A stretch of 48,274 bases of DNA from an uncultured Bacilli bacterium. GTDB taxonomy: Bacteria > Bacillota_I > Bacilli_A > RF39 > UBA660. How positions within the stretch are numbered: position 1 is the first letter of the stretch; each line of letters begins with the position of its first letter. The stretch spans positions 1 to 48,274 of the forward strand of contig CANRDD010000003.1 in assembly GCA_947629305.1 (NCBI GenBank), given 5' to 3'. Of the stretch, positions 1 to 48,274 are shown one piece after another. Made by a program: the position numbers and the translations under genes. Below the pieces are notes generated by a model. That model was given only the letters and a program-made list of their open reading frames with translations, was not told where the DNA came from and ran no database searches.

Positions 1-15
1 TTAATACCAAACAAA

Positions 16-50
16 TTAAGTCTATGCTTGAAGATCAAGCATAGACTTAA
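16..50. repeat. 16-bp perfect inverted repeat upstream of the pilus locus
   Basis: TTAAGTCTATGCTTGA at 16-31 and its exact reverse complement at 35-50 are separated by 3 nt. Neither strand has a clear U-run after the stem, so it is either a weak terminator of the gene left of the window or a structured boundary element ahead of the appendage locus. Confidence 0.7.
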
Positions 51-95
51 CTAAAAAATTTTCATGCGTTTATCCTGTTTTATGCGATTTAGGAA

Positions 96-124
96 TTGAA
101 AATTAGTAGGAATTATGCTAAACT
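96..124 (+). promoter_or_regulatory. Promoter of the surface-appendage locus
   Basis: TTGAAA (96-101), a 17-nt spacer and TAAACT (119-124) lie about 20 nt upstream of the first gene's start. It is a good sigma-A-type match and the only promoter seen ahead of the first seven genes of the locus. Confidence 0.6.
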
Positions 125-145
125 AGTACTTAGGTAGGTGAAACT

Positions 146-904
146 ATGCGTATTTTTAGAAAAATATTTTTAGGAATGCTCATCTTTGGTTTTGCTATTA
201 CAAATGTTGGGGCAGCTAGTGAAAAGTGTGGAACGAAAAAAACGGCAGAACTAAATAGAGAAGTGGCAAATGTTAAAGCAAATTATGAAATTCTGCAAAG
301 ATTGCCTGAAGGACCTTATGGACCACCTGACTGGTGGACACCTGATATGGGGGAAGATGTTCTCCCTAGAGAAGATTATATGAAGGTTAACATTACAAAC
401 TTATCAGAAAATTTTTATGCGGAAGTTACTAATGATCAAAACAGAGATAAGATTACATTGACAGCAAATGATATGGTTGATGGTATTGCTTCTTTTGAAA
501 GAGATGATTTTAGTAAAGTTGTTAGGTTAACAATTAAAATATATGCAACAGATGTAGCTGGATGTGCTGGTCAAGAATTTAAAACATTAAGACTAACATT
601 ACCAAGAAGTAATATATATTCTGGTTATGATGTTTGTAGTCTTGTTCCAGATTATTATTTATGTCAAAAATATGTTACTTTTGAAAAAGAAATAACAGAT
701 AATGATTTTAGTATAGGTATTAATAAACAACTAGAAGAAATATACCAAGAAGAAGAGGAAGAAACAAGAACATGGTGGGAAAATGTTCTAAAGTTTGTTA
801 AAGATAACTTAGTTATCGTAGTAATTGGGGGAGTATTAGTAATAGGAGCAGGAACTACTGCAACTATTATAATAATTAGAAATCGTAGGAGAAGAGAAAT
901 ATGA
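146..904 (+). CDS. Secreted, C-terminally membrane-anchored protein of unknown function
   Basis: A 252-residue protein. It begins with a signal peptide (MRIFRKIFLGMLIFGFAI, likely cut after GAA near residue 24). The extracellular part of about 190 residues has a Pro/Trp-rich stretch (residues ~53-68) and four Cys residues that could form disulfides. An acidic EEEEE stretch leads into a transmembrane helix (residues ~223-246) and a positive RNRRRREI tail. This layout fits anchoring in the membrane with the bulk outside. There is no LPxTG-like motif before the helix, so sortase attachment is unlikely. The stop overlaps the next gene's start (ATGA), which indicates translational coupling with the large Cys-rich protein. 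I do not recognise the family. From context it may be a base or anchor component of the appendage. Confidence 0.75.
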   Translation: MRIFRKIFLGMLIFGFAITNVGAASEKCGTKKTAELNREVANVKANYEILQRLPEGPYGPPDWWTPDMGEDVLPREDYMKVNITNLSENFYAEVTNDQNRDKITLTANDMVDGIASFERDDFSKVVRLTIKIYATDVAGCAGQEFKTLRLTLPRSNIYSGYDVCSLVPDYYLCQKYVTFEKEITDNDFSIGINKQLEEIYQEEEEETRTWWENVLKFVKDNLVIVVIGGVLVIGAGTTATIIIIRNRRRREI

Positions 905-3900
905 AAAAGAAAGTTTTAAAATTAATTAGTTTATTATTATTTATTTTTATAGGAGTATTACCAGTTAAAGCTGATGACTTTGATTTTAAAGTTGGTGATG
1001 CTGTTAGCTTACTTCCATGGGATGGTACACAAAATGGTTATTATAAGCATTCTGGTATTGATTCAGGGATAACTTTTCCTTTTGAAGGAAAAAATAAAAA
1101 ATATGATGTAATTCGTTATCTAGCATCAAAAGATAATCATCAAATTCCAACATATTGTATTGACCCTAATGTTCAAGCAAAGGGAATGGGATATACTTAT
1201 GAAGTTAGTAGATTACTTTTAAATCCTAAAGATAGTACTGAAATAAGAACTCAAGATGCAGGGCTAATTGCGATTATTGCAAATGGAGCAAATCAATATA
1301 GTAATACTAATGATAAAACTTTATATATGGCTACAAATATTGCTGTAAGAGCTTGGGTAATAGGAATTTATGGTAATGGCTTAGGAAATGCTAGTTCTGT
1401 TAGTGATGGAGAAGCTATTGCCTCAAGTCTTGTTAATTTTGGTATTGATATGGCATCAAAACATGGTGATATTATACCTAAGATTATACCTAAATATAGT
1501 GCTTGTACAGGTGATTCTTCCACAGTAAAATCTTGTTATTTAAATAAAGTAAAAGGCTATTCTTGGTTTAAATCTAATATTAAATTTAGTGGTACATCAT
1601 CTATTTTAAGTACAGCTGAAAGTTTAATTGAAAAAGCTTTTGAAGCAGCTCAAAAAGAAGCTGAAAAAGATAAGAATACAACAGCAAATGTTTCAGCAGA
1701 ATTAACTGTAAATAGTGTATCTGACACAGAGGATAATATTTTAGTTGAATTTACCATTGAAAACTTAGCTGAAGATGGTTATGTTCATGTTGATCAAAAT
1801 GTTACATGCTCAGACTGCGCTGCCAATGGAATTACAATTGAACCTGGGGAATATGGTGATGGATCTAATTGGAATGCACTTGCAAGTGATACTAATATTG
1901 CAGAATTTATTAATAAAAAAGGCGTTGTTTATGTTCGTTATGTAGTTAAAAAAGAATCTACAGAAGAATGTAAAGATTCTGATTTTACTTTAAATTATAC
2001 TGTTTATAATCCAAATGCAACGGAACAAGAAGAATATAAAGGTGGTATGTTATATCGTAATTCTGGTGCAAATGAAAACCAAAGATTTATTATAATTCAT
2101 AAAACAAGTAGTGGAGGACCATCAAGTGATGATACTGAACCTCAAGAAGCAGCTTTAGGTGGTAAAATTACTTGTATGAAAGAAAAAGAAAAATGTGATA
2201 CAGTAATTGAAAGTCCTATTTGTTCTAATAATAAAGATGAAGCTGTAGCTAAAGTTACTGCTCCAGAAGATATTAAAAAATGTATTATTGATAATAAAGA
2301 TGATGCTGATAATACTTATGAATTAACAACAGAAGATGCCTTTAATGGTATAGAAAATAATTATTGTTCTATTTTTTGTAAAGAAGATTATGAAAAGATA
2401 GAATTTGATCCAATTATTGAAAATGTTCCTTGTGGAGGTTATTTCAAATTATCTGCTCATGTTGAAGGAACTAAGAGATGTTATACAGGTAGCCCTAATA
2501 CTGATGATTATGCTATTGATACAAAACAATATGAAGCTGACTTAAAAGAACAACAACAAGTTGTAGCTAATAATTTAACTGATAGTAGTAAATATCAAGC
2601 GTGGAATGCTGCTTGGGAAGCCGCTAAAAATAATGTTCAAACAGTTCGAAATGTCTCTTGTACAATTAATGGTAAATCAACTGTATGTGGTCAAATATAT
2701 GCTTATACTTTAACGATTCCATCATATTCAACATTTAATGTTAATGAAAAAGATGGTGATCAAGTTGACACAAAGAATGTAGCAGGAACAACAGTAACAT
2801 TCCAAACAAGTTGTGCTTGTTCAGGTAGCACTTGTCCTGTTTGTCCAGGTCCTACTGATTATAGTAGCTTTGTTGCGGGTACTAATAATTTAGTTTGGGA
2901 AGATGCTGTTGATGGTGATAATAATGTTGATGGTGATAATCAATATATAATTCATACATTAGATGAATTTATTAATAAAGCTACTCAAGGAGCTGGTAAT
3001 GCTGGAACTTATAATGATACAGTAAATACTGCTAATGAAGAAATTGTTAATATTATTAAAAATTATAATGCTTGTACAACAGGTTGGATTAATGACTTTA
3101 AGTTTGGTCATCAGTTAGAATTTGAATATTCTCAATATGTTTCTGATGGTGGTTATGATATTAGTCCACAAATGCCATCTTATAATGATTTATTTACTAA
3201 TCAAACTGGTGAAAATGGTAATCCAGCTAATATGTTAACTGAAGATGGGGAACTTGAAGAAAAGAGTGAAATATCTATTTGTCTTGGTGATGTTGATACT
3301 AAATATGAAACTTGTTCTACTGGTTGGATAACAATTGAAGAAGAACAAAGAGCAACTAATGAAAAATATAATGATGTTAGTGTTTATCAATCTGTTTTTG
3401 AAAAACAAAATATCTCAATATGTGGTTTAGATGAAAGTGGTAAAGCAAGTTGTAAAGATGAAGAAGTACCTCTTTCTAAAGCTAAATTTGTTCGAAAAGT
3501 TGTCGAAAAGAAACAAGATTATATTTCTCCAGATGATTTATTAAGTCAAGTTGGAACAACTGGTTATGTAACTGATTCTGATACATCAAGTAATCCTTTA
3601 ATAAGTTTTGAAGGAATTGAAGGTCTTCCAACATCAAGTGCTAATGTTGGGGGAGGAAAAACAGTCATTAGAATTTATGATTTAGGTGAATTTTATGGCG
3701 ATGATAAAGCTGGTGAACTTGGTCGTTTAATTGACTTTAATGAAGCAAAAGAATTAAGTGATGGAACAGTTGCTAAAGCTCTTGGTGAGACTTGGGCTTC
3801 TGGTGTAGCAGTTGGTGATGCTGGTGAATATATTTGTATTTATACAACAGCTTGTCGTCCAGATGACTGTCCTGAATGTGAATTTATTTGTGAAGAAAGT

Positions 3901-4605
3901 CCTGATGATGATATTCATTGTGAATTAGAAGAATGTCCAGCATGTGACTTTACTTGTGTCAATTGTTTATTTAACTTAGATGATTTACAAGTTAATAATA
4001 AAGTTATTTCACCAAATGAATTTGCCTCAGCTGGTAGGGAAATGGGATATAACTGGAATGTTCAAACAAGCTTAAAAGCTTTACAATTATTAAGCAAGAA
4101 AGCTAGTGTTACAATTAATGAAATAACAAGCTCCGGAGAAACAATTTACGAATATGATTCTGGTGATAAGACATCATCAGGTTCTAACTTAGCCTTTAGT
4201 TTAAAGATGACACCAGAAGTTACAAGCTTTATTAAAGAATATAATAAAGAAGTAGATTCAAGTGGTATGTATAAAGGTCAAACTGTTGGTAAAGGTTATG
4301 CAAATAATACTTTAAAATGTTATTCTGATACAGAAAAAGGATTTAAGAATATTTATTGCTTTAGTACCTTTATTGATGAATTAGTTAGTAGATATGGATC
4401 ATCGATTACTGGTTTAAATAATAGACCATCAACTAGTGAAAGAGAAGGAAATCCTAATGGTAAGAATTATTGGATTTTATGGATACCTGAAAATAGCCAA
4501 TATGGTGTTGATGGTGGATATGTTAAACAAGAATGTACAAAAGATCTTGAAGGATATCCAAATTGTCATTTAACTGAACAAATTGGCGGTCCTGCTTGGA
4601 AATAG
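901..4605 (+). CDS. Large Cys-rich secreted protein with thioester-domain-like N-terminus; candidate pilus tip adhesin
   Basis: A 1234-residue secreted protein with a signal peptide ending near ADA-like residues 24-25 (PVKADDF). Residues ~65-160 resemble a Gram-positive thioester adhesin domain: a YCIDP motif with Cys86, and later ATNIAVRAW where the domain normally has a Gln that bonds to the Cys; here it is Asn146. The remainder is rich in Cys, including CPVCPG near 645 and a cluster of CPEC/CPAC motifs near 990-1020, so it is probably heavily disulfide-bonded. There is no C-terminal anchor or sortase motif. In tad-like loci of monoderms, the largest secreted protein next to the pilin-like genes is often the adhesive tip; that role is inferred. 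It overlaps the previous gene by 4 nt and is followed 16 nt later by the peptidase-fusion gene. Confidence 0.75.
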   Translation: MKKKVLKLISLLLFIFIGVLPVKADDFDFKVGDAVSLLPWDGTQNGYYKHSGIDSGITFPFEGKNKKYDVIRYLASKDNHQIPTYCIDPNVQAKGMGYTYEVSRLLLNPKDSTEIRTQDAGLIAIIANGANQYSNTNDKTLYMATNIAVRAWVIGIYGNGLGNASSVSDGEAIASSLVNFGIDMASKHGDIIPKIIPKYSACTGDSSTVKSCYLNKVKGYSWFKSNIKFSGTSSILSTAESLIEKAFEAAQKEAEKDKNTTANVSAELTVNSVSDTEDNILVEFTIENLAEDGYVHVDQNVTCSDCAANGITIEPGEYGDGSNWNALASDTNIAEFINKKGVVYVRYVVKKESTEECKDSDFTLNYTVYNPNATEQEEYKGGMLYRNSGANENQRFIIIHKTSSGGPSSDDTEPQEAALGGKITCMKEKEKCDTVIESPICSNNKDEAVAKVTAPEDIKKCIIDNKDDADNTYELTTEDAFNGIENNYCSIFCKEDYEKIEFDPIIENVPCGGYFKLSAHVEGTKRCYTGSPNTDDYAIDTKQYEADLKEQQQVVANNLTDSSKYQAWNAAWEAAKNNVQTVRNVSCTINGKSTVCGQIYAYTLTIPSYSTFNVNEKDGDQVDTKNVAGTTVTFQTSCACSGSTCPVCPGPTDYSSFVAGTNNLVWEDAVDGDNNVDGDNQYIIHTLDEFINKATQGAGNAGTYNDTVNTANEEIVNIIKNYNACTTGWINDFKFGHQLEFEYSQYVSDGGYDISPQMPSYNDLFTNQTGENGNPANMLTEDGELEEKSEISICLGDVDTKYETCSTGWITIEEEQRATNEKYNDVSVYQSVFEKQNISICGLDESGKASCKDEEVPLSKAKFVRKVVEKKQDYISPDDLLSQVGTTGYVTDSDTSSNPLISFEGIEGLPTSSANVGGGKTVIRIYDLGEFYGDDKAGELGRLIDFNEAKELSDGTVAKALGETWASGVAVGDAGEYICIYTTACRPDDCPECEFICEESPDDDIHCELEECPACDFTCVNCLFNLDDLQVNNKVISPNEFASAGREMGYNWNVQTSLKALQLLSKKASVTINEITSSGETIYEYDSGDKTSSGSNLAFSLKMTPEVTSFIKEYNKEVDSSGMYKGQTVGKGYANNTLKCYSDTEKGFKNIYCFSTFIDELVSRYGSSITGLNNRPSTSEREGNPNGKNYWILWIPENSQYGVDGGYVKQECTKDLEGYPNCHLTEQIGGPAWK

Positions 4606-4621
4606 GGGTGAGAATTAGAGA

Positions 4622-6211
4622 ATGAAAAATGCTTTTTGGGGATACTGGCTTGTATTATTAGGTATTGCTATTGTTGTTATAATGTTACTTGTCCAAAATT
4701 TAACAAGTACTTCTACCCAAGATTATTTCCTTGTTAAGGAAATAACCGAAGCAGCAATGGTTGATGCGGTTGATTATACATATTATCGTAACTATGGGGA
4801 AATTAGAATTAATAAAGAAAAATTCTATGAAAGTTTCTTTAGAAGATTCGCCGAAACAGCTTCATTAACAACCAATTATACGGTAAGTTTCTTTGGTGTT
4901 TATGAAGCTCCACCTAAAGTTAGTGTCGAAATAAAGAGTAAGTCAGCATCATTTAATGTTGTTGGAGATTCTACCCAATTTGATATGGTTGAAAGAATTG
5001 ATTCAATTCTTGAAGGAAATCCATTAGATGAAAGTACTGTTGATGATGGATTTGGAGGAATTATTGATAATCCAAGTATAGGTAATGATAAAAATAGTTC
5101 TTCTGGATCAGGCTCTAGTGGTGGATCTACATCAGATGGAGGATCAGGCTCTAGTGGCGGATCTGCATCAGATGGAGGATCTGGTTCTAGTGGCGGATCT
5201 ACATCAGATGGAGGGTCTGGTTCTAGTGGCGGATCTACATCAGATGGAGGGTCTGGTTCTAGTGGTGGATCTACATCAGGTAATGAAGGCTCAGGTAATG
5301 AAGAACTTGCTTGTAGCGAAGGAGTTACTAATAAAAGTTTAAGTGGTATGCATGGTAAAGCCATGTCAACAGTTGCAAATAGTGTTGCTATATATGATTC
5401 TGTTAATATGAAAAATAAAATTGGTACTGTTGATATTAATAAAACATTTACCATAATTGGATCTAATGATAATGATACTCTTTGGGCTATTGAATACGAA
5501 GGAGAATGTGGCTGGGTTAAAAACGATTATATGGCTATTAATCTAAAAGATTATATACCGGAGATGAGTTATAATATAACTAATGCTTCTTCAAGTATTT
5601 ATATGTCAAGTGGACAAAGATTAGAAGGAGTAACAGGAACAAGACTTTATTCAAGTGAATATCAAAGTTTTGTTCCAGCTACTTATAGTTTTGCTAAAAA
5701 ACTAAAAGTAGCAGCTGCCAATGCTAAAGCAGGTGGAGATACTTTAGTTGTTTATGATGCTTATCGTCCAACTAGTGTTTCAAGTAAAGCTAAAAAAGCC
5801 TTAGAAAAATTATATAATAGTAATAGTACTGTTAAAAAGAATATTAATACTAGTTATGGGGCAAGTGGAACAGCTTATTCTTGGGGCAAAGGCTGGTTCT
5901 TAGCTAGTAGTTTATCAGCTCATAATACAGGATGTGCTGTTGATATAACTTTAGCAAGTGGCAGTATGCCATCTGCCATGCACGAACTTAGTGTAGCTGC
6001 GATTAAATACTATCATGCGATTAAAGTTCGAAATCAACCTATGAGTTATCATGAAAGTAATTATGCAAAGACAATGACTGATGCTGCCAAAAAATTAGAT
6101 CGATATATGACTTCAGCTGGTTTAGATGATTTAGCCAGTGAATGGTGGCATTTCCAAGATGATAGCTGTCATTCAAAAATAGGTTCAGGATTAAACTTTT
6201 GGGCTGCTTAA
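4622..6211 (+). CDS. Pilin-like protein fused to SH3-like domain and VanX/VanY-type (M15) peptidase
   Basis: A 529-residue chimera. The N-terminus (NAFWGYWLVLLGIAIVVIML) is a TadE-like or pilin-like hydrophobic helix followed by a ~110-residue extracytoplasmic part. Residues ~161-220 are five copies of a 12-residue Gly/Ser unit (GSGSSGGSTSDG), a flexible linker. Residues ~230-310 look like a bacterial SH3 domain (repeated small beta motifs, ending GWVKNDYM). Residues ~315-529 are an M15-family D-Ala-D-Ala peptidase: YDAYRP near 378, the zinc ligands of SAHNTGCAVD near 432, and the catalytic EWWHF near 507. Such enzymes cut peptidoglycan stem peptides. The architecture suggests a hydrolase tethered to the apparatus that opens the wall where the appendage crosses it. 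SD GGGGTGAG lies just upstream of the ATG. Confidence 0.85.
   Translation: MKNAFWGYWLVLLGIAIVVIMLLVQNLTSTSTQDYFLVKEITEAAMVDAVDYTYYRNYGEIRINKEKFYESFFRRFAETASLTTNYTVSFFGVYEAPPKVSVEIKSKSASFNVVGDSTQFDMVERIDSILEGNPLDESTVDDGFGGIIDNPSIGNDKNSSSGSGSSGGSTSDGGSGSSGGSASDGGSGSSGGSTSDGGSGSSGGSTSDGGSGSSGGSTSGNEGSGNEELACSEGVTNKSLSGMHGKAMSTVANSVAIYDSVNMKNKIGTVDINKTFTIIGSNDNDTLWAIEYEGECGWVKNDYMAINLKDYIPEMSYNITNASSSIYMSSGQRLEGVTGTRLYSSEYQSFVPATYSFAKKLKVAAANAKAGGDTLVVYDAYRPTSVSSKAKKALEKLYNSNSTVKKNINTSYGASGTAYSWGKGWFLASSLSAHNTGCAVDITLASGSMPSAMHELSVAAIKYYHAIKVRNQPMSYHESNYAKTMTDAAKKLDRYMTSAGLDDLASEWWHFQDDSCHSKIGSGLNFWAA
5104..5280 (+). repeat. 36-bp tandem repeat coding a Gly/Ser linker
   Basis: About five in-frame copies of a 36-nt unit encoding GSGSSGGSTSDG, with only a few synonymous or Thr/Ala differences. 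Copy number can change by recombination without breaking the frame, altering linker length between the membrane part and the peptidase part. Confidence 0.85.
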
Positions 6212-6226
6212 TTAAGGAGGAATAAA

Positions 6227-7027
6227 ATGGGAAATTTAATTAATACAATAAAAAGATTTTTTACGAATAAAAATACAGTAACTATATTTGGCGTAATTGC
6301 TGGTGTTGTTGTTTTATGGTTCTTTTATAATTATCGTTTAAATCAAGCTATAAATCCAACGAAAGTACCTATTGCAACAAGAACGATTCTAGCAACAGAA
6401 GAAATAACCGCGGATGCTATTGATTATGTGGAAATAAATAGTGCTTTACTTAAAAAAGCGAAGATAATAACTAATCAAAGTCAATTAATAGGTTATTATG
6501 TTAATGTTGGAACATCTATTCCAGAAGGTGGTTTATTCTATACATCCCAAGTTGTTCAAAAAAAGGAATTACCTAATGCTATTCAAGATGAAATACCAGA
6601 AGGATTTACTTTATTCCAATTTAATGTAAATAATACTTCGACATATGGTAATTCCATTTATCCTGGGGATAGAATTGATATTTATTTAAATACAACTGAT
6701 GAACAAGGAAGATTAGTTTTTGGTAAATTTATTGAATCAATTGAAGTTCTTGATGTTCGGGATTCTCAAGGACAAAGTGTCTTTGATTCCTCAAGTACAA
6801 GAACCCCAGCTCTATTATTATTTGCTGTTCCTTCTGATCCTGTTGAAGATGGTAAATCAATCTTTGGTTTACTAGAAGGAGCAAGAAGAATATCTGGCAT
6901 AGATTTAGTACCTGTACCAAGAAATAAACATTATACGGAAGAACAAAATGAAACACAAGTAGCATCGGCTGATTTAAGAGATTTAATTGAATCAAAGATG
7001 AGTGCTTTAGATATTGATATTCCATAG
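6227..7027 (+). CDS. cpaB: CpaB/RcpC-like pilus assembly protein with SAF domain
   Basis: A 266-residue protein with an N-terminal transmembrane helix (residues ~17-34) and an extracytoplasmic SAF-like domain (residues ~44-110, VPIATRTILATEEITADAID and GYYVNVGTSIPEGGLFYTS), which is the hallmark of the CpaB/RcpC family of Tad pilus loci. In diderms CpaB interacts with the secretin and periplasm; in a monoderm it probably contacts the wall or the pilus base. The C-terminal ~140 residues include a beta-rich RcpC-like part (PGDRIDIYLNT). The start has a strong AAGGAGG and lies 15 nt after the peptidase-fusion gene. The cpaF ATPase follows, as in standard tad order. Confidence 0.85.
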   Translation: MGNLINTIKRFFTNKNTVTIFGVIAGVVVLWFFYNYRLNQAINPTKVPIATRTILATEEITADAIDYVEINSALLKKAKIITNQSQLIGYYVNVGTSIPEGGLFYTSQVVQKKELPNAIQDEIPEGFTLFQFNVNNTSTYGNSIYPGDRIDIYLNTTDEQGRLVFGKFIESIEVLDVRDSQGQSVFDSSSTRTPALLLFAVPSDPVEDGKSIFGLLEGARRISGIDLVPVPRNKHYTEEQNETQVASADLRDLIESKMSALDIDIP

Positions 7028-7057
7028 AAAAATAATTAATTAAAGAGGTGACAAAAA

Positions 7058-8248
7058 GTGGATGATGCTATATTTTCACAATTAGATTTTGGACCTTTAA
7101 AAGAGTTTTTGGAAGAAGATAACGTAACCGATATCTCTTATTCAGGAGGAAATACCTGGCTAAAAACTCTTGATAAAGGTGTATATAGAGTTGAAAGACC
7201 GGAGATAAATAATGCGATGATGGAAAAGCTTGCTTTCCAATGTTCAAATGTTATGGGAAAAACATTTAACATGGCGCATCCTTTTCTAGATGCTGAATCA
7301 GCTGAACTACGACTTAACTTTGTTCATGATTCCATTGCAACCAATGGTATTGCTTGTGTTGTCCGGAAGACTCCTGCCAAAATTAGATTAAATAAAGAAA
7401 AATTAATTAATGAACAATATGTTACGGAATCATTACATGACTTTTTACTTACTTGTGTAGAAGGGCATTGTAATATTATTGTTTCTGGGGAAACTGGTTC
7501 AGGGAAAACGGAATTAGTTAAATATTTAGCTAGTCATACCAAAGAAAATGAAAAAATAATTACGATTGAAGATACTTTGGAATTACACTTAGATAAGATC
7601 TTTCCACATCGGGATATAGTGGCAATGAAAACAAATAATATTGCTTCTTATTCTGATGTATTAGTAACTTGTATGCGGCAAAATCCTAAATGGATTTTAC
7701 TATCCGAAGTTCGTTCAGCTGAAGCTGTTACCGCGGTTCGGAACTCTATTTCTTCAGGACATAATATTATATCAACAATTCACTCCGATCGAGCTTTAAA
7801 TATTCCAATGCGTTTATATTCTTTACTTGAATCTAATATTGATGTTGAACAATTTTTAAATACAATTCATCGTTATGTCCAACTAGGAATTCATGTTAAA
7901 GGTTATATGAGTAAAGAATTAGGACGTTTCCAACGGGAAATCATTGAAGTAACGGAATTCTTTGTTGATGATGATAATAAAGCTTGTTCTAATGTTATTT
8001 TTAAAAAGAGTTTAGATGGTAAATTTAGTTTTAATAATCCATCAAAGTATTTAATAGATTATTTAGGGGTTCAAGGTGTAGATATAAGTCCAAATTATTT
8101 TGTTAATGAAGATGGATCTTATGTAGCAGCAAAGCCTCGTGATCCTGCACCTAGTGTTCCAGCTGAAAATAATGAAGCAAGTGGGGTAAGTAATAGCACT
8201 CCATCTATGGCTATACCAACTCAAATGCCAACGATGGATACTTTATAA
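7058..8248 (+). CDS. cpaF: CpaF/TadA-type secretion ATPase
   Basis: A 396-residue type II/IV secretion ATPase of the VirB11/CpaF family, the motor that drives pilus assembly. The Walker A motif is SGETGSGKTE (~148-157). An acidic Asp box EDTLELH follows. The Walker B region is WILLSEVRSAEA (~212), and the His-box region is SGHNIISTIHSD (~238). The N-terminal ~100 residues match the CpaF N-terminal region in length. A Pro/Ser/Asn-rich tail of ~40 residues follows the core. The start codon is GTG with AGAGGTGA 6 nt upstream. It is the only ATPase with an intact P-loop in the pilus locus, so it is presumably the sole motor. Confidence 0.93.
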   Translation: MDDAIFSQLDFGPLKEFLEEDNVTDISYSGGNTWLKTLDKGVYRVERPEINNAMMEKLAFQCSNVMGKTFNMAHPFLDAESAELRLNFVHDSIATNGIACVVRKTPAKIRLNKEKLINEQYVTESLHDFLLTCVEGHCNIIVSGETGSGKTELVKYLASHTKENEKIITIEDTLELHLDKIFPHRDIVAMKTNNIASYSDVLVTCMRQNPKWILLSEVRSAEAVTAVRNSISSGHNIISTIHSDRALNIPMRLYSLLESNIDVEQFLNTIHRYVQLGIHVKGYMSKELGRFQREIIEVTEFFVDDDNKACSNVIFKKSLDGKFSFNNPSKYLIDYLGVQGVDISPNYFVNEDGSYVAAKPRDPAPSVPAENNEASGVSNSTPSMAIPTQMPTMDTL

Positions 8249-8283
8249 AATTTACATGAAAAAAAGAAAGGATGTGAACAAAA

Positions 8284-9180
8284 TTGCTTGAATTAGTTAT
8301 AATTGTGGGTATTGCTATCTTTATTATAATTTACCGAAAGAATCCAGGGGAAAATGTATATAAAATAGTTACTGGTAAAGTTGGCGAAATATATGAAAAA
8401 TATGCGCCATATTCTTTCCGTGTTGTCAGACAAAAAGCCATTGAACTTGGTCAAGAATATAATACAAGACAATATTTAACCCAAATTGCCATGATAGGTG
8501 GTGTTGCGGCTGCAGTTGGATATTTTTACTTCTATAGTATTATTATTGCGGCAGTTTATGCTGTTGTTGCCATTTGTTTTGTTCCTTATTTATCTTATTT
8601 AAGATTACAAAGAGTATATAGTGAGTTTATTTTTGAACAAATCCAAACTTATACAACCAACGTTATTATGGAATTTAATACAACCCAAAGTTTTGTTAAA
8701 TCCTTAGAAGGTGTAAGGGACTCTGGTGTCTTAGAAAATCCTGTTTTAGCTGATGTTTCCAAGATGATTGATATGTCTTATCAAAATGGGACAATTGATG
8801 AATCAATAGAATATTTTAATTCTAAATATCCATATTATATGGTTAAGAATATGCATCAATTATTCTTACAAATTACCAAAGAAGGGGCTAAAGATTCAGG
8901 TCAAGCCTTAGAAAATATGTCCATGGATATTGACTCATTAGTTGAAGGGGTTTATAGGGATCAAATGGATCGGAAAAACTTCCATGGAAGATTTATAAAA
9001 TTTGGTTTAATTCTTTATTTACTTATTGTTGTTATTAGATATATGTTAGGGGAAGAAAATTATATTTCCATGTTAGAGATATGGTATGTTCAATTAATAT
9101 TACATGCTATAGCCATTATTAATTCGTTATTCTTAATAAGTGGTGAAAAATATTATAATGAAGATGTTGGGGTGGAATAA
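8284..9180 (+). CDS. tadB: TadB-like inner-membrane pilus assembly protein
   Basis: A 298-residue membrane protein. Hydrophobic segments lie at residues ~1-18, ~66-105, ~236-255 and ~265-285, around a cytoplasmic GspF-like helical domain (residues ~110-230). This is the TadB/TadC-type layout. Together with the next gene it would form the membrane platform on which CpaF acts. The start is TTG with AAAGGATG upstream. The stop overlaps the next start (AATAATG region), indicating coupling. Assignment to TadB rests on gene order cpaF-tadB-tadC as much as on sequence. Confidence 0.8.
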   Translation: MLELVIIVGIAIFIIIYRKNPGENVYKIVTGKVGEIYEKYAPYSFRVVRQKAIELGQEYNTRQYLTQIAMIGGVAAAVGYFYFYSIIIAAVYAVVAICFVPYLSYLRLQRVYSEFIFEQIQTYTTNVIMEFNTTQSFVKSLEGVRDSGVLENPVLADVSKMIDMSYQNGTIDESIEYFNSKYPYYMVKNMHQLFLQITKEGAKDSGQALENMSMDIDSLVEGVYRDQMDRKNFHGRFIKFGLILYLLIVVIRYMLGEENYISMLEIWYVQLILHAIAIINSLFLISGEKYYNEDVGVE

Positions 9181-9968
9181 TGCAAATAGAAATTATTATT
9201 ATTGCAATTATTATCTTTTTAATTATGACTGTCGGAGGACAAATAAGTATTAATCAATTAATTAATGATAATCAAATGCTATTTATGAAATTAAAAGAAA
9301 GTGATTGGGATTTTTATATTAGAGCCCGTTATGGATCTAATGCTAATTCTGATGTTATGTTTAATAAAAGAATTAAAAATGCTTTAATAGTCATGGTTTT
9401 AGCTTTCTTTTTCTTTATTAGAGATATTAATGCTGTTAAAGTTCTTTTAATTTTAGTGGTAGGTTATTTTATCTTTAAAATGCCTTATAATAATATTAAA
9501 AAATATTATAAGAGTCATATTCATCAAATAGATGCTATGTTACCTCATTATTTAAAAAGTTTAGAAATATTAATTCAACACTATACTGTTCCTGTTGCCA
9601 TAGGTAAATCAATGTCTGATGCTCCAGATATCTTTAAGGAAGGTTTACAAACAATGATTGATTCGATTAATGCTGGAGATGATTCAATTGAACCATATAT
9701 GGCTTTTGCGAGGGAATACCCTGTTCGGGATTCTATGCGGATGATGCGTCTTTTATATAGACTTAGTTTAGGTAGACAAGAAAGAAAACAAGAACAATTA
9801 TTAACTTTTTCTAGATCAATCTCTAGTTTACAACAAAAAGCTAGAGAAACAAAATATAAAAATAGACTAGAAAAGATGGAAGGCAAAACAATGAGTATGT
9901 TAATAACAACAGGTATTGGGGTTATGGTTTTATTAGTTCTTGCTGTTGTTCAATTAATGGGTATTTAA
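9180..9968 (+). CDS. tadC: TadC-like inner-membrane pilus assembly protein
   Basis: A 262-residue membrane protein with an N-terminal helix, two helices near residues 66-100, a GspF-like cytoplasmic domain (residues ~115-230, including YPVRDSMRMMRLLYRLSLGRQ) and a terminal helix (~237-260). It overlaps tadB by one base, so the two are translationally coupled. It is the second half of the TadB/TadC platform. A new strong promoter follows directly, separating the machine genes from the subunit genes. Confidence 0.78.
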   Translation: MQIEIIIIAIIIFLIMTVGGQISINQLINDNQMLFMKLKESDWDFYIRARYGSNANSDVMFNKRIKNALIVMVLAFFFFIRDINAVKVLLILVVGYFIFKMPYNNIKKYYKSHIHQIDAMLPHYLKSLEILIQHYTVPVAIGKSMSDAPDIFKEGLQTMIDSINAGDDSIEPYMAFAREYPVRDSMRMMRLLYRLSLGRQERKQEQLLTFSRSISSLQQKARETKYKNRLEKMEGKTMSMLITTGIGVMVLLVLAVVQLMGI

Positions 9969-9996
9969 GGAAATATGTCAAGGATAAAAAAAAGAA

Positions 9997-10025
9997 TTGA
10001 TATTTAGATACAAATTAGGTATAAT
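9997..10025 (+). promoter_or_regulatory. Strong internal promoter ahead of the pilin-like genes
   Basis: TTGATA (9997-10002), a 17-nt spacer and a perfect TATAAT (10020-10025), followed by AAGGAGG at 10041-10047. This would raise expression of the small pilin-like genes above that of the assembly machinery, as expected for an abundant structural subunit. Confidence 0.75.
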
Positions 10026-10055
10026 AATATTAGTTGATAGAAGGAGGAATTTTTA

Positions 10056-10310
10056 ATGAAAGAAGCCACTGGTGAATTAAATATGACTGTTGTAACAGTA
10101 GTAGCTATTGCCGCGGTTGCAGCATTCTTCTATGCTTTCATTTGGCCAGGTATTAGAAATCAAATTCAAGCAAGTACTTATTGTTCTATGGCTGACTGTA
10201 ATGCTGATTCTACTGAATGTCAAGCCTATGATGATCAAGGAAATCAAACTTGGAAAGGTAGTTGCAAAGCATACTTTGATCGACAAAATGATAAAAGTAC
10301 AGGTAATTAA
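10056..10310 (+). CDS. Small pilin-like protein, paralogue 1
   Basis: An 84-residue protein: a very short N-terminus MKEATGELN, a hydrophobic helix (residues ~11-29), a conserved FIWPGI motif, and a hydrophilic C-terminal part with four Cys residues (CSMADCN plus two more). Size, single N-terminal helix and position after TadBC match Flp-type pilins, but the leader is far shorter than usual and there is no typical G/xxxxE cleavage site. The next gene begins with the same MKEATGELN and shares the IWP and CxAxCN pattern, so they are paralogues. It has its own strong promoter and the best Shine-Dalgarno site of the locus. The major-subunit role is inferred. Confidence 0.75.
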   Translation: MKEATGELNMTVVTVVAIAAVAAFFYAFIWPGIRNQIQASTYCSMADCNADSTECQAYDDQGNQTWKGSCKAYFDRQNDKSTGN

Positions 10311-10340
10311 TTTATTAATTAAAATAGGAGAAATGTAAAA

Positions 10341-10577
10341 ATGAAAGAGGCGACAGGAGAATTAAATACTACGGTTATAGTTGTTATATCAGTAGGGATC
10401 TTGATGGCCTTTTTTTTCGGTGTTATATGGCCAGCATTAAATAGTAATTTTGAAAAAACAACGGGATGTAAGGCCGCGGTATGTAATTGCCAAGAACGAA
10501 TAACCCGAGATGGGATTGAATATTGTAAATGTAAGTCTAAAAATGGGGAAGAATTAATGTGTGTTTATAAAGGATGA
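10341..10577 (+). CDS. Small pilin-like protein, paralogue 2
   Basis: A 78-residue paralogue of the preceding protein: MKEATGELNTTVIVVISVG, one helix (~10-30), IWPAL, then a Cys-rich tail with seven Cys residues in about 35 (CKAAVCNC, CKCKSK). The Cys content suggests a disulfide-stabilised extracellular knot. It ends in TGA, which supports the standard code. The gap to the next gene is only 9 nt. It may be a minor or alternative subunit. Confidence 0.73.
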   Translation: MKEATGELNTTVIVVISVGILMAFFFGVIWPALNSNFEKTTGCKAAVCNCQERITRDGIEYCKCKSKNGEELMCVYKG

Positions 10578-10586
10578 TGGTAGAAG

Positions 10587-11126
10587 ATGAAAGAATCTAT
10601 TAGTATGACAACGATTTTTCAAATCGTTATTCTCTTTATTTTACTATTCACAGCAATTATGTGTTTAACAATTAATAACTCTAATGCTTTTGGCGTTAAA
10701 GATGAATTAGTTAATATTATTGAATTATCGGGAGGTAATTTTTTAGTTAATGATGGAGGAGGCAATAGATTAAATGATGAAATGGTTGAAACTATTGCTC
10801 AAGAACAATACCGTGTTACAGGTTCATGTGATAAATTAAATCAAGAACTTGGGGATAGTAGTAATCCTTATATAGGTTATCGTAAAGATGGTATGCCTGT
10901 ATCTTCAGGGGAAAAAGCTTCCGTTTGTATAAGAGAAGTAAATGTTAGAGATGCGATGGAAGATGTTTTAACTAAATCAGGAGTTAATTTTATACCCAAT
11001 GAAGCCTTAAATGGTTCTTATTATCAAGTAGTGGTTTTTTATCAATTAAATGTACCTGTAATTGAAAGTGTATATAATATGCAAACTAAGGGAGAAACAC
11101 GGATAATATATAATAAAAATAGATAG
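10587..11126 (+). CDS. TadE/F-like minor pilin
   Basis: A 179-residue protein with an N-terminal MKESISMTTIFQ, a single transmembrane helix (residues ~9-30) and an extracytoplasmic domain with two Cys residues and a C-terminal YNIKVFY-like strand segment (YYQVVVFYQLNVPVIESVYN). The layout matches TadE/TadF minor pilins (one N-terminal helix, ~150 extracellular residues). The following gene has the same layout and the same ending FYRFNLPVL, so the two are probably paired. It is part of a tightly packed run with 9-nt gaps. Confidence 0.7.
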   Translation: MKESISMTTIFQIVILFILLFTAIMCLTINNSNAFGVKDELVNIIELSGGNFLVNDGGGNRLNDEMVETIAQEQYRVTGSCDKLNQELGDSSNPYIGYRKDGMPVSSGEKASVCIREVNVRDAMEDVLTKSGVNFIPNEALNGSYYQVVVFYQLNVPVIESVYNMQTKGETRIIYNKNR

Positions 11127-11135
11127 GTGATATAG

Positions 11136-11621
11136 ATGAGAGAAGTAAGTGGAACGACTTGGTCATTTCAATTAATTATTCTTTTTATCCTTATTTTTGC
11201 TTGCTTTTTATCTTTAGTAGTTAATTATTTTCATGCTTATAGAGCTCGTAATGATATGTTAACTATTATTGAAAAATATGAAGGTATAACAAATGGTGAT
11301 AAAAATAATTCTTTAAAGATAATTAATAATGTATTAAAAGATAATGGTTATAAAACAGTTGGAGCTTGCACTAATGAAGAAGGTAATTGGATGGGAGCTT
11401 TAGATTTAGAAGGAAATGTCGAAAAAGCAAAAGAAGGAGTTAAATATTATTATTGTTTTCAAAAAGTATCAAGAGGAGATGGATCTTGGAATAGTAATAA
11501 TACCTATTATAATATAAAAGTTTTTTATCGATTTAATTTACCTGTTCTAGGACAATTAGCTACTTTTGTTATAAATGGAAGAACTAATTCTTTTGTAGGA
11601 AATCAAAATAGTATATCATAG
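11136..11621 (+). CDS. TadE/F-like minor pilin, second copy
   Basis: A 161-residue protein with MREVSGTTWSFQ, a transmembrane helix (~12-32), and an extracytoplasmic domain with two Cys residues. It ends with KVFYRFNLPVLGQ, parallel to VFYQLNVPVIESV in the upstream gene. Its N-terminus follows the M-K/R-E-x-x-G pattern shared by the locus's small proteins. A TadE/F-like role is inferred from layout and position. Confidence 0.7.
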   Translation: MREVSGTTWSFQLIILFILIFACFLSLVVNYFHAYRARNDMLTIIEKYEGITNGDKNNSLKIINNVLKDNGYKTVGACTNEEGNWMGALDLEGNVEKAKEGVKYYYCFQKVSRGDGSWNSNNTYYNIKVFYRFNLPVLGQLATFVINGRTNSFVGNQNSIS

Positions 11622-11630
11622 GAGGAAATA

Positions 11631-12617
11631 ATGAACGTCATAGTATCTAATAAATATCAAAATTTATTAAATAGTTTAAATATTGATATTATAAAAAGTA
11701 TAAATGGAGTATTTACAGTTGAAGAATTAAAGATGCAATTTGCTAATTTTTATTTTAATAAAATGATTATTGATATAACAGCAATTCAAGATTATGAAAA
11801 TATTAATGTTATTCAACTTTTGTCGGTTAATTTTGATATGGATAAAATAATTCTTTTATTAGATGATTCTCCTAAAGTTAATTCACCAATGTATTTATCA
11901 CAATTAGTATCAATGGGTGTTTATAACTTTACAAGATCAGTTGATGCTATTCCTTTTTTAATTACTAATCCTAATTCTTATAAAGATGTTGCTCAATATC
12001 ATAATTTAAGTGGGTTTAAAGCACCTAAATTAAATGAAACATCAGTTGATTATAGTAAAGGACAAATTAGTAAAAGAGTTATTGGTTTTCGTAATATTAC
12101 TTCTCATGCTGGTTCAACAACTCTTGTTTATTTAGCTAAAATGTATTTAGAAAAAGTATATAAAGTTAAAGCTGTTGAAGTAGATGGAAATGATTTTCAA
12201 TATTTTAATGATCCTAATTTAGATAGAACTGATAGTACTAGTTTAGATAAATATTTAAATGATCATGGGGAATATGATATTGTTTTAGTAGATTTAAATA
12301 CTAATTGTGATAATTTATGTGATGATGTTATATATTTAATAGAACCAGGAATATTAAAATTAAATAAGTTAATTAGTGAAAATAAACATATATTTAAAGA
12401 ATTAGAAAATAAAAAGATAGTTTTAAATAAAAGTTTATTAACAGATAAAGATATAAGTGATTTTGAAGAAGAAAGTGGGAGTAAAGTCTTTTATAATTTA
12501 CCTCCAGTTGATGATAATTTAGATAATCAAGGAATCTTTAATGCTTTTTTATCTGCTTTAGGATTTAGTAGAATAAATGGGCAAACAGATGATGGAATGT
12601 TTAATGTCTTTAATTAG
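11631..12617 (+). CDS. CpaE-like protein with degenerate P-loop
   Basis: A 328-residue soluble protein. The N-terminal ~120 residues look like the atypical receiver domain of CpaE (alpha/beta, IIDITAIQDY, IILLLDDSP). From ~145 onward it follows the MinD/ParA fold: a beta strand then ITSHAGSTTLVYLAKM where a deviant Walker A (KGGxGKTT) should be. Both the signature and the catalytic Lys are absent. A Walker-B-like strand DIVLVDLNT follows near residue 222. In Tad loci CpaE/TadZ localises the machine to its cell-envelope site; here it is probably a non-hydrolysing scaffold. No other CpaE-like gene is in this window. Confidence 0.72.
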   Translation: MNVIVSNKYQNLLNSLNIDIIKSINGVFTVEELKMQFANFYFNKMIIDITAIQDYENINVIQLLSVNFDMDKIILLLDDSPKVNSPMYLSQLVSMGVYNFTRSVDAIPFLITNPNSYKDVAQYHNLSGFKAPKLNETSVDYSKGQISKRVIGFRNITSHAGSTTLVYLAKMYLEKVYKVKAVEVDGNDFQYFNDPNLDRTDSTSLDKYLNDHGEYDIVLVDLNTNCDNLCDDVIYLIEPGILKLNKLISENKHIFKELENKKIVLNKSLLTDKDISDFEEESGSKVFYNLPPVDDNLDNQGIFNAFLSALGFSRINGQTDDGMFNVFN

Positions 12618-12625
12618 GAGTAGTT

Positions 12626-12982
12626 ATGAATGATATAAGTTTTTGTAATAGAACAGCAAATATTTGGCAATTAGTGGGTTATGTAGTATTAGTTATTAAA
12701 ATAGTTGTTCCTCTTATTATAATTATTTTAGGAATGGTGGAATTATCTAAAGCTGTATTATCTAGTGATGAAAAAGCAATTAAAGTAAGTGCAACTAATT
12801 TATTTAAAAAAATCATTATTGGGGTTATTATCTTTTTTATTCCAACAGTTATTAATTTTGCTTTTTATTTAGTTAGTGATTTTTTAAATGTTAGTAGTGA
12901 ATATGATAATTGTTTTAATTGTTTAACTAGTCCTAATAGTAAATGTAATACTAGTTATAAATCTGAAATATTTGGTAATTAA
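12626..12982 (+). CDS. VirB2/TrbC-like small membrane protein, paralogue 1
   Basis: A 118-residue protein: CNRTANIWQLVGYVVLVIKI, then two transmembrane helices (~18-40 and ~60-88) separated by a polar loop SSDEKAIKVSAT, and a short C-terminal segment with four Cys residues. The two-helix hairpin with a small polar loop is that of VirB2/TrbC-type type IV secretion pilins, and similar proteins occur in Firmicutes. The gene 80 nt downstream is a clear paralogue. Its presence in a tad-like locus is unusual. Confidence 0.7.
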   Translation: MNDISFCNRTANIWQLVGYVVLVIKIVVPLIIIILGMVELSKAVLSSDEKAIKVSATNLFKKIIIGVIIFFIPTVINFAFYLVSDFLNVSSEYDNCFNCLTSPNSKCNTSYKSEIFGN

Positions 12983-13005
12983 TTGACATAATTAGGCAAT
13001 AGTAA

Positions 13006-13034
13006 TTGACATTTAGGGAAATTTGGGCTAGAAT
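13006..13034 (+). promoter_or_regulatory. Promoter of the second VirB2-like gene
   Basis: TTGACA (13006-13011), 17-nt spacer, TAGAAT (13029-13034), 31 nt before the start. A second TTGACA lies at 12983-12988 without a matching -10. Confidence 0.7.
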
Positions 13035-13064
13035 AAACTTATAAAAAGAAAGAGGTGTATTGTA

Positions 13065-13484
13065 ATGTATTTAATGGGAAATTTAACTTTAGGTGCTGCT
13101 AGTACGGTTGGACAAGCCAATGGTTTTTGTGCTAGAACGGCAGATATATGGCAATTAGTAGGAGTTATATTATTAATATTTAAAATCGTTATTCCAATTA
13201 TTTTAATTGTTTTAGGAATGATTGATTTAGGAAAAGCTGTTGTTTCTAGTGATGAAAAAGCCATTCAAAAATCTGCTAAAACTTTAGGTTTAAGAATAGT
13301 TGCGGCTGTATGTATTTTCTTTGTACCATCCTTAATATCATTTGTTTTCTCTGTTATTTCAGCTTTTAATAATGATGTTAAAGCCGATTTTGATGTATGT
13401 AAAACATGTATAGTTCATCCTAATAAAAAAGAAGGTACTGGTACATGTAGCTATTATGTTGGTCAAATAGATGTAGCTAATTAA
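13065..13484 (+). CDS. VirB2/TrbC-like small membrane protein, paralogue 2
   Basis: A 139-residue paralogue of the preceding protein. They share C[NA]RTA[ND]IWQLVG, a helix rich in Ile/Val, a SSDEKAI loop and a second helix. This copy has a 20-residue N-terminal extension (MGNLTLGAASTVGQANGF) and a C-terminal tail with three Cys residues. It has its own promoter and is followed directly by a strong terminator, so it can be expressed as a single-gene unit, which would suit an abundant subunit. Confidence 0.7.
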   Translation: MYLMGNLTLGAASTVGQANGFCARTADIWQLVGVILLIFKIVIPIILIVLGMIDLGKAVVSSDEKAIQKSAKTLGLRIVAAVCIFFVPSLISFVFSVISAFNNDVKADFDVCKTCIVHPNKKEGTGTCSYYVGQIDVAN

Positions 13485-13507
13485 AAGATTTTTAAATCTT
13501 TTTTTTT
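13483..13507 (+). terminator. Rho-independent terminator
   Basis: AAAAGATTT, 2-nt loop, AAATCTTTT followed by more U residues, starting at the stop codon of the second VirB2-like gene. Confidence 0.8.
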
Positions 13508-13542
13508 GCTACTCAAAAGTGTCAAGGAAAATTTGAATTAAT

Positions 13543-13571
13543 TTGACATATAATGATAAAAGTGGTAAAAT
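13543..13571 (+). promoter_or_regulatory. Promoter of the poly-Asn protein
   Basis: TTGACA (13543-13548), 17-nt spacer, TAAAAT (13566-13571), about 50 nt before the start. The 5' leader carries a small inverted repeat (CCACTTAATGG/TTAAGTG) and an SD AGGGGG. Confidence 0.7.
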
Positions 13572-13621
13572 ATAGCCACTTAATGGATTAAGTGCTATAA
13601 ATATAAGGGGGTACGATAATT

Positions 13622-15358
13622 ATGTACGAAGAAAGTAGCCGAAAATTAAGCGTTAATTGGGTTTCTCTAGCTATCAAATTATTTTTCTTAGCGGTATTTG
13701 TTTTTTTGTTATGCTGGATATTTACCAGAAATAGTAAAGGCAATAATATTTTAGCTAGTCGTGATACCGAATATATTTCGAATATCACTGCGATGAAAGA
13801 AGCAGCTTTTGAATATTTCACTGAATCTAAATTACCTGAAAACATCGGGGGAACAAAAACTTTATCATTAAATGAAATGGTTAATCAAAAGCTATTAATT
13901 GACTTTACCGACAATGGGACTAAATGTAATACATCTAATAGTTATGTTCAAACAACAAAAACTGCTGATGGAGCTTATGCTTTAAAGGTTAGTTTAGTAT
14001 GTGGAGATACTAATGATTTTATTGTGACAACTATTGAAGAACCAAAATGTCCAAATAATACTTGTATTGCTGATTCAAATATTGATAATACTACTGATAA
14101 AGATGATGAATATGCAGATATAAATCCTGATTATCTTCCAAGTGAAGATGATAAGTATTATGATGATAAAACTGATACTTATTTACGTCCAGATGATAAT
14201 CAAACTGATAATCAACCAAGTAAGGAAGAACAACCAACAAATCCTACACCTACACCAAGTAAACCAAGTAATTCAGGATCAGGTTCGAATAAACAACAAA
14301 CATCAACGACTGTTGTTACAAAAGTTAAAATTACTATTAGTGCAGCCTGTGGTTCTTGTGTAAATAACTATTATACTGAAAATAATTATTACACAGAAAA
14401 TAATAACAATAATAATAATAATAATAACAATAATAACAATAATAACAATAATAACAATAATAATAACAATAATAACAATAATAACAATAATAACAATAAT
14501 AATAACAATAATAACAATAATAATAACAATAATAACAATGATAAGGAACCAGTGGAACCAGATAAGCCAAGTAATCCAGTGGAACCAGATGATAAACCAA
14601 CTGAACCTCAAAAAACATTATATTATTTACATATGCGTTATACTGACTGGGCTGATGGTTATAGTAATGAGGAAAATGCCCAAAATCAAAGATGTACAGT
14701 TACAACTTATGATTATTGTAAATTAAGTAGTAAAACTTACTATTCTATTGGTTATATTGCTAATACTAAAGCGGCAACTTATACATCTTCTTTACAAATT
14801 AAAGATTTAAATGCTGATGAAGTTGTTCCAGGTACTGTATCTATTTCTAATGTAAGTTATTTCAGTAATTCATTAAATGACTATAACGCTTATATAGAAA
14901 TGAAAAGACAAGAAAGTTTATATATGGTTGGTAATACAGGTAAGTATGATGTTATATTAAATAATGCAAGTTCATATAAAAATAGTGCATTAACCCAATC
15001 TAATTTTACCTTTAGTATAAGTAGTCCTTATCAAAAAGGAAATTATTACTATGTAAATCCAACAACTACAATTAAAAATGTAACAGGTGTTAATCCATAT
15101 TATGCTTCTCATTTAGGATATAGTGTTTACTTTATTCCAATGAAGTTTAATATTAATTATGCTAAAACTAGTGACTGTGTAAGAGATTTATCAACTAATG
15201 CATCTAAGTATGGTAGCAATTATAAAGCTTTAAATCCTCAAAAGGAATATACATATAGACATCGTTTTATTGAATATACTTGGAGTACAGAATCTAAATT
15301 AGATGGTTGGACTTTTACAGGTCAAACTAAATATGCAACTGAAGATCCAAAAATTTAA
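13622..15358 (+). CDS. Membrane-anchored surface protein with poly-Asn tract
   Basis: A 578-residue protein. A short cytosolic N-terminus and a transmembrane helix (residues ~16-36) lead to an extracellular domain of ~100 residues (MKEAAFEYFTESKLPENIGG through VCGDTNDFIV). A Thr/Pro/Asp-rich linker follows (~150-235), then two copies of NNYYTE and 47 consecutive Asn residues (~260-306). A Pro/Glu linker follows (EPVEPDKPSNPVEPDDKP) and finally a C-terminal domain (~330-578) ending in GWTFTGQTKY. The function is unknown. The anchor and long disordered spacer suggest a stalk that displays the C-terminal domain beyond the wall. It has its own promoter and terminator at the end of the appendage locus, so it may be functionally linked or independent. 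Confidence 0.75.
   Translation: MYEESSRKLSVNWVSLAIKLFFLAVFVFLLCWIFTRNSKGNNILASRDTEYISNITAMKEAAFEYFTESKLPENIGGTKTLSLNEMVNQKLLIDFTDNGTKCNTSNSYVQTTKTADGAYALKVSLVCGDTNDFIVTTIEEPKCPNNTCIADSNIDNTTDKDDEYADINPDYLPSEDDKYYDDKTDTYLRPDDNQTDNQPSKEEQPTNPTPTPSKPSNSGSGSNKQQTSTTVVTKVKITISAACGSCVNNYYTENNYYTENNNNNNNNNNNNNNNNNNNNNNNNNNNNNNNNNNNNNNNNNNNNNNNDKEPVEPDKPSNPVEPDDKPTEPQKTLYYLHMRYTDWADGYSNEENAQNQRCTVTTYDYCKLSSKTYYSIGYIANTKAATYTSSLQIKDLNADEVVPGTVSISNVSYFSNSLNDYNAYIEMKRQESLYMVGNTGKYDVILNNASSYKNSALTQSNFTFSISSPYQKGNYYYVNPTTTIKNVTGVNPYYASHLGYSVYFIPMKFNINYAKTSDCVRDLSTNASKYGSNYKALNPQKEYTYRHRFIEYTWSTESKLDGWTFTGQTKYATEDPKI
14399..14539 (+). repeat. 141-bp AAT/AAC trinucleotide tract (47 Asn codons)
   Basis: An uninterrupted run of AAT and AAC codons, mostly in AATAAC or AATAATAAC patterns. 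It is in frame. Slippage would change the tract length in whole codons and would not switch the gene off unless a non-triplet indel occurred. Confidence 0.95.
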
Positions 15359-15381
15359 AAGAGAGAGAAATCTCTTTTTTT
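15357..15381 (+). terminator. Terminator closing the appendage locus
   Basis: AAAAGAGA, 6-nt loop, TCTCTTTTTT, directly after the stop codon of the poly-Asn gene. Confidence 0.8.
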
Positions 15382-15430
15382 AGTTTAGAAATAAAAAAAG
15401 AGGTAAAACTAAAAAAAGATGTTAAAGTAC

Positions 15431-15458
15431 TTGGCAAAGATGAAAATTATGGTAAAAT
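15431..15458 (+). promoter_or_regulatory. uvrA promoter
   Basis: TTGGCA (15431-15436), 16-nt spacer, TAAAAT (15453-15458). No obvious LexA/DinR box was seen around it. Confidence 0.5.
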
Positions 15459-15488
15459 ACTTAAGTAGTGAAGAAGGAATGGATGAAG

Positions 15489-18290
15489 ATGAATGATAAA
15501 ATTGTTATATTAGGAGCTAGAGAAAATAATTTAAAAAATATTAATTTAGAAATTCCTAAAAATAAATTAGTTGTTATGACAGGAGTATCAGGAAGTGGGA
15601 AAAGTAGTTTAGCTTTTGATACAATTTATGCGGAAGGTCAAAGAAGATATGTGGAAAGTTTGTCTGCTTATGCTAGACAATTTATTGGTGTTTCGGAAAA
15701 ACCTGATGTTGATTCCATTGAAGGCTTAAGTCCATCTATATCCATTGATCAAAAGTCCACGAATAAAAATCCTCGTTCAACGGTTGGAACTATTACCGAA
15801 ATTTATGATTATTTAAGGCTTTTATTTGCAAGAATTGGTACACCTTATTGTCCTCATCATCATATTCCTATTAAAAGTCAAAGTATAGAAGAAATGACTA
15901 ATAAAGTGATGGATTATAAAGGTCAAACTATTAGTATATTAGCACCAATTGTTCATGGGGAAAAAGGAACACATAAAGATTTATTTGATGAATTAAGAAA
16001 AGATGGTTTTTCTAAAGTAAGAGTTAATGGTAAAATATATAGTTTAAATGAAGAAATTAATTTAGAAAAGAATATTAAAGATAATATTGATATAGTTATT
16101 GATAAAGTTAGTGTTGATGATGAAGAAAGAAGTAGAATATTTGAATCAATTGAAACTAGTTGTAAAAAAGCAGATGGGAAAGTTATTATATTAGTTAATG
16201 ATGAAGAAATATTTATGAGTGAAAAATATGCTTGTATTAAATGTAATTATTCTCTTCCGGAGTTAGAACCACGCTTATTTTCTTTTAATGCTCCTTATGG
16301 AGCTTGTCCTGAATGTAAAGGTTTAGGAACAAAATTAAAGATTAGTGAAGATTTACTTATTCCTAATCCTAATAAATCCATCATGGAAGGGGGAATAAAC
16401 TCTGTTAATATGGATTCAATGACCTATTTTACTCAAGTAGAAACTGTTTGCCGAAAATATGGAATTGATCTTCATATGCCAATTAAAGATATTCCTAAGG
16501 ATAAATTAAATATTATTTTATATGGTACAGATGAAATCATGGAATTTAATTATGTAGCTAAAAATGGAAATACTAGAAATACAAAGAATAGTTATGAAGG
16601 AGTTATTCCCACTTTAGAAAGAAGATTCATGGAAACTAAAAGTACTTGGATTAGAGAATGGTTAAACGGCTTTATGGTGGAAAGTGCTTGTCCTGTTTGT
16701 AAAGGAAAAAGACTTCAAGCATCTGTTTTATCTATTTATATTAATGATTTAAATATTATTGATGTAACAGAAATGTCTATTAAAGAAGCTTTAAAATTTT
16801 TTAAAAATTTAAAATTAAATAAAGAACAAGAAAAGGTTAGTGAACTTATTTTAAAAGAAATAATATCTAGGTTAGATTTTTTAAATAATGTTGGTTTATC
16901 ATATCTTACATTAAGTAGAGATGCTGGATCTTTATCTGGAGGAGAAGCCCAAAGAATAAGATTAGCTACCCAAATTGGGAGTCGTTTATCTGGTGTATTA
17001 TATGTTTTAGATGAACCAAGTATTGGTTTACATCAAAAAGATAATGAAAAGTTAATTAATTCTTTGAAAGAAATGCGGGATTTAGGTAATTCTTTAATAG
17101 TTGTTGAACATGATACGGATACCATGCTAGCCGCGGATTATTTAATTGACATAGGTCCTGGAGCAGGTGAATATGGAGGAGAAGTCATGGCCGCGGGAAC
17201 TCCTTTAGAAGTAATGCAAAATCCTAATTCTTTAACAGGAAGATATTTAAGTGGTAAAGAAAAAATAGAAGTTCCAAAGAAAAGAAGAAAAGGTAATGGT
17301 TTAGTAATTAAAATTAAAGGAGCTAAAGAAAATAATTTAAAAAATGTTAATGTAGATATTCCTTTAGGGAAGTTTGTTTGTATTACAGGTGTATCCGGAT
17401 CAGGGAAATCATCTTTAATTAATGAAGTATTATATAAAAATATTGCCAATATGTTATATCGAAGTAAATATGTACCTGGAAAATGTAAAGAAATAATAGG
17501 GTTAGAAAATATTGATAAAGTTATTCAAATTACGCAAGATGCTATTGGAAGAACACCAAGAAGTAATCCAGCAACTTATGTTGGTGTCTTTGATGATATT
17601 CGAGATTTATTCGCGGATATGAAAGAAGCTAAAATGCGGGGATATGATAAAAGTCGTTTTTCCTTTAATGTTAAAGGGGGAAGATGTGAAGCTTGTTGGG
17701 GAGATGGTGTGAAAAAAATTGAAATGCATTTCCTAGCGGATGTATATGTACCTTGTGATGTATGTAAAGGAAAAAGATATAATAAAGAAACATTAGAAGT
17801 AAAATATAAAGGAAAAAATATTAGTGAAGTATTAGATATGCGTGTTAGTGAAGCTATTGAATTTTTTCAAAATGTTCCTAAAATATATAATAAATTAAAA
17901 GTTATGATGGATGTTGGTTTATCATATATTAAACTAGGACAACCAGCACCAGCTTTATCAGGTGGAGAAGCAGGGAGAGTTAAACTAGCTAAAGAATTAC
18001 AAAAAAAAGCAACTGGTAAATCATTATTTATATTAGATGAACCGACGACTGGTTTACATACTGATGATATTAAAAAATTATTAGTTATTTTAAATAGAAT
18101 TGTCGATAATGGTGATACCGTTATTGTTATTGAACATAATTTAGATGTTATTAAAGTTGCGGATTATATCATTGATCTAGGTCCGGATGGAGGTGTTGAT
18201 GGAGGTAAGGTTATTGCAACAGGTACTCCTGAACAGGTTGCCAAATCCCCTAATTCTTATACAGGTGAATTTTTAAAGAAAATTATCTAA
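15489..18290 (+). CDS. uvrA: UvrA, excinuclease ABC subunit A
   Basis: The damage-recognition ATPase of nucleotide excision repair, which loads UvrB. About 933 residues, the usual length. There are two ABC modules: Walker A GVSGSGKSS in both halves, ABC signature LSGGEAQRI in the first and LSGGEAGRV in the second, and Walker B LDEPS and LDEPT. Zinc-binding CxxC pairs occur at CIKC...CPEC and CEAC...CDVC. The frame opens upstream at GTG 15468, but the SD AAGGA (15474-15478) is 10 nt before ATG 15489, which gives the expected N-terminus MNDKIVILGARENN; ATG 15483 is an alternative. It is transcribed alone between two terminators. uvrB is not adjacent. Confidence 0.97.
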   Translation: MNDKIVILGARENNLKNINLEIPKNKLVVMTGVSGSGKSSLAFDTIYAEGQRRYVESLSAYARQFIGVSEKPDVDSIEGLSPSISIDQKSTNKNPRSTVGTITEIYDYLRLLFARIGTPYCPHHHIPIKSQSIEEMTNKVMDYKGQTISILAPIVHGEKGTHKDLFDELRKDGFSKVRVNGKIYSLNEEINLEKNIKDNIDIVIDKVSVDDEERSRIFESIETSCKKADGKVIILVNDEEIFMSEKYACIKCNYSLPELEPRLFSFNAPYGACPECKGLGTKLKISEDLLIPNPNKSIMEGGINSVNMDSMTYFTQVETVCRKYGIDLHMPIKDIPKDKLNIILYGTDEIMEFNYVAKNGNTRNTKNSYEGVIPTLERRFMETKSTWIREWLNGFMVESACPVCKGKRLQASVLSIYINDLNIIDVTEMSIKEALKFFKNLKLNKEQEKVSELILKEIISRLDFLNNVGLSYLTLSRDAGSLSGGEAQRIRLATQIGSRLSGVLYVLDEPSIGLHQKDNEKLINSLKEMRDLGNSLIVVEHDTDTMLAADYLIDIGPGAGEYGGEVMAAGTPLEVMQNPNSLTGRYLSGKEKIEVPKKRRKGNGLVIKIKGAKENNLKNVNVDIPLGKFVCITGVSGSGKSSLINEVLYKNIANMLYRSKYVPGKCKEIIGLENIDKVIQITQDAIGRTPRSNPATYVGVFDDIRDLFADMKEAKMRGYDKSRFSFNVKGGRCEACWGDGVKKIEMHFLADVYVPCDVCKGKRYNKETLEVKYKGKNISEVLDMRVSEAIEFFQNVPKIYNKLKVMMDVGLSYIKLGQPAPALSGGEAGRVKLAKELQKKATGKSLFILDEPTTGLHTDDIKKLLVILNRIVDNGDTVIVIEHNLDVIKVADYIIDLGPDGGVDGGKVIATGTPEQVAKSPNSYTGEFLKKII

Positions 18291-18315
18291 TGACTATAGT
18301 TACTACTCAGCCATA

Positions 18316-18351
18316 AATAACAGATAGATTAAAGTCTACTGTTATTTTTAT
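18316..18351 (+). terminator. uvrA terminator
   Basis: AATAACAG with inner TAGA pairs with TCTA then CTGTTATT, followed by TTTTA. Confidence 0.75.
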
Positions 18352-18385
18352 ATAAAATTTTATTAAATTTATAATACCAATATTA

Positions 18386-18414
18386 TTGACATATACTATA
18401 TAAAATAATAAAAT
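18386..18414 (+). promoter_or_regulatory. Promoter of the Panacea toxin-antitoxin pair
   Basis: TTGACA (18386-18391), 17-nt spacer, TAAAAT (18409-18414), about 70 nt before the antitoxin start. Confidence 0.6.
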
Positions 18415-18482
18415 ATATTACACATATCTTGAAGAATTGTTTAAATAATTGTATTATTAAGATAATAAGAGGAGATGGTGAT

Positions 18483-18950
18483 ATGAAGAATACTTTAACA
18501 ATTTTTGATGTAGCTAATTTTTTTCTTAAAATTGTTGATAGGGATTCAGGAAGTACAATAACTCCTTTGAAACTACAAAAAATATTATATTATGCTCAAG
18601 GTTATCATTTAGCATATTATGACAAAGAATTATTTTCGGAAGATTTTCAAGCTTGGGCACATGGCCCTGCGAATGAAGAAATTTATGATAAGTATAAAGA
18701 ATATGGTTTTAATTCTATACCAAGTCCTTCTGAAGAAATTCCGGAAATAGAAGATTCATTATGTGACTTCTTAAATGATATTTGGCAAACGTTTGGCATT
18801 TATGATGGTAAATATTTAGAAGAACAAACTCATAAAGAAAAACCATGGATTGATGCAAGAAAAGGTTATGCTCCAGGCGAAATATGTCACGAAATTATTT
18901 CCAAAGAAAGTATGAAAGAATTTTTTAAAACAGTAATTTATGAAGCATAA
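18483..18950 (+). CDS. Panacea-domain (DUF4065, SocA/GepA-like) antitoxin
   Basis: A 155-residue protein with the Panacea/DUF4065 signature: TPLKLQKILYYAQGYHLAYY near residues 25-45, then FQAWAHGPANEEIYDKYKEYG, and a C-terminal EEQTHKEKPWIDAR. This domain is known as a versatile antitoxin that pairs with many unrelated toxins (PanAT systems, SocA). The frame is open further upstream, but ATG 18483 has a GGAG site 8 nt upstream and starts at the family's N-terminus (MKNTLTIFDVANFFL). It overlaps the next gene by 11 nt, the typical arrangement for antitoxin-toxin coupling. Confidence 0.87.
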   Translation: MKNTLTIFDVANFFLKIVDRDSGSTITPLKLQKILYYAQGYHLAYYDKELFSEDFQAWAHGPANEEIYDKYKEYGFNSIPSPSEEIPEIEDSLCDFLNDIWQTFGIYDGKYLEEQTHKEKPWIDARKGYAPGEICHEIISKESMKEFFKTVIYEA

Positions 18951-19314
18951 TTTTGGCCAAAAGAGTAGTTTTAATTATAAATTAATTCATGAAAATAATG
19001 ACGATAAAACAGGAATTTTAAAATTTTCAAAATGTGATGAAAAATATCCTCTTTGTAATTTACAAAAAGAAGAATTAAAAGAATTTATATTTTTTGCAAA
19101 AAAATTTGAAAGTTTGCCTTGGAAAAGTATAAAAACTTATAAAAGTTTTAAATTTGAAAATATACCAGAAATTTTAAAACCAAGCAATATAGAAAAAGAT
19201 ATAACTTTAAGCTCTTTAAGAGCATCGGAAAAATTTAGAATAATTGGCTATAGGCAAGAAGATTATTTTTATATAGTTTGGTTTGATAGAAATCATTTAA
19301 CTTATAAAGGATAA
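18940..19314 (+). CDS. Probable toxin partner of the Panacea antitoxin
   Basis: A 124-residue small basic protein that starts inside the antitoxin's last codons. The C-terminal part reads TLSSLRASEKFRIIGYRQEDYFYIVWFDRNHLTY, a beta-rich pattern (FRIIGYR ... FYIVWFDRNH) found in small proteins that accompany antitoxins, with a conserved W-F-D-x-N-H. The N-terminal half is Lys/Phe-rich and unremarkable. The toxin role is inferred from the overlap with a Panacea gene; the target is not evident. No terminator is visible between it and the next gene. Confidence 0.65.
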   Translation: MKHNFGQKSSFNYKLIHENNDDKTGILKFSKCDEKYPLCNLQKEELKEFIFFAKKFESLPWKSIKTYKSFKFENIPEILKPSNIEKDITLSSLRASEKFRIIGYRQEDYFYIVWFDRNHLTYKG

Positions 19315-19415
19315 TTTAAAAATATTTATATTCTAATGGAAGAAGAAAGATTAAAAGCAAAGATCTAACTGCTAAGGATAATATTAATAGTAAGAAAATT
19401 ATCTAACAAAAGTTC

Positions 19416-19444
19416 TTGGTATTTTTCCTAATTTGTGATATTAT
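19416..19444 (+). promoter_or_regulatory. Promoter of the acidic membrane protein
   Basis: TTGGTA (19416-19421), 17-nt spacer, TATTAT (19439-19444). Confidence 0.5.
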
Positions 19445-19469
19445 TTTAATAGTAAAGGGTGCGTGAAAT

Positions 19470-19970
19470 GTGATGAGTGATGAACCTATTTTTAAAGAAG
19501 AAAAAGAAAAATTAATTTTTGCTCATACGAAGGAAGAGCCAAATGAAGTTAAAGAAGAAAAAGAAAGTAAACCTATTAGTGTTGATTTAGCTTCTTTGAT
19601 GCCAGATGAAGATTTAGAAAAAATAAATCCAGATATAAAGGAAAAAGATAATAATAAAGATATTATAGAAGAAAAAGTATCTGATGAAAAGGATAATAGT
19701 AAAGATATTATAGAAGAAAAAAAAGAAGAAGTATCTATTGAAAAAGATGATAATGAAGATACTATAAAAGAAGAAAAAGATATTAAGATTATTGAAGAAA
19801 AAAAGGATTTTAAAGAAAAAAAAGAAGAAAAGATAAAATTATCAACTATGATAGGCACTATTGTTTTAACTGGTTTAGTTATTTTTATCTTTGCTTATAC
19901 TATATGTAATTTTTATGTTGGTTTTAAATATAGAAATAGTGATAATAATGTAACAGAAACTAATAAATAG
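19470..19970 (+). CDS. Acidic low-complexity protein with a C-terminal membrane helix
   Basis: A 166-residue protein with no recognisable family. Residues ~1-130 are dominated by Glu, Lys and Asp in imperfect repeats of KDNxKDIIEEKxxE, likely coiled or disordered and cytosolic. Residues ~134-155 form one transmembrane helix (IGTIVLTGLVIFIFAYTICNF), followed by a short tail. The start is GTG 19470 with AAAGGG 10 nt upstream; ATG 19473 is possible. Its 3' end overlaps the converging yolD-like gene by 11 nt, so the two mRNAs are antisense at their ends. A tail-anchored scaffold is one guess only. Confidence 0.6.
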   Translation: MMSDEPIFKEEKEKLIFAHTKEEPNEVKEEKESKPISVDLASLMPDEDLEKINPDIKEKDNNKDIIEEKVSDEKDNSKDIIEEKKEEVSIEKDDNEDTIKEEKDIKIIEEKKDFKEKKEEKIKLSTMIGTIVLTGLVIFIFAYTICNFYVGFKYRNSDNNVTETNK

Positions 19971-20268
19971 ATAATATTTGTTTAAAGAATATTTTGGTAT
20001 CATTAAAATAGATCATTTTGGTTATTTGATCTATTTTTTTAATTTTTCCTTTTAAAAAATTAATATAACCATCTTTATAAAATTTTAAAATTACTAATTC
20101 TTGGGAATAATAAGCTTCAATTATTTTTTCTTCTATTTCTTTTATTTCTTCATCAGATAAAATAGGTTTTTCTACCTTTTCTTTTTCTTTTCTTAAATTT
20201 TCCATTATTTTTTGACTAGATATAACGGAATTAAAAGGTTGCCATTTAATAATACCTCGATCTTTCAT
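19960..20268 (-). CDS. YolD-like protein
   Basis: A 102-residue protein of the YolD-like family: the N-terminal DRGIIKWQPFNSV motif, followed by a helical charged region and a C-terminal beta-rich part (LVILKFYKDGYINFLKGKIKKID). In Bacillus and relatives these small proteins are encoded next to Y-family polymerases and are thought to act in the SOS response in a UmuD-like accessory role. It overlaps the polymerase gene by 4 nt (ATGA), so they are translated together. Confidence 0.87.
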   Translation of the reverse strand: MKDRGIIKWQPFNSVISSQKIMENLRKEKEKVEKPILSDEEIKEIEEKIIEAYYSQELVILKFYKDGYINFLKGKIKKIDQITKMIYFNDTKIFFKQILSIY

Positions 20269-21515
20269 GCATCATGACCTCCAATTTTTTTATTTCTTTC
20301 TATTGCGGTTGAATCAGGTAAAAGATTAGATGCTTTAATTAAACTATTAAAACCAAATTTACCTTTAATATCATCAATAGCTGAATTTATTTTAATATTT
20401 TGTTTTATTTCTTCACTAGTTTCAAATAAATTAAGTTGAACACCAGTTTTAGTTACTAAACCTCCACAGGAAATACTTACTTTTCTAATAGGTAAAAATT
20501 CATAATAACGATCAAATATATAAAAACATTCTTGGGTTATTTCTTGACTAGAATCAGTAGGATTATCTAATTTTAAAGAATGATAAAAACCTCCACTTAT
20601 ATCTTTAGAATAACTAATACCTAAGCCAATAATAGTTGTTTGTTTATTATTTTGTCTAAGACGATAAGTAATAGTATCAACCATTTCCCGAATAATTAAT
20701 TTAATATTATTTTCATTATAATCTTTAAATAAAACTTGGGAATGACTAAAAGATTTATCTTTAGGTAATTGTTTATAATCACTAATAATACTTTCATCTA
20801 TTCCATGCGCATGATTCCATAGTTCTTCACCCATAATACCAAATTTACTTTTTAATTTATTAACATCATATAAAGCTAAATCTTTAATACTATAAATATT
20901 TAAATTATTTAAATTTTTTTCCATTCTTGGGCCTATTCCCCACATTTTAGATAATGGGGTAAGAGGCCATAGCTTTGTTTCTACATCTTGATAAGTCCAT
21001 TTAGCAATCCCATTTTTATATTTTTTAGCTTCTGTATCCATGGCAACTTTAGCTAATAACATATTAGGACCAATGCCACAGGTGGCTGTTAAACCAGTTT
21101 TTATTTCAATTGTCTTTAAAATCTCTAAAGCTATTTCATAATCACTTTTTTTATACATTTTTAAATAGTTAGTTAAATCTAAAAAACATTCATCAATAGA
21201 ATAAATATGTAAATCTTCCATAGCAACATAATCTAAATAAATATTAACTACTTCTTGACTTTTTTTAATATAAAGACTCATTCGGGGAGGAACTATTTGG
21301 TATTTAATATGAGGAGGTATTTCATATAATCTGGTTCGTGATTTAATTCCTTTATTCTTTAAATAAGGGGTAATAGCTAAAGTTATAGCTCCTTGACCTT
21401 GCCTTGGATTAGCTACCACCAAAGGGGTGGTGAAGGGATCTATTTTTCGTTCAACACATTCACATGAAGCAAAAAAACTTTTTAAATCAATACATAAGAT
21501 ATGTCTATTTTGCAT
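20265..21515 (-). CDS. Y-family DNA polymerase (DinB/UmuC/UvrX-like)
   Basis: A 416-residue translesion polymerase. The palm motifs are CIDLKSFFASCEC at the N-terminus (first catalytic Asp, steric-gate region) and YSIDECFLDLT near residue 105 (catalytic Asp-Glu). The thumb HhH region is PLSKMWGIGPRMEKNLNNLNI. The little-finger domain ends with a conserved SCGGL. With its YolD partner it resembles the UvrX/YqjW branch of Bacillus rather than DinB proper. Minus-strand promoter TTGTCA-17-TATAAT lies upstream, with a degenerate LexA-like site between promoter and start, which would fit SOS control. Confidence 0.92.
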   Translation of the reverse strand: MQNRHILCIDLKSFFASCECVERKIDPFTTPLVVANPRQGQGAITLAITPYLKNKGIKSRTRLYEIPPHIKYQIVPPRMSLYIKKSQEVVNIYLDYVAMEDLHIYSIDECFLDLTNYLKMYKKSDYEIALEILKTIEIKTGLTATCGIGPNMLLAKVAMDTEAKKYKNGIAKWTYQDVETKLWPLTPLSKMWGIGPRMEKNLNNLNIYSIKDLALYDVNKLKSKFGIMGEELWNHAHGIDESIISDYKQLPKDKSFSHSQVLFKDYNENNIKLIIREMVDTITYRLRQNNKQTTIIGLGISYSKDISGGFYHSLKLDNPTDSSQEITQECFYIFDRYYEFLPIRKVSISCGGLVTKTGVQLNLFETSEEIKQNIKINSAIDDIKGKFGFNSLIKASNLLPDSTAIERNKKIGGHDA

Positions 21516-21525
21516 ATTATCCCTC

Positions 21526-21539
21526 CAAACATTTGTTTT
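21526..21539. promoter_or_regulatory. Possible degenerate LexA/DinR box upstream of the Y-family polymerase
   Basis: CAAACATTTGTTTT resembles the Bacillus DinR box CGAACNNNNGTTCG (11 of 14 positions counting the spacer as free). It sits between the minus-strand promoter and the SD GGAGGG of the polymerase gene. Confidence 0.35.
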
Positions 21540-21552
21540 AATAAAACTATTA

Positions 21553-21577
21553 TATCGTAAAGTTAATGTTTTGACAA
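21553..21577 (-). promoter_or_regulatory. Promoter of the Y-family polymerase and yolD-like operon
   Basis: On the minus strand, TTGTCA, a 17-nt spacer and TATAAT precede the polymerase start by about 35 nt. The -35 overlaps a plus-strand TTGACA that could serve lgt. Confidence 0.6.
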
Positions 21578-21652
21578 TTCCTTTTTTTGGTAAATATGTA
21601 TAGATTTATGAACAATAATTTATTATAATAATAGAGTAAAGGATGGATGAAG

Positions 21653-22459
21653 ATGAATGATGTTTTAGTAACTATTGGTAAATTAGAAATAAAATGGTAT
21701 GCAGCATTAATACTAGTAGGAGCATTACTTGGAATATTAATGATTTTAAAAGAAGGAAATCGTTATAGAATATCCAAAGATTTTTTATTTAATTTATCAT
21801 TTTGGACAATTATATTTGGTATAATTGGCGCAAGAGTATATTATGTGTTATTTAATTTAGAATATTATCAAAATTTTGCTGATGTTTTTAAAATATGGGA
21901 AGGGGGACTTGCTATTCATGGAGGAATTATCGCTGGTTTAATAACTCTTATTATCTATTGTAAGAAATATAATGCCCGCATCTTAAGAATTACCGATTTA
22001 GTTGCCCCAGCTTTATTACTTGCTCAAGCCATAGGTAGATGGGGAAACTTCTTTAATATGGAAGCTCATGGGGCTGCGACAACAATCGAACATTTACAAA
22101 ATTTACATATTCCAGAGTTTATTATTGAAGGAATGAAAATAGATGGTATTTATTATGAACCAACCTTTTTATATGAATCTTTATGGTGTTTATTAGGTTT
22201 AATTATTATTTTAATTATTCGGAGATTAAAATATACGAAGGTAAGTCAAATAACCGCGGTATACTTAATGTGGTATGGTTTAGGGCGTTTTATTATTGAA
22301 GGAATGCGCACAGATTCTTTAATGCTTGGAGGCTTTAAAATGGCCCAAATAGTATCCGTTGTGATGATAGTTGTTGGTTTATTTATAATTTTAATTACCA
22401 GTCGTAAAGGAAGATATGAAGATTTATATAATGCTGATGAAGAAAATATTCGTTTTTAA
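21653..22459 (+). CDS. lgt: Prolipoprotein diacylglyceryl transferase
   Basis: Transfers diacylglycerol from phosphatidylglycerol to the Cys of prolipoproteins in the cytoplasmic membrane. 268 residues with about seven membrane helices. Lgt motifs: GARVYYVLFNLEYY, WEGGLAIHGGIIAG (conserved His) and the signature GRWGNFFNMEAHG, plus YGLGRFIIEGMRTDSL near the C-terminus. The frame opens at ATG 21647, but AAAGGA is 9 nt before ATG 21653, giving MNDVLVTIG. It is followed by a clear terminator, so it is probably monocistronic. The only lipoprotein-pathway gene in the window. Confidence 0.95.
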   Translation: MNDVLVTIGKLEIKWYAALILVGALLGILMILKEGNRYRISKDFLFNLSFWTIIFGIIGARVYYVLFNLEYYQNFADVFKIWEGGLAIHGGIIAGLITLIIYCKKYNARILRITDLVAPALLLAQAIGRWGNFFNMEAHGAATTIEHLQNLHIPEFIIEGMKIDGIYYEPTFLYESLWCLLGLIIILIIRRLKYTKVSQITAVYLMWYGLGRFIIEGMRTDSLMLGGFKMAQIVSVVMIVVGLFIILITSRKGRYEDLYNADEENIRF

Positions 22460-22484
22460 AAAGTAGCTAGTTCTACTTTTTTTG
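22458..22484 (+). terminator. lgt terminator
   Basis: AAAAGTAG, 6-nt loop, CTACTTTTTTT directly after the stop. Confidence 0.85.
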
Positions 22485-22535
22485 TTTAATTTAAGTAATT
22501 TATTTCCATACTAAAAAAAGAAAAGAGGTTATATT

Positions 22536-23414
22536 ATGTATGATATTATTATCGTTGGTATGGGGATAAGTGGAATCACGGCAGCTATATTTGCTAAAAG
22601 AAGAAATATGAAAGTATTATTATTAGATAAAAAATATCCTGGGGGTTTACTTAATAATATTGATACAATTAGTAATTATCCAGGTTTAATTGCTATAAGT
22701 GGACCTGATTTTGCCCAAATATTATTAAAACAAATTCAAGCTTTAGATATAGAATATAAATTAGAAGAAGTTATATCATTAGATTTAAAGAAAGAAATAA
22801 AAATAGTTAAAACAAAAAGTAAAGAATATCAAGCTAAGAAAGTAATATTAGCTTTAGGAAGAAAACCTAAGTATTTAGGTTTAGATAATGAATTAGATTA
22901 TTTAGGAAGAGGAGTTGCTACATCAGCTTTAAAAGAAGCTAAAAGTTATCAAGATAAAGTTATTGCTGTTGTGGGAACAGGAAATAGTGCTTTACAAGAA
23001 ACTTTATATTTAACTAAATATGCTAAGAAAATATATTTACTTAATCGGAGGGATGCTTTTCGGGGAGAAGAAAAATTAGTAGATGAAGTAAAAAAGAATG
23101 AAAAAATAGAAATTATATATAATGTTACTTTAAAGAAAATTAATGAAGAAAATAAAAAAATAAATAGTATAAAGTTAAGTAATGAACAAAATATTAAAGT
23201 AGAAGGAATATTTGTTTATATAGGATATAGACCTGATACTAATCTTGTAAAAGAATATAAAATATTAGATAGTAATAATTATATAAAAGTTGATTATAAT
23301 TATGAAACAAGTATTAAAGATGTTTATGCTATTGGTGATTGTATACCTAAAGATGTTTTTTTACTTATAACTGCTGCGAGTGATGGAGCTAAAGTTATCT
23401 ATCGGATGAAATAA
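22536..23414 (+). CDS. Thioredoxin-reductase-like flavoprotein lacking the redox-active CxxC
   Basis: A 292-residue FAD/NAD(P)-dependent oxidoreductase of the TrxR fold. The FAD GxGxxG is GMGISGITAA at the N-terminus, NAD(P)-binding GTGNSALQE lies near residue 148, and the C-terminal FAD motif is YAIGDC. Where thioredoxin reductases carry CATCDG before the NADPH domain, this protein reads GRGVATSALKEA with no Cys, so it cannot reduce thioredoxin in the usual way. Cys-less members of this fold include ferredoxin/flavodoxin-NAD(P) reductases (YumC type), although those are usually longer (~330). It lies 64 nt upstream of the ferredoxin-linked nifJ, which fits an electron-transfer role. The annotation trxB would be misleading. 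Confidence 0.85.
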   Translation: MYDIIIVGMGISGITAAIFAKRRNMKVLLLDKKYPGGLLNNIDTISNYPGLIAISGPDFAQILLKQIQALDIEYKLEEVISLDLKKEIKIVKTKSKEYQAKKVILALGRKPKYLGLDNELDYLGRGVATSALKEAKSYQDKVIAVVGTGNSALQETLYLTKYAKKIYLLNRRDAFRGEEKLVDEVKKNEKIEIIYNVTLKKINEENKKINSIKLSNEQNIKVEGIFVYIGYRPDTNLVKEYKILDSNNYIKVDYNYETSIKDVYAIGDCIPKDVFLLITAASDGAKVIYRMK

Positions 23415-23478
23415 ATTATATCTTTAAAAAGTAACTATTTTATTTTATAATATTATCATAGGTAAAGGAATGATAAAT

Positions 23479-26400
23479 TTGAAAAAAATAGTAGATGGAA
23501 ATATAGCTTGTAGTAGAATAGCCTATCTTTTTAGTGAAGTTTGTAGTATATATCCTATTACACCTTCTAGTCCAATGGCTTCTAATATAGATGCTTTAAC
23601 TAATGAAGATAATTATAATTTATTTTATGATAAACCAAGAGTTTTAGAAATGGAGTCTGAAGCAGGAGCAGCTGGAGCAATGCATGGGGCTTTACTTGCG
23701 GGTTCTCTTGCTTCAACATTCACGGCGAGTCAAGGTTTATTATTAATGATTCCTAATATGTATAAAATGGCTGGGGAAATGCTTCCTGGAGTTATTCATG
23801 TGGCAAGCCGGAGTTTAGCAACCCATGCTTTATCTATCTTTGGTGATCATCAAGATGTTTATGCTGTAAGACAAACAGGTTTTTGTATGTTATGTTCAAC
23901 AAATGTTTTTGATGCACAAAATTTAGCCGCGGTTGCTCATTTATCAGCCATCAAAGGAAGTCTTCCTTTCTTACATTTTTTTGATGGTTTTCGAACTAGT
24001 CATGAATTAAATACTATTGATGAATTAGAATATAAAGATTTATTACCTTTAATAGATTATGATAAAATAGAAGAATTTAAAAAAAGAACTTTAAATGTTG
24101 ATCATCATTTTCAATATGGGATGGCGCAAAATGAAGATGTTTATTTTCAATGTATGGAAGCCCGTAATAAGAATTATGAAGAAATACCTGACATTGTAAA
24201 TGATTATATGGAAAAAATTAATAAAATAATGGGAACAAATTATAAACCATTTAATTACTATGGATCAGCTAAAGCCGAGAATATAATCGTGGCAATGGGT
24301 AGTGTTAATGATACAATTAAAAAAGTTGTAGATAAATTAGGTAATGTTGGTTTAATTGAAGTTCATTTGTATCGTCCTTTTAGTGCCAAATATTTTTTAG
24401 AATGTTTACCAAAAAGCGTGAAGAATATTGCTGTTTTAGATCGAACAAAAGAAGCTGGTAGTGTTGGTGAACCTCTTTATCTAGATGTTTGTAGCGTTTT
24501 AAAGGATCAAGATATTAATGTTTATGGAGGAAGATATGGTTTAGCTAGTAAAAATACTACTCCAGCTGATATTGCTTCTGTTTATGCTAGTTTAGATGAA
24601 GGCATTCATCATAATTTTACAATTGGCATAATTGATGATGTTACTAATTTAAGTCTTCCGAAAATTAATTTTGTTTTACCAGTTGATAGTCAAGAAATTA
24701 AAATATATGGCTTTGGTTCAGATGGAATGGTTAGTGCTAGTAAAGATTTATTAAAAATAGTTCATCAAAATTTAAATCAATATGTCCAAGGTTATTTTGA
24801 ATATGATTCAAAGAAAAGTGGAGGCGTAACTGTTTCTAATTTAAGATTTAGTGATAAGAGTATAAATGAACCTTATTATGTAACAAATCCAGCCATGGTT
24901 GTTGTTACTAAAGATATTTATTTTCGTTTATTTGATATGTTAAATAATATTAAAGATAAAGGTATTTTATTAATTAATACTGTTAAAAAAGAAGAAGAAT
25001 TAATTAAATTTTTACCTAATAAAGTTAAAAAAATAATTCATGATAAAAAATTAATTGTTTATTATTTAGATGCAGATAATATTGCTTTAAAATATGGTAT
25101 TAAAGGAAAAATAAGTAAGATTATGGAAGTTTTAATCTTAAATTTATTAAAAGTAGATAATGCCTATGCAATGATTAAAGAAAATATTAAGAAAGCTTTT
25201 GCTACTAAAGGAGAAAATATTATTAAAAGTAATATAGAAGCAATGGAAGAAGCATTAAAGAGTTTAAAAACATTAAATAATGATTTAGAATATAGTAATA
25301 CTTTAGAAATAATAGAAGATGATGTTATTGATTTAATTAAAGCAAGAAAAGGGGGAGAATTACCGGTTAGTAAGTTATTAGATTATGCAAATGGTTCTTT
25401 TCCAAGTGGAACAAGTTTTCAAGAAAAAAGAGGTATATCAGGGATAGTACCTGTTTGGCATCCGGAAAATTGTATTCAATGTGGTATGTGTAGTATTAGT
25501 TGTCCTCATGCTGTTGTTAGAACTATTGCACATAATGATTCAGCTAAAGGAATTCCTTTTCTTGGGCAAGATAATTTAAGATATGAAGTAATAATTAGTG
25601 AAGAAGACTGCACCGGATGTGGTGTTTGTGCAAATGTTTGTCCTGGTAAAAAAGGACAAAAGGCTTTAGTTATGATGGAAAAAATAGCTCATAAGTTAGA
25701 TGGTAAATATGAAGAAAAGAATATTAATCCTTTAAATAAATTTACGATTAAAGGAAGTCAATTAGAAAAGCCTTTATTTGCTTATTCGGGAGCTTGTGCA
25801 GGATGCGGGGAAACCCCTTATATTAAGTTATTAACCCAATTATTTGGCCAAAAGTTAATTATAGCTAATGCTACAGGTTGTTCTTCAATCTACGGGGGAT
25901 CATTTCCATCTAGTCCTTATTCTATTCCTTGGGCTAATTCCTTATTTGAAGATAATGCCGAATTTGCTTTAGGTATTCATTTATCATATGTTCAAAAAAG
26001 AGAAAGAATTAAGAAAATAATGACAAGTTCCATTGATTCGGTTGATCAAAATGTAGCCCATACTTTTCAAAGATGGCTTAATAATCCTGAAGATTTTGCT
26101 GAAACTATGCAGGTTAAGAAAGATTTAGAAAAGATGTTAATTCCCAAAGAATTAAAAGAATTACTTGATTATATTCCGACAAGAACGATCTGGGCTATTG
26201 GAGGAGATGGCTGGGCTTATGACATAGGTTATGGAGGTCTTGATCATCTTCTTCATAGTAATCAAAATGTTAAAGTATTAGTTCTTGATACCGAAGTTTA
26301 TTCAAATACAGGAGGGCAAGCTAGTAAAGCTACAAAACTTGGCGCCGTCGCAGAATTTGCTAACTTTGGTAAAAAGACCCATAAAAAAGATTTATTTAAA

Positions 26401-26811
26401 ATGGCTACATGTATTCCTAATTGTTATGTTGCGAGTATTTCTTTAGGAGCAAATTATGCTCAAGCCATCAAAGCTTTCGAAGAAGCGGATAAACATGATG
26501 GACCTGCTTTAATCATTTGTTATGCTCCATGTATTGAACATGGTATTAAAACAGGCATGGGTACAAGCATGTTAGAAGAAAAACTAGCCGTGGAATGTGG
26601 TTATACGCTTTTAATGCGTTATGATAAAGCTTTATATTTAGATAGTAAGGAACCTGATTTTACTAAATATCAAGAATTTTTAGATAATGAAGTTCGTTTT
26701 AATGCTTTAAAAATTAAAGATTCATCTTTAGCTCAAGAACTATTAAATGATCAAAAAGAATATGCTATGGAAAGATATGAATATTATAAAAATATATCTT
26801 TAAAAAAGTAG
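23479..26811 (+). CDS. nifJ: Pyruvate:ferredoxin (flavodoxin) oxidoreductase
   Basis: Oxidative decarboxylation of pyruvate to acetyl-CoA with reduction of ferredoxin, the central anaerobic route. One ~1110-residue chain with all domains fused in the usual order. Domain I: GNIACSRIAYLFSEV and YPITPSSPM. Two [4Fe-4S] motifs: CIQCGMCSISCPH (~665) and CTGCGVCANVCPG (~715). The thiamine-diphosphate domain has GACAGCGETPYIKLLTQLFG and GDGWAYDIGYGGLDH with EVYSNTGGQASKAT. Slightly shorter than the ~1170-1190 typical of the family. The frame opens at ATG 23470, but AAAGGA abuts it; TTG 23479 lies 9 nt from the SD and is the better start. Confidence 0.96.
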   Translation: MKKIVDGNIACSRIAYLFSEVCSIYPITPSSPMASNIDALTNEDNYNLFYDKPRVLEMESEAGAAGAMHGALLAGSLASTFTASQGLLLMIPNMYKMAGEMLPGVIHVASRSLATHALSIFGDHQDVYAVRQTGFCMLCSTNVFDAQNLAAVAHLSAIKGSLPFLHFFDGFRTSHELNTIDELEYKDLLPLIDYDKIEEFKKRTLNVDHHFQYGMAQNEDVYFQCMEARNKNYEEIPDIVNDYMEKINKIMGTNYKPFNYYGSAKAENIIVAMGSVNDTIKKVVDKLGNVGLIEVHLYRPFSAKYFLECLPKSVKNIAVLDRTKEAGSVGEPLYLDVCSVLKDQDINVYGGRYGLASKNTTPADIASVYASLDEGIHHNFTIGIIDDVTNLSLPKINFVLPVDSQEIKIYGFGSDGMVSASKDLLKIVHQNLNQYVQGYFEYDSKKSGGVTVSNLRFSDKSINEPYYVTNPAMVVVTKDIYFRLFDMLNNIKDKGILLINTVKKEEELIKFLPNKVKKIIHDKKLIVYYLDADNIALKYGIKGKISKIMEVLILNLLKVDNAYAMIKENIKKAFATKGENIIKSNIEAMEEALKSLKTLNNDLEYSNTLEIIEDDVIDLIKARKGGELPVSKLLDYANGSFPSGTSFQEKRGISGIVPVWHPENCIQCGMCSISCPHAVVRTIAHNDSAKGIPFLGQDNLRYEVIISEEDCTGCGVCANVCPGKKGQKALVMMEKIAHKLDGKYEEKNINPLNKFTIKGSQLEKPLFAYSGACAGCGETPYIKLLTQLFGQKLIIANATGCSSIYGGSFPSSPYSIPWANSLFEDNAEFALGIHLSYVQKRERIKKIMTSSIDSVDQNVAHTFQRWLNNPEDFAETMQVKKDLEKMLIPKELKELLDYIPTRTIWAIGGDGWAYDIGYGGLDHLLHSNQNVKVLVLDTEVYSNTGGQASKATKLGAVAEFANFGKKTHKKDLFKMATCIPNCYVASISLGANYAQAIKAFEEADKHDGPALIICYAPCIEHGIKTGMGTSMLEEKLAVECGYTLLMRYDKALYLDSKEPDFTKYQEFLDNEVRFNALKIKDSSLAQELLNDQKEYAMERYEYYKNISLKK

Positions 26812-26818
26812 GTTTAAA

Positions 26819-27187
26819 ATGGTTGTCTGGGATCAAATTAAAGATTATTTAAAACAATATATATTATTAGATATATTAGCATCTGTTATAACCTTTATCT
26901 CTTGGCATTACTTCACAGAGAATTTAGGTTTATTTATGAGTTTAGTTAGTATGTATATTTTAATTGATATTTATATTGGTTATAATAATGGTAAAGAAAA
27001 TGATTTATATGAAGTTATAGCTTTATTTATTATTATCATTATTTATCAAATTATTACTTATTATTTAATAAAATGGCTTTTCCTTGAATATTCTACTATT
27101 AGATTATTATTTTCTTGGTATTCCATGGTTCGCCTTAGTTTTTTTCCCTTTGCTATTGCATCTTTTATTGGTTGGAAAAATTATTAA
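26819..27187 (+). CDS. Small integral membrane protein of unknown function
   Basis: A 122-residue hydrophobic protein with about four membrane helices (residues ~14-32, ~36-53, ~65-85, ~95-118) and no recognisable family motif. It starts 7 nt after nifJ with a weak Shine-Dalgarno site (TAGGTTT), so it is probably cotranscribed with it. No terminator is visible after it on the plus strand; the hairpin just downstream belongs to the opposite-strand small RNA. Confidence 0.65.
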   Translation: MVVWDQIKDYLKQYILLDILASVITFISWHYFTENLGLFMSLVSMYILIDIYIGYNNGKENDLYEVIALFIIIIIYQIITYYLIKWLFLEYSTIRLLFSWYSMVRLSFFPFAIASFIGWKNY

Positions 27188-27189
27188 AA

Positions 27190-27291
27190 TAAAAAAAGAC
27201 GGAGATTTGCTCTTCACAAATCTCCAAAAGAATAAAAAGGGGTTGACTAGTGTGATACTAGCACCAATTCGCCTTCTTTAGTGAATTGGTG
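27190..27291 (-). ncRNA. Putative ~100-nt small RNA (sRNA-1) with a C-rich single-stranded segment
   Basis: A complete minus-strand transcription unit with no sizeable ORF. A consensus promoter (minus-strand TTGACA, 17 nt, TAGGAT) sits just right of it. The predicted RNA has stem-loop 1 (CACCAATTC/GAATTGGTG), stem-loop 2 (CTAGT/ACTAG, 5-nt loop), an unpaired UCAACCCCUUUUUU stretch, and a terminator (GGAGATTTG, 7-nt loop, CAAATCTCC, then U-run). The C-run could pair with G-rich Shine-Dalgarno sites, as in staphylococcal RsaE or streptococcal csRNAs. This explains the non-coding gap between 27188 and 27405. Its architecture matches the RNA on the other side of recG. Confidence 0.7.
27201..27225 (-). 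terminator. Terminator of sRNA-1
   Basis: Perfect 9-bp stem GGAGATTTG/CAAATCTCC with 7-nt loop; on the minus strand it is followed by GTCTTTTTTT. Confidence 0.85.
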
Positions 27292-27297
27292 ATTACT

Positions 27298-27326
27298 ATC
27301 CTAACCGATTTAACTTAATTTGTCAA
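27298..27326 (-). promoter_or_regulatory. Promoter of sRNA-1
   Basis: Minus-strand TTGACA (27326-27321), 17-nt spacer, TAGGAT (27303-27298). Confidence 0.75.
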
Positions 27327-27405
27327 TATTTTTTGCTAAAAAATTTATAAAAAATATTAAATTAAGGTTTTACTTAGATATTTAGGGTATTATAAGGAGA
27401 AGAAA

Positions 27406-29394
27406 ATGGACATAGATGTATTAACTAATTTAGGACCTAAAAATAAAAATTTATTAAATAAATTAAATATATATACGTTAAATGATTTATTAACTTATTA
27501 TCCATATCGTTATAATTTTATAACTATTAAAAATATTAATGAAGCTTTAGATGAAGTTGTTTATATTAATGCGATAGTATTAAGTGATATTAAAGTAAAT
27601 TATATTAGAAAGAATTTTAATATATTATCTTTTATTGCATCTAATAATAATATTAATTTTAAAGTAACGATATATAATAGAGCTTTTTTAAAAAATGCTT
27701 TATATTTGAATAGAGAAATATTATTAATAGGTAAATATAAAAAAATAAATAATACTTTTATAGCGAGTGATATTAAATTTAATATATTTAATAATAAAAT
27801 AGAAGCTGTTTATCATTTAACTGAAGGTTTAAAATTAGCTAATTTAGAAAAATATATGTTAGAAGCTATAGATAAAAATATAAAAATAGATGATTATATA
27901 CCTAATTATTTATTAGAAAAATATCATTTTATTTCTAAAGATATAGCTTTAAAATATATTCATTTTCCTCATGATATAAAAGAAATAAAACAAGCTAAAT
28001 TAAGATTAATATATGAAGAATTATTTATTTATACTTTTAAATTAAATTATTTAGCAATGTTAAATAAAAGAGCAAAGGGATTAAAGAAAGATTTTTTAGT
28101 TGAAGATATAGATGATTTTATTAGTTCCCTACCATTTAAATTAACTAGTGATCAATTAAAAACAATAAATGATATTATTAATGATTTAAAAAAGGAAAAT
28201 AGGATGAATAGACTTATCTTGGGGGATGTTGGAAGTGGGAAAACGATTGTCGCGGTTGTAGCTATACTTGCTAATTATTTAAGTGGATATCAAGCTACAT
28301 TCATGGCACCAACGGAAATCCTTGCCAGGCAACATTATGAAGCTTTAACTAATTATTTTCATAATTATGATTTAAAGGTTGCTCTTTTAACAGGAAGTAT
28401 GCGAAAAAAAGAAAAAGAGAATCTTTATGAAAAAATAAAAAAGAAGGAAATAGATGTTGTCATAGGGACACATGCTTTATTAAATGAATCTTTAAATTTT
28501 GCTAGTCTTGGTTTAGTTATCACTGATGAACAACACCGTTTTGGGGTTAACCAAAGAAATATTTTACAAAATAAAGATGGTCATGGCCAAGCTGATGTTT
28601 TGTATTTAAGTGCCACACCTATTCCAAGAACTTATGCTTTAACGATCTATGGGGATTTAGATATTTCGCAAATTAAAACTAAACCAAATATGCGTAAAGA
28701 AATAATAACGAAGGTTAAAACCGAAGACCAAATAACGGAAGTATTAAAAGCTATGTTGGAAGAATTAAAACAAAATCATCAAATTTTTGTTGTTTCGCCT
28801 TTAATTGAAAATGAAGAAGAAACAAATTTAAAAAGTGTAAATCTTTTAAAAGAAAAATTAACTTTAGCATTTAAAAACTTAGTAAGAATTGAAGTATTAC
28901 ATGGCAAATTAAAACAAAAAGAAAAAGATGCACTAATGGAAGATTTTCAAAAAGGAAATATAAAAATATTAATTGCTACGACAGTAATTGAAGTGGGAAT
29001 TGATATTCCAATGGCTACAATGATGGTTATTTTTAATGCTGAACGGTTTGGCTTAGCAACTTTACATCAATTAAGAGGTCGGGTAGGACGAAGTAATTTG
29101 CAAAGTTATTGTTATTTAATTAGTAATACCAAAGATAATGAACGTTTAAAAGTTATGGAAGAAAGTACGGATGGATTTTATATTAGTGAAAAAGATTTTG
29201 AACAAAGAGGACAAGGGGATTTATTTGGAGTTAAACAAAGTGGGGATATGAATTTTAAAATAGCTAGTTTTCAAAGAGATTATAAGATATTACTTCAAAC
29301 AAGCCAAGATGCTAAAGAATATTTAAGTTCTTCAAAATATCAAGAAAATAAATTGTATCAAGAAATAATTAACCAAATTAATTTTTTAGATTAA
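27406..29394 (+). CDS. recG: ATP-dependent DNA helicase RecG
   Basis: Branch-migration helicase that remodels stalled forks and Holliday junctions. 662 residues, within the family range. The N-terminal wedge/OB region (residues ~1-200) is Asn/Ile-rich. Helicase motifs: Walker A GDVGSGKT (~274), motif Ib MAPTEILARQH, DEAD-box-like DEQHRFGV (~378), motif III SATPIPRT (~404), and motifs V/VI TTVIEVGIDIP and HQLRGRVGRS, with the C-terminal RecG signature GDLFGVKQSG. SD AAGGAG precedes ATG by 6 nt. It stands between two small RNAs transcribed from opposite strands. Confidence 0.96.
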   Translation: MDIDVLTNLGPKNKNLLNKLNIYTLNDLLTYYPYRYNFITIKNINEALDEVVYINAIVLSDIKVNYIRKNFNILSFIASNNNINFKVTIYNRAFLKNALYLNREILLIGKYKKINNTFIASDIKFNIFNNKIEAVYHLTEGLKLANLEKYMLEAIDKNIKIDDYIPNYLLEKYHFISKDIALKYIHFPHDIKEIKQAKLRLIYEELFIYTFKLNYLAMLNKRAKGLKKDFLVEDIDDFISSLPFKLTSDQLKTINDIINDLKKENRMNRLILGDVGSGKTIVAVVAILANYLSGYQATFMAPTEILARQHYEALTNYFHNYDLKVALLTGSMRKKEKENLYEKIKKKEIDVVIGTHALLNESLNFASLGLVITDEQHRFGVNQRNILQNKDGHGQADVLYLSATPIPRTYALTIYGDLDISQIKTKPNMRKEIITKVKTEDQITEVLKAMLEELKQNHQIFVVSPLIENEEETNLKSVNLLKEKLTLAFKNLVRIEVLHGKLKQKEKDALMEDFQKGNIKILIATTVIEVGIDIPMATMMVIFNAERFGLATLHQLRGRVGRSNLQSYCYLISNTKDNERLKVMEESTDGFYISEKDFEQRGQGDLFGVKQSGDMNFKIASFQRDYKILLQTSQDAKEYLSSSKYQENKLYQEIINQINFLD

Positions 29395-29415
29395 GAAAAA
29401 ATTTTAAAAATGATA

Positions 29416-29444
29416 TTGACAAATGAAGAAAATATTAGTAATAT
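29416..29444 (+). promoter_or_regulatory. Promoter of sRNA-2
   Basis: TTGACA (29416-29421), 17-nt spacer, TAATAT (29439-29444), 22 nt after the recG stop. Confidence 0.75.
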
Positions 29445-29450
29445 TAAACT

Positions 29451-29556
29451 AGCATGATAGACATCATGCTAATAACCTGATCTCTCTTACGATTCAAATG
29501 TGAAGAGATCAACCAAAACCCCCTAAGAGAGAGCGAGAGCCCTCTCATTTTTGTTT
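29451..29556 (+). ncRNA. Putative ~105-nt small RNA (sRNA-2) with a C-rich single-stranded segment
   Basis: A complete plus-strand transcription unit in the 329-nt gap between recG and the Fic gene. From the predicted start: stem-loop 1 (AGCATGAT, 4-nt loop, ATCATGCT), stem-loop 2 (GATCTCT/AGAGATC), then an unpaired AACCAAAACCCCCUAAG and a terminator. No ORF of note. The order SL1-SL2-C-rich-terminator, with UCAACC right at the foot of stem-loop 2, is the same as in sRNA-1 on the other side of recG, although the stem sequences differ. This suggests two members of one sRNA family. Confidence 0.7.
29527..29556 (+). terminator. Terminator of sRNA-2
   Basis: GAGAG/CTCTC stem around a purine-rich loop, followed by ATTTTTGTTT. 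Confidence 0.7.
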
Positions 29557-29600
29557 AGGTTAGGATCTAAGGACCTTATACTATGAAATAATTTAAAAAA

Positions 29601-29671
29601 TGCACAATTATTGTGCAAAATATATTAAGAAAAATACAAAAATGCACAATATTTTTAAAATATTGTGCATT
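29601..29671. promoter_or_regulatory. Two TGCACAAT palindromes: probable operators of the Fic gene
   Basis: Site 1 at 29601-29617 is TGCACAATTATTGTGCA, an 8-bp inverted repeat. Site 2 at 29641-29671 has 15-bp arms (AATGCACAATATTTT and its complement) around one base. Both carry the same half-site. Site 2 ends just before the presumed -35 region of the Fic gene, and a TATGAT -10 lies at 29694-29699. They could bind the Fic protein's own C-terminal DNA-binding domain. Site 2 is followed by T-rich sequence, so it might also act as a terminator. Confidence 0.6.
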
Positions 29672-29723
29672 TTTGTTTCTTTTTAGGTAAAAATATGATA
29701 GAATTTGTTTAGGAGACGAAATT

Positions 29724-30800
29724 ATGGAACCATTTAAAGCTGAAATGTTACCAATAAACTATACTATTGATAAAGAATTATTATCTTTAATTGCGGAAGC
29801 TAACCAAAAATATGGTGAGTATAAGATTAATTTAAAAAATAGCAAGTTTGATTCAAGATTTTTTTTAGATTCTATTATTTTAAGTGAAAGCTTAAAATCA
29901 ACCCAAATTGAGGGAACACAAATATCACAAGATGATATGTATTATTTAAAATATATGCCAAAAACAGATGATACTAGTGAGATTCAAAATTTAAAAAGAG
30001 TTATTGAATATGCAAAAGATAATTTAAAAGAGCAAAAAAGAATTGATATACATTTTTTGAATAGCATTCACAAAATACTATTAGATAGTGTAAGAGGCAA
30101 TAATAAAGAACCAGGAAAAATTAGAAATATTCAAAATTGGATTGGTCCTAAAGGTTGCACTATTGAAGAAGCAATATTTGTTCCCCCTATACCAGATGAT
30201 GTTCCATTATTGTTAAATAACTTATTTGATTATATGAATAATTTATATATTGATCCAATATTTATAAATATGGCTATTTCTCATTCCCAATTTGAAACTA
30301 TTCATGCATACAGAGATGGAAATGGAAGATTAGGAAGAGCTTTAATACCTATACAACTTGCCTTACTTACAGGTGAAGAACCAATTCTATTTCTTTCTGA
30401 AGTAATAGAATTGTATAAACCAAGTTATCATAAGTTTTTGAATGAAAGTCGTAAAGGTAATATGTTAGGATTTATTAAGTTTTTTCTTCAATGCATAATA
30501 GAACAATGCAATAGTAATATTGCGAAAATTAATAGAATCCAAAAAATTTATGAAGATGATATGCAATTAATTGTTGAAAAATTAAGTAGTAATGCAATTT
30601 ATAGAATAATGCCAGCTATCATTCATCAAATTGTATTTACCAAAAAAGAAATTGAAGAAGAATCTGGTGTTTCAAGAAATACTGTATCTACATTAATTGA
30701 TAAATTAACAGATCTTGGTATTTTAGTTAAGGATTCTACCTATGCAAAAATAGGATACCGTTATAATAAAATTTATAATGTTTTTGTAGGAAAAAATTAA
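29724..30800 (+). CDS. Fic-family AMP-transferase-like protein with C-terminal winged helix
   Basis: A 358-residue protein. The Fic core motif HAYRDGNGRLGR begins near residue 194 and matches HxFxxGNGRxxR, with Tyr at the aromatic position, so nucleotide transfer to a target protein is likely. Near residue 59 STQIEGT matches the autoinhibitory (S/T)xxxE(G/N) motif, placing the inhibitory helix in the N-terminal Fic_N domain (class II). Residues ~300-355 form a helix-turn-helix/winged-helix domain (FTKKEIEEESGVSRNTVSTL), which suggests autoregulation through the upstream palindromes. A terminator follows at 30857. Confidence 0.92.
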   Translation: MEPFKAEMLPINYTIDKELLSLIAEANQKYGEYKINLKNSKFDSRFFLDSIILSESLKSTQIEGTQISQDDMYYLKYMPKTDDTSEIQNLKRVIEYAKDNLKEQKRIDIHFLNSIHKILLDSVRGNNKEPGKIRNIQNWIGPKGCTIEEAIFVPPIPDDVPLLLNNLFDYMNNLYIDPIFINMAISHSQFETIHAYRDGNGRLGRALIPIQLALLTGEEPILFLSEVIELYKPSYHKFLNESRKGNMLGFIKFFLQCIIEQCNSNIAKINRIQKIYEDDMQLIVEKLSSNAIYRIMPAIIHQIVFTKKEIEEESGVSRNTVSTLIDKLTDLGILVKDSTYAKIGYRYNKIYNVFVGKN

Positions 30801-30856
30801 AAAGTGTTAATGGAGCAAATTATTTAATTGAAATAGTTGGTAAATTTTAAATGATA

Positions 30857-30884
30857 AAAGAGAGTGGAAATTCTCTCATTTTTT
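30857..30884 (+). terminator. Fic gene terminator
   Basis: GAGAG, 8-nt loop, CTCTC, then ATTTTTT. Confidence 0.75.
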
Positions 30885-30905
30885 ATGTATTAAACTTTAT
30901 ATTGT

Positions 30906-30934
30906 TTGACAAATAAACTGAAAAATAATATAAT
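30906..30934 (+). promoter_or_regulatory. abiE promoter
   Basis: TTGACA (30906-30911), 17-nt spacer, perfect TATAAT (30929-30934), 35 nt before the AbiEi-like start. Confidence 0.8.
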
Positions 30935-30969
30935 ATCAGTGTAATTGTCAAAAGGAGAAAAAGAAAAAT

Positions 30970-31767
30970 ATGAAAAAAGAGGAGAAAATTAATTATAAAA
31001 TTGATAGTGATATTCTTAAAAATTATGTAGAAACCATTAATTCAATAAGAATGCCTATGCGTAAAATTAAAAACCAACTTAATAAACCAACAAAGTCAGA
31101 ACAAATAAATAATATTAGTGATATGGTTAATGCTATAAAAGAACTATCAATAAAATATCCAAATGAACAAACAAAAATATATATTGATGTTATAAAACAA
31201 ATAATGAATATTAATAATGGAATACTTTCTACAAGAATGATAGAACCTCTGAATATTAGTAGACAATATCTATCAATTATGAAAAAAAATAATGATATAG
31301 AAAAAGTTTCAAGGGGTATTTATATTTTTCCGAGTACTTTTGAAGATAGTTATTTTCTATTTCAACAAAAATATAAAAAAGTTATTTTTTCTCATATGAA
31401 TGCTCTTTATTTTTATGGTATGACAGAAGATTTTCCTTATAATTATAGTGTAACTGTTCCTGAAAATTATCATGTTAATACTGTAAATGAAAAATGTAAT
31501 GTTTTTTATGTAGATGATGATATATATGATATAGGTATTGTCGAAGTTAAAACACCAAGTGGAAATAAAGTTAAGGCTTATGATAAAGAAAGATGTATTT
31601 GTGATATTATAAGATCACAAGGTAGGATGGATCCTGAACAAGTGAAAAAATCTGTTAAACAATATATGCAAAGCAAGGATAAAAATATGGCTAAACTATC
31701 TGATTATGCCAAAAAAATGGGAATAAGCAAAAAAGTTATGGAAATGGTAGGTGCGTATTATGAGTAA
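30970..31767 (+). CDS. AbiEi-type antitoxin of a type IV toxin-antitoxin system
   Basis: A 265-residue protein. Residues ~70-115 form a winged-helix domain (GILSTRMIEPLNISRQYLSIM, then GIYIFPSTFED) as in AbiEi transcriptional antitoxins, which repress their own promoter. The central and C-terminal domain contains FSHMNALYFYGMTEDFP and the AYDKERCICDIIR motif that many AbiEi-like proteins share. The N-terminal ~65 residues are an extra Lys/Asn-rich region. AbiE systems block phage growth by abortive infection; the antitoxin acts at the DNA level and not by binding the toxin. Its stop overlaps the AbiEii-like start by 8 nt. Confidence 0.87.
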   Translation: MKKEEKINYKIDSDILKNYVETINSIRMPMRKIKNQLNKPTKSEQINNISDMVNAIKELSIKYPNEQTKIYIDVIKQIMNINNGILSTRMIEPLNISRQYLSIMKKNNDIEKVSRGIYIFPSTFEDSYFLFQQKYKKVIFSHMNALYFYGMTEDFPYNYSVTVPENYHVNTVNEKCNVFYVDDDIYDIGIVEVKTPSGNKVKAYDKERCICDIIRSQGRMDPEQVKKSVKQYMQSKDKNMAKLSDYAKKMGISKKVMEMVGAYYE

Positions 31768-32604
31768 TTCTGCTCAATCAGTAAAGGATAAACTGAAAAA
31801 TATTTCTAAAGAAAAAAATGTTGATTTTAATTCTGTAATGCGTTTTTATATGTATGATAGATTTGTTGAACGTTTATCAGTAAGTAAGTATAAAGATAAT
31901 TTTATATTAAAGGGTGGTTTCTATTTAAGTAAATTATTTGGAATAGATAATAGAAGTACTATGGATATTGATGCGGCAATAAGATAAGAAATGTAAAATT
32001 TACAGATGAAAATATTATTAAAATAATAAACGAAATTATTAATATAGATGTAGAAGATAATGTAAAATTTGAAATTCAAAAAACATCGGCAATTCGCACT
32101 GAAGATGTTTATGGTGGATTAAGAATTACAATAAATTTTACTTTAGAGAATATAAGAGATCAGTTTCATATTGATATAGCTACAGGTGATCCCATATATC
32201 CAGGTCCAGATGAATATAAATATGAATCATTAATAGGAAATGAGGTATATAATGTCTGGTCGTACAATTTGGAAACCGTTTTAGCAGAAAAAATAGAAAC
32301 TATACTAAGTAAATTAGAGGCAAGTAGTAGAATGAAAGACTATTATGATATTTATTTAATTTATAAATTTAAATTAAATAAAATTAATAAAGCTAAATTT
32401 AAAGGTGCCGTAAAGAAAACTTTTGAAAAAAGAGAATTTAATGTCGATTTGCTTGGAAATTTAAATATAATTAAAGATAGTAAGATATTAAGAGATAAAT
32501 GGACAAGTTATGCCCGAAAGAATAGTTATGCTCGAAATATAGAATTTGTTGAAACAATAAAATGCTTAGAAGAATTTGTTAATATAATACTAGAAGATGA
32601 ATAA
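31760..32604 (+). pseudogene. AbiEii-type nucleotidyltransferase toxin, frameshifted
   Basis: The toxin partner of the AbiE pair, in two frames. Part 1 (31760-31987) carries FILKGGFYLSKLFG and the catalytic STMDIDAAIR, then stops. Part 2, open from before 31990 to 32604, continues NVKFTDENIIKIINE, DPIYPGPDEY, ETVLAEKIETILSKL and SSRMKDYYDIYLIYK, the remaining family motifs. The break is an exact 5-nt tandem duplication ATAAG-ATAAG at 31979-31988; removing one copy gives AIR-NVKF in one frame with no other defect. All motifs are otherwise intact, so the mutation is recent, phase-variable, or a sequencing or assembly artefact. Confidence 0.9.
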
Positions 32605-32613
32605 ATTTTTAGA

Positions 32614-32662
32614 TTAAAGTAAATTACCACATTTGTTTGTCTAATGTGGTAATTTACTTTAA
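32614..32662. repeat. 19-bp perfect inverted repeat
   Basis: TTAAAGTAAATTACCACAT (32614-32632) and its exact complement (32644-32662) flank an 11-nt loop, 10 nt after the abiEii stop. It may terminate the abiE operon, although no clear U-run follows. Confidence 0.8.
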
Positions 32663-32684
32663 AAATATTTAAAATAATAGAAAC

Positions 32685-32744
32685 ATAGTTTTTGACAAAT
32701 CTACGGATAATTTAACTTTTATCCGTAGATTTGTCAAAAGCTAT
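32685..32744. repeat. 26-bp inverted repeat with one mismatch
   Basis: Arms 32685-32710 and 32719-32744, 8-nt loop. The inner 21 bp (TTTTGACAAATCTACGGATAA) are perfect. It is unlike the neighbouring repeat in sequence and has no T-run on either side, so it is not an obvious terminator. A small non-autonomous mobile-element remnant or a protein-binding palindrome are possible. Confidence 0.8.
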
Positions 32745-32785
32745 TTAACTTAACATACTTGTTCTAAAATAATAAAAGGGATATA

Positions 32786-33112
32786 ATGAATATATCCTAT
32801 TTTTTTTCGATTAAAATATTTATGAAATTAGATTTACCTTATAAGAGTAATATAAATAATATTTGTATTAATTTATTAAAAGATAATATTATTAATTATA
32901 GTAATAATTATAATTTAATAAAAGAATCGCAAATATATTTATATGCTAATTATTTAAAAGTATTTTATAATAAAAAAATATATATAATAACAATAATATC
33001 AATAAATACCTCTTTATATTGGTATTTAAAACCATGGCATAATACTTATTTATTAATTAAATATAAAACAAATATTAATTTAAATACTATTTTAACTTTA
33101 ATCCATGATTAA
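32786..33112 (+). CDS. Hypothetical protein, Ile/Asn/Tyr-rich
   Basis: A 108-residue frame with AAAAGGG 5 nt before ATG. It is rich in Ile, Asn and Tyr, as is typical of AT-rich coding here, with one hydrophobic stretch (IYIITIISINTSLYWYL, ~70-86). No family is recognised. It converges on gerM and overlaps it by 15 nt. It may be real or a chance frame in very AT-rich DNA. Confidence 0.4.
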   Translation: MNISYFFSIKIFMKLDLPYKSNINNICINLLKDNIINYSNNYNLIKESQIYLYANYLKVFYNKKIYIITIISINTSLYWYLKPWHNTYLLIKYKTNINLNTILTLIHD

Positions 33113-34027
33113 AGGGGATAAAGCTTCATCTAATACATTAAAACTTACTTCATTTACACCATAAGAATCGCGAAGAGATAAAGCAATAGAATATTTTACT
33201 TCTTCTAATATTTTATCATCATTTAAATTAGCAATTAAATAATTATCAAATGATAAAGATATACTATTTTCTAATAATTCATAATTAACTAAATTAGTTG
33301 AAGATGCTAAATAACTAATTAAATTAGTATGATAAATTGGTGTCGTTTTTAATTCTTTAATTATTATTTCTACTTTTTCACAATTTTCATTACTTATTGT
33401 TGTTACAGGAACATAATAATATAAATCATTATTTTTACTTAAATAATATACTGTTGTTTTACTAGTATCTTTAATAGAATCTAAATTATATATTTTATTA
33501 ATACCATAACTTTTATCTAATATAGCTGGTATTTTTTTCCCACTGGGCATTTTCATTAAAGGTTTATTATCTACATATAAACTTATTTTATTTATTTCTT
33601 TAAGTTCAGTTAAAGAATAAAGAATGGCTTCAATTAATTTTTCTTCATCATCTTTTTTAACATTTAAAATATTTTGATCAAAATTAAGTTTTAATAAACC
33701 ATCATTTAAATCAAAATTTAAAAGATGGGTATTTTCTGGTATTATAGCCATGAATCCTTCAGGAATATAACTAGACTTAGGACTATTTATAGTTAATGTT
33801 TCAATAATTTGACTAATTATTTCGTTTATTTCCTTTTTATTTTTAACAACACTCGTTCGGGCAACATATTCCATTTTATCAATTAAAAAAATTGGTAATT
33901 TTTCAGCTTCAATATAAGTTAAAGATTCTGATATACTTTCTTTCGTGGGAAAAATATATATAATTAATAAAATTATTAAAGCTAATGTTGCAATCATAAT
34001 TCTTCTTATTGACGATTTTTTTAACAT
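33098..34027 (-). CDS. gerM: GerM-like sporulation protein with two GerMN domains
   Basis: A 309-residue protein with an N-terminal transmembrane segment (~9-28) and two GerMN repeats (~60-165 and ~190-305), each with the pattern of helix, then INDGLLKLNF- or ENSISLSFDN-type strands and an ending resembling ISLYVDNKPL or VSFNVLDEAL. GerM of B. subtilis has the same tandem and helps assemble the SpoIIIAH-SpoIIQ channel between mother cell and forespore. The N-terminus here has no lipobox Cys, unlike the B. subtilis lipoprotein. It is the third gene of the minus-strand sporulation block. Confidence 0.85.
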   Translation of the reverse strand: MLKKSSIRRIMIATLALIILLIIYIFPTKESISESLTYIEAEKLPIFLIDKMEYVARTSVVKNKKEINEIISQIIETLTINSPKSSYIPEGFMAIIPENTHLLNFDLNDGLLKLNFDQNILNVKKDDEEKLIEAILYSLTELKEINKISLYVDNKPLMKMPSGKKIPAILDKSYGINKIYNLDSIKDTSKTTVYYLSKNNDLYYYVPVTTISNENCEKVEIIIKELKTTPIYHTNLISYLASSTNLVNYELLENSISLSFDNYLIANLNDDKILEEVKYSIALSLRDSYGVNEVSFNVLDEALSPLIMD

Positions 34028-34061
34028 ATTTAAACACCCATTACAAATATATTTTTAATTT

Positions 34062-34086
34062 AAAAAAAAAGACCTTAGTCTTTTTA
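34062..34086 (-). terminator. gerE terminator
   Basis: On the minus strand AAAAAGAC, 4-nt loop, GTCTTTTTTTTT, starting at the gerE stop codon. Confidence 0.8.
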
Positions 34087-34293
34087 AGAAATATTTAAAA
34101 TTCCCATGCGAATAAGTTCTACGACAGCTCCAGCTCTTCCTTTAACACCTAGTTTTTGAATAGCATTGGAGATATGATTCCGCACAGTTTTTTCACTTAT
34201 TTTTAATTCTTGGGCTATTTCCTTTGTTGATTTATTTAAAACAAGTAGGGAAAATACTTCTTGTTCCCGATCTGTTAAGATGCTTTTTTTCAT
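34084..34293 (-). CDS. gerE: GerE, late sporulation transcription factor
   Basis: A 69-residue LuxR-type helix-turn-helix protein with no sensor domain, which is the exact form of GerE. Its core LTDREQEVFSLLV...KSTKEIAQELKISEKTVRNHISNAIQKLGVKGRAGAVVELIRMG is strikingly close to B. subtilis GerE (quoted in parts: ISEKTVRNHISNA, QKLGVKGR, VVEL.RMG). GerE acts late in the mother cell with sigma-K to control coat genes. The frame extends to GTG 34302, but AAAGG lies 8 nt before ATG 34293. It lies between spoIIIAH and gerM. Confidence 0.93.
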   Translation of the reverse strand: MKKSILTDREQEVFSLLVLNKSTKEIAQELKISEKTVRNHISNAIQKLGVKGRAGAVVELIRMGILNIS

Positions 34294-34321
34294 AAACTTC
34301 ACCTTTCTTATTCTAAAAATA

Positions 34322-34343
34322 ACTTCATAATATTTTATGAAGT
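34322..34343 (-). terminator. Hairpin between spoIIIAH and gerE
   Basis: ACTTCATAA, 4-nt loop, TTATGAAGT, followed on the minus strand by TATTTTTAG. Likely a terminator or attenuator for spoIIIAH. Confidence 0.6.
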
Positions 34344-34366
34344 ATTTAGAAAAAAGGTGCTAGTTG

Positions 34367-34852
34367 TTATTCAAACTTAACTGTTATATACTTTTGGGTA
34401 TTATATAAACTTTGTACTTCCCGAATGATATTATTAGCTAGTTCATTTGAATGTTCTTTACTAGAACATATAATACTAATAGTATCATTATTAAGTTTAA
34501 CAAAAGTATCAAATTTAAATTTTTCTTTAATTAATTTTTCAATTTTTTCTGTTTCACTCTTTTGATTACTAAGAGCTTGTAAACTATTATAGGCATCATT
34601 TTTTTCTTCTAAAGAAGCCGCGGTATCAAGTAAAATATTTTGATAATTTTCAATTTGCTTTAATATTTCTTCATCTTCACTAACTCTTAAAGCGACAATT
34701 ACATCTGATTCTTTAACCTCCAAAACATCAGAGACATCATTGTTTCCAGCTAAGACACTTAAAGTATCATCATCCATCGTGACATAATAAATACCTAAAA
34801 CTAAAATTAGGGAAAATAAGGTTATAAACCATAAATTTTGTTTGTTAATCAT
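34367..34852 (-). CDS. spoIIIAH: SpoIIIAH-like sporulation channel protein
   Basis: A 161-residue protein. The N-terminus MINKQNLWFITLFSLILVLGIYYV is the SpoIIIAH pattern (Lys-Gln-x-x-Trp then a membrane helix), followed by an acidic linker, a helical region (~60-110) and a C-terminal ring-building domain (FKFDTFVKLNNDTISIICSS..., ending NTQKYITVKFE). It contacts SpoIIQ across the intermembrane space. In B. subtilis it is the eighth gene of spoIIIA; here it stands apart from the other spoIIIA genes. Upstream, on its coding strand, GCTCATATAGTT resembles a sigma-E -10. Confidence 0.87.
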   Translation of the reverse strand: MINKQNLWFITLFSLILVLGIYYVTMDDDTLSVLAGNNDVSDVLEVKESDVIVALRVSEDEEILKQIENYQNILLDTAASLEEKNDAYNSLQALSNQKSETEKIEKLIKEKFKFDTFVKLNNDTISIICSSKEHSNELANNIIREVQSLYNTQKYITVKFE

Positions 34853-34973
34853 TTCTTCATCCTTTCTTATTCTAATTAACTATATGAGCTTTTTTTAAAA
34901 ATATTTAAAAAAATTTAAGAAAAAAAAAGGAAATTGGGCATCTATCGGATTATATATATATGAAGGGAGAATT

Positions 34974-37031
34974 TTGGAATATATGCAAACGGTTAAACAA
35001 CACGATACAAAAGACTGTGGAGCATGCTGTCTTTTAGCCATTATTAAATATTATAAAGGGAATGTTCCTTTAGAGAAAGTTCGTCTTGATGCTAAAGTTA
35101 CATCAAGAGGAACCTCGGCTTTAAATTTAATTGAAGCAAGTAAAAAATATGGTTTTGAAGCCATGGGGGTTAAGGTTGATAATCTTCAACAGGACAATAT
35201 AAAATTGCCAGCTATAGCTCATATAATTACTAAAAATGGTTTAGAACATTTCGTTGTTATTTATAAAATTAAATCATCAGTGCTTTATATCATGGATCCA
35301 GCTAAAGGAAAAATAATAATGAAAACGAGTGAGTTTAATAAACTTTGGGATCATGTTTTATTACTTTTTTATCCCAAGATGCCTATTATTTTTATGAAGT
35401 CTAATAATAGTTTATTAACTTTATTTTTAAAAATAATAGGTAAACAAAAAACATTATTCTTAAGTATTATTATAACTAGTAGTATTTTATGTTTTTTAAC
35501 CATTATCAATAGTTTTTATTTAAAAGTTGTTGTTGAAGCGATAAATGAGGGTTGTGATTTATCTTATATTTATTTTTGGTTAATAGTTTTTTCTTTTTTA
35601 CTTTTATTTAAACTATTATTTTCTAATATGCGAAAAGTTTTAGAAAATCACTTAAATAAAAATATTGATACACTACTTTTAGCCCAATTTATTGAGCATA
35701 TTTTCCATCTTCCTTTAAGTTCAATAGAAGCTAGAACAAGTGGAGAGATTATGACAAGGGTAGGTGAAGTTTTAAATATTAAATCTCTTTTCACAGATAT
35801 CTTTATTAATACTTTTTTAGATTTATTTCTAGCTTTAAGTATTATGCCTATTTTATATATAATTAACATTTCGTTACTTAAAATAATCCTTCTTTTTCTA
35901 ATAATTTATTTTCTAATAAATTTAGGAATAAATAAAATAGTTTATAAAAAGGCATATCAAAATATTGAACTAGAAGCTGAGTTTAATACCACATTACTTG
36001 AAGCCTTAAATATGTTAGTTAGTTTAAAAAACTTACAAAAAGTAAAGATAGCTTTACAAAAAATAGAAGAAAAGCTATCGAACTATTTGTATGATAACTT
36101 TAAAGTTGTTCAGTTTTTAAATAATCAAAATAATTTAAAAATATGGTTAAATGAAATAGGTTTATTTTTAATTAATGGTTTAGGATTTATTTTGATTTAT
36201 CAAAATAAATTATCTTTAACTAATTTAATTACTTTTAATACCTTACTTACCTTTTTCTTAGAACCTTTAAAACATATCATGGATACTATACCTAAATTAT
36301 TATTTATTAAAGCTAGTTTTACCAAAATTAATGAATTTTTAAGTATTGAAGAAGAAAAGGAGGGAAATAGTAAGTACTTAGATAATTATGATTTAGAGAT
36401 TACTAGTTTAAAATATAGTTATAATAATTATGATTTAGTTATTAATAATTTAAATGTAGAAATAAAGATGGGGGAAGTAGTCTTATTAAAAGGGGCAAGT
36501 GGGACGGGTAAATCAACTTTATGTAAGATTTTAACTAAAAGTATTGTAGATTATCAAGGTAATATTTTAATTGCTAACTATAATCTAAAAGATTATAGTT
36601 TAGCAGTAATAAGAAATAATATTACTTATGTATCCCAAAGAGAAAGTTTATGCACGGGTACAATTAAAGATAATATTTGTTTAGGTAAAATGGTTGATGA
36701 GAAAAGATTTTTAGAAGTATGCAGGATTTGTCATATTGAAAATATTGTTAGTAGTAAACCTTTAAGATATAATACGATAATTAATAATGAATCAAGTTTT
36801 ATCTCGGGAGGAGAAAGACAAAGAATTATTTTAGCTAGAGCTTTAATGGAAGATGCAAATATTTATTTAATTGATGAAGCTTTAAGTGAAGTCGATTATG
36901 CTTTAGAAAGATCTATTTTAAATAATTTATTTATCTTTTTAAAAGGAAAAACTATTATTTATATTACCCATAAAAATCAAGATGATTTATTTAAACATAT
37001 TCTTTACTTGGAGGCTAAAAATGGATTATAA
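34974..37031 (+). CDS. Peptidase-containing ABC transporter (C39 bacteriocin exporter)
   Basis: A 685-residue exporter that cuts double-glycine leaders and exports the mature peptide. Residues ~1-130 form a C39 peptidase: HDTKDCGACC (catalytic Cys ~15), His in GLEHFVVIY (~90) and IMDPAKG (Asp ~107). Six membrane helices lie between ~155 and ~440. The nucleotide-binding domain has Walker A GASGTGKST (~508), signature SGGERQR (~611) and Walker B IYLIDEALSEVD. The start is TTG 34974 (4 nt from AAGGGAG) or ATG 34983. Two small double-glycine peptides follow in the same operon, which are its probable substrates. Confidence 0.93.
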   Translation: MEYMQTVKQHDTKDCGACCLLAIIKYYKGNVPLEKVRLDAKVTSRGTSALNLIEASKKYGFEAMGVKVDNLQQDNIKLPAIAHIITKNGLEHFVVIYKIKSSVLYIMDPAKGKIIMKTSEFNKLWDHVLLLFYPKMPIIFMKSNNSLLTLFLKIIGKQKTLFLSIIITSSILCFLTIINSFYLKVVVEAINEGCDLSYIYFWLIVFSFLLLFKLLFSNMRKVLENHLNKNIDTLLLAQFIEHIFHLPLSSIEARTSGEIMTRVGEVLNIKSLFTDIFINTFLDLFLALSIMPILYIINISLLKIILLFLIIYFLINLGINKIVYKKAYQNIELEAEFNTTLLEALNMLVSLKNLQKVKIALQKIEEKLSNYLYDNFKVVQFLNNQNNLKIWLNEIGLFLINGLGFILIYQNKLSLTNLITFNTLLTFFLEPLKHIMDTIPKLLFIKASFTKINEFLSIEEEKEGNSKYLDNYDLEITSLKYSYNNYDLVINNLNVEIKMGEVVLLKGASGTGKSTLCKILTKSIVDYQGNILIANYNLKDYSLAVIRNNITYVSQRESLCTGTIKDNICLGKMVDEKRFLEVCRICHIENIVSSKPLRYNTIINNESSFISGGERQRIILARALMEDANIYLIDEALSEVDYALERSILNNLFIFLKGKTIIYITHKNQDDLFKHILYLEAKNGL

Positions 37032-37428
37032 TACGCTTTTAAATATTAAAGTACCTTTAAAATTATTTTACACAATTTTAATATTTATTTTTCTTTTAGC
37101 TTTAATAATTATAAGTAATTTAAAGTATTATGAAACCAAAGATTATGAAGGTATATATCAAGATAATTTAATTAAAATAAATGTTTACCAAAAAGACCTT
37201 GATACAATATTAAATGGAACATTTATTAAAATTAATAACCAAAAATATAATTATCAAATAATCTCTTTAAGTGAAGTAATTATAGATAATAATAAAAACT
37301 ATCAAATAATAAGTATCCAAATTAATAATCAATTTTGGCCTAATGAAGTATTAAATATAAAAGCTTATGCTCATAAAGAAAGTATTAAAGAAAAAATATT
37401 AAAATATATAGGAAAGGAGATGGAATAA
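37021..37428 (+). CDS. Bacteriocin-locus accessory or immunity membrane protein
   Basis: A 135-residue protein with one N-terminal membrane helix (~12-33) and an extracytoplasmic beta-rich region (~45-120, IKINVYQKDLDTILNGTFIKIN, YQIISIQI). It resembles a truncated HlyD-type accessory subunit: short barrel-like domain but no coiled-coil hairpin. It could instead be the immunity protein, which is otherwise missing from the locus. GGAGG is 7 nt before ATG 37021, which overlaps the exporter by 11 nt, and the stop abuts the start of the first peptide gene, so all four genes are coupled. Confidence 0.65.
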   Translation: MDYNTLLNIKVPLKLFYTILIFIFLLALIIISNLKYYETKDYEGIYQDNLIKINVYQKDLDTILNGTFIKINNQKYNYQIISLSEVIIDNNKNYQIISIQINNQFWPNEVLNIKAYAHKESIKEKILKYIGKEME

Positions 37429-37578
37429 ATGGTTTTATCAAAAGAAGAATTAACCAAAGTTCAAGGGGGAAGTAAAACCCTCTGGTTTATCGTCGGGGTT
37501 ATAGGTACTTTTTTAGCCGGATTATTTGATGGTATCGTTAATCCTAATCGTTGTAATTCTGATTCTGATTCTGATTAA
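37429..37578 (+). CDS. Double-glycine-leader bacteriocin-like peptide, chain 1
   Basis: A 49-residue peptide that starts at the base after the preceding stop. The leader MVLSKEELTKVQGG ends in GG, the C39 peptidase site, with the leader pattern LSxxELxxVxGG. The mature part (~35 residues) begins SKTLWFIVGVIG and has a hydrophobic helix with GxxxG-type spacing (GLFDG) and a polar Asp/Ser-rich end (SDSDSD). The SD GAAAGGAG is upstream. Small Gly-rich helices with GxxxG motifs are typical of two-peptide (class IIb) bacteriocins. Confidence 0.85.
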   Translation: MVLSKEELTKVQGGSKTLWFIVGVIGTFLAGLFDGIVNPNRCNSDSDSD

Positions 37579-37605
37579 TTTAAACTTTAGAAAGGAGGTT
37601 TTAAA

Positions 37606-37767
37606 ATGGAATTAAGTAAGCAAGAGTTAAAAAACATCGTAGGAGGAGAGTCTATAGGGACAGTGATTAATGCCATTACTAAAGCATTTTCGACGATTTT
37701 TGACTTTGGTCGTTCAGTAGGTTCTGCTTTAAGAAGAATAACAAGTAAAAAATATTGCGAAATATAG
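37606..37767 (+). CDS. Double-glycine-leader bacteriocin-like peptide, chain 2
   Basis: A 53-residue peptide. The leader MELSKQELKNIVGG ends in GG, and the match to chain 1 (LSK-x-EL-x-x-V-x-GG) shows both are made for the same exporter. The mature chain (39 residues) has an amphipathic helix with GxxxG (GRSVG) and a basic end (RRITSKKYC). It starts 27 nt after chain 1 with a perfect AAAGGAGG. It is more basic than chain 1, which suits the two chains of a heteromeric bacteriocin. Confidence 0.85.
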   Translation: MELSKQELKNIVGGESIGTVINAITKAFSTIFDFGRSVGSALRRITSKKYCEI

Positions 37768-37810
37768 GTGAATTATTCCCCTTATTCCTTTAAATTCTTG
37801 CAAAAAAGAG

Positions 37811-37839
37811 TTGCAAGCCCAAAATCATAATGTTATAAT
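37811..37839 (+). promoter_or_regulatory. Promoter of the rpsU cluster
   Basis: TTGCAA (37811-37816), 17-nt spacer, TATAAT (37834-37839). The -35 lies in an inverted repeat (CTTGCAA/TTGCAAG, 7-nt loop) that has no T-run, so it is likely not a terminator for the bacteriocin operon. Confidence 0.65.
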
Positions 37840-37871
37840 ATTCTATAGAAAAAAACGGAAGGAGGGAAAAA

Positions 37872-38057
37872 ATGACAAAAGTTGTGGTTAAAAATGGCGA
37901 TGTTGAATATGCTTTAAAAAAGTTTAAAGCTAAATTTGCCAAGAGCGGTGTCCCTTCTGAAGTGAAGAAAAGAAAACACTATGAAAAACCTGGAGTAAAA
38001 AGAAGAAATGAAATTAAAGAAGGAATTAAAAATTCCCATAAGAAAAATCGAGGTTAA
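37872..38057 (+). CDS. rpsU: 30S ribosomal protein S21
   Basis: A 61-residue basic protein with the S21 pattern: VKNGDVEYALKKFKAKFAKSG followed by EVKKRKHYEKPGVKRR. It is the small-subunit protein near the anti-Shine-Dalgarno end of 16S rRNA. Strong AAGGAGGG. Only 2 nt separate it from the yqeY-like gene, the usual pairing. Confidence 0.95.
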   Translation: MTKVVVKNGDVEYALKKFKAKFAKSGVPSEVKKRKHYEKPGVKRRNEIKEGIKNSHKKNRG

Positions 38058-38059
38058 AA

Positions 38060-38494
38060 ATGAATGCACAAATTAATGAAGATTTAAAGGTTGCAATGAA
38101 AAACCAAGATAAGTTTACTTTATCAGTCTTAAGAATGCTTAAAAGTGCTTTACAATTAGAAAGTATTAGTAAGAAACATGAATTAGATGATAATGAAGTT
38201 ATTGCCGTATTAAAAAAACAAGTTAAGTTACGAAAAGATTCAATCACGGAGTTTGCTAAATTTGCTAAAGATGATAAAATCGCGGATTTAGAAAAAGAAA
38301 TTGCCATAATAGATAAATACTTACCTCAAGAAGCATCAAAGGAAGAAATTGAAAAGGTTATTGATGAGTGCTTTAGCATCCTTAAACCAACATCAATTAA
38401 AGACATGGGGCAAGTAATGAAGGAAGTAACTAAGAAATTAAATAATGCGGATATGGCTTTAGTTAGTAAGCTTGTCAAAGAAAAATTACAGTAA
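38060..38494 (+). CDS. yqeY: GatB/YqeY domain-containing protein
   Basis: A 144-residue YqeY-family protein, similar to the C-terminal domain of GatB that contacts tRNA in the Asp/Glu amidotransferase complex. It shows the family's LKVAMKNQDKFTLSVLRMLKSAL start, KEIAIIDKYLPQ motif and a C-terminal GQVMKEVTKK...D. Its role as a free protein is not established. The rpsU-yqeY pair is a widely conserved arrangement. Confidence 0.93.
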   Translation: MNAQINEDLKVAMKNQDKFTLSVLRMLKSALQLESISKKHELDDNEVIAVLKKQVKLRKDSITEFAKFAKDDKIADLEKEIAIIDKYLPQEASKEEIEKVIDECFSILKPTSIKDMGQVMKEVTKKLNNADMALVSKLVKEKLQ

Positions 38495-38517
38495 TTATTC
38501 TTACTGTAATTTTTTTT
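38485..38517 (+). terminator. yqeY terminator
   Basis: ATTACAGTAA, 6-nt loop, TTACTGTAATTTTTTTT spanning the end of yqeY. Confidence 0.85.
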
Positions 38518-38544
38518 GGCATATAATTTAAAAGGTGATTGATT

Positions 38545-38790
38545 TTGCATTTAAAAGAAAACCTTATTAATTTTTTATATGATTTAGATTATTTTATTAC
38601 AATCTATGATAATTATATTCATATTTTTAATTACAAAGAGTTAATTAGTTTAAGTGATACCAAAATAATCTTAAAAATGCCTAATTTTACTTTAGAAATA
38701 AAAGGTAATAATTTATTTATAACTAAAATGTTAAAAAATGAATTATTAATAAAAGGAAATATTCTTTTGGTAGGTAAAAGTAATGAATAA
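38545..38790 (+). CDS. yqfC: YqfC/YabP-family sporulation protein
   Basis: An 81-residue protein of the YabP/YqfC family, with the C-terminal pattern ISLSDTKIILKMPNFTLEIKGNNLFITKM. In Bacillus yqfC is a sigma-E-dependent sporulation gene beside yqfD. The frame extends to TTG 38539, but AAAGGTGA is about 6 nt before TTG 38545. It overlaps yqfD by 8 nt. Confidence 0.82.
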   Translation: MHLKENLINFLYDLDYFITIYDNYIHIFNYKELISLSDTKIILKMPNFTLEIKGNNLFITKMLKNELLIKGNILLVGKSNE

Positions 38791-39934
38791 ACATTTAATT
38801 AAAGTTAAAACTAAATGTAATAATTATTATTCTTTTTTAAAAAAAATACAATATTTAAATTTATCTATTTATGAAATAGAATATAAAGATAATTATGTTT
38901 ATTTAAAAATAAATAATGAAGATTTAACTAAATTAAAAAAATATTTAGTTAGTTATAAATTCCAAAAAGAAGAAGATTTAGGTTTATTTTCTTTAAAAAA
39001 GAAAATAAAACAAAATCATATATTTTTAATTATGGTTATTTTAGGATTAATATTATATAGTATTTTAACTAATTTAATCGTGGAAATAAATGTTTTTCAT
39101 GAAAATCAAGATTTAAGAGAATTAGTAAAAGAGGAATTAGATAGTTATGGAGTTAAAGTTTTAAGTTTTAAGAAAAGTTATAAACAATTAACCAAAATTA
39201 AAGAAGCTATATTAGAAAAGTATCCAGATAAAATTGACTGGCTAGAAATAGAAACGCATGGCATGGCTTATGATGTTAAAATTGAAGAAAGGATTATAAC
39301 AGATTCTAAGGAAGAAAATAAGATTTGTGATATTGTTGCTAAAAAAAATGGGACAATTAAACATATTAAATTAGAAGAAGGAGAAAGAGTAGTTGATCTA
39401 AATGATTATGTTAGAGAAGGAGATACTTTAATAAGTGGGAAAATAATTTATAATAATGAAGAAAAAAGAAGTATTTGTGCCAAAGGAGAAGTTTATGCAG
39501 AAGTTTGGTATACAGTAGATATTTCTATTCCTTTTCATTATAATGAATATCAAGAAACAGGGAAGAAAAAATATAATATAGTTTGGGAAGTAAATGATAA
39601 TAAAAAAAGAATATTAAAGAATAGATTTACTAATTTTAATTCTAAATATTATAATTTTTTAAAAATATTTAATTTTAAATTATATTTAGAAAAAGAATAT
39701 GAAACAAAGGAAATTAAAAAAGAATATGGGGCAGATGAAGCATTAGAAGTAGCTCTTTTAAAGGCTAAAGATAGTATAAATAAGAAAATTGGGGAAAAAG
39801 ATACGATAATTGATGAAAAAGTTTTGAAAAAAAGGATAAATAATAGTACAATGGATGTAGAAGTCTTTGTTATTGTTGAAGAATTAATAAGCACTCAAAA
39901 AGAAACATTTAATGAAGACTTATCTAGGAGTTGA
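38783..39934 (+). CDS. yqfD: YqfD, sporulation-associated membrane protein
   Basis: A 383-residue protein of the YqfD family: an N-terminal cytosolic region with a DLGLFSLKKKIKQN segment before a membrane helix (~75-95), then an extracytoplasmic part with DIVAKKNGTIKHIKLEEGE and VREGDTLISGKI, the conserved biotinyl-lipoyl-like motif of this family. In Bacillus it is expressed in the mother cell during sporulation; its molecular role is unclear. Together with yqfC it supports a spore programme in this organism. Confidence 0.87.
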   Translation: MNKHLIKVKTKCNNYYSFLKKIQYLNLSIYEIEYKDNYVYLKINNEDLTKLKKYLVSYKFQKEEDLGLFSLKKKIKQNHIFLIMVILGLILYSILTNLIVEINVFHENQDLRELVKEELDSYGVKVLSFKKSYKQLTKIKEAILEKYPDKIDWLEIETHGMAYDVKIEERIITDSKEENKICDIVAKKNGTIKHIKLEEGERVVDLNDYVREGDTLISGKIIYNNEEKRSICAKGEVYAEVWYTVDISIPFHYNEYQETGKKKYNIVWEVNDNKKRILKNRFTNFNSKYYNFLKIFNFKLYLEKEYETKEIKKEYGADEALEVALLKAKDSINKKIGEKDTIIDEKVLKKRINNSTMDVEVFVIVEELISTQKETFNEDLSRS

Positions 39935-39939
39935 TATAA

Positions 39940-40557
39940 GTGGTTTTAAATACTTTAAAAGGTGTATTTGTCCATAATTGGCCTATATTAGTTATATTTT
40001 TAGTAACTATTGTCACAATTAGATTTTATTATTTAAGAACCCATCGGGAAAAAATATGTTTTTATAAAGAATTTTTAACAATAATAAGTATTGTTTATAT
40101 TTTTTTCTTATTTCAACTTTTAACTCAAGTAGAACTTAATACTACTGGAGGACTTAATTTAATTCCATTTACCGAAATATTAAGATATGATTTTGGCAGT
40201 ACTTTATTTATTTATAATGTCTTAGGTAATATTTGTATCTTTATTCCCTTTGGTTTAATTATTGCTGTTTATATTAATCCTAAAACTATTTTTTCTCCTC
40301 TTATTATTGCTTTAATTGTTTCAGCAACAGTTGAATTTGTTCAACTTAATATAGGCCGAAGTTTTGATGTTGATGATATTCTTCTTAATATTGCTGGTTC
40401 AATTATAGGTTATTTAATTTATATTGCTTTTGTAGCTATTAATAATCATTTACCTAAAGTCTTTAAAAGTGAAACATTATATAATATAATATGTGTTGTT
40501 TTAGTTATATTAATTATTTTATATATCTTAAAAATTACAAAGGTTGTGGTTATTTAA
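39940..40557 (+). CDS. VanZ-like membrane protein
   Basis: A 205-residue protein with five predicted membrane helices and the VanZ-family pattern: NLIPFTEILR, NVLGNICIFIPFG, VEFVQLNIGRSFDVDDILLNIAGSIIGY. VanZ-like proteins are linked to teicoplanin resistance in some loci, but most are of unknown role and no vanA-type genes are nearby. It sits where phoH and yqfF are found in Bacillus. The start is GTG with TAGGAG 9 nt upstream, and the stop overlaps ybeY. Confidence 0.87.
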   Translation: MVLNTLKGVFVHNWPILVIFLVTIVTIRFYYLRTHREKICFYKEFLTIISIVYIFFLFQLLTQVELNTTGGLNLIPFTEILRYDFGSTLFIYNVLGNICIFIPFGLIIAVYINPKTIFSPLIIALIVSATVEFVQLNIGRSFDVDDILLNIAGSIIGYLIYIAFVAINNHLPKVFKSETLYNIICVVLVILIILYILKITKVVVI

Positions 40558-40997
40558 TGAATGAATATAATATTGTTGATGAATATGGTTATCAAAATTA
40601 TGCTTATTTAGATGAAGTTATAAAGAAAACTTTAGAAATGGAAAAGGTTAAAGAATCCATCTTTACAATTATTTTTATTGATGATGAAAAAATGCAAGAA
40701 TTAAATAAAACCTATCGGAATATGGATAGAACAACTGATGTTTTATCCTTTGCTTATGAAGATAATGAATATATGGATTATAAGATGAGACATTTAGGAG
40801 AAATATTTATTTCAATTCCGAAAATGAAAAGTCAAGCTCAAGAATATGGGCATTCGGAAGAAAGGGAATTATCATTTTTAACTGTTCATGGTTTATTACA
40901 TTTACTTGGTTATGATCATACGAAAGGAATAAAAGAAGAAAAAGAAATGTTTGGAAAGCAGGAGATGATATTAAATGCGTGTGGAAAAAGAAAATAA
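40557..40997 (+). CDS. ybeY: Endoribonuclease YbeY
   Basis: A 146-residue metal-dependent endoribonuclease involved in 16S rRNA 3'-end maturation and ribosome quality control. The zinc site HGLLHLLGYDH is intact near residue 118, preceded by the conserved DVLSFAY and LGEIFIS motifs. The frame is open further upstream, but ATG 40557 overlaps the VanZ stop by one base and gives the normal length. It overlaps dgkA by 23 nt. Confidence 0.93.
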   Translation: MNEYNIVDEYGYQNYAYLDEVIKKTLEMEKVKESIFTIIFIDDEKMQELNKTYRNMDRTTDVLSFAYEDNEYMDYKMRHLGEIFISIPKMKSQAQEYGHSEERELSFLTVHGLLHLLGYDHTKGIKEEKEMFGKQEMILNACGKRK

Positions 40998-41379
40998 AGT
41001 AAAAGGTCATAAAAATTTTAGTTTAAAAAGACAAATAAATAGTGCTAAGAATGCTTTTAATGGTTTAATTTATGCTTATTTTAATGAACAAAGTTTATGG
41101 CTTCATGGCCTAGGTACTATTTTAGCTATTATTTTAGGTTTAATTTTTAAAATTAGTTTTATTAAATGGGCTATCTTAATTATAGCTTTAATGGTTGTTT
41201 TATCAGTTGAATTATTAAATACCGCGATTGAAGCAACAGTTGATCTTGTTACAAATGAGTTTCATCCTTTAGCCAAAATTGCCAAAGACTGTGGAGGAGC
41301 TGCGACTTTTGTAGCTACCATTGTTCTTTTAGTTATCTGTGGTTTTATTTTTATTCCTGATATCATGGCTTTATTTTAA
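40975..41379 (+). CDS. dgkA: Diacylglycerol/undecaprenol kinase
   Basis: A 134-residue membrane kinase with three helices after a basic N-terminus. The signature ELLNTAIEATVDLV is intact, as is the N-terminal SAKNAFNGL...E region. Gram-positive homologues phosphorylate undecaprenol for cell-wall synthesis rather than diacylglycerol. It overlaps ybeY by 23 nt; the start could also be GTG 40981. Located immediately before era, as in Bacillus. Confidence 0.92.
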   Translation: MRVEKENKVKGHKNFSLKRQINSAKNAFNGLIYAYFNEQSLWLHGLGTILAIILGLIFKISFIKWAILIIALMVVLSVELLNTAIEATVDLVTNEFHPLAKIAKDCGGAATFVATIVLLVICGFIFIPDIMALF

Positions 41380-41394
41380 AGGGGGGATTAGTTT

Positions 41395-42279
41395 ATGCGC
41401 AGTGGTTTTGTTAGTATAATTGGAAGACCTAATGTTGGTAAGAGTACTTTAATTAATGCTATAATTGGGCAAAAGGTAGCTATAACAAGTGAGAAAATAG
41501 GGACAACTAGAAATATAATTCAAGGCATATATAATGAAGATGGTTATCAAATTGTTTTTGTTGATACCCCAGGGATTCATAAACCAATGGAAAAACTAGG
41601 AAGAGTTTTAAATAAACAAGCTTTTGCTTTAACCAAAGATGTTGATGTTATTTTGTTTGTTTGTGATGTCTATGCGGGAATTGGTAAAGGTGATAAATAT
41701 ATTTTAGAAACATTAAAAAAGAATAATATTCCTGTTATTATGGTGTTAAATAAAATAGATGAAATAAGTGAAGCTAAATTAATGGAAACTATTCTTCATT
41801 ATAAAGATATTTATCCTTTTGCCGAAGTTGTTCCAACTTCAGCTTTAAAAAATGATAATATAAATCATTTAATTAATGTTATTAAAAAATATTTACATGA
41901 TGATGTTCAATATTTTCCTTTAGATATGTATACTAGTAGTACTTTAAAATTTATGGCTAGTGAAATAGTAAGAGAAAAATTACTTAATGTTACGGAAGAT
42001 GAAGTACCGCATAGTATTACTTGTTATACAACTTCTTTTAAAGAAGAAAAAAATATTTGCCGCATAAGTATTGATATTATTGTTGATAAAGAATCTTTAA
42101 AAAAGATTATTATAGGGCGAAGTGGAGCAAGACTTAAACAAGTTGGAACTTTAGCTCGCATAGAATTAGAAGAATTATTAGAAAAAAAAGTATATTTAGA
42201 ATTATTTGTTAAAGTTATTAATAATTGGAAAGATAAAGAAAAATATTTAATTGAATTAGGTTTTTTAGATAATGAATAA
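41395..42279 (+). CDS. era: GTPase Era
   Basis: A 294-residue GTPase for 30S subunit assembly. G1 GRPNVGKST (~10), G2 TTRN, G3 DTPGIH (~59), G4 NKID (~121), G5 TSALK (~150), and a C-terminal KH domain with IIGRSGARLKQVGTLARIELEELL that binds the 16S 3' end. SD AAAGGGGGG is about 7 nt before ATG. The gene order dgkA-era-yqzL is conserved. Confidence 0.97.
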   Translation: MRSGFVSIIGRPNVGKSTLINAIIGQKVAITSEKIGTTRNIIQGIYNEDGYQIVFVDTPGIHKPMEKLGRVLNKQAFALTKDVDVILFVCDVYAGIGKGDKYILETLKKNNIPVIMVLNKIDEISEAKLMETILHYKDIYPFAEVVPTSALKNDNINHLINVIKKYLHDDVQYFPLDMYTSSTLKFMASEIVREKLLNVTEDEVPHSITCYTTSFKEEKNICRISIDIIVDKESLKKIIIGRSGARLKQVGTLARIELEELLEKKVYLELFVKVINNWKDKEKYLIELGFLDNE

Positions 42280-42320
42280 AATTTATTTATAATACACATT
42301 ATTATATTAGGTGATATAAA

Positions 42321-42410
42321 TTGAATAAAAAGGATTTATGGGAAAAATTTAAAAAAAGTGGTAAAGTAGATGATTATTTAGCTTATAAAAAAGAAAATCA
42401 AGATGAATAA
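42321..42410 (+). CDS. yqzL: YqzL-like small protein
   Basis: A 29-residue protein, MNKKDLWEKFKKSGKVDDYLAY and a short acidic tail in parts (quoted in two pieces: LWEKFKKSGKVDDYLAY, KKENQDE). It matches the pattern of B. subtilis YqzL, W-x-x-F-x-x-(S/T)-G-x-(I/V)-x-x-Y-L-x-(F/Y)-K, and sits right after era as there. TTG start with TAGGTGA 6 nt upstream. The function is unknown. recO, which normally follows, is missing. Confidence 0.8.
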   Translation: MNKKDLWEKFKKSGKVDDYLAYKKENQDE

Positions 42411-42430
42411 ATTCTTGATTTTCTTTTTTA
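42393..42430. terminator. Bidirectional terminator between yqzL and the sortase gene
   Basis: GAAAATCAAG, 11-nt loop, CTTGATTTTC with T-runs on both strands. It serves yqzL on the plus strand and the sortase gene on the minus strand. Confidence 0.8.
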
Positions 42431-44017
42431 TAAGTCTTTACTTGTGGTTGTTTTGGTTAAGACAGCATGAACAACAATACGATTATCCCCATCTTTACAA
42501 GTTGATAAAGTAATTATTTTATCACTTCCAGTTGGGGTAATTCCAAAGTCATATATACTTCTATTTTTTAACATTTGATAAAATTCACTTCTGACTTCAT
42601 CAGTTGTAAAACTAGTACTTAAATAATCAGTTGTTTTATATATTTTATAAATAGAGAATATTTTAAATTCATAATTAGCATAAATAGTTCGATAACTAAT
42701 AGTTAAATTATCCGGATTACTATACCAATTTTTACGCATAACATTTTGAAGAGTACCAAACATAACTCCACTGTAATAACGATTATGACCATAGATTAAA
42801 GTATTATCATCTAAACCATTAGTACTTTCATTTCGGTAATCTAAAAAGATCCAACCATTATTATCTTTTTCTAAATTAATATTATTTTTTAAATAATACT
42901 CATTATTACTACCTTGCACAACAGGATAATCAATATTAGTATTATTAACTTTTAACCAACCAACAACTTCAGGATTAACAACTAATAAATTAACTATATC
43001 ATCATTAATAACTTTATAACTATCATTATCTTTATTTAAATTTAAATCTTCTATTATTTTTTGGGTATCTGTTATTTCAATAACTTTAGATATTGTTTCT
43101 TTAATATTTTCATTACTTTGCATAGAAACATAATTATCATAAAAAACATAAGTAAAAGAACAAGTAATAATGCCAATTATAATTAAACCACAGACATTTA
43201 ATATTTTACTATTAGTTTGTTTCATAATATTTTCACTAATATAATCATTAGAATAAGCTAAACGAAATACTATTTTATATCTTTTACTTTTTCTTTTATT
43301 AAAATTCTTTAAATATTCTATTATTTTAGGATCTATGATATTATCATGAATTAATATTTTAATATTTCTTTTACTATTTTTCTTTAATATATCGACAATA
43401 TATTCTAAATTATCTAAAGAAGCTTTATTAACATTAATTGTTTTTAAATATTTATTTATTTTACAAAAAGTATTAAAATCTTCTTCATCTTGTTCACTTA
43501 AAGGAAATTCCATATTTAAAGTTATTTTATAAAACATACTAGAATAAATATTTAAATTATTATCTAACATAAATTTAGATAAAAAAAGTATTTCACTTCT
43601 AGATTCAACTAGAATATGGGCTTGATCAAATAATTCTAACATAAAGGGTTGTAATGTATAACAATTAATATTTTTAATATTAGTTTTTAAAATTATTTCA
43701 CATAAAGCATAACTTAAAGAAGAATCATCTTTTAAAATTAAAGAAGTAATAGATTTATTATTTTTAAAAATAGAACATATAAGTAAATATAAAGAATTAT
43801 TTTCAATTATGGCTGTATCTATATTTTCTGTTTTACATAATTCACTAATAAAAGTTGATACTATTTTTTCATTTTGCTCAATATATTCATCAGAAAAAAT
43901 AAGTTCATTAGCACTTATAACATTAGTATTAAGTAAATTTTTATATTCATTATTTAATCTATTTTTTTCTTTAAATATTAAAGAATTATCTTTAATTTTT
44001 ATTAATATTTTTTTCAT
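42428..44017 (-). CDS. Class B-like sortase with an additional N-terminal cytosolic domain
   Basis: A 529-residue protein, about twice the size of a usual sortase. Residues ~1-270 form a predicted cytosolic domain of unknown family (alternating helix/strand, many Ile/Asn/Leu, possibly an LRR-like or Rossmann-like repeat). A membrane helix follows (~272-295), then a sortase B-type domain (~345-525): catalytic His in IYGHNRYYSG, Cys in ITLSTCKDGDNR with the active-site Arg in DNRIVVHA. The TLSTC motif is the class B form. It is transcribed away from a gene for a protein with an IPSTG-type anchor, its probable substrate. Confidence 0.87.
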   Translation of the reverse strand: MKKILIKIKDNSLIFKEKNRLNNEYKNLLNTNVISANELIFSDEYIEQNEKIVSTFISELCKTENIDTAIIENNSLYLLICSIFKNNKSITSLILKDDSSLSYALCEIILKTNIKNINCYTLQPFMLELFDQAHILVESRSEILFLSKFMLDNNLNIYSSMFYKITLNMEFPLSEQDEEDFNTFCKINKYLKTINVNKASLDNLEYIVDILKKNSKRNIKILIHDNIIDPKIIEYLKNFNKRKSKRYKIVFRLAYSNDYISENIMKQTNSKILNVCGLIIIGIITCSFTYVFYDNYVSMQSNENIKETISKVIEITDTQKIIEDLNLNKDNDSYKVINDDIVNLLVVNPEVVGWLKVNNTNIDYPVVQGSNNEYYLKNNINLEKDNNGWIFLDYRNESTNGLDDNTLIYGHNRYYSGVMFGTLQNVMRKNWYSNPDNLTISYRTIYANYEFKIFSIYKIYKTTDYLSTSFTTDEVRSEFYQMLKNRSIYDFGITPTGSDKIITLSTCKDGDNRIVVHAVLTKTTTSKDL

Positions 44018-44149
44018 GTTTTATTATCCTTTACTTTCTTTATTATAATAACACAATTTGACAGTTTTTAATATATTTTTTTAAAAAATGTATTGTTTTT
44101 TGTATTTTTATGATATAATCTAAGCATACTAGAGATAGGAGAGATGTGT

Positions 44150-44719
44150 GTGAAAAAGTTTTTTAGTATTTTAGTTATAGGAATGGCAATGGTTTTAATG
44201 CCTATGGTAGCATCAGCTGCCATAAAGCTAGAAGTAAAAAGAAGTGGAAATTGTATTGATAATGGAGGAGATACTTGTAAGTGGACTTATTCTCTTAAAT
44301 TAGTTGGTGATTCAGAACAAAATTATGCTAGTATCCCAATTAAAATTGCTTATGCTACAAAAGAAGGTAAACAAAATGCTGTTGTCCAAATTGATTTTAA
44401 TGCCCCAACTGGTATGACTGCTGATGCTATACCTAATGGAAATGGTTATGATGTTATTTATACGCCAACATCTGGATCTGTAACAGGTAAAACAATTGAT
44501 TTAGGTACTTTTGTTGCTACTGTTAAAAAAGGAGCTGAATATGACTGTACTTTAAATGTTGGTTTTGGCGATATTAAAGTTGATGTTGAAATTGAAACCG
44601 AAACAACTATTCCAAGTACAGGTGCTAGTTTACCAGTTATTATTATTGCGGGTGGCGTTTCTGTTGCGGTAGTAGCATATGTAATCTCTAAAAAGAACAC
44701 AAAACTTTATAAAATTTAA
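44150..44719 (+). CDS. Secreted protein with IPSTG sortase signal
   Basis: A 189-residue protein: signal peptide (MKKFFSILVIGMAMVLMPMVASA, cut near residue 23), a beta-rich domain with three Cys (cohesin-like or Ig-like in feel, not assigned) and a C-terminal sorting signal: IPSTGASLP, a hydrophobic helix (VIIIAGGVSVAVVAYVI) and KKNTKLYK. It is adjacent to and divergent from the sortase gene, the usual arrangement for a dedicated substrate. The frame opens at ATG 44144, but TAGGAGA is about 8 nt before GTG 44150, the better start. Confidence 0.8.
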   Translation: MKKFFSILVIGMAMVLMPMVASAAIKLEVKRSGNCIDNGGDTCKWTYSLKLVGDSEQNYASIPIKIAYATKEGKQNAVVQIDFNAPTGMTADAIPNGNGYDVIYTPTSGSVTGKTIDLGTFVATVKKGAEYDCTLNVGFGDIKVDVEIETETTIPSTGASLPVIIIAGGVSVAVVAYVISKKNTKLYKI

Positions 44720-44736
44720 TTAAAATACGAAAAAAA

Positions 44737-44768
44737 TAAACAATCTTAGTTTCTAAGATTGTTTTTTT
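44737..44768 (+). terminator. Terminator after the IPSTG protein gene
   Basis: AAACAATCTTAG, 3-nt loop, CTAAGATTGTTTTTTT: a strong hairpin with a U-run. Confidence 0.9.
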
Positions 44769-44798
44769 ATGGTAAAATACAACTAGGAGTTGAATTTT

Positions 44799-46280
44799 AT
44801 GCGCGAATTTAGTGAACAAGAATTAGTAAGAAGAGAAAAATTAACTAAATTAGAAGAAAAAGGTATTAATCCTTTTGGACATCGTTATGATGTTAGTGAT
44901 TTTTCTTTAAATATTAAAGAAAAATATCAAGATTATTCTCATGAAGCTTTAGAAGAAGAAAAAAAGGAAGTTAAAGTAGCAGGAAGAATAATGTTTATAA
45001 GAAAAATGGGGAAAGCTTCCTTTTTTTCCCTTAAAGATAAATTAGGAAATATACAAGTATATATTTCTATTAATGATGTGCAAGAAGAAGTATATAATTT
45101 ATTTAAATCAGCTGATATAGGAGATATTGTTGGGGTTAGAGGTTATGTGATGAAAACGGGAACAGGAGAAATAACCATTAAATGTTTAGAATATACCCAT
45201 TTAGTTAAAGCTTTAAGACCACTTCCTGAAAAATATCATGGTTTAATTGATGTTGAAGAAAGATTTAGAAGACGTTATGTTGATTTAATAATGAATGATG
45301 AAGCTAGAAAAATTGCTTTTGCTAGACCAAAGATAATCAGAACTATTCAAAATTATTTAGATGATTTAGGATATACAGAAGTAGAAACACCTATATTAGG
45401 AACAATATTAGGGGGAGCTGCGGCAAGACCATTTATAACGCATCATAATACCCAAAATATAGATATGTATTTAAGAATAGCTTTAGAATTAAATTTAAAA
45501 AGGCTTTTAGTGGGAGGAATGGATGCTGTTTATGAAATAGGGCGAACATTTCGAAATGAAGGAATGGATAAAAAACATAATCCTGAATTTACAATGATGG
45601 AATTATATAAAGCTTTTAGTGATTTAGAAGGTATGATGGATATTACTGAAGGTATTATATCTAATTGTGCTTTAAAATTAAATGGGACTTATGAAGTTAC
45701 TTATTTAGGACAAACAATTAGTTTAGCTCCAGGTTTTAAAAGAGCTCATATGGTTGATTTAATTAAAGAAAAAACTGGTATTGATTTTTGGCAAAATATG
45801 AGTTTAGATGAAGCTAAAAAATTAGCTAAAGAACATAATATTGAAATAGAAGATCATTTTGGCTATGGGCATATTGTTAATGCTTTCTTTGAAAAATATG
45901 TGGAAGAAACTATAACAGATCCAACCTTTGTCTATGGTCATCCCGTAGAAATATCGCCATTAGCTAAAAAAGATCCAAAAGATCCAAGATTTACGCAAAG
46001 ATTTGAATTATTTATTTTAGGTTGTGAATATGCAAATGCCTTTAATGAATTAAATGATCCAATTGATCAATATCAAAGATTTGAAAATCAATTAAAAGAA
46101 AAAGAATTAGGTAATGCTGAAGCTAATGAAATGGATTTAGATTATGTAGAAGCTTTAGAATATGGTATGCCTCCAGCTGGTGGCTTAGGTATGGGTATTG
46201 ATCGTTTAGTTATGCTTTTAACAGGAGCTGAATCAATTAGAGAAGTTATTTTATTTCCAACAATGAAACCAAGAGATTAA
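44799..46280 (+). CDS. lysS: Lysyl-tRNA synthetase, class II
   Basis: Charges tRNA-Lys. 493 residues. An N-terminal OB-fold anticodon-binding domain (~55-150, [21 protein letters not shown]) precedes a class II catalytic core: motif 1 [19 protein letters not shown], motif 2 [20 protein letters not shown], and motif 3 [15 protein letters not shown]. The frame extends to TTG 44790, but TAGGAG is 9 nt before ATG 44799. It is flanked by terminators on both sides and so is probably monocistronic. Confidence 0.97.
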
Positions 46281-46305
46281 AAAAAAGCAAAAAAGCTTTT
46301 TTTTC
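46279..46305 (+). terminator. lysS terminator
   Basis: AAAAAAGC, 6-nt A loop, GCTTTTTTTT immediately after the stop. Confidence 0.8.
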
Positions 46306-46345
46306 TTTGGGGCAAGTGATATAATTTTAATAAGGAGGTAGAGTG

Positions 46346-47935
46346 ATGAAAAAAACATCTAAAAAATTAGATTTAGTAAGACTGATAGGAGGGTGTGCTT
46401 CATTAATAGGTTTTATTCTCTTAGTAATTGGAGCTTTTTTAACTGGTAATGCTAGAATTATTTTAGCTATAATTGGTTTTGTTTTATTTTTAGCTGGTGG
46501 TTTTGTTTTTACAGCTAGATGTGAAAAACATACGATGGCTAAAATGTTATTATTCTTAATATTAGCAACAGCTATATTAACTTGGTTAATTCCTTATGGT
46601 TTCTTTAATGGCTTAGATTTTTATGATTATGGCTTAGAAAGAGTAGGACTTGTTAACCTTGGTTTACTTTTACATTCTTCCATTAATTGGAATTTTGAAA
46701 GTGTTATATTCTTATTTGTTGTCGCTGGTTTCTATGGCATTTTAGGAAGAACTAATGGTTATAAAAAATTAGTTAATACTATTGCTAATAAGTTAAAAAA
46801 ATACCCTTTAGTGGTAGCTATTATAACTTCATTAATTATTACAGCTTTAACATCAATGTTTACTGATACATTTGCGATGTTTATTATTGTTCCATTCTTT
46901 GTTTCGATATTATTAAGTATGAAACTAGATAAATTAACAACTTTTGCTATTACTTTTGGATCAATGTTAATTGGTGCTATTGGAGCTACTTATGGAACAG
47001 AAAGTTTATTAAACTTTAGTTATAATTTATCAGTAGAAAAAATAACAACTGGTATAGCTTATAGATTAATTATTTTATTAGTAGCTTACTTCTTATTTAA
47101 CTTCTTTATATGTATGCGTATTAAAAAAGTTAATAAAGAAAAAGTAAATGAAGAAGTAGAAAATACTTTATTTACAGTGGAAAATACGAAAGATAAAACT
47201 AGTATGATTCCGGCTTTAGTAATTCTTCTTGTTGTATTTATTATTACCATATTAGGATTTATTGACTGGAAAACTAATTTTAACATTACAGTATTTGAAG
47301 ACTTACATAATTCTATATATAATGCGCAAATTGGCGATGTTCCAATTATGCAATATTTATTAAGTCAAACTAATTCTCAAGGTAATACAGAAGCACTTGC
47401 TTTTGGAACATTTATGCTAAGAACAATAGAAATAGTATTAGTTTTAGCTTCTTTACTAATGGGCTTACTATATCGGGTTAAATTTAATGAAATGTTAGAT
47501 GCAGCTTATGAAGGTATAAAGAAAATGTTTAAACCAATTATCTTCTATTTTGGCGCGGGTATTGTTTATTTAATTATAGCTTCATCTCCATTTACATTTA
47601 CTCTATGTAATTGGATTCTAAATGCTGTTGATGGATTTAATCCATATTTAACTACTGTTGTTGCATCTATTACATCATTATTCCATTTAGATACTGGATT
47701 TACAGCTTATTACTTAGGTTCTTTCTTAAGTACAGCTTATGCTAGTGACTTTAATTTAGTATATACAATATTTGTATCTATGTTTGGTTTAGTTCATATG
47801 ATAGCTCCAACTAGTATCTTTATGTTAATAGGATTAAGTTTAATGAAAGTAGATTACAAAGACTGGTTAAAATATATTTGGTTATTTGTAATTGGAATGC
47901 TTGTTATCTTATTAGTATTATTTACAGTATTATAA
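46346..47935 (+). CDS. YfcC/DcuC-like multi-spanning permease
   Basis: A 529-residue protein with about 13 membrane helices and a polar loop near residue 260-285. SMFTDTFAMFIIVPFFVSIL near residue 170 and TLCNWILNAVDGFNPYLTTVVASITSLFHLDTGFTAYY resemble the paired reentrant regions of ion-transporter-superfamily carriers such as YfcC and DcuC. Possible substrates include amino acids, peptides or C4-dicarboxylates; the sequence does not decide. The frame opens at GTG 46343, but AAGGAGG fits ATG 46346 better (7 nt). It stands alone between two terminators. Confidence 0.75.
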   Translation: MKKTSKKLDLVRLIGGCASLIGFILLVIGAFLTGNARIILAIIGFVLFLAGGFVFTARCEKHTMAKMLLFLILATAILTWLIPYGFFNGLDFYDYGLERVGLVNLGLLLHSSINWNFESVIFLFVVAGFYGILGRTNGYKKLVNTIANKLKKYPLVVAIITSLIITALTSMFTDTFAMFIIVPFFVSILLSMKLDKLTTFAITFGSMLIGAIGATYGTESLLNFSYNLSVEKITTGIAYRLIILLVAYFLFNFFICMRIKKVNKEKVNEEVENTLFTVENTKDKTSMIPALVILLVVFIITILGFIDWKTNFNITVFEDLHNSIYNAQIGDVPIMQYLLSQTNSQGNTEALAFGTFMLRTIEIVLVLASLLMGLLYRVKFNEMLDAAYEGIKKMFKPIIFYFGAGIVYLIIASSPFTFTLCNWILNAVDGFNPYLTTVVASITSLFHLDTGFTAYYLGSFLSTAYASDFNLVYTIFVSMFGLVHMIAPTSIFMLIGLSLMKVDYKDWLKYIWLFVIGMLVILLVLFTVL

Positions 47936-47941
47936 TAAAAC

Positions 47942-47976
47942 AAAAGTCTTAAGATTATATCTTAGGACTTTTTATT
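47942..47976 (+). terminator. Terminator of the permease gene
   Basis: AAAGTCTTAAGAT, 3-nt loop, ATCTTAGGACTTTTTA, one G-U pair in the stem. Confidence 0.8.
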
Positions 47977-48018
47977 TTGTAAATAATTGTAAAATATGTA
48001 AAGTGATAAAATTTATTC

Positions 48019-48091
48019 TTGCATTTTAATATATATATATATACTAATACTAGGAAAGGCACATCAAGGTACTTTACACATTTCCTAGAAA
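48019..48091 (+). promoter_or_regulatory. Promoter and structured leader of the SipW-type gene
   Basis: TTGCAT (48019-48024), 17-nt spacer and TACTAA (48042-48047), then CTAGGAAA and TTTCCTAG as an 8-bp inverted repeat enclosing a 26-nt loop just before the ribosome-binding site AAGAGAG. The hairpin could control translation. Confidence 0.5.
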
Positions 48092-48105
48092 AGAGAGCAT
48101 ATATT

Positions 48106-48274
48106 ATGAAAGAAAAAAAGAATTTAGCTTTAATTATAGTAACACTTGGCATAGTTTTAGCAGCTATAATAGGTGCTACATTTGCCTACTTCACAGCTCA
48201 ATTAGGTGATGGAGCAGAATCGGATATTAATGCCTCTTCAGGAAGAACAGAATCATTAATGTTTGAAAAAACAG
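48106..48274 (+). CDS. Secreted protein with a SipW-type signal peptide (partial)
   Basis: Only the first ~56 residues lie in the window; the gene continues past its end. The N-terminus MKEKKNLALIIVTLGIVLAAI followed by GATFAYFTAQLGDGAES is the SipW-dependent signal peptide type of TasA/camelysin-like surface proteins (positive start, hydrophobic core, ATxAYFT). The matched substrates need the signal peptidase SipW, which was not seen here. It is probably a biofilm or surface-fibre protein. Confidence 0.75.
   Translation, partial: MKEKKNLALIIVTLGIVLAAIIGATFAYFTAQLGDGAESDINASSGRTESLMFEKT

What the first reader, a model, noticed from the sequence alone, without database searches (positions are those of the whole stretch)
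37429..37767. Two overlooked double-glycine bacteriocin peptides behind a C39 exporter
Both peptides (49 and 53 residues) are too short for most gene callers. Each has an LSxxEL-type leader ending in GG and a helical mature part with a GxxxG motif (GLFDG and GRSVG), one acidic at the end and one basic. With the exporter and the coupled small membrane protein this is a four-gene bacteriocin locus, probably a two-peptide type. I cannot say that these exact peptides are new.
Basis: partly seen in the sequence, partly recalled or inferred. Interest (0 to 1): 0.65.

Follow-up and report, generated by a model that had tools for sequence, protein, structure and literature searches.

The report
Core two-peptide secretion system, bacteriocin-like
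A pair of tiny secreted peptides that looks like a two-part bacterial toxin turns out to be a near-universal inherited part of a large group of tiny-genome uncultured bacteria, without an obvious self-protection gene, so its job may be more basic than occasional chemical warfare.

Summary
Window 37429-37578 and 37606-37767 encode two double-glycine-leader peptides (A and B) behind a full C39 peptidase-ABC exporter. The two-peptide reading is well supported: independent HMMs from other genera find both (2.4e-16 and 2.3e-23), and the most conserved features of the mature parts are one GxxxG motif and one Cys in each. 'A four-gene bacteriocin locus' undersells it. The exporter occurs in 28/30 genomes of the genus and 135/145 genomes across the family's genera. 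Peptide B is found in 183/193 genomes of the order, mostly single copy and at one chromosomal place, down to 0.5-0.6 Mb genomes, and is not found full length in roughly 340 other genomes of the class. Peptides evolve under purifying selection like the exporter. No immunity gene is conserved; the small membrane protein is missing in 26/90 loci. A promoter with sigma-H -35 and spacing (AGGAAAT-N14) is conserved upstream. Best reading: an ancient, lineage-core class IIb-like peptide pair, exported by a ComA/PCAT-type transporter, most likely membrane-active on neighbours in stationary phase. Killing is not shown. A core developmental or envelope role is the main rival.

The parts
34926..34954 (+). 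promoter-like element upstream of exporter: AGGAAAT (34928-34934), N13-14, -10-like GATTATA (34948-34954)
   Evidence: conserved among relatives: AGGAWWW-N14-15-[GCT][AT]AT in 34 of 87 exporter upstream regions vs about 2.7 expected, 0 of 178 control upstream regions; near-identical copies elsewhere in own genome
34974..37031 (+). C39 peptidase-containing ABC exporter (PCAT/ComA type); start TTG 34974 or, by comparison with relatives, ATG 34983
   Evidence: Pfam PF03412+PF00664+PF00005; profile matches PCAT1 4ry2 2.1e-171 and ComA 8hf4 1.6e-160 over full length
37021..37428 (+). small single-TM protein with extracytoplasmic beta-rich domain, overlapping the exporter gene; possible export accessory
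   Evidence: no family match over cut-off; AF2 single-sequence helix 13-35 then beta strands, pLDDT 63; no significant fold match; relatives in 64/90 loci
37429..37578 (+). peptide A precursor; predicted cleavage after GG (residues 13-14), mature part 37471-37575; GxxxG residues 31-35 (37519-37533), Cys42 (37552-37554)
37606..37767 (+). peptide B precursor; predicted cleavage after GG (residues 13-14), mature part 37648-37764; GxxxG residues 35-39 (37708-37722), Cys51 (37756-37758)
34367..34852 (-). SpoIIIAH (context; conserved divergent neighbour in many genera)
   Evidence: PF12685 8.5e-13
34084..34302 (-). GerE-type LuxR regulator (context)
   Evidence: PF00196 2.4e-19
33098..34027 (-). GerM-like Germane protein (context)
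   Evidence: PF10646 3.7e-22
37872..38494 (+). ribosomal protein S21 and YqeY (context; conserved downstream neighbours)

Best explanation
The locus is an ancient, vertically inherited two-peptide secretion system that is core to one order of small-genome Bacilli (probably RF39; inferred). Exporter, peptide A and peptide B form the invariant unit. The C39 domain cuts both leaders after GG and the transporter exports A (hydrophobic helix ending in GxxxG and P-x-x-C) and B (amphipathic helix ending in GxxxG, then a basic RR stretch and a Cys). Outside the cell A and B pair helix to helix through their GxxxG motifs, probably also through a disulfide between their single C-terminal Cys residues, and insert into membranes of neighbouring cells: a class IIb bacteriocin-like activity, switched on from a sigma-H-type promoter at the transition to stationary phase. 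Shown by comparison: conservation, pairing, export and processing machinery, purifying selection, promoter element. Inferred: GxxxG pairing, disulfide, sigma-H use, membrane attack.
For: Near-universality: exporter in 28/30 genus genomes and 135/145 genomes of the family, 144 genera sampled; peptide B HMM in 183/193 genomes, 79/83 genera of the order; G056, G065 and G067, which missed the 1e-40 cut, have divergent exporters with A and B beside them. Synteny with S21-YqeY-YqfC-YqfD...Era and with SpoIIIAH-GerE-GerM. GxxxG glycines invariant or >=90% in both peptides over 37-42 sequences, one invariant Cys each. C-terminal Cys tails are both present (73, or 74 after inspection) or both absent (18) in adjacent pairs; the only real mismatch involves an extra paralogue. 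pN/pS of mature peptides mostly 0.05-0.4, like the exporter. Five of eight chosen peptide A relatives exceed the NCBIfam cut-off for class IIb family TIGR03949. Exporter is full-length homologous to PCAT1 and ComA. Sigma-H-like factor in canonical rlmB-sigH-secE-nusG synteny; promoter -35 and spacing fit the published sigma-H consensus (PMC4754846).
Against: No activity data. A toxin carried by nearly every member of an order, with no conserved immunity gene and little diversification, is odd for a bacteriocin. The -10 part of the promoter rarely equals the sigma-H GAAT (2 of 87). No disulfide evidence beyond sequence. Non-independence: the Cys-less pairs come mainly from one subgroup of the genus.
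Confidence: 0.5

Rival explanations
1. The pair is not a weapon but a core cell-surface or developmental factor of the producer: A and B insert into the producer's own envelope, for example at the transition to sporulation or in division, which is why nearly every member keeps it and no immunity gene is needed.
For: Order-wide retention, down to 0.5-0.6 Mb genomes; no conserved immunity gene; purifying selection; conserved neighbourhood with SpoIIIAH-GerE-GerM; sigma-H-type promoter.
Against: Retained in genomes without detectable SpoIIIAH such as G083, G087, G141, so not a sporulation-only role; leaders, GxxxG motifs and exporter are all of bacteriocin type; pair duplications and faster-evolving extra pairs in some genus members look like weapon diversification.
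Confidence: 0.27
2. An ordinary class IIb bacteriocin locus with the 37021-37428 membrane protein as immunity protein.
For: Four-gene order exporter-membrane protein-A-B in the window and its genus; class IIb HMM hits; bacteriocin immunity proteins are often small proteins encoded in the operon.
Against: Membrane protein absent in 26 of 90 loci and single where peptide pairs are doubled; vertical core distribution, fixed locus, little diversification; only distant exporter matches on viral contigs and plasmids.
Confidence: 0.12
3. The peptides are kin or quorum signals (pheromones) exported by the transporter and sensed by neighbours.
For: ComA-type exporter; GG leaders similar to ComC in single members; conserved rather than diversified.
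Against: No histidine kinase, response regulator or similar receptor is conserved near the locus; two longer hydrophobic or amphipathic helices with GxxxG are unlike known pheromones; a fixed pair is not needed for signalling.
Confidence: 0.08

Closest known systems
Class IIb two-peptide bacteriocins (lactobin A/cerein 7B family TIGR03949; lactococcin G)
   Same: GG leaders, two short helical peptides each with GxxxG, dedicated C39 ABC exporter; several peptide A relatives pass the TIGR03949 cut-off
   Different: Window peptides stay below all family cut-offs apart from the leader model in B; one invariant Cys in each peptide; no conserved immunity gene; core to an order rather than strain-specific
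CibAB/CibC of Streptococcus pneumoniae and CabAB of S. mitis (PMC13059744)
   Same: Two-peptide GG bacteriocins with GxxxG, exported by ComAB, under an alternative sigma factor; CibAB universal in its species
   Different: Here cis-encoded exporter, no CibC-like immunity gene, present across more than 130 genera, no competence regulator seen; link to competence genes not supported by a promoter test
PCAT1 and ComA exporters
   Same: Full-length C39-TMD-NBD homology, 2.1e-171 and 1.6e-160; catalytic residues invariant
   Different: Substrates differ; window exporter below the TIGR01193 curated cut-off
Caulobacter CdzC/CdzD contact-dependent two-protein bacteriocin (PMC5380434)
   Same: Two small exported glycine-motif proteins, stationary-phase induced
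   Different: Type I secretion system and a dedicated immunity protein CdzI; no sequence comparison made here
Mbov_0121-type C39 exporters of mollicutes (compare JCVI-syn3A 0401, PMC6609329)
   Same: Second-best NCBIfam hit of the exporter, 6.5e-94, below cut-off
   Different: No A/B-like peptide near five mollicute exporters examined

Membership tests
Class IIb two-peptide bacteriocin | two different GG-leader peptides encoded together | tested here: met
   One A and one B in 81 of 94 loci with a hit, two of each in 7
Class IIb two-peptide bacteriocin | GxxxG or GxxxG-like motif in both mature peptides | tested here: met
   G31/G35 of A >=90%/100%, G35/G39 of B 100% conserved
Class IIb two-peptide bacteriocin | dedicated C39 ABC exporter in the operon | tested here: met
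Class IIb two-peptide bacteriocin | dedicated immunity protein gene next to the peptides | tested here: not met
   No neighbour other than exporter, A and B is constant; candidate membrane protein absent in 26/90 loci. Immunity encoded elsewhere is not excluded
Class IIb two-peptide bacteriocin | antibacterial activity requiring both peptides | not testable with these tools
   needs synthetic peptides
NCBIfam TIGR03949 (lactobin A/cerein 7B) | score over curated cut-off 21.5 bits | tested here: inconclusive
   Window A 15.4 bits (below); five of eight chosen relatives 25.3-32.3 bits (above)
Pfam PF10439 Bacteriocin_IIc | score over gathering cut-off 27.1 | tested here: not met
   window A 19.2 bits
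PCAT-type exporter (C39 peptidase-ABC) | C39 peptidase with catalytic Cys/His/Asp, TMD and NBD in one chain | tested here: met
sigma-H regulon | promoter AGGRWWW-N14-15-GAAW and a sigma-H gene | tested here: inconclusive
   -35 and spacing strongly conserved, -10 usually not GAAW; sigma-H-like gene in rlmB-secE-nusG synteny, below TIGR02859 cut-off
Quorum pheromone (ComC type) | linked receptor kinase or regulator | tested here: not met
   none conserved within about 4 kb

The most novel reading that the evidence does not exclude
A GG-leader peptide pair of bacteriocin build has been domesticated into an essential or near-essential core function (own-envelope assembly, transition-phase differentiation or kin interaction) of a whole bacterial order, working as a disulfide-linked A-B heterodimer and needing no immunity protein.
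Probability: 0.27. Interest if true: 0.85.

Novelty: new variant of a known kind. Interest (0 to 1): 0.62.

Why it matters
Bacteriocins are usually strain-level, mobile and fast-changing. A two-peptide GG system that is mostly single-copy, at a fixed place and under purifying selection in well over 130 genera, and survives reduction to 0.5-0.6 Mb, asks what such peptides do when they stop being optional. It makes a direct test possible: two peptides of 35-39 residues, easily synthesised, from an uncultured lineage, with a clear chemical prediction (A-B disulfide, GxxxG pairing). If antimicrobial, it would be one of the most widely carried bacteriocin systems known in its habitat; if not, it would be a new use for bacteriocin-type peptides.

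Tried and rejected
Mollicute link: the exporter resembles the Mbov_0121 type, so the neighbourhoods of five mollicute C39 exporters were read in code 4; no A/B or GG peptide nearby. Competence link: ComEC in 16/18 and a PilB/ComGA-like ATPase in 17/18 genomes, ATPase adjacent to the peptides in three genomes, but no convincing matching promoter upstream of it; the own assembly lacks a ComEC hit. Sporulation-only role: SpoIIIAH missing in several exporter-positive genomes. Regulon by promoter motif in own genome: 14 hits vs 18 for the control pattern; only four long near-identical copies stand out, three in front of transposase-like or other ORFs, read as a copied promoter. Fold of the membrane protein: weak model, no significant PDB match; relatives were not added because genome-search loci are not among those the folding tool admits. 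Named relatives: the genome-contig scan found only distant ABC transporters, so the lineage name RF39 is inferred. Viral contigs and plasmids: only distant exporters. Literature: no description of this system in the RF39 papers searched; a large survey of class II bacteriocins in gut genomes exists (IIBacFinder, commented in PMC12648078) whose primary data were not available, so single precursors may already sit in its lists.

Full report
What is there. The window is contig C3 of a 1.14 Mb draft genome. A C39 peptidase-ABC exporter (34974 or 34983 to 37031) is followed, with an 11-base overlap, by a 135-residue single-TM protein (37021-37428), then peptide A (37429-37578) and peptide B (37606-37767), then ribosomal protein S21 and YqeY. 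Upstream on the other strand lie SpoIIIAH, a GerE-type regulator and a GerM-like protein. HMMs made only from peptides of other genera single out these two ORFs among 1041 window fragments, at 2.4e-16 and 2.3e-23.

It is a core locus. The exporter is found in 28 of 30 genomes of the genus at 47-63% identity outside the window's own genome, one copy each, and in 135 of 145 genomes that represent 144 genera of the family. Three of the ten apparent absences (G056, G065, G067) turned out to have a divergent exporter with A and B beside it. In the genus and in further genera the downstream neighbours are again A and B; in 39 genera 38 loci carry A and 37 carry B by strict clustering. The peptide B HMM finds 183 of 193 genomes of the order, all of one family in this sample, mostly at 1e-15 to 1e-24 and mostly once per genome. 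Outside the family, about 340 other genomes of the class and about 370 genomes in a phylum sample gave no full-length match, only matches to the leader part. The smallest genomes, 0.5-0.6 Mb (G083, G087, G141), keep exporter, A and B. The place is conserved: S21-YqeY-YqfC-YqfD-...-Era downstream, SpoIIIAH-GerE-GerM upstream in many genera.

What is conserved in the peptides. In A, over 42 sequences, the second glycine of the leader GG, G35 and C42 are invariant and G31 and P39 nearly so; in B, over 37 sequences, GG, G35, G39 and C51 are invariant and R44 nearly so. G31/G35 and G35/G39 are exactly the GxxxG motifs. These two alignments left out the second, Cys-less pairs of some genus members. 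Loci hold one A and one B (81 of 94 with a hit) or two of each (7). In adjacent A-B pairs the C-terminal Cys tail is present in both (73 scored, one more on inspection) or missing in both (18); the one real exception concerns an extra A-like paralogue in L042. This also holds within genomes that carry one pair of each kind. The Cys-less pairs lie in one genus subgroup, so the number of independent events is small. Between close relatives pN/pS of the mature peptides is mostly 0.05-0.4, the same as the exporter, with some extra pairs faster (0.6-0.8).

What is not conserved. The small membrane protein has a relative in 64 of 90 loci and is missing in the others, several of which have A starting right behind the exporter; it stays single where the peptide pair is doubled. 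Clustering of all neighbours within about 4 kb in 39 genera shows no other conserved gene that could give immunity. Its model (TM helix, then beta strands; pLDDT 63) has no significant match. I take it as a possible export accessory; this is a guess.

Expression. In front of the exporter most genera show A-rich sequence, AGGAAAT or a close variant, about 14 bases, an AT-rich -10 and a GAAGGGAG-type ribosome-binding site. AGGAWWW-N14-15-[GCT][AT]AT occurs in 34 of 87 regions against about 2.7 expected, and in none of 178 upstream regions of neighbouring genes. The published sigma-H consensus is (A/G)(A/C)AGG(A/G)WWW-N11-12-(A/G)(A/G)(A/C)GAAW (PMC4754846), i.e. the same -35 and spacing; the -10 GAAW is rarely met, so assignment to sigma-H is inference. 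A sigma-H-like gene sits in the canonical rlmB-sigH-secE-nusG order in this genome and in a 0.6 Mb relative, and a full-length hit was found in all 16 genomes tested, below the curated cut-off.

How it most likely works. C39 cleavage after GG and export through a transporter homologous to PCAT1 and ComA are close to certain from family knowledge. Pairing of A and B through GxxxG follows the established model of class IIb bacteriocins (PMC13059744, PMC10059821). A disulfide between the single Cys residues is my inference from invariance and co-occurrence. Action on membranes of neighbouring cells at the transition to stationary phase is the best-supported function by analogy (CibAB, CabAB, Cdz), about even odds. 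The absence of an immunity gene, the purifying selection and the near-universality speak for a more basic role, which I keep at about one in four.

Known or new. The exporter is an ordinary PCAT. The peptides work like class IIb bacteriocins and some A relatives pass the TIGR03949 cut-off, but the window peptides do not, one defining feature (linked immunity gene) was tested and not met, and activity is untested; so I do not file it as a proven member. I found no description of the system in the RF39 literature searched; a gut-wide survey of class II bacteriocins may list individual precursors. The name RF39 rests on gene content, genome size and a class that includes TGA=Trp mollicutes; no named relative was retrieved.

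Limits. Genomes are drafts; the order sample contained one family only; all functional statements rest on sequence.

Noticed in passing
L215:5039-5431(-), L216 and L217:5170-5583(+), L225; further hits in G647, G656, G668, G670: A conserved 96-141 aa protein with a GG leader (MQKLKDNELKDIKGG|AASGALLNGIGSIIGKTGDFIID...KFKMGNSSFEFDD) in a TGA=Trp mollicute family. It is a candidate for the missing double-glycine substrate of mollicute C39 exporters (compare JCVI-syn3A 0401, PMC6609329). It is not adjacent to the exporter.
   Followed up: partly
L218, L219, L221 (4788-4862), L222: Another conserved 55-80 aa GG-leader peptide (GGEAITLT...AVICYRLFMSSxGxTTLPGGFxFxW) in two other Bacilli families; in L218 and L221 it lies between valS and radC without an exporter next to it.
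   Followed up: partly
window 34926-34954; G000 C14:19241-19269(-), C41:8345-8373, C50:6663-6691 (L272, L276, L278): A near-identical 29-base copy of the exporter promoter stands in front of PD-(D/E)XK/Rpn transposase-like or other ORFs elsewhere in the genome; looks like a copied promoter.
   Followed up: partly
L300 (G087 C4:10017-11153), L301 (G034 C76:2859-3992), L062 10426-12267: A PilB/ComGA-type ATPase gene lies right beside the peptide pair in three genomes (convergent in two, downstream in one).
   Followed up: partly
window 6227-12617: Run of genes resembling a Tad-type pilus operon (SAF/CpaB-like, CpaF-type ATPase, two TadB/C-like membrane proteins, pseudopilin-like proteins, CpaE-like), preceded by large surface-type proteins (146-4605).
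   Followed up: no
L044, L046, L049, L050, L052, L053: Two peptide pairs per locus: one mostly with the Cys tail, one with a GxFCGFF-type A and a Cys-less B; in L053/L057 and, for A, in L044/L050 the upstream pair evolves faster.
   Followed up: partly
window 13622-15358: Surface-type protein with a long uninterrupted run of asparagines.
   Followed up: no
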